NCBI GenBank assembly: GCA_030737835.1
Contig: JAUJYN010000055.1
Coordinates: 396,482-460,481 of the forward strand
Source: Acorus gramineus
Lineage: Eukaryota; Streptophyta; Magnoliopsida; Acorales; Acoraceae
Length of the DNA stretch: 64,000 bases
Direction: 5' to 3'
Shown here piece after piece: positions 1 to 64,000 of the stretch (its first letter is position 1; each line of letters begins with the position of its first letter). Both the position numbers and the translations under genes were made by a program. The notes under the pieces are model-generated. The model ran no database searches and was not told the DNA's origin. It saw only the letters and a program-made list of their open reading frames with translations.

Positions 1-3000
1 GAGCCACGCACTCGTTCGTGTCTCCCGTTTTTGCAAGACGGATGGGCGTGGCGTCCACCCCTCTTGATGTTATGCTGGAGATATCATTGCCCGTCGGAGA
101 CCGTATTCTCCTCCGTTCTGTATACCGAGGGTGTACTGTGGTGATTGCGGAGCATGAGTTTCCAGTGGAGTTGGTAGAGCTCGCCATGACGGACTTCGAT
201 GCCATCCTAGGAATGGACTGGCTCTCAGCTAGTCACGCCAGCATTGACTATTTTGCGAAGTCAGTGTCTTTCCACCTTCCGGGTCGGAGGTCTTTCCAGT
301 TCGTGGGCGATCGTGACATAGCCCCTTTGGGGTTCGTGTCATCTATCCAGGCGTGGAGACTCCTTCAGGGAGGATGCGAGGGCTTTCTGGCGTATATTGC
401 TGAGGAGGACGCACCACTGCGGGCAGATATCAGTCAGACTCCGATCGTGGTGGAATATCCAGAGGTTTTCCCCGATGATCTTTCAGGATTACAGTCGGAT
501 CGCGCGATTGAGTTTGAGATTAATCTAATTCCGGGGACCGAGCCGATTTCAAGAGCTCCGTACCGGATGGCCCCAGCAGAGCTGAAGGTGCTCAAGGAGC
601 AGTTGGAGGAGTTGCTTGAGAAGGGCTTCGCACGTCCGAGTGTTTCTCCTTGGGAGCCCCTGTTTTGTTCGTGCGAAAGGACGGTTCGCTGCGGCTTTGT
701 ATTGATTACAGGCAGCTGAACAAGCGGACCGTGAAGAACAAGTACCCCTTGCCACGGATTGACGATCTATTTGACCAGCTCTAGGGAGCGCGTGTCTTTT
801 CTAAGATCGATCTCCGTTCGGGCTACTATCAGCTGAAGATCCAGGAGTCAGATATTTCAAAGACGGCCTTTCGTACCCGTTATGGGCACTACGAGTTCCG
901 AGTACTGCCATTTGGGTTGACGAATGCGCCGACAGCCTTCATGGATCTGATGAACCGGGTGTTTCGGCCCTTCCTCGACTCCTTCGTAGTAGTCTTCATC
1001 GATGATATTCTGGTGTACTCGAGGAGTCTTGAGGAGCACGCTGACCATCTCCGCACTGTCTTGGAGACTTTGGCCCGACATCAGTTGTTCGCCAAGTTCA
1101 GTAAGTGCGAGTTTTGGTTGGAGCGTATGGCCTTTTTGGGCCACGTGATTTCCGGCGAGGGCATATCTGTGGACCCGGACAAGACGCTCACCGTGTCGAA
1201 TTGGCGTCGACCGTCGAACCCCACCAAGATTCGGAGCTTCCTGGGTTTAGCGGGATATTATCAGAGGTTTGTCGAGGGTTTCTCAAAGATAGCTGTTCCT
1301 CTTACCCGCCTCACTCGGAAGGATGTCCGGTTCGAGTGGTCCCCAGCTTGCGAGGAGAGCTTCCTGGAGTTGAAGCGAAGGCTCACCTCAGTGCCAGTTC
1401 TTACCATTCCGTCTGGGAGTGGTGGATTCGCAGTCTACTCTGATGCATCGCGGTTGGGTGTGGGTTGCGTCCTGATGCAGTACGGTAAGGTTGTGGCTTA
1501 CGCGTCGCGTCAGTTGAAGCCCCATGAGCAGAATTACCCCACCCACGACTTAGAGTTAGCAGCGATCATCTTTGCGCTGAAGATGTGGAGGCACTACCTC
1601 TATGGCGAGGAGTTCGAGCTCTTCACTGATCACAAGAGCTTGACTTACTTGCAGTCCCAGTCGGAGCTCAACATGCGTAAGAGATGTTGGGTTGAGTTCT
1701 TGAAGGACTATGATTGTGACATCGCTTACCATCCGGGTAAGGCGAATGTCGTGGCCGATGCTCTCAGCAGGCAGCCCTTGGGCATGGCCGCCCACTTGGC
1801 TGTACGTCGTTGGAGGCTTCTGGAGGAGGCCGCTTGCTGGATCAGCGTTCGAGAGACTCCTGCGGGTGGCTTTTTGGCCAGGCTGGTGGTGCAGCCCGTT
1901 CTTCTTGACGAGATCCGCACGGCTCAGGGGCAGGATCCTCACTTTCTAGTCCTCTCTGAAGGCGTCGCCCAGGGCGAGCGTCCGGACTACCAGATTTGCG
2001 AGGACGGGATCCTGCGGTTCAGAGGTCGAGTATGCATTCCTGACGACGCAGAGTTGAAGCAGAAGATCTTGGACGAGGCCCATCGTTCGAGGTACACAGT
2101 GCATCCTGGTGGCACGAAGATGTACAGGAGCCTTCATCGTGGCTACTGGTGGCGCGGGATGAAGACGGATATTGGCCGTTTCGTTGCCCGTTGCTTGGTA
2201 TGCCAGCAGGTGAAGTCGGAGCATCAGCGTCCTGCGGGGAAGCTGCAGTCCATTGAGATTCCTCAGTGGAAGTGGGAGCAGATCACCATGGACTTCGTCT
2301 CGGGGTTGCCGAGGTCACGTTCGGGTCGCGATGCCATCTGGGTAATCGTCGACCGACTGACTAAGTCCGCTCATTTCCTCCCCATCCGACTCACCGATTC
2401 TCTGGACACCCTGGCGCAGTTATTTGTCTCTGAGATTGTTCGTCTCCATGGCACTCCCGTCAGCATCATTTCTGATAGAGACGTGAGATTTACTTCGAGG
2501 TTCTGGCGTAGCCTTCAGCACGCCCTTGGTACGAACCTCCACTTCAGTACAGCGTTTCATCCGCAGATGGACGGCCAGTCGGAGAGGACGATTCAGACCC
2601 TGGAGGACATGCTGCGAGCTTGCGTTCTCGACTTTGGGGGCAGTTGGGAGAGGCATCTTCCGTTGGTGGAGTTTGCCTACAACAACAGCTACCACTCGAG
2701 TATCCGGATGGCACCATACGAGGCGCTCTATGGCCGCAGCTGCAGGTCCCCCTTGTGTTGGGACGAGGTCGGAGAGCGCCAGTTGGAGGGACCAGAGATC
2801 ATCCACCAGACCTCAGAGATGGTCAAGACGATTCGCGAGCGTATCCGAGTCGCTCAGAGCCGTCAGAAGAGCTACACCGATCGTCGTCGTCGTGGTCTCA
2901 CCTTCAAGGTTGGTGACCATGTCTTCCTGAAGGTGTCCCCGATGAAGGGCATCTTCCGTTTCGGTGTGCGGGGCAAGCTGAGTCCGCGTTTCATTGGGCC

Positions 3001-3331
3001 GTTTCTCATCCTCGAGCGGGTTGGAGAGGTGGCCTATCGCATAGCTCTGCCCCCACAGTTGGCTCAGGCCCATGACGTCTTCCATGTCTCGCAGCTGAGG
3101 CGTTACGTCCACGATCCTGCTCACGTCATCCCGTTCGAGCCGCTCGTCTTCGAGCCGGACTTGTCTTTCGTGGAGCAGCCGATTGAGATCCTGGACCGCC
3201 GCGAGAAGACGCTCCGCACCAAGACCATGCAGCTGGTCAAGGTGCGATGGCAGCACCGTTCTGGTACCGAGGCCACTTGGGAGCTCGAGGACGCCATGCG
3301 GGGCGCATATCCGCATCTTTTCCCTTCCTAG
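1..3331 (+). pseudogene. Broken gypsy pol: retropepsin, RT, RNase H, integrase, chromodomain tail
   Basis: The sequence encodes the 3' portion of a chromoviral polyprotein. The first open stretch (to 719) holds the end of the aspartic protease, with the conserved ILGMDWLS motif, and the start of RT. A small deletion near 655-675 relative to the copy at 46500 shifts the frame. A CAG-to-TAG change at 782-784 adds a stop. The frame is open again from 917 to 3331. All pol domains are present in order, but no single uninterrupted polyprotein can be read, so this copy is non-autonomous. It ends at a TAG shortly before the polypurine tract, as usual for this clade. Confidence 0.93.
917..3331 (+). 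CDS. Long open segment: RT palm to integrase C-terminus (gypsy pol)
   Basis: This 804-codon segment is the intact part of the broken pol; its first ATG lies inside RT and is not a natural start. The RT catalytic motif FIDD is at residues 27-30. The RNase H motif [10 protein letters not shown] is near 174. An integrase HHCC zinc finger (HPGG..., ending CLVC) lies near 390-440, followed by the DDE core: the first Asp in TMDFVSG, the second in ISDRD, and Glu in QSERTIQ. The C-terminal VRWQH and YPHLF motifs match the chromodomain-like tail of Tekay/Del elements. The host genome gains no known function from it. Confidence 0.9.
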
Positions 3332-3366
3332 ATGTTTTTGTATTTATTTTGAGGACAAAATTTCCT

Positions 3367-3379
3367 AAGGGGGGAAGAA
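3367..3379 (+). other. Polypurine tract of element 1
   Basis: The run AAGGGGGGAAGAA ends directly before the LTR start TGTTATATATG. In gypsy elements this tract primes plus-strand DNA synthesis. The same tract precedes the LTRs at 27522, 49385 and 56694. Confidence 0.93.
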
Positions 3380-3626
3380 TGTTATATATGTGTCACTTTT
3401 AGCCTTCTGGTCACCATTGGGACATTTCTTGCAGTTTTTCAACTTTTTCTTTTTCGATCGGAACCGCTAAAATTTTAAACTTTTGGCTATCATCCTGAGC
3501 TTGAGAACTCCGATTGAAAATCTAACTGCACATTATGTGTCCTGGTGCCATTTCAAGCCACTCACAAAAATTTCATCGAATTCCGGTAACGTTTTAGAAT
3601 TTCACAGTTCCGAATCGTATCCGGGT

Positions 3627-3755
3627 TTTGACTAAGCGAAAAGTCATGGGGAGACTTGACCAAGTCAAAGATGACTTTGACCAAGTCAAGTTTGACCCTT
3701 GACTTGGTCAAAACATTTTGTTTGTTTGTGTGGTTGAGTTGACCCAAGGTCAAAG
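3627..3755 (+). promoter_or_regulatory. W-box-like cluster in U3
   Basis: Ten TTGAC/GTCAA cores occur in about 130 bp, six on the plus and four on the minus strand. Several form the inverted arrangement TTGACCAAGTCAA. TTGAC(C/T) is the core site of plant WRKY factors. The cluster is repeated in the relatives at 57965-58105 and, on the minus strand, near 40900-41000. WRKY control is an inference from motif density. Confidence 0.6.
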
Positions 3756-3942
3756 CTCACCAAAAACCTAAAATGCCCTAAGTGTGTGTGTGTGTGTGCA
3801 ACCACTTGGGCGTGCACTTCTTCTTCTCTTCTCTTCCTCTCTCTCTCTCACACACAAAAAGATCCCTCTCTCCCCTTGTTATTTCTTTCCATTGGAGCTA
3901 GTAGAAGTGGTTGAAATGGAAGCCATTGAAGAGAAAAGGAAG

Positions 3943-4031
3943 GTAGGGTTCCGATCTACCTTTCCATGGTTTTTTTTTGTTTTCCCCTTTGTTGGCCTCC
4001 TCTCATGGCTTCCTTTATACTCTGTTTTCAG
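3943..4031 (+). other. Candidate 89-nt intron in LTR leader
   Basis: The interval begins GTAGGG after GGAAG, ends TTTTCAG before CCATTC, and is T-rich, as plant introns are. The related LTR at 57730-59671 lacks it: there AGATAG is followed directly by CCATTTTAGGGCTGAG at 58320/58321. The exact GT and AG boundaries support splicing rather than a random deletion. No transcript data are available. Confidence 0.55.
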
Positions 4032-4134
4032 CCATTCTTGGGCTGAGAAGAGGCTTGGTGGTGGTGGTCTTGGTGGTGGCGATTTGGTGCACGAAGAGCA
4101 CCCGAGTTCCCTCCCTTTCCTTTCCTCTCCTTGG

Positions 4135-4744
4135 GTAAGTCATTCTCCTCCCCTAGCTAGGTTAAATGCTTGTAAAGGGTGTGTGTTTGGGTATGCATGC
4201 TTGCATGGGTGTTAGGAGGGTGAGGGTGGGATGAGGAGGGGGTGGGAAGGCCTCGGGCGCGCATGAGGGGTCATCCGCGCGCGTGCATGCGAGTCTGCGC
4301 GTGCAGGCAGGCGCTGGCGTGCGTAGACGGGTGCGTTGGCGGGCGGCGCGCGTACGCGCAGACTCGCGGGCGTGCGCGCGGGGTGCTGCACAGAGGCGCA
4401 GTGCGCGCGGGTACGCCAGGGATGGACGCGCGGTGCGCGCGAGCGCGCGGCAACGTGTCTGGGCGCGCGGGCAGGGGCGCAGCAGCGCGTCTGGGCGGGC
4501 AGGCAAGGGCGCGGCAGTGCGCCAGGGGCGCAGGGGCGCGTGCGTGCGTGCGCGTGCGGGTGGCCGTGCGTATGGCTGCCCGTGGGTTCGGGAGGGTGTC
4601 GGGGCACTCGGACTCGCGTGCATACGCGCGTGCTTGCGTGCGTGCGGGCCCGTAGGCATGCTTGTCCGAGTATTGGGTATTTCTAGTGTATTTATTATGT
4701 ATTTGTGTAGTTTACTCACCATATTGAATGCCTCTGTCTTTCAG
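4135..4744 (+). other. Candidate intron 1 of LTR leader, containing the GC-rich block
   Basis: The donor is CTTGG|GTAAGT and the acceptor CTTTCAG|ATCTTG, with a CTCAC branch-point-like site about 28 nt upstream of the acceptor. The interval contains the CpG-rich block. In the related LTR at 57730-59671 it is absent at exactly these borders (TTTGG joined to ATCTTG at 58408/58409). Equivalent donors and acceptors occur in the other family I and family II LTRs here. Confidence 0.65.
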
Positions 4745-4780
4745 ATCTTGACGGACGGTCACGCGACGACCCGGGATTCG
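4745..4780 (+). other. Conserved 36-nt mini-exon of LTR leader
   Basis: The segment lies between a CAG acceptor and a GTGAGTGGG donor. It starts ATCTTGACGG and contains CGACGACCC. The same 36-nt length, without insertions or deletions, recurs at 16123, 20488, 22870, 29246, 43085, 50695 and 58409, and on the minus strand at 34925 and 39882. Flanking sequence varies far more. Confidence 0.6.
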
Positions 4781-5685
4781 GTGAGTGGGACAATCCAACC
4801 CAGTAGGGAGGCGTTCGATGCACGTAGGTGTGCATTGCCCTCCCCTGGGGCACCATAGTTGCATATTAACATGTAATAAATGTAAAGCTATGCATGCATG
4901 ATTATTATGATGTGTCCATGCCACCTTAGGCTTGTATGCTAGGGATATGCACCCTTATATTGATTATTATGATATATCCATGCCACTATAGACTTTGTAT
5001 GCTAGGGATACGCACCCTTATATCATGTATAGCGGCCTATGCATGTTTAGTCACCTTGTCTTTAATTTGAAAGCCCCGAACTATGCATGTTCGCATCTAG
5101 TTTAATCTAATTAAATCAAAATGTGAGCATATAGTTACAAGCATGCCTTTATTGATATTATAACCTTGTTGTTATAATATATGTCTCCCCGCATCTTAGT
5201 TATGCGCCCTGGAGGAATTCCTGAGAATTCATGACATTAGTAGAGTTACAATCGGTGTCGACGGATCCAAGGGGGATCGAATCCGTGTGAGTAGGCTGTC
5301 TTCTCCTTTTGGTTGGATCCGATGTAGGTACTCCCCGGCGTTGGCTATACATGACAGAGGGCTCCCATCCGTAGGTACCTCCGATGCGTCGGACTGTACT
5401 GATAGTGGGAGTATACCAGGCGGAGGCCCGAGGGTGGGAGAGGCTACCGGGTGGACCAGGGGTAGAGAGCGGTCTAGTATGCCCCAAGAGGCCCATGTCA
5501 CCCCCCGGAAAGGGTGAGGGTGAGGGGGGGGGGAAGGTGGGTTGGCGATGAAACGACCCATTTGAATGTGTTGTTGCTCCCGTGTTAGGGGCTATAATTA
5601 TTTTTAAGGATAATAGGTGTTGCGATGCATGGGTTGTGCTATTCACTGAGCGTGTGGCTCACCCCTCGCATATATTTTTCTCCAG
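4781..5685 (+). other. Candidate intron 2 of LTR leader
   Basis: It starts GTGAGTGGG directly after the mini-exon. A plausible end is TTTTTCTCCAG at 5685, with GGCTCAC about 25 nt upstream as a branch-point-like site. The next sequence (GAGTCGGATCTGAAGG) is conserved among several LTRs. No copy lacking this interval was found, so it is less certain than intron 1. Confidence 0.4.
5511..5541 (+). other. G-tract cluster with quadruplex potential
   Basis: The pattern GGGTGAGGGTGAGGGG followed by further G runs gives at least four G-tracts with short loops. A CACCC stretch just upstream could pair with it as a hairpin instead. The motif recurs in nearly all LTRs here, for example at 43794-43817. 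Confidence 0.5.
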
Positions 5686-6076
5686 TTATCTCTGAGTCGG
5701 ATCTGAAGGAGGAGCTCCCTGAGGCACATCAGCAATAGCGGAGCAGCGTCACGTTCTGCGAGTGAGAGGCCATCAGCATCCCCTTTTGGTTGGATGTATT
5801 GTTATCCGTGCTTGGGCACATACTTGTATTTGGATGTCATTGTATATATATTGGCTCTCACAGGACAGTTGATTATGTAACGGGTCTGCAATATGTCTTT
5901 GAATTACAGACCCACTTGTTTGAGCTTCCGCTATTTGTATATATTGTGTCAGCCACCTTATTGTCTGTATTGTCATCTTGATGTTGTTTAGAGTATATTA
6001 TTGATCTCCTGTATAGACAGGTGATATCATATATACCATTGCCACGTCTCGGGGACGGCCGCCCTGGGGCGTGACA

Positions 6077-6480
6077 GACGCTGGTCTAGTGAACCACGCC
6101 TATGTTAAAATGCTCTGTAAATATGGATCACTGTATATGAGGTGTATTAGATGCTCTGTTGACTGCTTAAACTTTCCTGAACATGTTGTAATATAGCTGA
6201 TTATGTATATGATTGATTAAATGTTGTATCAGAGTTGCACAGTGGAAGGTTTATATAAGTAATTGAATATCTTGTTGATTATATATGTTATCCCAGGGTT
6301 GTTATCATATGAGATTATACAGGGTGGATATTTTGATGTTTTTTTTTTAAAGAAATGGTGAGTTTTGAGGCACGTGACGTGCTCGTGCTGGTATTTTTGG
6401 GCTCGGGCCGTCACAGTTGGTATCAGAGCTTAGGTGGTGTGCACGTGTCGATGGTTTGGGACATGGGCCGTCACACTGAT
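6077..6480 (+). mobile_element. End of a second LTR with primer-binding-site relic
   Basis: The AT-rich sequence ends GGGCTCGGGCCGTCACA at 6415. It is followed by TGGTATCAGAGCTTAGG (from 6418), which matches the tRNA-iMet primer site of plant gypsy elements. A second GGGCCGTCACAC copy occurs at about 6463-6476. No gag follows on the plus strand. This is probably the 3' end of another LTR plus a few bases of its interior, cut by the minus-strand relic that starts at 6483. Its left limit is unclear. Confidence 0.5.
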
Positions 6481-6482
6481 TC

Positions 6483-6850
6483 TTAGAGAGAAGTGATGTC
6501 TCCATCGACTTTCTGGAATGTCCAGAGGGACATGAGGTTGACTCCTGTGTCAGCATCAACAAGGGTGCGATTGACTAGCTTCTTTTCCACCAGAGCAGTG
6601 ACACAAAGGGCAGAGATGCTGGCTATAGGATCAGTAATGACCTCGTTGGGCCAGAAGGATATTGCAGGATTTGCCCCTCTGGATGTTAGCACTGCTGAGA
6701 TGTTGAAAGCAGAGATGTGGCGGTCTTCCTTTAACTTTTCTAGAAACTCTTTCAGTGCCTTCTGGTGGTGTTACGAAGCTTCTATCAGCTCTATGATCAA
6801 GATTTCGGCAAAAGTTTTGTGCAACTGCTCCAGGAAATCAATTCTATCGC
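6483..6850 (-). pseudogene. Retropepsin-like unit 4 (canonical Tat-type leader)
   Basis: An N-terminal helical leader (FLEQLHKTFAEI, ALKEFLEKLKEDRHIS) precedes ISFWPNEV and LVDADTGVNLMSLWTF at about 6560. This arrangement is the usual protease region of Tat/Athila-type polyproteins. The unit differs from units 1-3 and lies 942 bp from unit 3. It is cut off at 6483 before its second half. Confidence 0.6.
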
Positions 6851-7169
6851 CTGCTCCTCCTTCTTCCATGTCGGCTTCTGTAGTGGCTCGTTGAGAGATC
6901 TAAGCAGGCATGTTGTTGAAGATCCGTCAGGTCCTCGTGGAGTTGTTGTGAATTGTTGTGTCAGGATCATGGTGCCCCAAGAATGAGGGTGGTTGGATTG
7001 CACTGAGGCTGGTTGGGGACCAAACTGATGACGGTCTTATAGGTCCCCTCGGAAGAGGGCGGATGATGCCTCCTGGTCGGATCTGAGGTGGAGGATTATT
7101 CTGCGACTGGTACCCACCCTCTCTTGATGCGGCGCTGAATTCGCTGATGCGACAGCCCACCATCCTTGG

Positions 7170-7620
7170 TCAAAAATGCACTTCTGCCCATACTGATATG
7201 ATTTTTCCATTGCTGGGAAAATGCAAGCACTGGTGTCTTGTGGAAGAGACACCTTCGATTTCATCAAGCCAGGGTCTTCCAAGAATGACTAGGTTGGGTG
7301 CTTTAACATCCACGACTTCACAATTAGCTGAACTGCAAACCGGCCTCACCTTCAGAACAAAAGTGATCCTCCCACGGGAGGCTCGTGGGGGATCATCATA
7401 CCCTTGAAGCAATGTCTCGGATGGCTAGATCTTGGGGAGCCCTTGCCGTAGTTTCCTGTATAGGGAGTAGGTCATGAGATTTGATCTGGCACCTGTGTCA
7501 ATGAGGACGTCGTGGATGACTTTCCCCACGATGGTGGCTCTAATTTCGAGGGGATGGGAGCGAAGCCTAGGTTCCACCAAATCATGTGACAAAAATGTGA
7601 TGGGAGGAGGGCTTGGCAAG
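7170..7620 (-). pseudogene. Retropepsin-like unit 3 of tandem array
   Basis: The unit opens with PPPITFLSHDL, then has VLIDTGARSNLMTYSLY near 7502. A stop separates it from the second half, which holds GRITFVLKV and ILGRPWLDEIEGVSSTRHQC. The stretch after it (NGKIISVWAE) matches the start of the linker after unit 2 (MIISVWGEARF). The active sites of units 1-2 and 2-3 are 594 and 600 bp apart. Confidence 0.7.
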
Positions 7621-7814
7621 TGTGCGGCTGAATCTCCTGCTCTTGATGAATCATCTGTTGCGGGACTGGATGGATCACCTTCATCATATATTTCTGTTTC
7701 ATCTGCTGATTCTTCCCATGGATTGGTATTCAATGCGCTGATGCTCCAGTTGAGTATTTTTTGTGCTCCTTTGAAGCGTGCCTCTCCCCAGACAGAGATG
7801 ATCATTCTGACAAA

Positions 7815-8205
7815 CGGAAATCAGACACATTGATGGCGTGTGGAAGAGATGGCTCCGACACTATCGAGCCATGGCCTCCCCAAGATCATGGAATGAGGTG
7901 ACTCAACCTCTATAATTTGACAAGTCATAGTGGAGGAACCTGATCCCACCATTAGCTTGAAAGAAACCATGCCATATGCGACCTGCTTTGAGTTGTCGTA
8001 CCCATACATGCACTCATTTGAGGCCTGAGGCTTCGGAAGTGCTCTCAAGATTTGCTGATAGATGGAAAAAGTCATAATGTTGGTGTACGCCCCGGTGTCG
8101 ATCATGACGTTCCTAAAAATTTTATCTCTGCCTTGATTTCAAGAGGAGTGGTGTGCATGCTAGGCTCAACGAGCCCGTGGGATTACAATATAATGGGAGG
8201 TGAAT
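7815..8205 (-). pseudogene. Retropepsin-like unit 2 of tandem array
   Basis: The active-site motif MIDTGAYTNIM begins near 8105, followed by GMVSFKLMV and ILGRPWLDSVGAISSTRHQC. Upstream, LVEPSMHTTPLEIKAEI matches LVEPRLRSHPLEIRATI of unit 3. An in-frame stop and a one-base shift lie just before the active site. The canonical DTG is kept. Confidence 0.7.
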
Positions 8206-8397
8206 CGGATGAATCGGAGCAACCAGTGCCTTCAGGTGCACAAGTGATAGGAGGTTCAGATTCTGAGGAGTCGTCTTCTTCAACTTTCTTTTTTTCTTCC
8301 TCCTTTCCCGAGCTGACGGAAAATGCATTAATGCTCTAGTTTCTGTCCCGCAGTTTCCTTCTAAGTAGTGATTCTCCCAAAATGGTGACAATTCTTC

Positions 8398-8805
8398 CTC
8401 AAAGTGGGAAGCGCAAAATTGATGGCGGGTTGAGGGGACTGCTCCGACGTCGTTAAGCCATTCTCTTTCTAGGACTATACTCCACTCTTCTTCTCTCATT
8501 CTGATCACCTTACAACACACTTGGGTATTCAATAGTCCCATCTTGAACGAAAAGGTGCATGTACCGATGACAGGTTGACAGCTCTCATTGTATGTAGTCA
8601 CAAAACCTTTAGACTCTCAAGTTTGAAGCCCTCATCATAATAATATGCCATGTATTTGGTGTGGGACATTAGATTGAACTCGGCACTGGTGTCGATGTAA
8701 ACTTGGTTGAAGGATAACCCTGAAATCATTATCGTGACGTGAAGCGGGCGAATGCGCAAGTCTGTCGGAGCAAGCTCTTCCTCCAAGAAAGTAATGGTGA
8801 GGCTC
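8398..8805 (-). pseudogene. Retropepsin-like unit 1 of tandem array
   Basis: This unit starts with ITFLEEEL, then has VYIDTSAEFNLMS at about 8696, where the usual DTG/DSG active site reads DTS. After a frameshift it continues with VIGTCTFSF and ends VLEREWLNDVGAVPSTRHQ. Its order matches units 2 and 3. Retropepsins mature the polyprotein as homodimers; the Gly-to-Ser change and the frameshift argue this unit is inactive. Confidence 0.65.
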
Positions 8806-8889
8806 CCTGGTTGGTCTACGACATCGGCTTCAAGATCCAGGATTGTACTGGCTACTGTTGATGTGTCAGACCAATCCTGATCCTGATGA

Positions 8890-9190
8890 TAATCTTATGG
8901 TGGATCAAACTCCTCTTCTGGGAGTTTTTCCTCCTCAGGTTCTTCTTCTGGCTCCTCCTCTTCCGGGTCCTCCTCTGGTTCCTCTTCTGGCTCCTCCTCT
9001 GGTTCTTCCTCTAGCTCTTCCTCTAGCTCCTCTTCTGGGTCTTCCTCTAGATCCTCTGGCTCTTACTTTGGCTCTTCCTCTAGCTCTTCTTTAGGATCTT
9101 CTTCCGACTCATCTTCTTCCATGGACTCTTCTTCAGATTCTTCTTCCGGCTCCTCTTCTTCCATGGGCTCCTCTTCAGAATCGGATTAAC
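8890..9190 (-). repeat. Acidic low-complexity linker (Glu-rich repeats)
   Basis: On the plus strand this is an imperfect repeat of units such as GGCTCCTCCTCT and GGTTCTTCC. On the minus strand it encodes runs of Glu with Pro, Ser and Asp. It lies between gag and the first retropepsin unit. Shorter Asp/Glu/Ser-rich linkers separate the later units. Confidence 0.6.
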
Positions 9191-9399
9191 CACTATCAGG
9201 GGTTGTGGGTGGGGTAACAAGGTTGGCCCAGAGGTGTGATGAGGAGTCAGACTGGTTGGGGGATGGAGAGTTGGTCCCAATGAAATTGATAACATGGCCA
9301 GATGAAGTAGATGGTTGGTTATGGGAAGGTAATGGGTTAACATGGATACCAAGGGGTGTAGATGAAGCAAAAGACTACGCGGGATGGGTTGAGTGGGAC

Positions 9400-10330
9400 C
9401 TGGTGATGATATTTCACAACAATGCCCAGTCCATGCAATCTTGTTCGTGAAGATCATAAACAAAATCTCAAAATGTGTAGCAACCACGGATATTCATGAC
9501 CATGCATCCGGTGGTATGGGCAGTAGCACGAACTATCAGCTCCAGTGCGTGAAGGTCTCTCAGGGGGCAAGGTGATGCCATTGGATTCCATTAGTGCCAT
9601 AAAAATGTCGGGAAAGGACTCTAGCAGTGGTGGGTAAGTATCACGTTTGCTGATCCTTCGAGCCTGGTAAGATGTGGGTGGAGGAACAACGGCCTATTGT
9701 CTTTCAGGAGCTGCTTTAGGAGTCATTTGGTGGGGGTTGTGAGGCCCAAACAGGCTGAACTTGGGGAGCTGAGTGGTGATACTGGGACGACTGACGGGGA
9801 GGTAGGTGGGGAGTTGAAAGTGAGGGAACTTGTGCAGGGTGTGTTGGATGGTACACCAGCGTCTGTTGAGGAGTGAACCCTTGATAGCGGGTTACCGGTC
9901 GTGGTAGGGTATACCTAGGTGGTCCAGGCATATACGGCCACGCCACCGGTCCTCGACCAGAGGCTGGTTATCCATTCGGATGGAACATCGAGATTTGTGG
10001 GCTGACCCTTTCTGCCATGGGGGATGAGACAGGGTTTTTCTTGAGGGTAGGGCGGGGGTTACCGGTTGGTGGAACAGTGGTGATGCTTGCACAACGCTGA
10101 ATGCGGTTGTGGAGATCGATCAGCTTCTAATAAGTGGAGCAGTCCCCATAAGCAAGATTTATCCGCAGCTTCGGAGTGATCATGTCTATCTCTCGGCCTT
10201 CTGTCTCCTGTAGTCCTGTCCTGTGCACCAGCATACGCCATCGTGCCACAAATGATTCGAACTCCTCTCGTGGCCTCATTTTCTCCTTTGTGAGGTCTGA
10301 GAGAGATGGAATGTGTGCTCTTTGATACAC
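9400..10330 (-). pseudogene. Tat-like gag (capsid/nucleocapsid) relic
   Basis: The reading frame from about 10330 carries a gag-type core (REEFESFVARWRML, then LAYGDCSTY) followed by a Pro/Gln-rich segment (about 9716-9946). After further damage comes CYCPYHRMHGHEY near 9520, resembling the CxYHxxxGH zinc-binding motif of Tat and related gypsy gag proteins. In-frame stops near 10125 and 9970, and more downstream, show it is dead. Gag would form the virus-like particle and bind element RNA. Confidence 0.65.
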
Positions 10331-10340
10331 ATATCGTCAA

Positions 10341-11117
10341 AGAAACCTTCCGCTTACAGCGAAAATGTCATGAAGACATTCAGCCCATATAAAATTCAAA
10401 ATACCTGTAGATTGCATTTAGGGATGTAAAAAAGACTGGATGCAACATTATCCAAAAAAAATAATTAAGGAAGGACTTGAGCCCCCCTTGTCCCTACATG
10501 CATGGGTCCGCCCTGGTATGACATATTTGCCCTTTGAAAAGTCATTTTTGTGTTAAAAAATCCTAGCCATTTGTAACCAATCGTTGAATATGTTTTTCCA
10601 CAAAGTTAAATTATCCGTTTTTTACCGTTTTTATTTATTTGTTTATAAAGACAACAATGGAGCCTCAAGGAGATGCATATTACAATATTAATGATCCATG
10701 TTCATCGAAATTTTTTTCAAATAAAATGATGCAATAGCAATGAATGCGGTGCACAGTAATGAATGAAAACACAAAACTTATTAGACACAATTATTGGAGT
10801 TTTTTTTATGAACACAAAAAATCCAATTTCAATCAGAATTCAAATTCTTTAATGCATCGGTAGTCAATGATTCAGCTTGCCACAAATAAATTTTGGTTGC
10901 TCAGTAAAATAATCATGAAAGAGTCTCTCATGTCCTTGTACTCTATCGTACCAGATGACCGTGTGGCCTTGAACAAAACCATGATGTGGTCTTCGAATCC
11001 TCTTGCTATGAAGTCGTTCTTTCTCTTTAGTAGCTATCATGATCTCCAATTCATCAACGGAGTCAGATTCGTTAAGAAGCACATTGATTACGCAATTGCA
11101 AGCCATTGAAAAAAAAG
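10341..11117. other. AT-rich intergenic stretch, no gene seen
   Basis: No coding, RNA or mobile element could be supported. A motif GGACTTGAGCCCCCCTTG with TGGGTCCGCCCTGG near 10475-10515 resembles degraded transposon-flank sequence common in plants, but no ends or duplications were found. Confidence 0.4.
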
Positions 11118-11126
11118 GATTTTAAA

Positions 11127-11660
11127 GGGAAAAATCCATACAACCCCCTGAAATCTATCTAAAATCTATATAACCTCCTGACTTTCCCTAAAATCCATAT
11201 AACCCCCTGAAAACTCCTGGTAAATCCAATGAATCCCCTGAATAAAATTTTTGTTAATAGATGATGAATATTTTGCACATATTTCGTTTAGTTAACCCTG
11301 ATTGAAAACACGATATACTAAAAAACTACAATTGGTTAAAAATGTAAAAAATCCTATAAAAATGATGATTTTAGCCTCTTTGGATATATTATAAAACTCT
11401 ATCTCGAGGAGTAAAATCGTCATTTATAGAAGATGTTTTGCATTTTTAACACATTGTAAGGTTTTTTGATATACTGTATTTTCTATCAGGGTTAACTAAA
11501 CATAATATTCACAAAATATTCGTCAATTGTAAACGTAATTTGTTTTCTGGGGGTTATTTGGATTTACTTGGTGTTTTCAGGGGATTATACGGATATTAAG
11601 AAAAGTCAGGGGGTTATATGGGTTTCAGTCAGTTTATAGGGGGTTATATGGATTTTTCTC
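11127..11660. mobile_element. Mutator-like foldback MITE with 9-bp target duplication
   Basis: The 534-bp element is flanked by GATTTTAAA at 11118-11126 and 11661-11669. It begins GGGAAAAATCCATACAACCC; its other end reads GAGAAAAATCCATATAACCC on the opposite strand. The inverted arms extend most of the way to the centre, including repeated ATCCATATAACCCCCTGA motifs and GTTTAGTTAACCCTGAT in both arms. A 9-bp duplication is the hallmark of Mutator-like elements. It encodes nothing. Confidence 0.88.
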
Positions 11661-11669
11661 GATTTTAAA

Positions 11670-12325
11670 AGAAATTACATCGAGAGTTATGTCACTGAGA
11701 GTCATTTATAAAGGGGTCATGCTACATGGGCCCCAAAATTGAAGCCATGTTGAGACACCCCAATAGGTGTCATTACTTAATTGGTTCGCTGTTTGATTTT
11801 AAAAAAAAATAAAAAGAGTAAAAACAATACTACTCTTTATTTATATTTGAGTTTTTCAATCCAAAAAAATAATCCCTCATTAATCAGGGCTATATAACCG
11901 CCTCCTAGCACTACCTCTAAGAAAAATTTCTTTTTTACCCTCATAAAGCATCTGCTACTTCAAAAATTCATTCTGGTCCGTCTCCTCATCTCTGACTACC
12001 GGCATCACCACCCTTGGATTGCTCTCGTCGCCCTCCATTATATGAGAGGTGGATCAGGTACCTTTCGAGCTCTCCTCCGATCTCTACCTCTTACGACCTC
12101 TACCTCTATTTTTTAAAATACAGCTACAAATACATATTAATAAATTAGAATTTCATATACATATGAGTATATTAGATTTTTCAGATATACATATATCTAA
12201 AAAATTTCAGATACAGATTTCATATACAATATTAATAGGGGGGTAGTCAATTAGGATTTTCATGGACAAAATGTCCATGCTTGTGGATTTGTAAATCTTG
12301 TGTTTTTCAATCAGGACTTTGGTTC
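11670..12325. other. AT-rich intergenic stretch, no gene seen
   Basis: The stretch holds A/T runs, a TATATAA near 11890 and CATGGACAAAATGTCCATG at about 12260. That last motif is an inverted repeat related to the minisatellite that follows. No gene is supported. Confidence 0.4.
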
Positions 12326-12560
12326 GTGGACAAAAAGTCCAGCGTTATTCGATTGAGACATTATTTCATAGACAAAAAGTCCAACGTTATTCGATTGAGA
12401 CATTATTTCATGGACATAAAGTCCAGCGTTATTCGATTGAGACATTATTTCGTGGACATAAAATCCAGTGTTATTCAATTAAGACATTATTTCGTGGACA
12501 AAAAGTCCAGCGTTATTCGATTGAGACTCCTCATAGTAGACATTTTGTCATGTGTTATTC
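12326..12560. repeat. 42-bp minisatellite, about 5.5 copies
   Basis: A 42-bp unit containing GGACAAAAAGTCC and GTTATTCGATTGAGAC repeats from about 12326. Successive GACA(A/T)AAA(G/A)TCC motifs start at 12329, 12371, 12413, 12455 and 12497, and a diverged copy at 12539. The period is a multiple of three, so open frames run through it, but there is no sign they code. Each unit carries a short GGAC...GTCC hairpin. Confidence 0.85.
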
Positions 12561-13592
12561 AATTTAAACATGATTTGTGAAGACTTTCATAAGTGATGGA
12601 TTCTTGTGGACTTTAGAGAGAGAAATATAAAGGAAAAAGTCATTTCAAAATCCCACCCAAATGGGTGGGATTCTCATGGACTTTTATTCCAACATTGTGA
12701 ATATTTCTTCTTTTTTTCTTTTAACAAATCTACTTTATGATTTTTATCACATGCCTTTCATATTTTTATTCACATTTTTTTCTTTATTTATCATTTTTTT
12801 TTTATGAATCTCCGTATGTATGAAATATTCTTATCACCTCATATGTTTGATGAATATATGAGAATGGTAGATTATATTATATATGCCTAGATCATCCACA
12901 ATTATTTTTTAAAATATAGATTTATCATATATTTGATTATATGTATAATGTTTGATTTGATTTTCCTTGAAGATGTTTCTATTATTGTACAATATAGATG
13001 CATATATATATTTTTTATAATGTTTAAACATATATAAAAGTAAAAAGATATATTTACATATATGAAATATACTGATTGCTTTTATTTTATTTTTTATTTA
13101 AAGTAATATAATGACTACTTTTATTTTATTTTATTTTAAGTAATATAATTTATGATTTTATTTCATTATATTTGAAGAGATGTAATATATGATTTTTATA
13201 TAATATATATATTTCCTTATTTTATTATCTTCCTAATTAAAAACTCATCCCTCCCCTCTATAAAAGCTTATGATTTTTTCTCTCTACAAAAAAAAAAGTT
13301 GGCTCATTGTGGATTTTTCTCAATAGAATGTATTTTTTTCTCTCTTTGTTATTTTATTAGATTGATTGTTTTTAATGAAGAAGAATTTTTTATGAATGTA
13401 AATATGCATGAAATATTGATATCTACTCATATATTTGACGAATATCTAAGAATTATGGATTTGCTTTTGTTGCAATAAATTATTTTTTAATACTGTGTAT
13501 AATATATAATATATACCTATATCATCCACTATTTTTTTTTTCAAACTGAAGCATATTGTTCTTGTGTTGACATCAAGAGCAAATCCATGGGG
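12561..13592. other. Very AT-rich stretch, no gene seen
   Basis: The sequence is dominated by T and A runs with short local duplications, for example TTTTATTTTATTTT followed by AAGTAATATAAT at about 13080 and 13120. An inverted pair ATCCCACCC/GGGTGGGAT lies near 12650-12670. No gene is supported. Confidence 0.45.
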
Positions 13593-14203
13593 AAGCAAAT
13601 ATCTAGCATATTTAGGGTGCAAAGAAATCCCATGGATGCGCGATGCGCTCCTCCGTGCATCGAGCGCATCCCAAAGGGTTGGATCGAACCACTCACTGCA
13701 ATCCGGGTCGTCGCGTATCATGAGGCAGCACGCGAGCAGGGCAAGTGGGGCAGCACGCATGCAGGGAGAGGCACGCACACGCGGGGCAGCACTCGGGATG
13801 CACAGGCAGGGCATAGCGCACTGGCCACAGTCGCAGAGAACGTCACAGGACGCACTGGGCACAGGTGCAGGGCGCGCTGGGCACAGACGCAGGGCACACC
13901 GCAAGGCAGGCCGCGGGGAACGCTGGGCACAGGCGCAGGGCGCGCTGGGCACAGCGCAGGGCACGCCGCAAGGCACAGATGCAGGGCGCGTTGGGCACAG
14001 ACGCACGGCACGCCACAGGACGCTCTGGGCACGCTGCAGGACGCGCTGAGCACAGACGCAGGTACTGGCAAGGCGACAGACAGGGCATGCTAGGCACAGC
14101 TGCTAGGCATGAGTTCTGGTGCTGGCAGGGCAGCAGACAGAGCATGCTGGGCACAGGCAGCACACACAGAGCAGCAGACACACAGGCACGCCGACACCCC
14201 TAC
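13593..14203 (-). repeat. Family III LTR fragment, GC-rich part
   Basis: On the minus strand this matches the part of the LTR of element D that includes GTGCCCAGCATGCTCTGTC and CTAAATATGCTAGATATTT (compare 41256-41450 and 59677-60290). It ends at the TGTCACGCCCC start of a minus family I LTR. Both edges are truncated. Long frames here are products of CpG-rich repeats. Confidence 0.8.
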
Positions 14204-14247
14204 TGTCACGCCCCAAGGCGGCCGTCCCCGAGACGCGGCAATATATA
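14204..14247 (-). repeat. Family I LTR fragment (F), first piece
   Basis: TGTCACGCCCC followed by GGCGGCCGTCCCCGAGACG is the reverse complement of a family I LTR 3' end. The LTR is interrupted at 14248 by a plus-strand LTR and continues at 17806. Confidence 0.85.
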
Positions 14248-17200
14248 TGTTATATATGTGTCACTTTTAACTTGCTGGTAACCGTTGGAGCGTTCTGGCA
14301 GTTTTTCGGTTTTTACCGGTTTTCGATCGAAACCGCTTATTTTTGGACTGTTAGCCATCGTCCTAAGCTAGAGGACTCCGATTGGAAATCTAACTGCATA
14401 TTTGGTGTCCTGGTGCCATTTTAGACCTCTCACGAAAATTTCATCGATTTTCGGTATCGTTTCCAAAAATTTCACAGTTCCGGGGCGTATCCGGGTTTTT
14501 AAGTCGCACACTATATAAGAGTGGGATTTAATTCCCGAGTTACTATTCATCATCCCTACGACTAGCATCCCCTCTCTCCTCTCTCTCTTTTTCTCAATTT
14601 CCAAGCCCTTCCACCCCTCAAAATAAAAAACCCAAAGCACGGGAAGTGTAGATCGGGTCCCGATCTACACACCGGTGTCTTCAAATCCCGTTTCCGGCGA
14701 TCCTAGCCTCCCCGACCTCCCCTCTTTGTCCTCTGATTTGGCCCGTCTTGAAGGCCAAGGTAGATCGGGGCGTGAGAGAGCCGTTGAGAAGGGTTTCGGT
14801 GCGCGGAGAGCACCCGGACTTCGCTCCCTCCCTTGGTAAGCCCTATTTTCCCCTCTTTTCCTGTTTAGATGGATGTTAGGAGGTGGGAAATGAGGTTGGG
14901 TGGAGGTCGGAGGCGGTGGGTGGCCGTCGGAGGGCTGGGGTGGTGGTCGGAGGCCGTGGGTGGTCGGTGGTGGTGAGTGGGTGCTCGGGTAGGGGAGCTA
15001 GGCTGCTCGGGTAGGTGGGGTGGTTGTCCCGGGAGCGCTAGCAGCAGGCGCAGCAGCGTGGGGCACCAGGTGGTCGGGCGTGCGGGTGCGAGCGCGCAGG
15101 GGTGCGCGCGGTGTGCGCTCGGGTGGTGCTGCAGGCGTTGGGCGTGCTGGTCGAGCGGCTGGAGCTGGGCGGCGGTGCTGGGGGTGATGGCCGTGAGGGC
15201 GGGGCGCGCGCGGGTGCTGCGCATGGGGCGCAGGGCACTCGGGCGTGCGGCAGGCGGCAGGCGCACCAGTTTGCCTAGCGCGCGCTGGCAGGCCGGGCGA
15301 GCAGGCTTGACGCGCAGGCGAGCAGGGCAGGGGCGCTCGGGTATCAGGCGGGCAGTGCCCCGGGCGTGCAGGCGAGCGGTGCTCGGGCCACTCGGCGACG
15401 CGCGCAGGCAGGCAACACGGGCAGCAGCGCGGGCAGGCTGGCAGGCGCGCTGGGCGCGTGCTGCCAGGCGCGCTGGGCGCGTGTTGCGCGTGCGTGTGCG
15501 TGGACGCTGGGTGAGGGTCCCGGGTGCTGTGCGCTGAACGATGGGCGCTGGGTCGCGGGTACCGGGTGCTGGCCGAGGGTGCTGGGCGCTGGGCGCTGGG
15601 CACCGCTGCGGGGCGGAGCTGGTGGTGCGCGCGTGGTGCGTGCGGGTAGAGGCAGGTGGTGCGCCCGGGGTGCGCGCGGAGCGAGGTGGTGCGCGCGGGG
15701 CGAGGCGCTGCGCGCGGGGCGTGCGGGGTGCTCGCGGGCCAGCGATGGCGTGCGGGGTGTGCGCGGGCGGCTGCGCTGGGGCGCAGGGGGCGCGCGGTGC
15801 ACACGGGAGGCTCGGCGGCGTGTCTCGGCGGCGGGCAGGGGCCCGGCGGTGCGCGGAGTGCGCGGGCCGAGGCGCGGCGGTGCGCGGAGTGCGCGGGCCG
15901 AGGCGCGGCGGTGCGCGGAGTGCGCGGGCCGAGGCGCGGCGGTGCGCCCGGGCGGTCGGGTGGCCGTGCGGGTGGTTGCCGGGGTGCTCGGGCTAGCGTG
16001 CGTACGGGTCGTATGCACGTTTGCCCGAGTGTTGGGAGTTTAGTTGTGGGTTTATGTAAGTTCTTGTGTATTTTGTAGTATTTGTGGATTTTAACTCACC
16101 ATATTGAATGTCTATCTTGCAGATCTAGACGGGCGGTCGCGCGACGACCCAGATACTGGTGAGTGGGACAATCCAACCCAGTAGAGAGGCGTTATACGCA
16201 CTTGGGCGTATACCGACCTCTCCTGGGGCGTCATGGATTATATTAACCTGTTGTAATATGTATTCCATGCTTGCATGATTTAAATGTAGAATGCATGCTA
16301 CCCTAGACTTATATGTTAGGGACTTGCACCCTTAGGATATGTGTATGAGCCATGCACCATGTCCCCTGTTTCATGTTAGGAAACCTCGACCTATGTATGC
16401 GTCCTACTAGTTTATTTATTAAATTAAATGCTAGTGTATGTTAAATCGCATGCCTTAGGTAATATTATCGGGAGGAGCCTTGCGAGGTCAACATTGAGAC
16501 CCGTGTTAGGGTACTCCGTGTTCCTTGTTTGGTTGTCGGGGTGTCCTGTATCAGGAACTCACGCTGCCCTCCCAAGGTTTCTAGTCCCAATAGTATTATA
16601 AGTAATGTTGTATGATTGGTATGATTATTAGCATGATTAGTGAATATTATAGGGGAGGGGCCTTGCGAGGACAGCGGTGAGACCCGTGTTAGGGTACTCC
16701 GTGTTCCTTGTTTGGTTGTCGGGGTATCCTGTATCGGGAACTCACGCCGCCCTCCCGAGTTTCTTTCCCCCAATGATATTCCAACATTGCTTTTGATTGT
16801 ACTTATTTCCCCGCATCTTGGATATGCCCTGGAGGAACTCTGAAGAGTTCATGACATTTGAGTGGTAGAGATATGTTGTTGGCGGATCCGAGTGGATCAT
16901 ATGCGTATGGATAGGCTGTTCTGTTCCCTGCGTTGGATCCGGTAGAGGCTACCCCCAGCGTTAGAAAGGCCGTCCTTCGGAGGACCCACATCAGTAGGCA
17001 CCTCCTGATTTGGTTTCGGACTGTGCTGAAGTTGTGGGTGGAGACCAAGCGGCCTACGGAGTGGAGGAGAGACTATCGGTGGACCAAGGGTGACCAACAG
17101 CCTAGTCAGTCCCAAAATCCTATGTCACCCATTGGAGGGTGAGGGTGAGGGTGTAGTGGGTTGGCGATGAGCGACCTGCTAGATTTGTTATGGATGCTTG

Positions 17201-17805
17201 TCAGTCCCAATAGCCTATGTCACCCATTGATGGGTGAGGGTGAGGGTGTGGTGGTTCGGCGAAGTACGAACCACTGGATTATGTTGTTATGTCTTGGAGA
17301 TTGGATAAATAATGGAATTGTGGTAAATATTGTCTGTGATGCATGGGTTGTGCCGTTCACTGAGCGTGTGGCTCACCCCTCGCATATGTTTTTCCCCAGT
17401 GGTCACTGAGCTGGAGCCGGAGCAGCAGTTGGAGCCGTCCGAGGGATTCCTTCAGTAGCGGAGCAGCGGCACGTTCCGCGAGTGCCAGAGGCTATCAGCA
17501 TCCCTTTTCTTGGCTGTATGTATTTTATTTCCGTGCTTGGCACGCGTCTGTATATATTCAGTTGTTGCTATGTATATTGGCTCTCACAGGACGTATGATT
17601 ATGTATCGAGTCTGTAATATGTTTTGATTACAGACTCAGTTTTTTAGCTTCCGCTATATTGTGTATATATTATGTCAGCCTTGTTTTATCTATGTTGTCA
17701 TTTTTATCTGTGGTTTAGAGTATATGTACTTGACCTCATGTGTAGGCTTCTGATATCATATATACCCTTGCCGCGTCCCGGGGACGGCCGCCCTGGGTCG
17801 TGAGA
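14248..17805 (+). repeat. Solo family I LTR, inserted in LTR F
   Basis: The 3558-bp sequence starts TGTTATATATGTGTCAC and ends GGGTCGTGAGA, a changed GTGACA. No internal region is present. It contains a TATA motif (14512), a donor (GT at 14836), a GC-rich block (about 14980-15990), a mini-exon (16123-16158), two copies of the GGCCTTGCGAGG module (about 16472 and 16651), and a CAG at 17399. The flanks (ATATA left, AATAT right) are not identical, so the duplication is imperfect or one border has changed. Confidence 0.85.
14512..14518 (+). promoter_or_regulatory. TATA box of family I LTR
   Basis: TATATAA lies about 265 bp into the LTR, between the U3 and the CT-rich leader. Equivalent boxes occur at 19006 and 21541 and, on the minus strand, near 36260. 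It probably sets the start of the genomic RNA about 30 bp downstream. Confidence 0.6.
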
Positions 17806-18348
17806 AATATCAGCAGTCTATATAGGAGATCAATAAAATACTCTAAACAACATCGAAAATGACAACACAGACAAAAGTGTAGCTGACATAATATATACAG
17901 ATAGCGGAAGCTTAAACGACTGAGTCTGTAATTCAAAGACATATTACAGACCCGATACATAATCAACTGTCCTGTGAGAGCCAATATATATACAATGACA
18001 TCCAAATACAAGTATGTGCCCAAGCACGTATAACAATACATACAATCAAGAAGGGGATGCTGATGGCCTCTCACTCGCAGAACGTGACGCTGCTCCGCTA
18101 TTGATGTGGTGCCTCAGGGAGCTCCTCCTTCAGATCCGACTCAGATATAACTGGAGAAAAATATATGCGAGGGGTGAGCCACACGCTCAGTGAATAGCAC
18201 AACCCATGCATCACAATTCATATCAACCTTATATAAATTACAGCCCCTAAAACGGGAGCAACCACACATTGTAATGGGTCGTTTCATCGCCAACCCACCT
18301 CCCCCCCCTCACCCTCACCCTTTACTGGGGGTGACATGGGTCGTTTCA
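17806..18348 (-). repeat. Family I LTR fragment (F), second piece
   Basis: This continues the minus LTR begun at 14204, with AGCGGAAGCTTAAACGACTG and the C-rich GTGAGGG complement. It is truncated at about 18348, where GACATGGG is joined to TCGTTTCAAAC. The string GGGTCGTTTCA also occurs 58 bp earlier, so the join may have used microhomology. Its wording is closest to the solo LTR at 57730-59671. Confidence 0.8.
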
Positions 18349-18742
18349 AACTTTTGATTTCTCTACTTGTTCAGTATAATATTGTCACATGGAGAAGCAG
18401 ATTGGGACATGCTATAGATGTGGTGGGCTCTACTACATGGATTATCTTTGTATTCCTTCGTCCTCTATAGCTTCTGCTCACTTGATTTTCTCTTCTCTTT
18501 CCTCGTTTGATGTCTAGCACTACCATCTTGGTCATCTCTCTCACCCAAGACTTTGTTATCTAATAAGTACCAGTATTTTAGCTTCTTTTTCAAAAACTGA
18601 GCTTCGACCATGTGTGGGGTGCAAGTTGGCAAAATACTTGACTTTTTCATTTCCTTCTAGTAATCACATTTATGTTTTTCCTTTTGATCTAGTCCATTTT
18701 GATGTTTAGGGTCCCTCCCCTATTCCTTCCAAAGGGGGTAAC
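18349..18742 (+). pseudogene. Ty1/copia relic, part 1: pre-integrase and integrase start
   Basis: The translated sequence shows the GAG-pre-integrase pattern (YHLGHLSHPRL) followed by CVGCKLAKY and FPFDLVHFDV, the integrase zinc finger and the approach to its catalytic core. In-frame stops are present. The reading continues across a GTAAC duplication into 30938 onwards, so the 12.2-kb element between was inserted here. The copia 5' LTR, gag and protease are not present to the left. Confidence 0.8.
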
Positions 18743-21275
18743 TGTTATATATGTGTCACTTTTAGCCTGCTGGTAACCGTTGGAGCGTTCTGGCAGTTTT
18801 TTATTTTTTTCAGTTTTCGATCGGAACCGCTAATTTTTGGACTGTTAGCTATCGTCCTGAGTTAGAGGACTCCGATTGGAAATCTAACTGCATATTTGGT
18901 GTCCTGGTGCAATTTTAGGCCTCTCACAAAAATTTCATCGATTTCTGGCAACGTTTCCAGAATTTCACAGTTCCGGGGCGTATCCGGGTATTTTAAGTGA
19001 CTTGCTATATAAAGGAAATCTAAAAATAGATTGTCACTATTCATCATCCCTACCAAATGCATTCTCTCTCCCCCCTCTCTCCTTTTCTTCCATTTGAGCC
19101 CCTTAGAGCCCTCAAACCCAAAAACCTAAAGCATAGAAAGTGTAGATCGGGTCCCGATCTACACCCCGGTGCTTTCAAATCCGGATTCCGGCCAACCTAG
19201 CCCTTCCATCTGCCCTCTCTTCTCCTCAGATCCGAGCCATTTCGGAGGTGGGAGTAGATCTCGGTGTTGGAAGCCTTTTGGGAGAGGTTTCGGTGCGCGG
19301 AGAGCAGTCGGACACCTCTTCCTCCCCTTGGTAAGCTCTTTTTCCTCTTCTTTTTGGCTTAGATGTATGTTAGGAAGGGGGGTTTTGGGGTTGGGTGGTG
19401 GGCGGCGGCCGTGGGAGGCTGTCGGAGGTGGTTGGGGCGGTCGGAGGCCGTCGGAGGTTGGTGGGGTGGTGGTGGAGGTGCTCGGGCATGAGGGGGGGGG
19501 TTGCTGTCCCGGGCAGGGAAGCTAGCTGTCCCGGGTAGGCTGGGAGCAGGCGCACCAGTTTGCCGGGGGCGCGAGCGCGTGCGCGCGGGCGTGCGCTCGG
19601 GGGGTGCAGGGGGAGGCATGCGGGTAGGATGGCTGGGCTGTGCGCGGTGGCAGGCCGGGCTGGCAGGCTGGGCGCGCAGCCGTGCAGGGCAGGCGGTGCT
19701 CGGGCATCAGGCGGGCAGTGGCAGGCGTGCAGGCGAGCGGTGCTCGGGCCACTCGGCGATGCGCGCAGGCAGGCAGCGCAGGCAGCCGCGCGGGCCGGCT
19801 GGCAGGCGCGCTGGGCGCGTGCTGCCAGGCACACTGGGTGCGTGCTGCCAGGCGCGCTGGGCGCGTGTTGCGCGGGCATGCGCGTGGGCGTTGGGTGAGG
19901 GTCCCGGGTGCTGGGCGTTGAGCGTCGAGCGCTGGGTCGCGGATACCGGGTGCGAGGGTGCTGAGCGCTAGGCGCTGGGGCGCTGGGCACTGCAAAGGGC
20001 ATGCGCGCGGGGCGCTGGGCTGAGGCGCAGGCGTGCGCGCGGTGAGGAGGACAGAGGCGCAGGCGTGCGCGCGTGTAGAGGCTGGTGGTGCGCGCGGAGT
20101 GCGCGCAGGACGGAGCTGGTGGTGCGCGCGGGGTGCGCGAGGAGCGAGGCGCTGGGCGCGCGGGGCGTGCGATGTGCTCGCGTGGTGCGCGCGGAGGAGT
20201 GCGGGGTGCTCGCGGGCTGCTGCGGCGGGGCGCAGTGGGCGAGCGGTGCACCGGGTGGCTCGGCTGCATGTCCAGGCGGGCGGGCAGGGGCCCGGCGGTG
20301 CGCCTGGGTGCGCGGGCTGAGGCGCGACGGCGCATCCGGGGGTGCGGGAGTGTGTCGGGGTGCTCGGGCTAGCGTGCGTACGGGTCGTATGTTCGTTTGC
20401 CCGAGTGTTGGGTATTTATTTGTGTAGCTTGGTATATTTTGTAGTGTTTTTGGGTTTTACTCACCAAGTTACTACCCTGTCTTGCAGATCTTGACGGACG
20501 GTCGCGCGACGACCCGGTTTCTGGTGAGTGGGACAATCCAACCCAGTAGTGAGGCGTTATACGCATTTGGGCGTATACCGACCTCTCCTGGGGTACCATG
20601 GATTTATATTAACCCGTTGTAAAGTGTATTCCATGCGAGCATGATTTAAAATGTAGAATGCATGCTACCCTAGAGTTTGCATGTTAGGGACTTGCACCCT
20701 TAGGATGTGTAAGAGCCATGCATCATGTCCCCCTGTTCTCATGCTAGGAAGCCTTGGCCTATGCATGTGTCCTACTAGTTTATTTATTAAATTAAATGCA
20801 TGCTTTAGATAATATTATAGGGAGGGGCCTTGCGAGGTCAACATTGAGACCCGGGTTAGGGTACTCCGTGTTCCTTGTTTGGTTGTCGGGATGTCCTGTA
20901 TCGGGACCTCATGCTGCCCTCCCAAGGTTCTTGTCCCAATAATATTATATCTCTAGTTGATAATTAATGAATTACCCCTTGTATGATCATTAGCATCTTA
21001 GTGAATATTATAGGGGAGGGGCCTCGCGAGGACAGCGGTGAGACCCGGGCTAGGGTACTCCGTGTTCCTTGTTTGGTTGTCGGGGTGTCCTATATCGGGA
21101 ACTCACGCTGCCCTCCCAAATTTCTTTCCCCCAATGATATTCCACCCTTGCTATTGTTGTATATGTTCCCCGCATCTTGGTTATGCGCCCTGGAGGAATT
21201 CTGAAGAATTCATGACATTAGAGTTGTAGAGATGTGTTGTCGGCGGATCCGAGTGGATCATATGCATATGGATAG
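18743..21275 (+). repeat. 5' LTR of element A, truncated at its 3' end
   Basis: It starts TGTTATATATG directly after GTAAC and stops at GCATATGGATAG, where a new LTR start follows. About 1 kb of the usual LTR end is missing. It carries a TATA box (19006), a 21-bp palindrome (19142-19162), a donor (GT at 19331), a GC-rich block, a mini-exon (20488-20523) and two GGCCTTGCGAGG modules (about 20825 and 21020). Confidence 0.85.
19006..19013 (+). promoter_or_regulatory. TATA box of element A 5' LTR
   Basis: TATATAAA lies 263 bp into the LTR, upstream of a CT-rich leader. The equivalent position in the 3' LTR (near 27777) has decayed to TTTATAAG. Confidence 0.6.
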
Positions 21276-24200
21276 TGTTATATATGTGTCACTTTTAGCC
21301 TGCTGGTAACCGTTGGAGCGTTCTGGCAGTTTTTCATTTTTTTTTCGGTTTTCGATCGGAACCGCTAATTTTTGGACTATTAGCTATCGTCCTGAGTTAG
21401 AGAACTCCGATTGGAAATCTAACTGCATATTTGGTGTCCTGGTGCCATTTTAGGCCTCTCACGAAAATTTCATCGATTTCGGCAACGTTTCCGAAATTTC
21501 GTAGTTCCGGGGCGTATACGGGTATTTTAAGTGATTCGTCTATATAAATGAAATCTAAAAATCTGATGACACTATTCATCATCCCTACCAAAGTGCTCCC
21601 TCTCTCCCTTTCTCCATTTTTCTTCCATTTGAGCCCCTTAGAGTCCTCAAACCCAAAAACCTAAAGCATAGAAAGTGTAGATCGGGTGCTTTCAAATCTA
21701 CACCCCGGTGCTTTCAAATCCGGATTCCGACGAGTTTTGCCTCTTCTCCCCCCCTCTTTTCTTCCCTGATTTGGGCCATTTTGGAGGCCAAGAGAGATCC
21801 GGGCGTTGGAAGCCTTTTGGGAGAGGTTTCGGTGCGCGGAGAGCAACCGGACTTCCCTTCCTCCCCTTGGTAAGCCTCTTTTTCCTCTCTTTTCTTGTAT
21901 AGATGTATGTTAGGAGGTGGGTATGAGGATGGGAGGCGGTCGGCGACGGTGGGTGGTGGTCGGAGGCCTTGGGGTGGTCGGAGGTGGGTGGTAGAGGAGC
22001 TCGGGCTGGTAGGCTGGCAGTCCCGGGCAGCAGGCAGCACAGGCAGCGCTCAGGCAGGCGCAGCAGGCATGCAGCGGCAGGGCGCACGCGCGCGTGCGCG
22101 CGGACGTGCGCTCGGGTTGGCGCTCGGCGTGTTGGGTGCTGGGCGTACGGGGGGCGAAGGCGTGCTGGGCAGGAGGTGCTCGGGCATCAGGCGGGCAGTG
22201 CCAGGCGTGCAGGCGAGCGGTGCTCGGGCCACTCGGCGATGCGCGCAGGCAGGCAGCGCGGGCAGCAGCGCGAGCAGGCTGGTAGGCTCGCTGGGCCCGT
22301 GCTGCCAGGCGCGCTGGACGAGTGCTGCGCGGGCGTGCGCGTGGACGCTGGGTGAGGGTCCCGGGTGCTGGGCGCTGAGGGCTGGGAGCTGGTCGCGGGT
22401 GCTGAGCGCTGGGCACCGTAGGGGAGCATGCGCGCGGGGCGCTGGGTAGAGGCACGGGCGTGCACGCGGGTAGAGGCTGGTGGTGCGCGCGGGACGGGGC
22501 TGGTGGTGCGTGCGGGGTGCGCGCGGGGCGAGGCGCTGGGCGCGTGGGGCGTGCATTCTGCTCGCGTGGTGCGCGCGGGGCGTGCGGGGTGCGCGCGGGC
22601 TGCTGCGGCGGGGCGCAGTGGGCGCGCGGCGCACCGGGTGGCTCGGCTGCGGGTCCAGGCGTGCGGGCAGGGGCCCGGCGGTGCGCGGGCTGAGGCGCGG
22701 CGGCGCGTCCGGGGGGGGTGGCCGTGCGGGTGGTTGCCGTGGGTTCGGGTGTCGGGTGCTCGGGATAGCGTGCGTACGGGTCGTATGTACGTTTGCCCGA
22801 GTGTAGTTCTTTTGGTGTATTTTGATGTATTTGTGTATTTAACTCACCGTATAAATGTCTGTCTTGCAGATCTTGACGGGCGGTCGCGCGACGACCCGGT
22901 TTCTGGTGAGTGGGACAATCCAACCCAGTAGAGAGGCGTTATACGCATTTGGGCGTATACCGACCTCTCCTGGGGCACCATGGATTTATATTAACCTGTT
23001 GTAAAGTGTATTTCATGCGAGCATGATTTAAATGTAGAATGCATGCTACCCTAGACTTTGCATGTTAGGGACTTGCAACCTTAGGATATGTGTATGAGCC
23101 ATGCATCATGTCCCCCAGTTCTCATGCTAGGAAGCCTTGGCCTATGCATGTGTCCTACTAGTTTATTTATTAAATTAAATGCTAGTGTGTGTTAAATGCA
23201 TGCCTTAAGTAATATTATAGGGAGGGGCCTTGCGAGGTCAACATTGAGACCCGGGTTAGGGTACTCCGTGTTCCTTGTTTGGTTGTCGGGATGTCCTGTA
23301 TCGGGACCTCATGCTGCCCTCCCAAGATTCTTGTCCCAATAATATTATATCTCGAGTTGGTGATTAATGATTTACTCATTGTATGATTATTAGCATAATT
23401 AGTGAATATTATAGGGGAGGGGCCTCGCGAGGACAGCGGTGAGACCCGGGCTAGGGTACTCCGTGTTCCTTGTTTGGTTGTCGGGGTGTCCTATATCGGG
23501 AACTCACGCTGCCCTCCCAAGTTTCTTTCCCCCAATGATATTCCAACCTTGCTATTATTGTACATGTTCCCCGCATCTTGGTTATGCGCCCTGGAGGAAT
23601 TCTGAAGAATTCATGACATTAGAATTGTAGAGATGCGTTGTCGGCGGATCCGAGTGGATCATATGCGTATGGATAGGCTGTTCTGTCCCCTTCGTTGGAT
23701 CCGGTAGAGGCTGCCCCAGCGTTAGAAAGGCCGTCCCTTCCAAGGGTTCCCATCAGTAGGCGCCTCCCGATATTTGTGACGGACTGTGCTGAAGTTGTGG
23801 GTGAGGGCTCCCATCAGTAGGCGCCTCCCGATATTTGTGACGGACTGTGCTGAAGTTGTGGGTGATAGCCAGCGGCCTACGGAGTGGAGGAGAGACTATC
23901 GGTGGACCAAGGGTGACCAACAGCCTAGTCAGTCCCAAAATCCTATGTCACCCATTGAAGGGTGAGGGTGAGGGTGTAGTGGGTTGGCGATGAGCGACCC
24001 ACTGGTGTTGTGATTGGATGAATATCAGTCCCAAAATCCTATGTCACCCGTTGTAGGGTGAGGGTGAGGGTGTAGTGGGTTGGCGATTAAGCGACCCACT
24101 GGTTTGAGTATTTGTTACCATTTTGTGGTTGTTAATAAGAGATTGTGGATTATTAAGATCTGAATTGTGGTCAATATTGTCTGTGATGCATGGGTTGTGC

Positions 24201-24648
24201 TGTTCACTGAGCGTGTGGCTCACCCCTCGCATATGTTTTTCCCCAGTTGCCACTGAGCTGGAGCCGGAGCAGCAGGTGGAGCTTTCCGAGGGATTCCTTC
24301 AGTAGCGGAGCAGCGCTACGTTCCGCGAGTGCCAGAGGCTATCAGCATCCCTTCTTGACTGTATGTATTTTATTTCCGTGCTTGAGCACGCGTTTGTATA
24401 TATACTCAGTTGTATTTGTGTATATTGGCTCTCACAGGACAGATGATTGTGTATCGAGTCTGTAGTATGTTTATTTACAGATTCAGTCTTTTGCTTCCGC
24501 ATTTGGTGTATATATCATGTCAGCCTCTTTGTTTGTCTGTGTGTCATTCTGGTTGCTTGTGTATGATATATTGTTGACCTCCTGTGTAGATTCTGATATT
24601 TTATATACACTTGCCGCGTCCCGGGGACGGCCGCCCTGGGGCGTGACA
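21276..24648 (+). repeat. Second LTR in the 5' region of element A, probably chimeric
   Basis: This 3373-bp LTR runs from TGTTATATATG to GCGTGACA and is followed by the primer site. Its first half, including the GC-rich block, differs from the LTRs at 18743 and 27522. Its last several hundred bp closely match the 3' LTR tail, for example CAGATTCAGTCTTTTGCTTC. It has a donor (GT at 21870), a mini-exon (22870-22905), two GGCCTTGCGAGG modules and a local duplication near 23750-23860. Recombination between a nested LTR and the host LTR would explain this. Confidence 0.85.
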
Positions 24649-24653
24649 AAAGT

Positions 24654-24670
24654 TGGTATCAGAGCCTGGT
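24654..24670 (+). other. Primer-binding site (tRNA-iMet)
   Basis: TGGTATCAGAGCCTGGT lies five bases after the LTR end and matches the 3' end of plant initiator-Met tRNA. It would prime minus-strand synthesis. The element at 41743 has the same site at 44364. Confidence 0.92.
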
Positions 24671-24767
24671 CCTGTCAGAGCCAATAGTCTTCCTTTCGTA
24701 GAGATGAGTCCTAGGATTTCTATATGAGTATTCTGATCCTAGTGTCTGGTTTTCTTAGGGTGCTGAT

Positions 24768-26155
24768 ATGCCTCCTCGCAGAGGACGGCGCGGACGAGGT
24801 CCCTCTCGGTCTTTGGAGGTTTCCGGACCTACCAGAGACGAGGATGCTACCGGAGAGTCCTTGGCGCAGGAGCCTCCTGCTTGGGAGCGTGCTTTCGCTC
24901 GGTTGGCTGATTTGGTGGAGACACAGACGAGGGCGCTGGAGGCCCAGACCAGAGCATTGGCAGAGCAGGCTAGAGAGATTCAGGAGCTGAGGGCGGCTCG
25001 CGAGGCAGTTCCGCAGGTCCCCTTGGTGGCAGATCCGCCTGTGGTACCCGATGTACCCCCAGTCCCGTGACGATTCCGACAGTAGGAGTTGAGGATCCCC
25101 TGGAGAGGGAGGAGGAGCTAGAGGCGGCGGCGCGAGTGCAGCAGAGCGGCCTCAACGCCTTTCTGAAGCTCCACCCTCCCGAGTTCCATGGTCAGTCGGC
25201 AGATCCTCTTGCGCCAGAGCGTTGGTTGAGGGAGGTGGACACGATCTTCGCGGCCATGCTTTGCACTGATCGCCAGCGAGTCCCCCTGGCCACCTTTATG
25301 CTGAAGGGTAACGCCGCCGACTGGTGGGCTACCCGAGTGGTGGACATCCCAGAGGGAGTGGAGCAGCTTTCTTGGGCAGGATTCCGGAGGTATTTCCTGG
25401 AGGAGTACTTCCCGTTCTCGGCGCAGCAGATTGTGATGCGGGAGTTCGAGCAGTTGACGCAGGGCTCCATGTCGGTTGCTGACTACTCTACGCGCTTCAC
25501 GAGGCTCTCCAGATTTGCTCCAGCCTTGGTGATGAACGAGGACACGCGGTGCCGCCGTTTCGAGTTGGGTCTCAGCAGCGCCATCCGGGTGCACGTCACC
25601 TCCCAGGCATTCTCGAGGTTCTCAGACTTGGTGTCTCGAGCGAGATCTCGGGATCATCGTGGGGGTTCCGACCCCTTCTGCAGATCAGGGTCCTTCCGGG
25701 AGTCGGGACCAGGGGCAGCGCAAGAGGAAGAGGCCCCGCTTCGATCAGTCAGCGGCTGCCTCTCCTCCAGCAGATGCGGTGCCAGTGTGGGATCCAGCAC
25801 CCATTGCAGCAGTGCCCATCCAGTCCAGGCAGCCGGAGAAGCGGCGCTGCTTCCATTGTCAGCGCATCGGGCATATCAGATACAATTGCCCTGATGCTGG
25901 CCGACCTCGAGTGCTACCTCAGCAGCCGCAGTTCTTACAGCAGCAGCTTCCGCGCCAGCCGCAGCAGCAGCCTCAGCGTCAGCAGCAGCCACAGGGTGGT
26001 CGAGTTGACCAGTGGAGGCAGCCAGTGCAGCCGGCGAGACGTGCTCCTACTCCTCAGCCGCGGTTGGTCCAGGGCAGAGTTGCAGCGCTTACGGCCGAGG
26101 AGGCGCAGTCTTCGGGTATCATGGTTCGAGGTATTATTTTGTGTTCCCAGCTCTC
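24768..26155 (+). pseudogene. Gag of element A, frameshifted
   Basis: The start MPPRRGRRGRG matches the gag at 44472. A TGA at 25068 and a frameshift nearby split the N-terminal coiled region from the gag core (FLKLHPPEFHG to SDLVSRAR). A second shift near 25650 moves the frame to the zinc knuckle CFHCQRIGHIRYNC and a Gln-rich tail. Homology stops after IILCSQLS at about 26150, where the protease would begin. The next ~115 bp (26156-26269) match nothing else here. Confidence 0.85.
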
Positions 26156-26269
26156 TAGTAATAGGATATATGTGTGGGTGCGTGTTTGGTTGCTGTTATG
26201 CAAGTGTGTGTGGTATTTTGGTGAGCGAGTGTCAAGAGCGGTTGTTTGGGTTAAGGAAGCCGGGTTGTA

Positions 26270-26928
26270 GCCGTCCTGGTAGAGAATTCCCATCAGTAGG
26301 TACCACCGATGCAGTCGGAGGGGTACTGAATCTGGGAGTATACCAGGTAGGGGCTACCCGGGAGAGATTATTGAATGGTGCCGCGAGCGTGGAATCGCTC
26401 TCCCCTTCGTCGGATCCGCGTAGTACAGCCCCGGCGTTAGACAGGCTCCCGGTCAGAGGACCAGGCGAGCTACGGAGCGGGGAGAGGCTACCGGTGGACC
26501 AGGGGTGTAGAGCAGTCTAAGTCTCTCCCAAAGTCCCAAAATGTCTCCTTTCGGGAGTGAGGGTGTGGATGAGGCGAAGACAGGTCGCTCGTGACCAAAT
26601 TGTTGATTCGACCATTCCCGATGATGTTGGGTTCGGTCTTGTAAATGATGTTGAAGGACATCGTTGGGTGATCACCTAGAGATAGATGATCCGGAGGGGT
26701 TAGTAGTGTTCTTTAAAATAATGTCTTCTTCTAGTGTTCCTTTCTGGATTAAGGGGCCTTGTGAGGTCGGCGTTGAAACCCGGGCTAGGGTACTTCGTGT
26801 TCCTTGTTTGGTTGTCGGGGTATCCTATATCGGGATTTCATGGTGCCCTCCCGAGGTTTCTTTTCCCAGGCAAGGGATACCATGGAAGCATCAAATGGAT
26901 GGAAGATCAGTTATGAGTTTTGGTGAGA
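26270..26928 (+). repeat. LTR-derived segment captured in element A interior
   Basis: This stretch stands where protease and RT should be. Its first part resembles the 3' half of a family III LTR (GGAGTATACCAGGTAG, CTCCCCTTCGTCGGATCC, ATCGTTGGGTGATC). Its last part (about 26752-26868) is the GGCCTTG...GTTCCTTGTTTGGTTGTC module found in family I LTRs. The interior of element D has a similar module at about 54397. Confidence 0.75.
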
Positions 26929-27475
26929 GTTATGGCCTTTTGGGCTGAGTGATTTCTGGTGAAGGCATATCTGTGGACCCGGGCAAGACGCTCATTGCGT
27001 CATATTGGCGTCGACCGTCGAACCCTGCTAGGATTCGGAGCTTCCCAAGTTTGGCGAGTTATTGCAGGAAGCTTGACGAGGGTCTCTCGAAGATAGCTGT
27101 TCCTCTTAACCGCCTTACTTGGAAGGATGTCCGGTTCGAGTGGTCCCCGTCTTGCGAGGAGAGCTTCCTGGAGTTTTATCGGAGGCTCACCTCAGCGCCA
27201 ATTCTTACCCTTCCGTCTTGGAGGGGTGGGTTCGCAGTTGGGTAAAGGTGTGTCCACGATCCTGCTCACGTCATCCCGTTTGAGCCGCTCGTCTCTGAGC
27301 CGGACAGTCATTCGTGGAGCAGTCGATTGTGATCATGGACCGCCGCGTGAGGAGGCTCTGCACCAAGACCGTCCAGTTGGTCGAGGTGCGATGGCAGCAC
27401 CGTTCCGGTGTCGAGGACACTTTGGAGCTCAAGGATGCCAGGTGTGACGCGTATCCGCATCTTTTCCCCTCCTAG
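26929..27475 (+). pseudogene. Pol remnant of element A with internal deletion
   Basis: It resumes in the RT thumb ([13 protein letters not shown]) and continues to the start of RNase H (GGFAV). It then jumps at 27241 straight to the integrase C-terminal and chromodomain region ([11 protein letters not shown] reading, then RWQHRSG). About 1.66 kb of RNase H and integrase is missing compared with element 1. It ends at a TAG before the polypurine tract. Confidence 0.85.
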
Positions 27476-27508
27476 ATGTTTTTGCATATTTTGAGGACAA
27501 AATTTCCT

Positions 27509-27521
27509 AAGGGGGGAAGAA
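27509..27521 (+). other. Polypurine tract of element A
   Basis: AAGGGGGGAAGAA lies directly before the LTR start, after the conserved GAGGACAAAATTTCCT. Confidence 0.92.
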
Positions 27522-30500
27522 TGTTATATATGTGTCACTTTTAACCTGCTGGTAACCGTTGGAGCGTTCTGGTAGTTTTTCATTTTTTCGGTCGGAACCG
27601 CTAATTTTTGGACTGTTAGCTATCGTCCTGAGTTAGAGGACTCCGATTGGAAATCTAACTGCATATTTGGTGTCCTGGTGCCATTTTAGGCCTCTCACGA
27701 AAATTTCATCGATTTCCAGCAACGTTTCTGGAATTTCGCAGTTCCGGGGCGTATCCGGGTATTTTAAGTGACTTGCTTTATAAGTGAAAGCTAAAATTAG
27801 ATTGACACTATTCATCATCCCTACCAATTTCATTTTCTCTCTCCCCTCTCTCTTTTTCTTCCATTTGAGCCCCTTAGAGCCCTCAAACCCAAAAACCTAA
27901 AGCATAGAAAGTGTAGATCGGGTCCCGATCTACACCCCGGTGCTTTCAAATCCCGATTCCGGCCTACCTAGCCCTTCCATCTTCCCTCTCTTCTCCTCAG
28001 ATCCGAGCCATTTCGGAGGTGGGAGTAGATCCGGCGTTGGAGGCCTTTGGGGAAAGGTTTCGGTGCGCGGAGAGCAACCGATCACCTCTTCCTCCCCTTG
28101 GTAAGCTCTTTTTCCTCTTCTTTTTGGCTTAGATGTATGTTAGCAAGGGGGGTTTTGTGTTTGGGTGGTGGTCGGCGGCTGTGGGAGGCTGTCGGAGATG
28201 GTTGGGGGCGGTCGGAGGCCGTCGGAGGTCGGTGGGGTGGTGGTGGAGGTGCTCGGGCATGGGGGTTGCAGTCCCGGGCAGGGAGGCTAGCTGCCCTGGG
28301 TAGGCTGGGAGCAGGCGCACCAGTTTACCGGGCGCGCGAGCGCGTGCGCGTGGGCGCGCGCCCGGGCGTGCGCTCAGGGGGTGCAGGGGGAGGCATGCGG
28401 GTAGGATGGCTGGGCTGTGCGCGCTGGCAGGCCTGGCTGGCAGGCTGGGCGCGCAGGCGTGCAGGGCACGCGGTGCTCGAGCATCAGGCGGGCAGTGGCA
28501 GGCGTGCAGGCGAGCGGTGCTCGGGCCACTCGGCGATGCGCGCAGGCAGGCAGCGCAGGCAGCAGCGCGGGCCGACTGGCAGGCGCGCTGGGCGCGTGCT
28601 GCCAGGCGCGCGCGTCTGCGCTGGGTGAGGGTCCCGGGTGCTGGGCGCTGAGCTTCGGGCGCTGGGTCACGGATACCGGGTGCTGGGCGTGGGTGCTGAG
28701 CGCTGGGCGCTGGGGCGCTGGGCACTGCAGAGGAGTATGCGCGCGGGGCGCTGGGCTGAGGCGCAGGCGTGCGCGCGGTGAGGACAGAGGCGTGCGCGCG
28801 GGTAGAGGCTGGTGGTGCGCGCGGAGTGCGCGGGGGACGGAGCTGGTGGTGCGCGCGGGGTGCGCGAGGGGCGAGGCGCTGGGCACGCGGGGCGTGCGAT
28901 GTGCTCGCGTGGTGCGCGCGGGGGCGTGCGGGGTGCTCGCACGGGCTGCTGCGGCGGGGCGCAGTGGGCGCGCGGTGCACCGGGTGGCTCGGCTGCATGT
29001 CCAGGCGGGCGGGCAGGGGCCCGACGGTGCGCCTGGGTGCGCGGGCTGAGGCGCGGCGGCGCATCCGAGGGCGGTTGGCCGTGCGGATGGTTGCCGGGGG
29101 TGCGGGAGTGTGTCGGAGTGCTCGGGCTAGCGTGCGTACGGGTCGTATGTACGTTTGCCCGAGTGTTGGGTATTTATTTGTGTAGCTTGGTATATTTTGT
29201 AGTGTTTTTGGGTTTTACTCACCAAGTTACTACCCTGTCTTGCAGATCTTGACGGACGGTCGCGCGACGACCCGGTTTCTGGTGAGTGGGACAATCCAAC
29301 CCAGTAGTGAGGCGTTATACGCATTTGGGCTTATACCGACCTCTCCTGGGGCACCATGGATTTATATTAACCCGTTGTAAAGTGTATTCCATGCGAGCAT
29401 GATTTAAAATGTAGAATGCATGCTACCCTAGACTTTGCATGTTAGGGACTTTCACCCTTAGGATGTGTAAGAGCCATGCATCATGTCCCCCTGTTCTCAT
29501 GCTAGGAAGCCTTGGCCTATGCATGTGTCCTACTAGTTTATTTATTAAATTAAATGCTAGTATTGCATGCTTTAGATAATATTATAGGGAGGGGCCTTGC
29601 GAGGTCAACATTGAGACCCGGGTTAGGGTACTCCGTGTTCCTTGTTTGGTTGTCGGGATGTCCTGTATCGGGACCTCATGCTGCCCTCCCAAGGTTCTTG
29701 TCCCAATAATATTATATCTCTAGTTGATAATTAATGAATTACCCCTTGTATGATCATTAGCATCTTAGTGAATATTATAGGGGAGGGGCCTCGCGAGGAC
29801 AGCGGTGAGACCCGGGCTAGGGTACTCCATGTTCCTTGTTTGGTTGTCGGGGTGTCCTATATCGGGAACTCACGCTGCCCTCCCAAGTTTCTTTCCCCAA
29901 TGATATTCCAACCTTGCTATTATTGTATATGTTCCCCGCATCTTGGTTATGCGCCCTGGAGGAATTCTGAAGAATTCATGACATTAGAGTTGTAGAGATG
30001 TGTTGTCGGTGGATCCGAGTGGATCATATGCGTATGGATAGGCTGTTCTATTTCCCTTCGTTGGATCCGTGTAGAGACTGCCCCAGCGTGATAAGGCCGT
30101 CCCTTCCGAGGGCTCCCATCAGTAGGCGCCTCCCGATCTCTGTGATGGACTGTGCTGAAGTTATGGGTGAAGGCCAAACGGCCTACGGAGTGGAGGAGAG
30201 ACTATCGGTGGACCAAGGGTGACCAACAGCCTAGTCAGTCCCAAAATCCTATGTCACCCGTGGTAGGGTGAGGGTGAGGGTGTAGTGGGTTGGCGATGAG
30301 CGACCCACTGGATTGTGATTGGATGATTATTAGTCCCAATATCCTGCGTCACCTGTTGAGGGGTGAGGGTGAGGGTGTGGTGGGTCGTCGATGAGCGACT
30401 CCCTGGATTGTGTTGTTTCCTGCCACTTGGAGGCTGGATAAATAATTGAATTGTGGTCAATATTGTCTGTGATGCATGGGTTGTGCCGTTCACTGAGCGT

Positions 30501-30937
30501 GTGGCTCACCCCTCGCATATGTTTTTTTTCCCAGTTGCCACTGAGCCTGAGCTGGAGCCGGAGCAGCAGGTGGAGCCGTCCGAGGGATTCCTTCAGTAGC
30601 GGAGCAGTGCTACGTTCCGCGAGTGCCAGAGACTATCAGCATCCCTTCTTGGTTGTATATATTTTATTTCCGTGCTTGGCACGCGTTTGTATATATTCAG
30701 TTGTATTTGTGTATATTGGCTCTCACAGGACAGATGATTGAGTATCGAGTCTGTAGTATGTTTATTTACAGATTCAGTCTTTTGCTTCTGCATTTGGTGT
30801 ATATATCATGTCAGCCCCTTTGTTGTCTGTGTGTCATTCTGGTTGCTTGTGTATGATATGTTATTGACCACTGTGTAGATTCTGATATTTTATATACATT
30901 TGCCGCGTCCCGGGGACGGCCGCCCTGGGGCGTGACA
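27522..30937 (+). repeat. 3' LTR of element A
   Basis: The 3416-bp LTR ends GCGTGACA, followed by the GTAAC duplication. It includes the 21-bp palindrome (27913-27933), a donor (GT at 28101), a GC-rich block (about 28290-29140), a mini-exon (29246-29281), two GGCCTTGCGAGG modules (about 29590 and 29785) and G-rich tracts near 30265 and 30360. Confidence 0.9.
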
Positions 30938-33435
30938 GTAACCTTTATTATGTTATTTTTATTGAGGATTTTTCTCGCTTTACTTGGATATATTTGATGC
31001 ATAGTCGTTCATAGTTGTTATCCGTTTATCAATCTTTTGTTACAATAATTTAAATTCAATTTTTCAAATGTATCAAGGTATTTCGCTCTGATTGCGTAGG
31101 AGAGTGCCGCTCTTGTGCTTTTTGTGATTATTTATCCTCCCAAGGCACTCACTCTACCACAGTTTTTCACTTCTTATGCTCACCAACAGGATGGGGTTAC
31201 TCAGCATAAACACCATCATATCCTCGAGACGGCCCAGTCCTTACTCCTCTATGCTTTTGTTCCTGTTCAGTTTTGGGGTGAGGCTGTTCTCACAAGTGTG
31301 TAACTCATCAATCGCACTCCTTCGTCTATCACTACTAGCATCTTCCCCTTTCTGTGTTTTCATCATAATCCTCCTGATTATTCTCATCTTCGTGTTTTTG
31401 GATGCACGTGTTTCATCCTCTTCCTCCTGTTGAGTGCACCAATTTGTCTCCTCGTGTGTCTTCATTGGGTATAGTAATGAACACAAAGGATATTGATGTT
31501 ATGTTTGTCACCTTCGAACATCCTATCATGTTACAATCATTGAGAATCATTTATACTACGCTCTTCCTTCGCCTCCTATTCCTCTTCCTCCATCCACGGT
31601 TGAAGAGGTTACATTTTTGGACTTTTCCATTCTTGACCTTTCCTCATCTTCCACTTTCGTTCTTGAGTCATCGATTCGCTCTGTACTTGACATCTCTTCA
31701 CCACCAATCTCCTCTTCACCTTTGCTGTCTTCATCACACTCTATTCAAGATGATTCACGTGGGAGATCCCTTCTTCTACACCTATTCCGGATGTTGCATA
31801 CCCAAAAGATGATTCTGCTTTAGTACTAGTTGCTCCTCGTCGCATTCCACCTTGCACTCGTCATCCTCCTCAACAACTTAGCTTGGTTGCCTCTTATTCC
31901 TTTTCTCCTATTTTTTAGTGTTTTCTTTCAACTATTTCCACTCATTCGGAGCCCCAATCATATCGTGAGGCTATCGGGATTCCAGATTAGGAAGATTCTA
32001 TGGCAGAGGAGCTTAGTGCATTATAGCGCACTCATACGTGAGACATTATACCAATTCCTCAAGGGAAGACTCCAATCAACTGTTAATGGGTTTATAAGAT
32101 ATAGACCAACTCTGATGATTTGATTAAGCGTCACAAGGCTCGGCTAGTTACCTGTGGTTTTACTCAACATCATGTTATTAATTATGATGAGACATTTGCT
32201 CTTGTAGCAAAGATGACGACTATTCGCACTTTGATTTTTGTTGCTTCTATTCGTCAGTGGCCCATTTATCAGCTTGATGTTAATAATGCCTTTCTTCATG
32301 ATAATTTATCAAAGAAGGTTTACATGAGTCCTCCTCCGGGCCTTCATCATCTATCTGATCACCTATATTATCTTCGACGCACTCTCTATGATCTCAACCA
32401 CACTCCTCATGCTTGGTTTGCTTGATTCATAATGCTATTAATGCTGTTTGATTTGTTCTAAATTCTTCTGATCTAGCTCTGTTTGTTTACACCTCTGATC
32501 ATCATCATAATATTCTGCTGCTTTATGTCGATGACATGAACATCATTGGCGACAATCCTTCCCACGTACAGTTGGTTGGATAACATCTTCAACGTCAGTT
32601 TGAGATGAAAGATCTTTGGCAATCTTATCCACAACGCAAGTATGACACTGACTTGATCGACCCTGCCTGTTTGACTGATGATTGCACTTCTCCTACCCCT
32701 CTTGAGTTTCATGCTAAGCTCCAACCAAATGATGCAGAATCTCTTATTAATGTCACCTGTTACCGGCAGCTTGTTGAGAGTCTCGTGTATCTCATTGTCA
32801 CTCGCCGTGACATTGCCTATGATGTGCATGTTGTTAGTCAGTTCGTTGCTACCCCTTGTACTATTCATTATGCGCGTATCTTTGGATTGTTCAATATCTT
32901 CGTGGAACCATATCGCGTGCTCTGTTGTTATCGTCTTCTTTTTCTCTTGAACTTCGGGCTTACACTGATGCTAATTGGACTGGAGATGTCACACATCAAA
33001 AATCCGTGACTGGTTTTTGTGCATTTCTTGGTGACTCGCTTATCTCTTGGAAGGCCAAGAAACAGGATATTGTTTCTCATTCGACTACTGATGCAGAATA
33101 TCGTGCTATGGCGCTCGCTACTACTGAGGTTGTTTGTCTACGGCGCCTCCTCTATGACATGAGTGTCATTCTATCTGTGCCTACTCCTCTATATTGACAC
33201 AACAAGGGCGCCATTCAGATTGTCAGTAATCCTGTTTTTCATGAACGTATGAAGCACATCAAGATCGACTGTCACTTCGTTCGTCATCAGTTTGTTGCAG
33301 GCACTATATCACTCCCACATATTTCCTCTTCTATTCAGTTATCTGACTTTTTCACAAAGTCGCATACACTTCAATGACATGTTTTCTTATTGAGCAAACT
33401 CTCGGTGTATGATCCACCATGAGTTTGAGAGGGGG
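30938..33435 (+). pseudogene. Ty1/copia relic, part 2: integrase, RT, RNase H
   Basis: From the GTAAC duplication the copia reading resumes with YYVIFIEDFSRFTWIYLM of the integrase core, then HHHILETAQSLLLYA. RT motifs follow: LDVNNAFLHDNL near 32270 and the catalytic LLYVDDMNII near 32520. RNase H shows TDANWTGD near 32955 and DAEYRAMA near 33095. Many stops and shifts are present. It ends at the purine-rich GAGTTTGAGAGGGGG before the copia LTR. Confidence 0.88.
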
Positions 33436-33463
33436 TGTTAAATGTGTATATACGTAAGGATTA
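33436..33463 (+). repeat. Copia 3' LTR, first 28 bp
   Basis: TGTTAAATGTGTATATACG follows the purine tract. It is interrupted after GATTA by a minus gypsy LTR and continues at 36537. Confidence 0.7.
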
Positions 33464-36400
33464 TGTCACGCCCCAGGGCGGCCGTCCCCGGGACGCGGCA
33501 AGTGTATATATGATATCAGTAAACAGGAGTTCAATAATATACTCACACAACAGCTAAAATGACAACACAGATAAAAGCAGGGATGACATGATATATACAC
33601 CAAATGCGGAAGCTAAAAGACTGAATCTGTAATCAAAACATACTACAGACTCGATACATAATCATATGTCCTGTGAGAGCCAACATGTCCATATACACAC
33701 AAATACAATCCATACATAATCCAAACTTGGTGACCAAGCACATAAATATATACATACAACAAAGAGAAGGATGCTGATGGCCTCAAAACTCGAGGGACGT
33801 GGCGCTACTCTGCTACTGGTGTAGTCGCTCGGGAAGCTCCTCCTTCAAGTCCTCCTCAGTGATCACTGAAAAAGATTTTATGCGAGGGGTGAGCCACACG
33901 CTCAGTGAATAGCACAACCCATGCATACAGTTTATATTAACCACAATTTATAGCAAAAAGCCTCAAAGTGGCATAATCAATCACAAGTCCGGTGGTTCGC
34001 TACATCGCCGAACCACCACCACACCCTCACCCTCACCCTCACCCCTCAATAGGTGACAAAGGGTATTGGGACTTAATGGGCTGATAATCATCCATACACA
34101 ATCCTGTGGGTCGCCGCATCGCCGGCCCACCATACCCTCACCCTCACCCCTCAATAGGTGACATAGGCTCTTGGGACTAACTAGGCTGTTGGTCACCCTT
34201 GGTCCACCGATAGTCTCTCCCCACTCCGTAGGTCGTTTGGCCACTCCCACATTCAGCACAGTCCTTCTACCAAATCAGGAGGTGCCTACTGATGGGAGCC
34301 CCTGCACGGGACAACCTTTCTAACGCTGAGGTAGTCTCTACACGGATCCAACGAAGGGAACAGAACAGCCTATCCATCGCATATGATCCACTCGGATCCG
34401 CTGACAGCACATCTCTACAACTCTAATGTCTTGAATTCTTTCAAAATTCCTCCAGCGCGCATAACCAAGATGCGGGGAAATAAATAAGACAAAAATGAGG
34501 AAAAGAGACCTTGGGAGGGCAACCTGAGGTCCCGATGTAGGACATCCCGCCAACCAAACAAAGAACACGGAGTACCCTAACCCGGGTCTCAATGTTAACC
34601 TCGCAAGGCCCCCTTATATTCCCCAAAGCATGCTAACAATATTACAAGTTTGCATTTAAGTAAATAAATCAAACTAATAGGACGCATGCATAGGTCAGGG
34701 CTTTCCTAGCATGATAACGAGGTGACAGGATGCACGGCTCATGCACATATCCTAAGGGTGCAAGTCCCTAACATACAAGTCTAGGGTGGCATGCATTCTA
34801 CACACACATCATGCTTACATGCTTTACAATACAACAGTTAATACTAACTATGTGCCCCAGGGGAGGACGGTACACGCCCAAAGCATGTAACGCCTCCCAA
34901 ACTGGGTTGGGTTGTCCCACTCACCGGAAGTCGGGTCGACGCGCGACCGTCCGTCGAGATCTGCAAGACAGGGTATCAATTGGTGAGTAAAATCCTCAAA
35001 TACCTCAAAATACAAGAAATACACAAATAAATACCCAAAATCCCAAAATCAAACACCCAATACTCGGGCAAACGTGCATACGACCCGCACGCACGCACGC
35101 TAGCCCGAGCACCCCGGTAACCACCCGCACCCCCGGCAGCCACCCGCACGGCCACCCGACCGCCTGGGTGCTCTGCCGCGCCTCAGCCCGCGCACCCAGC
35201 GCACCGCCGGGCCCTGCCCGCCGCCTGGACACGCCGCCGAGCCTCCCGGGTGCACCGCGCGCCCTTTGCGCCCCAGCGCAGCCGCCCGCGCACACCCCGC
35301 ACGCCTTGCGCTGGCCCGCGAGCACCCCGCACGCCCCGCGCGCACCGCCTCGCCGCGCCCCGCGCGCACCACTGCTGCCTCGCCGCGCCCCGCGCGCACC
35401 ACTGCTGCCTCGTCGCACCCCGTGCGCACCACCGCTGCCTCGCCGCGCGCCGCGCGCACCCCGCGCGCACCTCCCCTGCCTCGCCACGCGCGCACTCCGT
35501 GCGCACAGCTCTCCGCACCAGTCGCTCGAGCAGCTCCTCGCACCAGCCGCTCGGCCAGCTCCTCACACCAGCCGCTCGACCAGCACCTCGCACCAGCCGG
35601 TCGACCAGCACCTCGCACCAGCCGCTCGATCAGCAACCCCAGCACACCCGCGCACAGCGCCCAGCACGCGCGCCCTGCTGGCCTCCAGCTCCCCCCGAGC
35701 GCACGCCCGCGCGCACACGCCCGCGCGCGCCCAGCCTGCTGCGCTGCCTGTGCTGCTGCCTGTGCTGCCTACTGCCCGAAACAGAACCCCCCCATGCCCG
35801 AGCACCTCCACCACCCATCCAACGGCCTCCGACCACCCCCAACCACCTCCGACAGCCTCCCACAGCCGCCGACCACCACCCAAACACAAAACCCCCCTCC
35901 TAACATGCATCTAAGCCAAAAAGAAGAGGAAAAAGAGCATACCAAGGGGAGGAAGAGGTGTCCGGTTGCTCTCCGCGCACCGAAACGCTCCCCCAACGGT
36001 CTCTACCACCAAGACCTACCCCCACCTCCGATTTGGCTCGGATCTGAGGAGAAGAGAGGGCGGATGGGAGGGCTAGGTTGGCCGGAATCGGGATTTGAAA
36101 GCACCGGGGTGTAGATCGGGACCCGATCTACACTTTCTATGCTTTAGGTTTTTGGGTTTGAGGGCTCTAAGGGGCTCAAATGGAAGAAAAGGAGAGAGGG
36201 GAGAGAGAGAAAGCTTTGGTAGGGATGATGAATAGTGACAACTAAATATTAGATTTCATTTATATAGACAAATCACTTAAAGTACCCGGATACGCCCCGG
36301 AACTGTGAAATTTCAAAAACGTTACCGGAATTCGATGAAATTTTTATGAGTGGCTTAGAATGGCACCACGACACATAATATGCAGTTAGATTTTCAACCG

Positions 36401-36531
36401 GAGTCCTCAAACACAGGACGATAGCTAACAGTCCAAAATTTTGCGGTTCCGATCGAAAAACGAAAAAACTCAAAAACTGCCAAAATGCTCCAATGGTTAC
36501 CAGCAAGCCAAAAAGTGACACATATATAACA
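33464..36531 (-). repeat. Solo family I LTR with GATTA target duplication
   Basis: The 3068-bp LTR lies between GATTA at 33459-33463 and GATTA at 36532-36536, with no internal sequence. On the minus strand it has a TATA (near 36260), the 21-bp palindrome (36111-36131), a donor (GTATGC; intron from 35942), a GC-rich block (about 35100-35760), a mini-exon (34960-34925) and a single GGCCTTGCGAGG module (about 34618-34510). Confidence 0.93.
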
Positions 36532-36536
36532 GATTA

Positions 36537-36639
36537 AGGGTAGATTAGTCTTTTTCTTTTTTCCATTTTTGTAATATACATATTGGGTACAAACCTTAAT
36601 AATATTTTGGTTCATTCTCTTTAATTCCTAATTCTAACA
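36537..36639 (+). repeat. Copia 3' LTR, remaining part
   Basis: The sequence after the GATTA duplication ends TTCTAACA, complementary in form to the TGTTA start. The two pieces would make an LTR of only about 130 bp. Its 5' partner is not in the window, so the end is inferred from the inverted ends. Confidence 0.55.
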
Positions 36640-37286
36640 ATACACTTAGTCTGTTTTGCAACCTGTTTTACAACCATATACACTATGACAACATAGTATA
36701 TACTATGCTATCATAGTGTGTGGGACTCTATCATAGCGTATGACGTAAAACAATTTATCATTTTTTCAACACGAAAAAAATACATTAATGTATCTCAATA
36801 TATACTTTATTTCAATAACATCATGTACACCAATAGGAGAGTGTATGATTTTTTTAAAAAAACAAAATCGGTGTGAGCTGCAATTGGGGTTGCAAATGGG
36901 TTGGACATATCATTTTCCAAAGATTTTAGAAATAAAAATAAAAAATTAAACCCATGGGGGGATGGGACCCCCTGTTCCAAGGTGCCTTTGCCACTACTGT
37001 ACATACAGACAATATATATTTTTTTTAACAAAAGATAGACATTGCATTACGATTGAAAAATCAATACAAAATCCGAATTTTAGAGACGAGAAATGAGAGA
37101 ATACTTTGAATGAAAAAGCATAAAAAGAACATAGGGAGGAAGCCCCAGACAGCAGCCACGGAAGAAACTTAGGTAGACGAGTGACTACCTAAATCCTAAG
37201 AGCTCGACTAGCATGTAAGGCCCCCAGCCATCGACAATCATCCTCCTTCCACGGAAATTGATCGACATATTTCTGGATATAAAATG
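36640..37286. other. Intergenic stretch, possible LINE 3' end (minus)
   Basis: No gene is supported. Around 36995-37040, read on the minus strand, ATGCAATGTCTATCTTTTG is followed by a T/A-rich run. This is reminiscent of a LINE 3' end, but no RT motif was found upstream. The last bases (AAATG at 37282-37286) are the left target duplication of element D. Confidence 0.3.
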
Positions 37287-38681
37287 TGTTAGGCCTGTGT
37301 CATTTGGAGGCATATATTTTTTCGATCGGAGTCGCTAAAATTTTAATTTTTAGCTACCTGCAGGATTTGGAGTACTCTGATTGAAAATCTGTCTGCATGA
37401 TTGTTCTCCTGGTATTGGCATTGGCCTACCTATAAATTCGCGTCGCATTCTGACATCTTTGTAGAAGTTATGCATTCCGATTGGTATTCAGATTTAATTT
37501 TGTTAATATTGAAGATGAAGAGGTTTAAATATGATTTTATCATGAGAAGTTCAGTTTTGAGTTAGCTTTCATACAAAAGTGTAATTGGATCAACTGGATT
37601 CATGTAGTAAAAGTTATGGGTATTTTTCCAAGTATACCCCGGGGATGAGAAAATCCTGGCAGCAGCCCTGTTTGATGTTTAGCTCACATTTTGAAATAGC
37701 TGGAGGGGTTATTTAATCTGAGCATAAACATGAAAGTTGTAGATAATCTTCTTGGCTTTCCAGTGGATTTTGAATTGTGCAATTCGGAGCTATATTGAGG
37801 AAGTTATGGCTGTTCTAGTGAAGCATGTACAGAATTTCGGGTCATGGACGATTTTTGTCCTTTGAACCCCACTTTGGCTATATAATGTCCTCCCCCCCAA
37901 ATGTCTCCTCTCTCACTCTCTTTGGTCCAGCCCTCTTGAGTGTGTTTGGTAGAGTTTTAGAAGGGGAAGATGAGGAAGAAGTGCTTGGAAGAGCAAAGAA
38001 GAGAAGGTGTGTGCCATTGTTGTTGTCTCTTCCCTCTCCTCCTTCTATTGCTCCCCCCTAATGTTATCCATGGATCCCCCCTCCCCTCTGGTTCAGCAAG
38101 AAGAAGAGGAATGAAGGCTGAAGTGGTGGTAGTGGTGGTGGTGGTTGAGGTGGTCATGGGCGTGCTTGCAAGCTCCCACACCTCCCCCTTCCCTTTCACC
38201 TTCTCTTGGTAAGCTTTCCCCTCTCTTTTTTTCTTCTGATTTTTCAGCTCATTGGGTGTGTTGGGAGGTGGTGCATGCTAAGTGTTTGTGTTTTGGTTTG
38301 TGTGTGCTTGGTTGCTTGGGTGTAGGGGTGTCGACGTGCCCGTGTGTCTACTGCCTTGTGTGTGCTGCCTGTGCCCAGCATGCTCTGTCTGTTGCCTTGC
38401 CAGCACTAGAACTCATGCCCAGCGGCTGTGCCCAGCATGCCCTGCCAGCACCTGCGTCTGTGCCCAGCGCATCCTGCGGAGTGCCCTGCGTCTGTGCCCA
38501 GCGAGCCCTGCGGCGTGCCCTGCGCTGTGCCCAGCGCACCCTGCGTCTGTGCTCAGCAATCTCTGCGGCGTGCCCTGCGTCTGTGCCCGGCGTGCCCTGC
38601 GCCTGTGCTCAGTGCGTCCTGCGATGTTCCCTATGACTGTGCCCAGCGCGCCTTGCCCTGCCTGTGCATCCCGAGTGCTGC
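37287..38681 (+). repeat. 5' LTR of element D, piece 1 (family III U3)
   Basis: It begins TGTTAGGCCTGTGTCATTTGG, with a TATA (TATATAA at 37879) and a CTTG|GTAAGC donor-like site at 38209. The start of the C/G-rich CTGTGCCCAGC repeats follows. It stops at GCTGC (38677-38681), where a solo LTR is inserted. Confidence 0.88.
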
Positions 38682-41250
38682 TGTCACGCCCCATGGCGGC
38701 CATCCCCGAGACGCGGCAATGGCATATATAATATCAGCAGTCTATGCAGGAGATCAATAACATACTCTAAACAACATAAAAAAAATGGCAACACAGACAA
38801 CAAAGAGGCTGACATAATATATACAAATAGCGGAAGCTCAAACGACTGAGTCTGTAATTCAAAGACATATTACAGACCCGATACATAATCAACTGTCCTG
38901 TGAGAGCCAATATATACAATGACATCCAAATACACAAACGTGTGCCCAAGCACAGAATGCAATACATATAATAAAAAGGGGATGCTGATGGCCTCTCACT
39001 CGCAGAACGTGACGCTGCTCCGCTATTGCTGATGTGCCTCGGGGAGCTCCTCCTTCAGATCCGACTCAGATATCACTGGAGAAAAAAATATGCGAGGGGT
39101 GAGCATCACCCTCAGTGAATAGCACAACCCATGCATCACAATTCATATTAACCTCAATTAATTATAGCCCCTAACACGGGAACAACTACACATTCTAGTG
39201 GGTCGTCTCATCGCCAACCCACTTCCCCTCCCCTCACCCTCACCCTTTCCGAGGGGTGACATGGGCCTCTTGGGGCATACTAGACCGCTTTCCACCCCTG
39301 GCCCCACCGGGTAGCCTCTCCCACCCTCATAGCCTCCACCTGGTATACTCCCACGATCAGCACAGTCCGACGCATCGGAGGCACCTACAGATGGGAGCCC
39401 TCTGTCAGGCCAGCTAACGCCGGGGAGTTCCTACCTCGGATCCCAACCATAAGGAGAAGACAGCCTACTCACGCGGATATGATCCTCTTGGATCCGTCGA
39501 CACCGATTGTAACTCTACTAATGTCATGAATTCTCAAGAATTCCTCCAGGGCGCATAACTAAGATGCGGGGAGACATATTATAACAACAAGGTTATAATA
39601 TTCTCTAAGGCATGCTCACATTTGATTTAATTAAATTAAACTAGGTGGGAACATGCACAGGTCGGGGCAAGGTGTCTAGGCATGCATAGGCCTCTAACAT
39701 GATGTAAGGGTGCATATCCCTAGCATACAAATCTAAGGTGGCATGGATACATCATAATATTCATGCAAAGCATAGTTTACATTTAATACTAGCTAATATG
39801 CAACTATGGTGCCCCAGGGGAGGGCAATGCACGCCTACGTGCATCGAACGCCTCCCTACTAGGTTGGATTGTCCCACTCACCAACACCCGGGTCGTCGCG
39901 TGACCGCCCGTCAAGATCTGCAAGACATGGGTAATCAAAATGGTGAGTAATTACACAAATACATAAGAAATACGCTAGAAATACCCAACACTCGGACAAG
40001 CATGCATACGGGCCCGCACGCACGCTAGTCCGAGTGCCCCGACATCCTCCCGCACCCACGGGCAGCCATGCGCACGGCCACCCGCACGCGCACGCACGGG
40101 TGCGCACGCACGCACGCACGCCCGTGCCCCGGGCGCACTGCCGCGCCCCAGCCCGCGCGCCCAGACACGCTGCCGCGCGTCCAGCCCTGCGTCTACCCGC
40201 GCATACTGCGCGTCTGCGCAGCACCCCGCGCGCACCCCGCGCACTGCGCCCCCGTGCAGCACCACCCGCGCACGCCCGCGCGCCTGCGTGTACGCGCGCG
40301 CGCCCGCCAGCGCATCCGCCTGCGCGCGCAGACTGGTGCGCACGCGCGCGGATGACCCTGCACACGCACCCGAGCCCTTCCCACCACCTCCCTCAGCCCT
40401 CCCACACCCCTAATACACATGCATGCCATGCATACTCCATAACACACCCTAACATGCATCTAAACCTAGCTAGGGGAGGAGAAAAGCTTACCCAAAAGGA
40501 GGAAGAACCAACGGAGGAACTTGGGTGCCCTTCGCGCACCGAATCACCACCACCAAAGACACCACCACCAAGCCTCTTCTCAGCCCAAGAATGGATGAAA
40601 ACAGAGGAGAAAGGGAGCTAAGAGAGGAGGTAGAGAAAGGGGGAAACCAAAAATAAAACCATGGGAAGGTAGATCAAGACCTCACCTTCCTTTTTCCCTT
40701 CTTTGGCTTTTCTTTTTTCCACTCTAACTAGATCAAATGGGGGATTTAAAGAGAGGGAATGTGAGATTTGTGTTTGAGTGAGAGAGAGAATAAGATTAAT
40801 AATGAAGAGGGGGTGCACGCCCACTTAAGGGGCCACACACACACACACACACTCACACACACACTCACACTTAGAAAAATTTAGGTTTTGGTGAACTTTG
40901 ACTTGGGTCAACCTAACCACACTAACAAACAAAAATATTTGACCAAGTCAAGGGTCAAACTTGACTTGGTCAAGTCTCCCAATGACTTTTCGCTTGGTCA
41001 AAACCCGAATACGATTCAGAACTGTGAAATTCTGAAACGTTACCGGAATTCGATGAAATTTTCGTGAGTGGCTTGAAATGGCACCAGGACACATAATGTG
41101 CAGTTAGATTTTCAATCGGAGTTCTCAAGCTCATAATGATAGCCAAAAGTTTGAAATTTTAGCGGTTCCGATCGAAAAAAGAAAAAAACTGAAAAACTGC
41201 CAGAATGCTCCAATGGTGACCAGAAGGCTAAAAGTGACACATATATAACA
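38682..41250 (-). repeat. Solo family I LTR with GCTGC target duplication
   Basis: The 2569-bp LTR lies between GCTGC at 38677-38681 and 41251-41255. It is of the same type as 3380-6076, with a W-box-like cluster (about 40900-41000), a (CA)n tract (about 40840), a donor TTGG|GTAAGC (intron from 40491), a GC-rich block (about 40000-40350) and a mini-exon (39917-39882). It keeps both intervals that the LTR at 57730 lacks, though the CAG of the first reads CAT here. Confidence 0.93.
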
Positions 41251-41255
41251 GCTGC

Positions 41256-41742
41256 CCCGCATGTGCGTGCCTCCCCCTGCATGCATGCTGCCCCGCTTGC
41301 CCTACTCGCATGCTGCCTCGCGATGCGCGACGACCTGAGTTGCTGTGAGTGGTTTGATCCAACCCTTTGGGATGCGCTCGATGCACATAGTCACGCATCG
41401 TGCATCCATGGGGCTTATTTGCACCCTAAATATGCTAGATATTTGAATGCTAGGATTGTATAGCTCGTATATTGCGTAGAACCCTCTTTTCTACCATATA
41501 CTTGCCCATGTATCATAATCATGTGTTAATTATTATTTATGCTTGCACCCTTCGTGTATGGGCATGTGTCATGTGTTTTTATGAATGTATAGAATATGGC
41601 ATGTCTTAGGTAGTCCCTATGAGAAATGCTATCATATTAATTAGAATATCCAGCATGATTAAGTTTGGGTTAATAACGGGTACATGCCTAATATTCTCTT
41701 GCGATAAGACTCGAGGGCATGGTGTAGTTTTGCGCTCATGAT
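41256..41742 (+). repeat. 5' LTR of element D, piece 2
   Basis: It continues the family III LTR after the GCTGC duplication with CCCGCATGTGCGTGCCTCC and the GCGCGACGACC...GTGAGTGG motif near 41325. It ends at ATGAT (41738-41742), the left duplication of element E. Confidence 0.87.
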
Positions 41743-44358
41743 TGTTATGCCTATGTCATTTGGAGCAGTCTGATTGAAAATTTGGCTACATAATTTTTCT
41801 CCTCGAAGTTATGTATTTCCAATTTGGTATTTGGATTTGATTTTGTTAAAATCCAAGATGAAGAGGTTTAAATATGATTTTATTATGAGATGCTCAGTTT
41901 CGAGTTAGCTTTCATACAAAAGTGGAATTAGATCAACTGGATTCCTGTAGTAAAAGTTATGGGTATTTTTCCAAGTATACCCCGGGGATGAAAAATTCTG
42001 GCAGCAGCCCTGTTCAATGTTTAGCTCACATTTCGGAATAGCTGGAGGGATTATTGGATCGTGGCATAAACATGAAAGTTGTAGATAATCTTCTTGGCTT
42101 TCCAACGGACTTTGAATTGTGCAATTCGGAGCTATATTGAGGAAGTTATGGCTGTTATAGTGAAGCATGCTCAGAATTTCTAGTCAAGGATAAATAGGTC
42201 ATTTCTACCCCTCCTTTAGATATTTATGTGCCAAAATATCTCTCCCTCTCTCTCTCCCACTCACACGTCTACACTTTCTTGGCTCTCTCTTCTCTCTTCC
42301 CCCCCCCCCCCCCCAAGTGTTTGTATTATCTCCTCAAAGAGAAGAGAAGGAGAAGGTGCAAGTGCAAGTCTAGGGTTGTGTAAGTGTTGTTGTTGTTGTT
42401 GATCTCCTCTCGCTCAAGTTCTCTTTCATGAACTTTTCCCCCCTGATTTGTAGCCAAAGGAGGGCTGGGGAAGGCTGAGGAGGTGGTGGTTGAGGTGGTC
42501 GCGGGTGCGTCGAGGGCCCCCGAACCTCCCCCTTTCATTTCCCCTCCCAAGGTGAGCCTTTCCCCTTCTTTTCTTGGTTTTTCTTAGGGATGGTTGGGGA
42601 GCTCATGCATGTTGGGTAGATGTGTTAGAATGTGTGTGAGGGGTTGGGGAGGGTTAAAAAGGGGTTAGGGAAGAGTGGGAGCGCGTTGGGGGTTGTCTGC
42701 GCGCGTGCGTAGGCAGGCGCTCGAGCAGGAGGGTGCTGGCAGGCGCAGGCGAGCGCGCAGACGCGCGCGGGCGCCTGCGCGCGGAGTGGGCGCGTGAGTG
42801 CCCGCGGGCACTGGCGCGAGCGGGGGTGTGGGCGAGTGCGCATGGGCGCGAGCGGGGGTGCGGGCGAGTGCGCACGGGCGCGCGCGAGCGTGCGCGCTCT
42901 GGGGCATGCGTGGGGCTGCCCAGGGTCTCGGGTAGGTGCAGGGGCACCCGGGCATGTGTGCGTACGCGCGTGCTCGCATGCGTACGAGTCCGTATGCGTG
43001 CATGTCTAAGTCTTTGGTATTTCTAGTAAATTTCATGTATATTTGTGTAGTTTACTCACCATATTGAATGCCCATGTCTTGCAGATCTTGGCGAACGGTC
43101 ACGCAACGACCCGGGTTGCGGTGAGTGGGTCAATCCAACCCAGTAGGGAGGCGTTCGATGCACGTAGGCGTGCATTGCCCTCCCCTGGGGCACCATAATT
43201 GCATATTAACTTGTGTCAATGAAAAACTATGTTAATGCATGTTTTACTATGATGTAACCATGTCATATTAGACATTGTATGCTAGGGATATACATCCATG
43301 TATCATGTATAGAGACTCATACATGTCTAGACACCATGTCCCATGCTTGAAAAGCCTTGATCTATGCATGTTTCCCATTTAGTTTAATTTAATTAAATCA
43401 AAATGAGATTATATTGGTATAAGCATGCCTTAGAAAATATTATAACTTTGTTATTATAATATATGTTTCCCCGCATCTCAGTTATGCGCCCTGGAGGAAT
43501 TCTTGAGAATTCATGACATTAGTAGTGTTAGAAATCGTTGTCGACGGATCCAAGAGGATCGTATCCGTGTGAGTAGGCTGTTTTCTCCCCTTCGTTGGAT
43601 CCGAGTAGGGACTCCCCGGCGTTGGGAAAGCTGTCCTGACAGAGGGCTCCCATCTGTAGGTACCACCGATGCGTTCGGAGGGTACTGATCGTGGGAGTAT
43701 ACCAGGTAGAGGCTACGCGAGGGAGAGGCTACTGGTGGACCAAGGGTGGAGAGCAGTCTAGTCTGTCCCAAAAGGCCCATGTCACCCCTTAAAGGGTGAG
43801 GGTGAGGGTGGGGTGGGTCGGCGATGTTACGACCCACTAGCTTGTACAGTTACTCCCGTTTAGGGACTTTAATTATTATAAGGTTAATATGAGTTGTGTT
43901 GCATAGATTGTGCCATTCACTGAGCGTGTGGCTCACCCCTCGCATATTCTTTTCCTCCAGTTGTTACTGAGTCGGATCTGAAGGAGGAGCTCCCCGAGGC
44001 ATCACATCAGTAGCGGAGCAGCGTTCACGTTTTGGGTTCTACGAGTGAGAGGCCATCAGCATCCCCTTCTTTGCTTGTATGTATTGTTATCCGTGCTTGG
44101 GCACAACACTTGTATATGGATGTCTTTGTTTATATTGGCTCTCACAGGACAGTTGATTATGTATTTGGTCTGTAATATGTCTTTGAATTACAACTCAGTC
44201 GTTTAAGCTTCCGCTATATGTATATATATTATGTCAGCTACATTATTGATTGTGTTGTCATTTTCGATGTTGTTTAGAGTCTTTTATTGATCTCCTGTAT
44301 GGACTGCTGATATTATATATTTGCCACGTATCGGGGACGGCCGCCCTGGGGCGTGACA
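41743..44358 (+). repeat. 5' LTR of element E (family II U3)
   Basis: It begins TGTTATGCCTATGTCATTTGG and ends GCGTGACA. U3 differs from family I and resembles family III. It has a C run (about 42300), a donor AAG|GTGAGC (GT at 42552), a GC-rich block (about 42690-42990), a mini-exon (43085-43120), a G-tract cluster (43794-43817) and a CAG at 43960. The downstream half closely resembles family I. Confidence 0.93.
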
Positions 44359-44363
44359 AAAGT

Positions 44364-44380
44364 TGGTATCAGAGCCTGGT
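44364..44380 (+). other. Primer-binding site of element E (tRNA-iMet)
   Basis: TGGTATCAGAGCCTGGT lies five bases after the 5' LTR, identical to the site at 24654. Confidence 0.93.
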
Positions 44381-44471
44381 CCTGTCAGAGCCAATTGTTT
44401 TTCTTAGAGATGAGTCCTAGGATTTCTATATGAGTATTCTGATCCTAGTGTCTGTTTCTTAGGTTGCTGAT

Positions 44472-46508
44472 ATGCCTCCTCGCAGAGGGATGCGTGGACG
44501 TGGTCCCCCTCGGGCCTTGGAGGTTTCCGAACCTACCAGAGGCGAGGAGTCTACTGGAGGGTCCTCGGCTATTGGGCCAGGACTAGCGCAGGAGCCTCCT
44601 GCATGGGAGCGTGCTTACGCTCGTATCGCAGATCTAGTGGAGACTCAGACTAGGGCACTGGAGGCCCAGACTAGGGCGTTGGCTGATCAGGCGCGAGAGA
44701 TCCAGGAGCTGCGGGCGGCCCGCGAGGCAGTTCCACAGGTCCCCTTGGTGGCAGATCCACCGGTGGTGCCCGAGGTACCCCCTGTCCATGTGGAGATTCC
44801 GGTAGTGGGAGTTCAGGATCCCCTGGAGAGGGAGGTGGAGCTAGAGGCTGTGGCACGAGTGCATCAGAGCGGCCTCACTGCCTTTCTGAAGCTTCACCCT
44901 CCCGAGTTCCATGGCCAGACGGCGGACCCCCTTGCCCCTGAGCGTTGGTTGATGGAGGTAGACAAGATCTTCTCGACCATGCACTGCACCGACCGCCAGC
45001 GTGTCTCACTGGCCACCTTCATGTTGAAGGGTAGCGCCGCCGACTGGTGGGCTACCCGATCGGTGGACATCCCCGAGGGCGTGGGGCGACTTCTATGGGC
45101 TGGATTCTGGAGTTACTTTCTGGAGTACTTCCCATTTTCGACACGCCAGATCGTGATGCGAGAGTTCGAGCAGCTGACGCAGGGTTCCATGTCGGTCGCT
45201 GATTACTCTACACGTTTCACGAGGCTTTCCCGGTTCGCCCCCGCCTTGGTGATGGATGAGGAGACGCGATGCCGTCGTTTCGAGATGGGTCTCATTAGCA
45301 CCATCCGGGTGCATGTCACCTCACAGGCATTCACGAGGTACTCAGACTTGGTGTCTCGTGCGAGGACAGTTGAGCGAGACCTTGGGGTCCCTTTGGGGGT
45401 TCCAACCCCTCCTGCAGACCAGAGGCCCCCCAGGAGCCAGGACCAGGGACATCGCAAGAAAAAGCGGCCCCGCTTTGATCAGTCAGCGGCCGCCGCTACT
45501 CCAGTCGATGTGGTGCCAGTGCGAGGTCCAGCACCCATTGCTGCAGTACCAGTCCAGGCTAGGCGACCGGAGACGCGGCGCTGTTACCATTGCCAGCGGA
45601 TCGGGCATATTTTATATGATTGCCCTGATGCTGGCCGACCCCGTGTGCCGCGCCAGCAGCAGCAGCCACAGAGTGGCCAAGTTGACCAGAGGAGGCAGCC
45701 AGTGCAGCCTGCGAGGCGTGCCCCTGCTCCTCAGCCGCAGCTTGTTCAGGGTCGTGTTGCAGCACTTACAGCCGAGGAGGCGCAGGCTTCGGGTAGCGTT
45801 GTCCGAGGTATTGTTCTGATCTCCCAGCTTCCTGCATATGTGCTATTTGATTCCGGAGCCACGCACTCGTTCGTGTCTCCCGCTTTCGCGAGACGGATGG
45901 GCGTGGTGTCCGCCCCTCTTGATGTTATGCTGGAGATATCATTGCCCGTCGGAGACCGTATTCTCCTCCGTTCTGTTTACCGGGGGTGTACTGTGGCGAT
46001 TGCGGAGCATGTGTTTCCATTAGAGTTGGTAGAGCTCGCCATGACGGATTTCGATGCCATCCTGGGGATGGATTGGCTCTCAGCTATCCACGCCAGTATC
46101 GACTATTTTGTGAAGTCGGTGTCTTTCCACATCCCCTGTCAGAGATCTTTCCAGTTCGTGGGCGATCGGGACATAGCCCCTTTGGGGTTCGTGTCATCCA
46201 TCCAGGCGTGGAGACTCCTTCAGGGAGGATGTGAGGGTTTTCTTGCGTATATTGCTGAGGAGGATGCACCACTATGGGCAGATATCAGTCAGACTCCGGT
46301 CATGGCAGAATATCTGGAGGTTTTCCCCGATGACCTCCCGGGATTACCGCCGGATCGCGCGATCGAGTTTGAGATTAATCTAATTCCAGGGACCGAGCCG
46401 ATTTTGAGAGCTCCGTACCGGATGGCCCCAGCAGAGCTGAAGGTGCTCAAGGAGCAGCTGGAGGAGTTGCTCGAGAAGGGCTTCGCACGTCCGAGTGTTT
46501 CTCTGTGA
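44472..46508 (+). CDS. Gag-protease of element E, open up to a TGA
   Basis: The 678-codon frame begins MPPRRGMRGRG, the same start as the gag at 24768. Residues about 40-90 are a Glu/Arg/Ala-rich helical segment. The gag core runs from about 138 (FLKLHPPEFHG) to 300. A CX2CX4HX4C zinc knuckle lies at 371-384. The retropepsin motif LFDSGATHSFVS is at 458-469, followed by DFDAILGMDWLS. The frame ends at TGA 46506-46508 where relatives have Trp. The RT frame continues in phase after it, so one change separates gag-protease from RT. Gag packages element RNA; the protease would mature the polyprotein. Confidence 0.9.
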   Translation: MPPRRGMRGRGPPRALEVSEPTRGEESTGGSSAIGPGLAQEPPAWERAYARIADLVETQTRALEAQTRALADQAREIQELRAAREAVPQVPLVADPPVVPEVPPVHVEIPVVGVQDPLEREVELEAVARVHQSGLTAFLKLHPPEFHGQTADPLAPERWLMEVDKIFSTMHCTDRQRVSLATFMLKGSAADWWATRSVDIPEGVGRLLWAGFWSYFLEYFPFSTRQIVMREFEQLTQGSMSVADYSTRFTRLSRFAPALVMDEETRCRRFEMGLISTIRVHVTSQAFTRYSDLVSRARTVERDLGVPLGVPTPPADQRPPRSQDQGHRKKKRPRFDQSAAAATPVDVVPVRGPAPIAAVPVQARRPETRRCYHCQRIGHILYDCPDAGRPRVPRQQQQPQSGQVDQRRQPVQPARRAPAPQPQLVQGRVAALTAEEAQASGSVVRGIVLISQLPAYVLFDSGATHSFVSPAFARRMGVVSAPLDVMLEISLPVGDRILLRSVYRGCTVAIAEHVFPLELVELAMTDFDAILGMDWLSAIHASIDYFVKSVSFHIPCQRSFQFVGDRDIAPLGFVSSIQAWRLLQGGCEGFLAYIAEEDAPLWADISQTPVMAEYLEVFPDDLPGLPPDRAIEFEINLIPGTEPILRAPYRMAPAELKVLKEQLEELLEKGFARPSVSL

Positions 46509-49336
46509 CGAGCCCCTGTTTTGTTCGTTCGGAAGAAGGACGGTTCGCTGCGTCTTTGTATTGATTACAGGCAGCTGAACAAGCGGACCGTGAAGAACAA
46601 GTACCCCTTGCCACGGATTGACGATCTGTTTGACCAGCTCCAGGGAGCGCGTGTCTTTTCTAAGATCGATCTCCGTTCGGGCTACTATCAGCTGAAGATC
46701 CGGGAGTCAGATATTCTGAAGACGGCCTTTCGTACCCGTTATGGGCACTACGAGTTCCGAGTACTGCCGTTTGGGTTGACGAATGCGCCGGCAGCCTTCA
46801 TGGATCTGATGAACCGGGTGTTTCGGCCCTTCCTCGACTCCTTCGTAGTATTCATCGATGATATTCTGGTGTACTCGAGGAGTCTTGAGGAGCACGCTGA
46901 CCATCTCCGCACTGTCTTGGAGACTTTGGCCCGACATCAGTTGTTCGCCAAGTTCAGTAAGTGCGAGTTTTGGTTGAGCGTCTGACCTTTCTAGGCCACG
47001 TGATTTCCGGCGAGGGTATATCTGTGGACCCGGACAAGACGCTCGCCATGTCGAATTGGCGGCGACCGTCGAACCCCACCGAGATTCGGAGCTTCCTGGG
47101 TTTGGCGGTTATTATCGGAGGTTTGTCGAGGGTTTCTCAAAGATAGCTGTTCCTCTGACCGCCTCACTCGGAAGGATGTCCGGTTCGAGTGGTCCCCATC
47201 TTGCGAGGAGAGCTTCCTGGAGTTGAAGCGAAGACTCACCTCAGCGCCAGTTCTTACCATTCCGTCTGGGAGTGGTGGATTCGCAGTCTACTCCGATGCA
47301 TCGCGGCTGGGTTTGGGTTGCGTCCTGATGCAGTACGGTAAGGTTGTGGCTTACGCGTCGCGTCAGTTGAAGCCATGAGCAGAATTACCCCACCCACGAT
47401 TTGGAGTTAGCAGCGATCATCTTTGCGCTGAAGATGTGGAGGCACTACCTCTATGGCGAGGAGTTCGAGCTCTTCACCGATCACAAGAGCCTGACTTACT
47501 TGCAGTCCCAGCCGGAGCTCAACATGCGTCAGAGACGTTGGGTCGAGTTCCTGAAGGACTATGACTGTTACATCGCTTACCATCCGGGTAAGGCGAATGT
47601 CGTGGCCGATGCTCTCAATAGGTAGCCCTTGGGCATGGCCGCCCACTTGGCTGTACGTCGTTGGAGGGTTCTGGAGGAGGCCGCTTGCTGGATCAGCGTT
47701 CGAGAGACACCTGCGGGTGGCTTTTTGGCCGCCCGCTCGGCTGTTTGGCGAATGTCATGGCCAATGCTCTCAATAGGCAGCCCTTGGGCATGGCCGCCCA
47801 CTTGACTGTACGTCGTTGGAGGCTTCGGGAGGAGGCCGCTTGCTGGATCAGCGTTCGAGAGACACCTGCGGGTGGCTTTTTGGCCAGGCTAGTGGTGCAG
47901 CCCATTCTTCTCGACGAGATCCGCACGGCTCAGGGGCAGGATCCTCACTTTCTAGTCCTCTCTGAAGGCGTCGCCCGGGGCGAGCGTCCGGACTACCAGA
48001 TTCGCGAGGACGGAATCCTGCGGTTCAGAGGTCGAGTATGCATTCCTGATGACGCAGAGTTGAAGCAGAAGATCTTGGACGAGGCCCATCGTTCGAGGTA
48101 CACAGTGCATCCTGGTGGCACGAAGATGTACAGGGGCCTTCGTCGTGGCTACTGGTGGCGCGGGATGAAGGCAGATATTGGCCGTTTCGTTGCCCGTTGC
48201 TTGGTATGCCAGCAGGTGAAGTCGGAACATCAGTGTCCTGCGGGGAAGCTGCAGTCCATTGAGATTCCTCAATGGAAGTGGGAGCAGATCACCATGGACT
48301 TCGTTTCAGATCCGCCGAGGTCACGTTTGGGTCGCGATGCCATCTGGGTAATCGTCGACCGACTGACTAAGTCCGCTCATTTCCTCCCCATTCGACTCAC
48401 CGATTCTCTGGACACCCTGGCACAGTTGTTTGTCTCCGAGATTGTTCGTCTCCATGGCACTCCCGTCAGCATCATTTCTGATAGAGACGCGAGGTTTACT
48501 TCGAGGTTCTGGCGTAGCCTTCAGCACGCCCTTGGTACGAACCTCCACTTCAGTACATCGTTTCATCCACAGACGGACGGCCAGTCGGAGAGGACGATTC
48601 AAACCCTGGAGGACATGCTACGATCTTGCGTTCTCGACTTTGGGGGCAGTTGGGAGAGGCATCTCCCGTTGGTGGAGTTTGCCTACAACAACAGCTACCA
48701 CTCGAGTATCCGGATGGCACCATACGAGGCGCTCCATGGCCGCAGCTGCAGGTCCCCCTTGTGTTGGGACGAGGTCGGAGAGCGCCAGTTGGAGGGACCA
48801 GAGATCATCCACCAGACCTCAGAGATGGTCAAGACGATTCGTGAGCGTATCCGAGTCGCTCAGAGCCGTCAGAAGAGCTACGCCGATCGACGTCGCCGTG
48901 AGCTCGCCTTCGAGGTTGGTGACCATGTGTTCCTGAAGGTGTCCCCGACAAAGGCATCTTCCATTTTGATGTGCGGGGCAAGCTGAGTCCACGTTACATT
49001 GGTCCGTTTCTCATCCTTGAGCGGATTGGAGAGGTGGCCTATCGCATAGCCCTGCCCCCACAGTTGGCTCAAGCCCATGACGTCTTCCATGTCTCGCAGC
49101 TGAGGCGTTACATCCACGATCCTGCTCACGTTATTCCGTTCGAGCCGCTCGTCTTCGAGCCGGACTTGTCATTCGTGGAGCAGTCGATCGAGATCCTGGA
49201 CCGACGCGAGAAGAGGCTCCGCACCAAGACCGTCCAGCTGGTTAAGGTACGATGGCAGCACCGTTCTGGTGCCGAGGCCACTTGGGAGCGCGAGGACGCC
49301 ATGCGTGGCGCATATCCACATCTTTTCCCTTCCTAG
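46509..49336 (+). pseudogene. Pol of element E: RT, RNase H, integrase, chromodomain tail (broken)
   Basis: RT runs in the gag-protease phase to 46985 and includes [18 protein letters not shown] and the catalytic FIDDILVYS. Small deletions near 46977, 47108, 47157 and 47375 break the frame. A CAG-to-TAG change ends RNase H at 47625. Integrase is open from the HHCC finger (HPGG..., ending CLVC) through the DDE core, with another one-base loss near 48950. The last segment (48971-49336) holds the chromodomain-like tail ([13 protein letters not shown]). Domain order is that of Tekay/Del elements. Confidence 0.92.
47592..47901 (+). repeat. 155-bp tandem duplication in pol of element E
   Basis: GGCGAATGTC starts at 47592 and again at 47747. 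The units include CCCTTGGGCATGGCCGCCCA and CTGGATCAGCGTTCGAGAG. The copies differ at several sites. The short GCCCGCTCGGCTGTTT at the joint is not found in element 1. The duplication lies between RNase H and integrase. Confidence 0.85.
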
Positions 49337-49371
49337 ATGTTTTTGTATTTATTTTGTGGACAAAATTTCCT

Positions 49372-49384
49372 AAGGGGGGAAGAA
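49372..49384 (+). other. Polypurine tract of element E
   Basis: AAGGGGGGAAGAA lies directly before the 3' LTR start TGTTGTGCCTG. Confidence 0.92.
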
Positions 49385-51970
49385 TGTTGTGCCTGTGTCA
49401 TTTGGAGCTCTCTGATTGAAAATTTGGCTACATAATTTTCTCCTCGAAGTTATCTATTTCCAATTTGGTATTTGGATTTGATTTTGTTAAAATCCAAGAT
49501 GAAGAGGTTTAAATATGATTTTATTATGAGATGCTCAGTTTCGAGTTAGCTTTCATACAAAAGTGGAATTAGATCAACTGGATTCCTGTAGTAAAAGTTA
49601 TGGGTATTTTTCCAAGTATACCCCGGGGATGAAAAATTCTGGCAGCAGCCCTGTTCAATGTTTAGCTCACATTTCAGAATAGCTGGAGGGATTATTTGAT
49701 CGTGGCATAAACATGAAAGTTGTAGATAATCTTCTTGGCTTTCCAACGGACTTTGAATTGTGCAATGCGGAGCTATATTGGGGAAGTGATGGCGGTTATA
49801 GTGAAGCATGCTCAGAATTTCTAGCCAACGATAAATAGGTCATTTCTACCCCTCCTTTAGATATTTATGTGCCAAAATATCTCTCCCTCTCTCTCCCACT
49901 CACACGTCTACACTTTCTTGGCTCTCTCTTCTCTCTTTCCCCCCCCCCCCCCCAAGTGTTTGTATTATCTCCTCAAAGAGAAGAGAAGGAGAAGGTGCAA
50001 GTGCAAGTCTAGGGTTGTGTAAGTGTTGTTGTTGTTGTTGATCTCCTCTCTTTCAAGTTATCTTTCATGAACTTTTCCTCCCTGATTTGCAGCCAATGGA
50101 GGGCTGAGGAGGGCTGAGGAGGTGGTGGTAGTGGTGGTGGTGGTTGAGATGGTCGCGGGTGCGTCGAGGGCCCCCGAACCTCCCCCTTTCATTTCCCCTC
50201 CCAAGGTGAGCCTTTCCCCTTCTTTTCTTGGTTTTTATGGCTTAGGGATGGTTGGGGAGGTCATCCATGTTGGGTAGATGTGTTAGAATGTGTGTGAGGG
50301 GTTGGGGAGGGTTAAAAAGGGGTTAGGGAAGAGTGGGTGCGCACTGGGGGCTGTCTGCTCGCGTGCGCGCGCAGGCGCGCGCGCAGGAGGGCGCTGGCAG
50401 GCGCAGGCGGGCGCGCGAGCTTGCGGGTGCGCGCGGGCGCTGGCTCGAGCGGTGGTGCGCGCGGGAACTGCGCGTGAGTGCGCGCGGGCGCGCGCGAGCG
50501 TGCGTGCGTTGGGGCATGCGTGGGGCTGCCCAGGGTCTCGGGTAGGTGCAGGGGCACCCGGGCATGCGTGCGTACCCACGTGCTCGCATGCGTGCGAGCT
50601 CGTATGCGTGCATGTCTAAGTCTTTGGTATTTCTAGTAAATTTCATGTATATTTGTGTAGTTTACTCACCATATTGAATGCCCATGTCTTGCAGATCTTG
50701 GCGAACGGTCACGCAACGACCCGGGTTGCGGTGAGTGGGTCAATCCAACCCAGTAGGGAGGCGTTCGATGCACGTAGGCGTGCATTGCCCTCCCCTGGGC
50801 ACCATAATTGCATATTAACTTGTGTCAATGAAAAACTATGTTAATGCATGTTTTACTATGATGTAACCATGCCATATTAGACATTGTATGCTAGGGATAT
50901 ACATCCATGTATCATGTATAGAGGCCCATACATTACTAGACACCATGTCCCATGCTTGAAAAGCCTTGATCTATGCATGTTTCCCATTTAGTTTAATTTA
51001 ATTAAATCAAAATGAGATTATGTTGGTATAAGCATGCCTTAGAAAATATTATTACCTTGTTATTATAATATATGTTTCCCCGCATCTCAGTTATGCGCCC
51101 TGGAGGAATTCTTGAGAATTCATGACATTAGTAGTGTTAGAAATCGTTGTCGACGGATCCAAGAGGATCGTATCCGTGTGAGTAGGCTGTTTTCTCCCCT
51201 TCGTTGGATCCGAGTAGGGACTCCCCGACGTTGGGAAAGCTGTCCTGACAGAGGGCTCCCATCTGTAGGTACCACCGATGCGTTCGGAGGGTACTGATCG
51301 TGGGAGTATACCAGGTAGAGGCTACGCGAGGGAGAGGCTACTGGTGGACCAAAGGTGGAGAGCAGTCTAGTCTGTCCCAAAAGGCCCATGTCACCCCTTA
51401 AAGGGTGAGGGTGAGGGTGGGGTGGGTCGGCGGTGTTACGACCCACTAGCTTGTACAGTTCCTCCCGTTTAGGGACTTTAATTATTATAAGGTTAATATG
51501 AGTTGTGTTGCATAGATTGTGCCATTCACTGAGCGTGTGACTCACCCCTCGCATATTCTTTTCCTCCAGTTGTTACTGAGTCGGATCTGAAGGAGGAGCT
51601 CCCCGAGGCATCACATCAGTAGCGGAGCAGCGTTCACGTTTTGGGTTCTGCGAGTGAGAGGCCATCAGCATCCCCTTCTTTGCTTGTATGTATTGTTATC
51701 CGTGCTTGGGCACAACACTTGTATATGGATGTCTTTGTTTATATTGGCTCTCACAGGACAGTTGATTATGTATTTTGGTCTGTAATATGTCTTTGAATTA
51801 CAGACTCAGTCGTTTAAGCTTCCGCTATATGTATATATATTATGTCAGCTACATTATTGATTGTGTTGTCATTTTCGATGTTGTGTAGAATCTTTTATTG
51901 ATCTCTTGTATAGACTGCTGATATTATATATATTTGTCATGTATCGGGGACGGTCGCCCTGGGCGTGACA
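49385..51970 (+). repeat. 3' LTR of element E
   Basis: The 2586-bp partner of the LTR at 41743 begins TGTTGTGCCTGTGTC and ends GGGCGTGACA. Donor GT is at 50206, mini-exon at 50695-50730. The two LTRs are nearly the same outside the GC-rich block (50340-50600), which differs noticeably, as expected for a CpG-rich stretch. Confidence 0.93.
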
Positions 51971-51975
51971 ATGAT

Positions 51976-53952
51976 AATGGGGCAAAGCTATGACCAACTT
52001 CAAGAGATGATGAGCTCTCTCTCACCCTCTCCCTTTGTACGAACTGAGTAAGTAGATGCGATTTACTACTCGACTCAGGCTCGTTTGGAATATTGGCATG
52101 CACATGTTAGTGGGCAAGATCGCGCTTGACCCTTCCCATTTAAGTTGGTGATATCCAACGCATTTTAGGGTATACCTTGTATACATATATGCTTGTATGA
52201 GGTATGCTTATATGCTTGCACACTTGTATGCTTATTATTTAGCCATGCATGATATGCATGTTGTATATGTATATTGTTTATGCTTTCTATCCATGTTAGG
52301 GAGTATCCCTATGATTAATTGATATGTGATCGTGCATATGGTTCATGCACATAACTAAGATTTAATTCTCCTATAAAATATATGCGCATGTTAAAACTAA
52401 TTAGGCCTATCTGAAATAGGCATGGGTATAACCCGCTATTGGAATGTACCTCATTAGTTAGTGCGCGTGCGATGTAATCGCCCTTGCATCTGTGTGATGC
52501 ACTTGAATGGAAGTCAGGAGAATTCATTTGTTGTATCAGTTTTGTTAAACCGGTAGCTTTGGCATTAAGTTAGGCCTACCCGTGCTAGGCGCGTATATGA
52601 ACCGCCTGTTGGGTTATATGCCTTGGGCTTATTTCTGCGTGAGAGCAGAGGTAACCCCTCGTGTCTGAGCGATGCACTCGTGTGGGAGTCCAAGAGTATT
52701 TGTTATCATCGATATGTGATTATCGAGCGTAGTTGACTTTCCCATAGGGTTTGCTTTGCGAACGTGGGGTGCTTCCTCCCGACATCGTCGTGCGTCGAAC
52801 ACCCCAGCATCGAAGCTGTCCTGTTTGGGTGCCACCACTTGTAAGTGCTAATGATGCATATCGCGGAACGCATCTGGCTGATGTACAAATCGTGGAAGGC
52901 CGACAGGTAGAGGCTATGCGGGAGAGGGCTACCGGATGATTTTGCGAGCGGGGAATCGTTCTCCCCTTCTTCGGATCCACGTTGAAGCTACCTGATGTTA
53001 AAGCTGTCCTGACAGAGGGCTCCCACCTGTAGGTACTACCAATGCGTTCGATAGATGTACTGATCATGGGAGTATACCAGGTAGAGGCTACTCGGGAGAG
53101 GGCTACCGAATGACGAAGGGTGTAGAACAAAAGGTTTTCTTCCAACAGTCCTGTGTCACCTTAGGAGTGAGGGTGAGGATGAAGTGAAGTCACGTCGCCA
53201 CGTGACCCATTCATTTTTCATCCGTTCCCATAGTTGTTGGGTCCGGTTACGTATCGATGTTTAGAGACATCGTTGGGCAGTTATCTCGATGTAGATGATC
53301 GAGTAGTGTTGTGTAGACTAGTAATTCCGCGTCTCTTCGACCAACGGTATGGTCTCTCCCCAAAAGTCCCAAGAGTCATCCTCCGGGAGTGAGGGTGAGG
53401 GTGAGGTTGGTCGCGCCGCCGCGTGACCTTGTTATCCATTGGGTTTCCACCCATGTTTTCCTTGAAAGGAAATTGCTTTAGTATTGAACTGTTGTATTGG
53501 TGATTGGTTTCCAGCCACTCACTAAGCTTGTAGCTCACCCTTCGCATACTGTTTCTTTTCAGGGGCAGTGTTGGGCATGGAGCTAGAGCTTCCCATGGCG
53601 TGGTCTTATGTGCGTGGAGCGTTCTGTCCGGCGGGTTGCGAGTGCGAGGCTGTCAGTAGTCCTAGAGTTATTATTCATGTATTGTAAATCGTGCATGTGG
53701 CGCAGGGTGTATTTTATTTGGACTAGACTTGGCTCTCACAGGACATTGATTGTATATTCAAGTCTGTAATGATATTTTTGGTTTACAGACTTATTGATAT
53801 TTTATGCTTCCGCCTTTTTTGTTGAATTATCAGTTATCATTGTTTTGCCAACTTGTGTGTTATTTATTGGAGTCATTGTTGACCTCTTGTATTTGATAGC
53901 TGATACTATATATATTGCCACGTCTCGAGGACGGCCGCCCTGGGGCGTGACT
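51976..53952 (+). repeat. 5' LTR of element D, piece 3
   Basis: After the ATGAT duplication the family III LTR resumes with AATGGGGCAAAGCTATG and ends GGGGCGTGACT, where CA would be expected. It includes TTTCTTTTCAG near 53560, an acceptor-like site, and G-rich GGGTGAGGGTGAGG at about 53390. Confidence 0.87.
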
Positions 53953-56693
53953 AAAGTTGGTATTAGAGCCTGGTCCTGTCAGAGCTTAGGTGTAGTCGTA
54001 TAGATGATGAGTCATAGGATTGCCATCCGAGTACTCTGGTTTTAGAAGTTTATCTTAGGTTGCTGACAGTCCTCCTCGGATCCGTGGACGTGGATGTGGC
54101 CACCACTGGACCCACCCTTAAGTTGTCGACTATGTCGACTGAATAGGGTCAGTTGTTGGGTCCCTTGTTCTGGGATTAAGGCTTGGGTAGGAGATTCCAG
54201 CCCAGTAGTATGATAGTGATGAATTGGTTGCAATTTCTAAGGTATGGATTGCGTCTCGATAATGGAGCTTCGTTCCCGTGCATCGGTATTGCTAGTAACC
54301 ATGGAGTTCGCGTACAGCACCGGCTTCCAGTTTTGAGGATGTGGCATATTGCTCATTAATGGGTGATGTCTTCTTCCAGTTTTCCTACTCAGGATTAAGG
54401 GGCCTTGCGGGGTCATCGTTGAGACCCGGGCTAGGGTACTCCGTGTTCCTTGTTTGGTTGTCAGGATATCCTATATCGGGACCTCATGGTGCCCTCCCAA
54501 GGGGTTCTTTTCCCAGTCAAGGAATACCTTTGAAGCATCTATTTGATGATTGATTTTTCCTCTCACTTGGAAGGTGCTGTAGCGAGTGGTGATGCGTACG
54601 ATCGGGATTGGGTGCGTCCTATTGCAGCTTGGTGGGCGATCGCTTGTGGACAGGGTTCCATAGTGGCATCTAGAGTCGCTTCGATATATCATTGTGCGTT
54701 GTAGCTGCCCGGTTGAGGCCAGAGCCCTGTGAGGTGCTCCCAGATACTATGCTTGTCGGTGCGTGCATATGGCAGAGATAGTGGGCTTGGGAGGCCACCA
54801 GGTAGAGGCCACGCTAGGAGAGTGCTACCGGATGATGTCGAGAGTGTGGACTCCCCGTGATGAATCTGCCCATTGAGTGCATGATGCTGGAGTTCCAATG
54901 GTTGTAGTAGGGCGACCTGTCGGTGGCGGCATGTGAAGCACAGTTCGCGATACTATCGCGTTTTGCCCCCACATGGGTCGTAAACGAGGAGACGCGATGC
55001 TAGCGTTCGTGATGGGACTCAACCGCCCTATCAGATAGATGACATCGCATAGGCATTGTCGAGGTTCGACGATCCCTTATTGCGTGTCTTGTTGATTAAG
55101 TGTGGTTGAGCGGCTTACCAAGCGTGTAAGTGTCATCATGAGTGCCAGCCATGCTCGAGGAGCAGAATCTGGACTTAATTGTTCGAGGTGTTGTTTTGAT
55201 CTTCTCGTAAGGGTTGAAGATCGGTTACCCCTTGCTGTGAATTGATAATCTATTTGACCAGCTCTGGGAGCGAGTATCTTCTGTTAGATCGATCTTCGCA
55301 CAAGGGTACCACAAGTTGGAGATCTGGGAGTCATGCATTCCGTTGATGGCCTTTCGTGACCGTTTCGGGCACTACGAGTTTTAAGTACTGCTGTCGGGGT
55401 TGACGAATGCGCCGGATGCCTTCGTGGATCTCAGAAGTTTTATTGGGCCTCCGTAAACTACTTTGAGGTAGACTTCGTTGAAATTGCTAGTAGCGAGATT
55501 TGAAAGCGATGGGTAACTTTGTTTCCCCGGGTTGGCATGCCCTCAGGCAAAGTTCGAGAATCATCATTGAGTGGAAAGCGTCAGTCCATCGAGATTCCTT
55601 AGTGGACGTGTGGGTTACCTTGGATTGTTGCGGGCTCGCTAAAGTCACATTCGGGTCGCGACGCCGTCTCGGTGATCATTGACCGACTGACTAAGTCCGC
55701 GCTTCCCTCCCTAATCCGACTGATTGAGTCTCTGGACGCCTTGACGTGGGTTTCCACCTTCGCGATTGTTCGTCTTCATGGCACTCCGGTCGGCGCTATT
55801 TTCGGTTGAGACGCGAGGGTTACTTTGAGGTTGTGGCACAGCCTTAGCAGGCTTTGGCTCGAGCCACCATTTAAGTATAGCGTTTCATCGCCGATGGACA
55901 GCCAGGCAAAGAGGATGGTTTAGACCTTGGAGGACATGCTAAGTGCCTGTGTGCTCGACTGAGGGGTAGTTGGAGAGGCATCTCCCATTTGGTGGGGTTT
56001 GCCTGCAAGACAACTGCCATTCGAGCATCCTGATGGTACTGTGAAAGGCACTCTATGAGCGCAGTTTTAGACCTCCCTCATGTTGGGACGGTTGAAGAGC
56101 TCCAGTTGGAGGGGCCATAAGTTAGTTATTTGACCTTGCGGTGGCCAGGTTGGTTCGTGTGTGCATCCGCACCTCCCAGAACCAACAGAAGGGCTACGCA
56201 GGTCAGTGTCATCGGAAGCTTACCTTCGGGTTTGGCGACCAAGTTTTCTTGTAGGTGTCTCGATTTATGGGCATCCTCTGCTTCGGTGTTCAGGGCATGC
56301 TGAGTTGGCCTTCCATCAGACTGGTTTTCGTCCTTGAGTGGATTGGGGAGGTGGCTTGTCGTGAAGCCTTGCCCCCGTAGCTAACTCATGCCCAAGACAT
56401 CTTCCTCGTCTTGTAACTGAGGCGTTATGTCCACGATCCTGCTCATATCTTTCCATTCGAGCGGCTAATCCTCGAGCTGGATTTGTCGTTCGTCGAGCAG
56501 TGAATCGAGATCAAGGACCAATGCGAGAAGAGGTTCCACACCAAGACCGTTCCCTTGGTTAAAGTGCATTGGTAGCGCCAATTTGGTGTCTAGACCACTG
56601 GGAGCAAGGGCACTGTGTGTGATAATGGCTATGTTCAGTCTCCCCTCTGGGTTTTCTTAAATTTCGAGGACTAAATTTCCTAAGGGGGGAGCA
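53953..56693 (+). pseudogene. Decayed interior of element D
   Basis: A primer site TGGTATTAGAGCCTGGT (53958) is followed by a faint gag start, a GGCCTTGCGGGG...GTTCCTTGTTTGG module (about 54397-54510), a gag end (GAGGAGACGCGATGC, about 54985), RT traces (TTGACGAATGCGCCG, about 55400) and integrase traces (CGACTGACTAAGTCCGCG, about 55683). Integrase C-terminal traces (GAGGCGTTATGTCCACGATC) come next, then the polypurine tract at 56682-56693. No frame is open for any distance and RNase H is missing. It cannot encode a working enzyme. Confidence 0.85.
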
Positions 56694-57729
56694 TGTTAGG
56701 CCTGTGTCATTTGGAGGCATATATTTTTTCGATCGGGGTCGCTAAAATTTTGGTTTTTAGCTACCTGCAGGATTTGAAGAACTCTGATTGAAAATTTGTC
56801 TACATGATTGTTCTCCTGGTATTGGCATTGGCCTACCTGTAAATTCGCGTCGCATTCTGACATCTTTGTAGAAGTTATGCATTCCGATTGGTATTCGGAT
56901 TTAATTTTTTTAATATCAAAGATGAAGAGGTTTAAATATGATTTTATCATGAGATGCTCAATTTTGAGTTAGCTTTCATACAAAAGTGGAATTGGATCAA
57001 CTGGATTCATGTAGTAAAAGTTATGGGTATTTTTCCAAGTATACCCCGGGGATGAGAAAATCCTGGCAGCAGCCCTGTTTGATGTTTAGCTCACATTTTG
57101 AAATAGCTGGAGGGGTTATTTAATCTGAGCATAAACATGAAAGTTGTAGATAATCTTCTTGGCTTTCCAGTGGATTTTGAATTGTGCAATTCGGAGCTAT
57201 ATTGAGAAAGTTATGGCTGTTCTAGTGAAGCATGTACAGAATTTCAGGTCATGGATGATTTTTGTCCTTTGAATTCCACTTTGGCTATATAATGTCCTCC
57301 CCCCCAAATGTCTCCTCTCTCACTCTCTTTGGTCCAGCCCTCTTGAGTGTGTTTGGTAGAGTTTTAGAAGGGGAAGATGAGGAAGAAGTGCTTGGAAGAG
57401 CAAAGAAGAGAAGGTGTGTGCCATTGTTGTTGTCTCTTCCCTCTCCTCCTTCTATTGCTCCCCCCTAATGTTATCCATGGATCCCCCCTCCCCTCTGGTT
57501 CAGCAAGAAGAAGAGGAATGAAGGCTGAAGTGGTGGTAGTGGTGGTGGTGGTCGAGGTGGTCATGGGCGTGCTTGCGAGCTCCCACACCACCCCCTTCAC
57601 TTTCCCCTTCTCTTGATAAGCTTTCCCCACTTTTTTTTCTGGTTTTTCAGCTCATTGGGTGTGTTGAGAGGTGGTGCATGCTAAGTGTTTGTGTTTTGGT
57701 TTGTGTGTGCTTGGTTGCTTGGGTGTAGG
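56694..57729 (+). repeat. 3' LTR of element D, piece 1
   Basis: It starts TGTTAGGCCTGTGTCATTTG and closely follows 37287-38328 of the 5' LTR, including TATATAA near 57284. The donor-like site reads TTGATAAGC here instead of TTGGTAAGC. It is interrupted after GTAGG (57725-57729). Confidence 0.88.
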
Positions 57730-59671
57730 TGTTATATATGTGTCACTTTTAGCCTTCCGGGCACCTTTGGGACATTTCTGGCAGTTTTTCAACTTTTTCT
57801 TTTTTCGATCGGAACCGCTAAAATTTTAGACTTTTAGCTATCATCCTGAGCTTGAGAACTCCGATTGAAAATCTAACTGCACATTATGTGTCCTGGTGCC
57901 ATTTCAAACCACTCACGAAAATTTCATCGAATTCCGGTAACGTTTCAGAATTTGGCAGTTCTGAATCGTATCCGGGTTTTGACCAAGCGGAAAGTCATGG
58001 GGAGACTTGACCAAGTCAAAGATGACTTTGACCAAGTCAAGTTTGACCATTGACTTGGTCAATTGGTTTTGTTTGTTTGTGTGGTTGGGTTGACTCAAAG
58101 TCAAACACCAAAAACCCTAATTTTTCTAAGTGTGTGAGTGTGTGAGTGTGTGTGTGTGTGTGTGTGCAACCACTTGGACGTCCACTTCTTTCTCTTCTCT
58201 TCTCTTCTCTTCTTCATCTCTCTCACACACAAAAAGATCCATCTCTCCCTCTTGTTATTTTCTTCCATTAGAGCTAGTAGAAGAGGTTGAAATAGAAAGC
58301 CATTGAAGGGAAAAAGATAGCCATTTTAGGGCTGAGAGTGGGCTTGGTGGTGGCGATTCGGTGTGCAAAGGGCACCCGAGTTCCTCCCTTTGTTCTTCCT
58401 CTCTTTGGATCTTGACGGACGGTCACGCAACGACCCGGGTTTCGGTGAGTGGGACAATCCAACCCAGGGGGGAGGCGTTCGATGCACGTAGGGGTGCATT
58501 GCCCTCCCCTAGGGCACCATAATTGTCTATTAACATGTAGTAAATGTAAAGCTATGCATGCATGATTATTATGTTGTATCCATGCCACCTTAGACTTGTA
58601 TGCTAGGGATATGCACCCATATATCATGTATAGAGGCCTATGCATGCCTAGCCACCATGTCCCCTGATTGGAAAGCCCCGGACTATGCATGTTCCCATCT
58701 AGTTTAATCTAATTAAATCAAAATGAGAGCATATAGTTACAAGCATGCCTTAGAGAATATTATAACCTTGTTGTTATAATATATGTCTCCCCGCATCTTA
58801 GTTATGCGCCCTGGAGGAATTCTTGAGAATTCATGACATTATTTAGTGTTACAAATCGTTGTCGACGGATCCAAGAGGATCATATCCGCGAGAGTAGGCT
58901 GTCTTCTCCTTTTGGTTGGATCCGATGTAGGAACTCCCCGGCGTTGGCTGACCTGACAGAGGGCTCCCGTCCGTAGGTACCTCCGATGTGTCGGACAGTA
59001 CTGATAGTGGGAGTGGACTAGGTGGAGGCTACGAGGGTGGGAGAGGCTACCGGGTGGACCAGGGGTGGAGAGCGGTCTAGTATGCCCCAAGAGGCCCATG
59101 TCACCCCTAGTAAAGGGTGAGGGTGAGGGGGGGGAGGTGGGTTGGCGATGAAACGACCCATTAGAATGTGTGGTTGCTCCCGTGTTAGGGGCAGTAATTT
59201 ATATAAGGTTGATATGAATTGTGATGCATGGGTTGTGCTATTCACTGAGCGTGTGGCTCACCCCTCGCATATATTTTTCTCCAGTTATATCTGAGTCGGA
59301 TCTGAAGGAGGAGCTCCCCGAGACACCACAGCAGTAGCGGAGCAGCGTCACGTTCTGCGAGTGAGAGGCCATCAGCATCCCCTTTTGATTGTATGTATTG
59401 TTATCCGTGCTTGGGCACACGATTGTATTTGGATGTCATTGTATATATTGGCTCTCACAGGACAGTTGATTATGTATCGGTCTGTAATATGTCTTTGAAT
59501 TACAGACTCAGTCGTTTAAGCTTCCACTATTTGTATATATCATGTCAGCTACACTTTTGTCTGTGTTGTCATTTTTGATGTTGTTTAGAGTATTTTATTG
59601 ATCTCCTGTATATACTGCTGATATTATATATACCTGCCACGTCTCGGGGACAGCCGCCCTGAGGCGTGACA
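57730..59671 (+). repeat. Shortened solo family I LTR lacking two intron-like intervals, GTAGG duplication
   Basis: The 1942-bp LTR lies between GTAGG at 57725-57729 and 59672-59676. It is of the 3380-6076 type, with U3 W-box-like cluster and (GT)n tract. Compared with that LTR it lacks the 89-nt GTAGGG...TTTTCAG interval (joint at 58320/58321) and the whole GTAAGT...TTTCAG interval with the GC-rich block (joint at 58408/58409). Both joints fall at the intron-like borders. The mini-exon (58409-58444) is followed by the usual GTGAGTGGG sequence, which is retained. The best explanation is reverse transcription of a partly spliced element RNA. Confidence 0.9.
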
Positions 59672-59676
59672 GTAGG

Positions 59677-62670
59677 CGTGTCAGCGTGCCCGTGTGTCTA
59701 CTGCCCTGTGTGTGCTGCATGTGCCCAGCATGCTCTGTCTGCTGCCCTGCCAGCACCAGAACTCATGCCTAGCGGTTGTGCCCAGCATGCTCTGTCTGCC
59801 GCCTTGCCAGCACCTGCGTCTGTGCCCAGCGCGTCCTGTAGCGTGCCCAGAGCGTCCTGCGGCGTGCCGTGCGTCTGTGCCCAGCGCGCCCTGTGTCTGT
59901 GCCTTGCGGCGTGCCCTGCGCTGTGCCCAGCGCGCCCTGCGCCTGTGCCCAGCGTTCCCTGCGGCGTGCCTTGCGGCGTGCCCTGAGTCTGTGCCCAGCG
60001 CGTCCTGCGCCTGTGCCCAGTGCGTCCTGCGACGTTCCCTGCGACTGTGCCCAGCGTGCCTTGCCCTGCCTGTGCATCCCGAGTGCTGCCCCGCGTGTGC
60101 GTGCCTCCCCCTGCATGCGTGCTGCCCCACTTGCCCAGCTCGTGTGCTGCCTCATGATGCGCGACGACCCGGGTTGCAGTGAGTGGTTCGATCCAACCCT
60201 TTGGGATGTGCTCGATGCACGTAGTCGCGCATTGCGCATCCATGGGATTTCTTTGCACCCTAAATATGCTAGATATTTGCATGCTAGGATTGTATAGCTC
60301 GTATATTGCGTAGAACCTCCTTTTCTACCATATACTTGCCCAAGTATCATAATCATGTGTGAATTATTATGTATGCTTGCGCCCTTCATGTATGGGCATG
60401 TGTGATGTGCTTTTATGAATGTATAGAATATGGCATGCCTTAGGTAGTCCCTATGAGAAATGCTTAATCATGTGTGAATTATTATGTATGCTTGTGCCCT
60501 TCATGTATGGGCATGTGTGATGTGTTTTTATGAATGTATAGAATATGGCAAGCCTTAGGTAGTCCCTATGAGAAATGCTACCATGTTAATTGGAATATCC
60601 AGCATGATTAAGTCTGGGTTAATAAAGGGCACATGCCTAATATTCCCTTGTGATAAGACTCGAGGGCGTGGTGTAGTTTTGCGCCCATGATAATGGGGCA
60701 AAGCTATGACCAACTTCAAGAGATGATGAGCTCTCTCTCGCCCTCTCCCTTTGTACGAACTGAGTAAGTAGATGCGATTTCCTACTCCACTCAGGTTCGT
60801 TTGGAATATTGGCATGCACATGTTAGTGCGCGAGATCGCGCTTGACACTTCCCATTTAAGTTGGTGATATCCAACGCATTTTAGGGTATACCTTGTATAT
60901 TTATATGCTTGTATGAGGTATGCTTATATGCTTGCACGCTTGTATGCTTATTATTTAGCCATGCATGATATGCATGTTGTATATGTATATTGTTTATGCT
61001 TTCTATCCATGTTAGGGAGTATCCCTATGATTAATTGATATGTGATCGTGCATATGGTTCATGCACATAACTAAGATTTAATTCTCCTATAAAATATATG
61101 CGCATGTTAAAACTAATTAGGCCTATCTGAAATAGGCATGGGTACAACCCGCTGTCAGGATGTACCTCATTAGTTAGTGCGCGAGCGATGTAATCGCCCT
61201 TGCATCCGTGTGATGCACTTGAATGGAATTCAGGAGAATTCATTTGTTGTATCGGTTTTGTTAAACCGGTAGCTTTGGCATTAAGTTAGGCCTACCCATG
61301 CTAGGCGCGTATATGAACCGCCTGTTGGGTTATATGCCTTGGGCTTATTTCTGCGTGAGAGCAGAGGTAACCCCTCGCGTCTGAGCGATGCACTCGTGTG
61401 GGAGTCCAAGAGTATTCGTTATCATCGATATGTGATTATTGAGCGTAGTTGACTTTCCCATAGGGTTCTCTTTGCGAACGTGGGGTGCTTCCACCCGACA
61501 TCGTCGTGCGTCGAACACCTCAACGTCGAAGCTGTTCTGTTTGGGTGCCACCACTTGTAAGTGCTACTGATGCGTATCGCGGTACGCATTTGGCTGATGT
61601 ACCGATCGTGGAAGGCCGACAGGTAGAGGCTACGCGGGAGAGGGCTACCGGATGATTTTTGCGAGCGTGGAATCGTTCTCCCCTTCTTCGGATCCACGTT
61701 GAAGCTACCCGACGTTAAAGCTGTCCTGACAGAGGGCTCCCACCTGTAGGTACTATCGATGCGTTCGGCAGATGTACTGATCATGGAAGTATACCAGGTA
61801 GAGGCTACTCGGGAGAGGGCTACCAAATGACGAAGGGTGTAGAACAAAAGATTTTCTTCCAACAGTCATGTGTCACCATAGGAGTGAGGGTGAGGATGAA
61901 GTGAAGTCACGTCGCCACGTGACCCATTCGTTTTTCGTCCGTTCCCATAGTTGTTGGGTCCGGTTACATATCGATGTTTAGAGACATCGTTTGGCAGTTA
62001 TCTCGATGTAGATGATCCAGTAGTGTTGTGTAGACAAGTAATTCCGTGTCTCTTCAACCAACAGTATGGTTTCTCCCCAAAAGTCCCAAGAGCCATCCTC
62101 CAGGAGTGAGGGTGAGGGTGAGGTTGGTCGCGCCGCCGCGTGACCTTGTTATCCATTGGGTTTCCACCCATGTTTTCCTTGAAAGGAAATTGTTTTAGTA
62201 TTGAACTCTTGTATTGATGATTGGTTTCCAGCCACTCACTGAGCTTGTAGCTCACCCCTCGCATACTGTTTCTTTTCAGGGGCAGTGTTGGGCATGGAGC
62301 TGGAGCTTCCCTGTGGCGTGGTCATATGTGCGTGGACCGTTCTGTCCGGCGGGTGGTGAGTGCGAGGCTATCAGCAGTCTTAGAGTCATTATTCATGTAT
62401 TGTAAATCGTGCATGTGGCACAGGGTGTATTTTATTTGGACAAGACTTGGCTCTCACAGGACATTGATTGTATATTTAAGTCTGTAATGATATTTTTGGT
62501 CTACAGACTTATTGATATTTTATGCTTCCTCCTTTTCAGTTGAGTTATCAGTTATCATTGCTTTGCTAGCTTGTGTGTTATTTATTAGAGTAATTGTTGA
62601 CGTCTTGTACTTGATAGTTGATACTATATATATTACCACGTCTCGGAAACGGCCGCCCTGGGGCCTGACA
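59677..62670 (+). repeat. 3' LTR of element D, piece 2
   Basis: It continues the family III LTR after the GTAGG duplication and ends GGGGCCTGACA, followed by AAATG. The CTGTGCCCAGC repeats (about 59720-60060), GCGCGACGACCCGGG (about 60159) and TTTCTTTTCAG (about 62278) are present. Confidence 0.88.
60351..60580 (+). repeat. 115-bp tandem duplication in D 3' LTR only
   Basis: AATCATGTGTGAATTATTATG begins at 60351 and again at 60466, and both copies run through GGTAGTCCCTATGAGAAATGC. The 5' LTR has a single copy (about 41519-41632). The duplication therefore arose after insertion. Confidence 0.85.
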
Positions 62671-63350
62671 AAATGACCCCAGTCCAAGATGAATTGAAAA
62701 ACCATCTCCGTCATGTTTTCAATATACACCCAAGCATCCCTAAATATGGCATAATTTCTAGTTAACTAGATTGTCTAGAACCCCGCCTCTACCAGAGATT
62801 GTGATATATACATACAATATTTCAATGCAATGGTAACACTAACACACACAAAACGTTTAGCTTTTACTACGAAAAATTTAATTTCTTCCGTAACAAAAAT
62901 AAAAACTTAATTAAATAAAAAATTATCTTTTTTACTTACAAAATTTAAATTTTGTCAGTAAAGATATATATATTTACCAACAAAAGCAGTTTTCTTGGTA
63001 AAATATAATTTAATTTTTTCTGTAACATAGCCTGACATCTAGATGCTTGCATTCCAGAAGCCTACAATGGGCCGAGAATATATTCATCTACGTATCCCAT
63101 ATTCCTACTATGGCATAAAGGATGTTTATCCTTGAAATTACTCCAGAAATTCATTCTGTCATGCATTGCATGATTTAAGCACGTTGTCATGACATGAAAA
63201 GTCAAGCAAATAAAAAGATTGGATCATCATCTAGGCACTGGTCAAAGTCAAGATTGTGCAACAAAATCGAGTTAAACATATCCACAGCTAGAATAGCCAG
63301 CAAGGCAACAACAAACACCTCCAACAAAACTGTGAAGACAACACACCCAC
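62671..63350. other. Intergenic DNA upstream of EDGP-like gene
   Basis: The first five bases are the AAATG duplication of element D. A T/A-rich stretch at about 62862-63028 has motifs such as ACTACGAAAAATTTAATTTC, loosely like CACTA subterminal repeats, but no complete ends were found. The remainder probably holds the gene's upstream region. Confidence 0.4.
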
Positions 63351-63358
63351 TATAAATA
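63351..63358 (+). promoter_or_regulatory. TATA box of EDGP-like gene
   Basis: TATAAATA lies 45 bp upstream of the ATG. Transcription starting about 30 bp downstream would leave a 5' leader of only about 10-15 nt. Confidence 0.65.
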
Positions 63359-63395
63359 CACAACCCCACCCCACAGGATACAAACACCAAAAACA

Positions 63396-64000
63396 ATGGC
63401 TTCTCCACTTCTCCATGCCATCCTCCTCACCTCCCTCTTTCTCTCCTCCCCTTCAAACGCGCAGTCCTCCACTCCTCGCCCTCACGCGCTCATCCTCCCC
63501 GTCTCCAAAGACGCGCCAACATCCCAATACGTCGTCCGCATCGGCCAACGCACACCGCAAATCCAAGTAGAAGCAGTTGTAGATCTCGGTGGGCGGTTCC
63601 TCTGGGTCGACTGCGATGCCGGCTACTCCTCCACAACCTTCTGCCCCGCGCGCTGCCGCTCTGCGCAATGTTCCTTAGCTGCCTCCACCTCATGCGGAGA
63701 CTGCTTCTCCTCGCCACGCCCTGGGTGCAACAACAACACGTGCGGGCTCTTCCCATACAACCCCCTCATCCGCACAAGCACAAGTGGTGATCTAGGCGAT
63801 GACGTCTTAGCCCTCCGATCCACCGATGGCTCGAACCCCGGTCCCCTCGCCACTGTCCCTCACTTCCTCTTCTCCTGCGCTCCGACATTCCTCCTGCAAG
63901 GCCTTGCGAGCGGCGCGAAGGGCATGGCGGGCCTCGGACGCACCCGCATTGGGCTTCCGAAACAGCTCTCCGCCGCCTTCAGCTTCCGTCAAAAGTTCGC
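63396..64000 (+). CDS. EDGP/basic-7S-globulin-like pepsin-fold protein, 5' part
   Basis: The frame opens at ATG 63396 in AAACAATGGCT, a good plant start context, and stays open to the window end (201 codons). Residues 1-23 form a hydrophobic signal peptide ending near SNAQ. The N-terminal xylanase-inhibitor (TAXI-N) domain follows. It has YVVRIGQRTP, then VVDLGGRFLWVDCD, where the catalytic Asp-Thr-Gly of pepsins reads Asp-Leu-Gly, and a Cys-rich part (CRSAQC, CGDC, CNNNTCG) and VPHFLFSCAP and GMAGLGRTRI. These are characteristic of secreted EDGP, basic 7S globulin and related glucanase/xylanase-inhibitor proteins. Such proteins are usually proteolytically inactive and bind glycoside hydrolases in the wall. 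The gene is GC-rich at third positions and no intron is seen in this part, as is common in the family. Which enzyme it inhibits cannot be told. Confidence 0.9.
   Translation, partial: MASPLLHAILLTSLFLSSPSNAQSSTPRPHALILPVSKDAPTSQYVVRIGQRTPQIQVEAVVDLGGRFLWVDCDAGYSSTTFCPARCRSAQCSLAASTSCGDCFSSPRPGCNNNTCGLFPYNPLIRTSTSGDLGDDVLALRSTDGSNPGPLATVPHFLFSCAPTFLLQGLASGAKGMAGLGRTRIGLPKQLSAAFSFRQKF

Follow-up and report, generated by a model that had tools for sequence, protein, structure and literature searches.

Putative introns in the long terminal repeats of Acorus gramineus Ty3/gypsy retrotransposons, and LTR copies that very probably descend from partly spliced RNA

The window, meaning the whole stretch of 64,000 nucleotides analysed here (contig C93:396482-460481, in a scanned genome of 398.6 Mb), is plant repeat DNA in which Ty3/gypsy elements, carrying domains of gag, protease, RT, RNase H and integrase, are nested in one another. 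RT, RNase H and then integrase follow one another in one frame, the order that marks Ty3/gypsy elements. In a profile scan of the window element, RVT_1, RT_RNaseH and Integrase_H2C2 scored above the cut-off and rve below its own, and the element protein aligns with Ty3 Gag-Pol 7q5b (E 9.6e-122). A C-terminal Chromo match is weak (E 3.4e-4; 20.9 bits, under the Pfam cut-off of 25.1), and we describe the group as chromovirus-like; on element structure, the Tekay/Del lineage may come into question. A tRNA PBS after the 5' LTR and a polypurine tract before the 3' LTR are both present, and the tract GGGGGGAAGAA precedes LTRs A, I and E. With limits set from termini, polypurine tract, PBS and self-comparison, ten LTRs of the window fall into two related families, I (A, S, C, D and E) and II (F to J); LTRs of a family III are present as well. 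The features are as follows, where 'intron' here and below means a putative intron predicted from the DNA:

3380..6076, + strand: LTR A, intron-bearing relative of S, a 3' LTR after a polypurine tract
14248..17803, + strand: LTR F, family II, intron 2 present
18743..21263, + strand: LTR G, a truncated family II copy with intron 2
21276..24648, + strand: LTR H, family II, 5' LTR, intron 2 present
27522..30937, + strand: LTR I, family II, 3' LTR, intron 2 present
33464..36531, - strand: LTR J, family II, intron 2 present
about 37287-38681, 41251-41742 and 51971-53951: family III partner LTR without S
38682..41250, - strand: LTR C, intron-bearing, with a mutation to CAT at the intron 1 acceptor
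41743..44358, + strand: LTR D, the 5' LTR of element D-E, with a mosaic U3 and with intron 2
44364..44379, + strand: PBS TGGTATCAGAGCCTGG of the D-E element, placed after the 5' LTR
49385..51970, + strand: LTR E, the 3' LTR of element D-E, with intron 2
about 56694-57729 and 59672-62670: family III LTR, host of S
57730..59671, + strand: S, a solo LTR without introns 1 and 2 (compared with A, C and L044)

Some of these elements are composite. The D and E LTRs are seemingly mosaic, with a U3 that resembles the family III LTR at about 90% and an R-U5 like family I, the pattern expected from template switching. The partial LTR G directly precedes the complete element H-I (18743-30942), and as the left flank of G and the right flank of I are both GTAAC, the insertion seems to have been G-H-internal-I. 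Only about 2.9 kb separate LTRs H and I (24649-27521), and the single ORF scanned there matches gag, so that this element is perhaps non-autonomous; similarly short spacing between LTRs is found in some of the spliced pairs described below.

Intron 2 is present in nine of the ten family I and II LTRs of the window, where it begins GTAAG, GTGAG or GTATG, ends CTTGCAG or CTTTCAG and varies in length from 489 to 1287 nt; exon 3, which follows it, is 36 nt long in all ten. A conserved ACTCACC stands upstream of the intron 2 acceptor and fits the consensus of a branch site. The GC content of intron 2 is 62-74%; typical plant introns are less GC-rich, and this atypical composition counts against a spliceosomal reading. 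In family II a TATATAA- or TTTATAA-type box lies shortly upstream of exon 1, which would place the introns in R-U5; the transcription start and the limits of R-U5 are predicted on this basis. The LTRs of a very abundant plant retrotransposon group appear to carry introns, which would be spliced in the RNA.

S differs from this arrangement, and its parts and the corresponding introns of A are:

58185..58320, + strand: exon 1 in S, ending at joint 1; start predicted from a CT-rich stretch that in family II is located after the TATATAA-like box
58321..58408, + strand: exon 2 in S, flanked by both joints
58409..58444, + strand: exon 3 in S, 36 nt
3943..4031, + strand: intron 1 in LTR A (GTAGGG...TTTTCAG)
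4135..4744, + strand: intron 2 in LTR A (GTAAGT...TTTCAG)

The first-pass annotation had claimed that S lacks these two intervals of A and that its joints, 58320/58321 and 58408/58409, fall on GT and AG borders. Both statements stood: the two intervals are the sole gaps above 63 bp between S and A, the joints lie where they had been placed, and the GT...AG borders are exact against L044, the closest to S among the intron-bearing loci that were fetched. All other gaps of at least 8 bp between S and A are repeat differences (simple repeats of 20 and 8 bp, a 15-bp tandem repeat in exon 2 and a 63-bp tandem duplication of A), and in a separate comparison with C the gaps of at least 8 bp besides the introns are likewise much shorter, 63 bp being the largest over A and C. 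Against A, the GT/AG fit at joint 1 holds only if two of the last bases of exon 1 have been substituted, and the aligner placed this gap as 88 bp, two bases off. The LTR L044, located on contig C1, carries the introns, has a PBS after it and is 95.5% identical to S over 1914 bases, with gaps of at least 12 bp at a 12-bp simple repeat, at the 15-bp exon 2 repeat and at two segments of 93 and 669 bp. The former (GATAG/GTAAGG...TTTTCAG/CCATTTT) gives an exact joint 1 and the latter (TTTGG/GTAAG...TCTTGCAG/ATCTTG) is intron 2. As exon 1 ends in GATAG in both S and L044, what looked like two substitutions at joint 1 in the comparison with A is a difference between subfamilies. Set against 15 loci, S showed one clean intron 2 gap in 12 and a disturbed gap in two of the other three.

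The insertion of S is marked by three copies of one pentamer:

57725..57729, + strand: left target-site duplication GTAGG of S
59672..59676, + strand: right target-site duplication GTAGG of S
38322..38326, + strand: empty site, a single GTAGG in the family III partner LTR without S

The duplication that had been described around S is therefore found on both flanks and once at the empty site, and S, with its 5-bp duplication and its empty site, is an ordinary insertion. Contig C2 carries a 3.3-kb paralogue that comprises S together with its flanks (97.4% identity over 56703-60019, 98.1% for S itself), and a further fragment with the right flank of S occupies 13595-18340 on the minus strand, interrupted by LTR F; S was therefore duplicated after its insertion. 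The presence of S with family III flank elsewhere, at L002 and L014 (C2:31.52 Mb) and on the minus strand of the window at 13595-18340, means that S may have been carried along inside an LTR belonging to a different element or copied in a segmental duplication.

Copies with the same joint are found throughout the genome. The pattern of intron 2 acceptor plus exon 3 matches 11,704 sites with at most two mismatches (reversed control, 0), and the spliced-joint pattern matches 241 (28 exactly, 21 with one mismatch and 192 with two; control, 1). All 49 candidates with at most one mismatch were read, and exon 2 is joined to exon 3 in 48 of them, a count that covers this mismatch class and includes L004, whose joint is longer by three bases. 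Most of the 51 two-mismatch matches listed among the 192 read as mutated acceptors; L085, for the same reason, was rejected as a spliced copy. When up to 15 bp of slack either way was allowed between exon 2 and exon 3, in a search covering one exon 2 ending, all 17 joints found were exact, 15 being CTTG/ATC and two CTTGG/ATC, the two donor positions of the two families; scattered borders, which the first-pass annotation had named as the result that would speak against splicing, were thus not seen. Three further joints came from this search and a few more, with an altered exon 3, from others; a second slack pattern, for a rarer exon 2 ending, gave no matches. A 200-bp query from L022, with the joint between bases 100 and 101, gave 40 matches, of which 16 (L022 included) span the joint; of the remainder, 22 begin at base 100, one ends there and one begins at base 90, base 100 being a G common to intron and exon. 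Removal is exact at the splice sites except in L021 (intron 1) and in the subgroup L004, L041 and L042, where the joint of exons 2 and 3 contains an additional TTG or TAG, perhaps from an alternative splice site. Part of U3 is missing from L030.

These copies occupy many sites. The LTR start is visible in 29 of 30 loci with 1.5-kb flanks, as TGTTATATAT or a near variant; seven of the 29 follow a polypurine tract, and the left flanks of the other 22 represent 21 distinct sites, S and its C2 paralogue being the sole pair that agrees. A PBS or polypurine tract adjoins 10 of the 29. Target duplications of 5 bp directly at the LTR ends were read as GTAGG, GGTTT, GTCTA and TTATG, the last surrounding a complete element; L029, seen at both ends, has no target duplication. 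The expectation that other copies would lack exactly these intervals and carry different target duplications was thus confirmed, with 48 joints, 21 distinct sites and these four duplications.

In an unrooted tree of the region from U3 to exon 2 (58 rows, 35 spliced and 23 unspliced, with the intron 1 columns left out), the spliced state needs at least 13 changes, nine of which are forced by strong branches alone, and a single spliced clade is rejected (p 1.6e-39). The change count is a lower bound because the unspliced sample is small and was chosen by similarity or position, and recombination among LTRs may disturb it. The spliced label is also more clustered than in shuffles (4 of 500 as low), so that some spread by descent is likely. 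Among the best 40 matches of L011, 36 lie outside the spliced list and all 19 fetched from these keep GTAAGC; one listed match, also fetched, is spliced. A pairing of L024 with L025 was dropped, as L025 is nearer to L023 (97.0% versus 93.2%).

In the established retroviral scheme, R-U5 is copied from the 5' end of the RNA and enters both LTRs, so that a spliced 5' end would be expected in both. S is a solo LTR with its second LTR absent, and concordance was read from other elements. The same joint is present in both LTRs of four compared pairs: L033/L034 (C78, 98.7% alike), L011/L012 (C2, 98.0%), L043/L035 (C82, 96.8%) and L041/L042 (C3, 97.9%, with the odd TTG/TAG joint); a target duplication, TTATG, is confirmed for L033/L034 alone. 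Other spliced copies stand at similar element spacing on C55, C58, C59 and C65. No discordant pair, with one LTR spliced and one not, was seen among the few elements checked, and no partner LTR near L022 was found among the 40 matches scored.

Intron 1 serves as a natural control. In the half of the tree with GT...AG at intron 1, the 35 spliced rows include 11 exact losses, four keepers and L021, whose loss was imprecise, in contrast to the others, and left 12 nt of the intron (GTAAG+ATTTCAG); in the other half, which has no GT there and whose acceptors vary, some ending GAG, all 19 rows keep the segment. Without L021, 11 of the 15 rows in the GT...AG half have lost intron 1, versus 0 of 19 in the other (Fisher 4.8e-6), the type of copies without intron 1 being assigned by family and tree, not from the intron itself. 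Read by eye over the 48 joints, 13 copies lack intron 1, seven keep it, 26 are of the other type, and L021 and L078, the latter read over a shorter stretch that ends before intron 1, make up the rest, the acceptor side alone having been read for 10 (three keepers and seven of the 26 other-type copies); this wider count gives a Fisher value of 7.6e-7, or 5.4e-6 once near copies are collapsed. Loss of intron 1 alone was not found, as none of 64 matches runs from exon 1 through exon 2 and then stops. A comparison of intron 1 loss by intron 2 state (0 of 13 intron 2 keepers) was dropped as a biased sample, because 12 of the 13 had been fetched for a match breaking at intron 1.

A third candidate intron is retained throughout, and another splice-site-like module precedes gag:

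58445..59284, + strand: candidate intron 3 (GTGAGT...TTTTTCTCCAG), kept in S
44438..44463, + strand: 3' splice-site-like module TCTGATCC...TTTCTTAG/G, directly before the gag ATG at 44472; use in splicing predicted

Families I and II both conserve GTGAGT at 58445 and the TTTTTCTCCAG that precedes 59285. In each of the 48 spliced copies read, exon 3 is followed by the donor region, which is mutated in L018 and L088. No genome-wide match was found to the joint of exons 3 and 4 that loss of intron 3 would leave; both motifs of this joint are present in 21 of 41 LTRs in hand, so that fewer than about six copies without intron 3 are likely. Hence 'partly spliced', as S had been described, is apt, since candidate intron 3 is never removed. 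TTCTTAG/G behind TTCTGATCC, right before the gag ATG, is found in nine of the 12 distinct internal regions shown, and the remaining three, of family III type, have TATCTTAG without the branch-like word. A joint of exon 3 to gag has no match in the DNA, 12 of 16 gag starts in hand carrying the motif, and this absence speaks neither for nor against splicing to the gag acceptor. Exact scans of viral and prokaryote contig collections gave no match to the exon 3 donor motif. When exon 3 (58409-58444) is joined to 59285 onward, one frame is open across the joint in all nine LTRs besides the truncated G and ends at a shared TAG (in S, LDGRSRNDPGFVISESDLKEELPETPQQ before the stop). The exons before this TAG hold almost no ATG (one in eight copies together); this shortage is weak (P 0.03-0.35 per copy), as is the codon-position signal of the joined frame (3/5/6).

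The first-pass annotation had read S as a copy of spliced RNA, and this reading is supported by the exact joints, their recurrence on the tree and the involvement of both LTRs; the joints lie at many insertion sites, and loss of intron 1 depends on the family. We consider it very probable that reverse transcription of partly spliced RNA explains the loss of introns from these LTRs, and that S is such a copy. Spliceosomal introns would lie in R-U5, downstream of the transcription start. The normal template would be unspliced RNA, and nearly all new copies would keep their introns for this reason; occasionally an RNA without introns 1 and 2, or without intron 2 alone, would serve instead. Minus-strand strong-stop DNA would then copy the spliced R-U5, and the joint would be written into both new LTRs. 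S would have been copied from such a template and later reduced to a solo LTR. The intron 3 donor may splice past the PBS to the acceptor before the gag ATG, giving a product that could not prime reverse transcription; we propose that intron 3 is never lost because its spliced product would lack the PBS.

LTRs do undergo deletions, as the imprecise intron 1 of L021 and the incomplete U3 of L030 illustrate, and ordinary DNA deletions might have met GT/AG borders by chance. When deletions of the same lengths are placed at random in A, 0.8% for either length meet GT...AG borders, and fractions of 5.7e-5 and 2.4e-5 meet the stricter borders (GTRRG plus a pyrimidine-rich CAG end); moreover, the slack search had room for inexact joints and returned none, the losses recur across subfamilies and affect both LTRs of the elements compared, and the intron-1-like segment without a GT donor was lost in none of 19 rows, which together make chance deletion extremely improbable. 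The opposite polarity, with an ancestral intronless state and introns gained by other copies, draws on the fact that change counts on an unrooted tree give no direction. However, the homologous intron 2 ends (ACTCACC...TCTTGCAG) and exon 3 are common to families I and II, some 50 intronless copies are nested among the 11,704 acceptor-bearing sites, and recurrent loss is far more likely than recurrent gain at a single base, so that gain is just as hard to credit. Exact intron loss would also be expected if LINE-type or other host machinery had retrocopied the spliced LTR RNA; against this stand the 5-bp duplications at the LTR ends, the PBS or polypurine tract beside 10 of 29 loci and the LTR terminus at which 29 of 30 loci begin, since copies that include U3 upstream of the predicted start argue against a host retrocopy, and we regard this origin as highly improbable.

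A more substantial alternative, which we nevertheless judge unlikely, is that few splicing events occurred and the intronless state then spread through mobile intronless elements, template switching or gene conversion. Near-relative spliced copies do stand at different sites (L023/L024/L025; L019/L029) under a clustered label, mosaic LTRs such as D and E exist, and S has a 98.1% copy elsewhere. Nonetheless, spliced copies occur in both families, each with its own exon 2 sequences, the TTGG/ATC and CTTG/ATC joints match each family's own donor, and a minimum of 9 to 13 changes is needed with 23 intron-bearing rows sampled. Such spread alters the number of events, not the mechanism.

The LTR leader could further be a built-in RNA sorting device, in which the chain of introns in R-U5 marks the fate of the RNA, a tentative idea to which we give somewhat less than even credence. 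Fully spliced RNA (from the 58445 donor to the gag acceptor), without a PBS, would be for translation only, and unspliced RNA would be the genome; copies without introns 1 and 2 would be leaks of half-spliced RNA, and the genome, were this true, would be a direct count of sorting failures.

Deltaretroviruses also have a splice donor inside R, and in retroviruses with such a donor the partner acceptor lies outside the LTR and the spliced RNA is subgenomic. As in those retroviruses, here a splice signal lies within R and the spliced RNA would start with part of the LTR; in contrast to them, the LTR contains whole introns, and integrated copies inherit the loss of these. The splice donor of foamy viruses within R of the LTR is described in a section of PMC3694450. 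According to a passage in PMC12786077, plant LTR retrotransposons are generally without introns. BARE1 of barley, a plant LTR retrotransposon as here, differs in being Ty1/copia with its intron in gag; a portion of PMC3735527 describes this 104-nt intron and the pools of spliced (translated) and unspliced (packaged) RNA. Ogre and EVADE are likewise plant elements with introns, functional and facultative in the portions of PMC6317226 and PMC12786077 concerned, but theirs lie in the coding region and not in the LTR. In TyH3 and ONSEN/SAKE, engineered reporters treated in part of PMC12786077, intron loss shows passage through RNA, whereas here the loss is natural, in the LTR and repeated across the genome. 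Up to 10% of packaged HIV-1 and RSV RNA may be spliced according to a section of PMC5086612, so that spliced RNA can enter particles, as would be needed here; that section does not present this as a heritable LTR state in the genome. Full-text literature searches found no description of inherited intron loss from LTRs, and the text of PMC3059260 contains neither 'intron' nor 'splic'. The parts of the mechanism are thus known, and their combination in LTRs at genome scale appears to be new within the literature searched.

For annotation, these results carry a warning that an intronless LTR does not necessarily represent a family of its own and that differences in LTR length can be splicing. How retrotransposons separate genomic RNA from messenger RNA is a relevant question in plants, and because the introns lie inside the LTR, each new copy would permanently document how its template had been spliced. 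Spliced templates account for roughly 0.4% of surviving copies and at most about 2% (48 joints read, and 241 matches at most, versus 11,704). The leak rate, the order of splicing and its conditions may therefore be readable from genome sequence alone. Dozens of copies look like DNA made from spliced RNA, and the genome would in this way record which RNAs were copied back.
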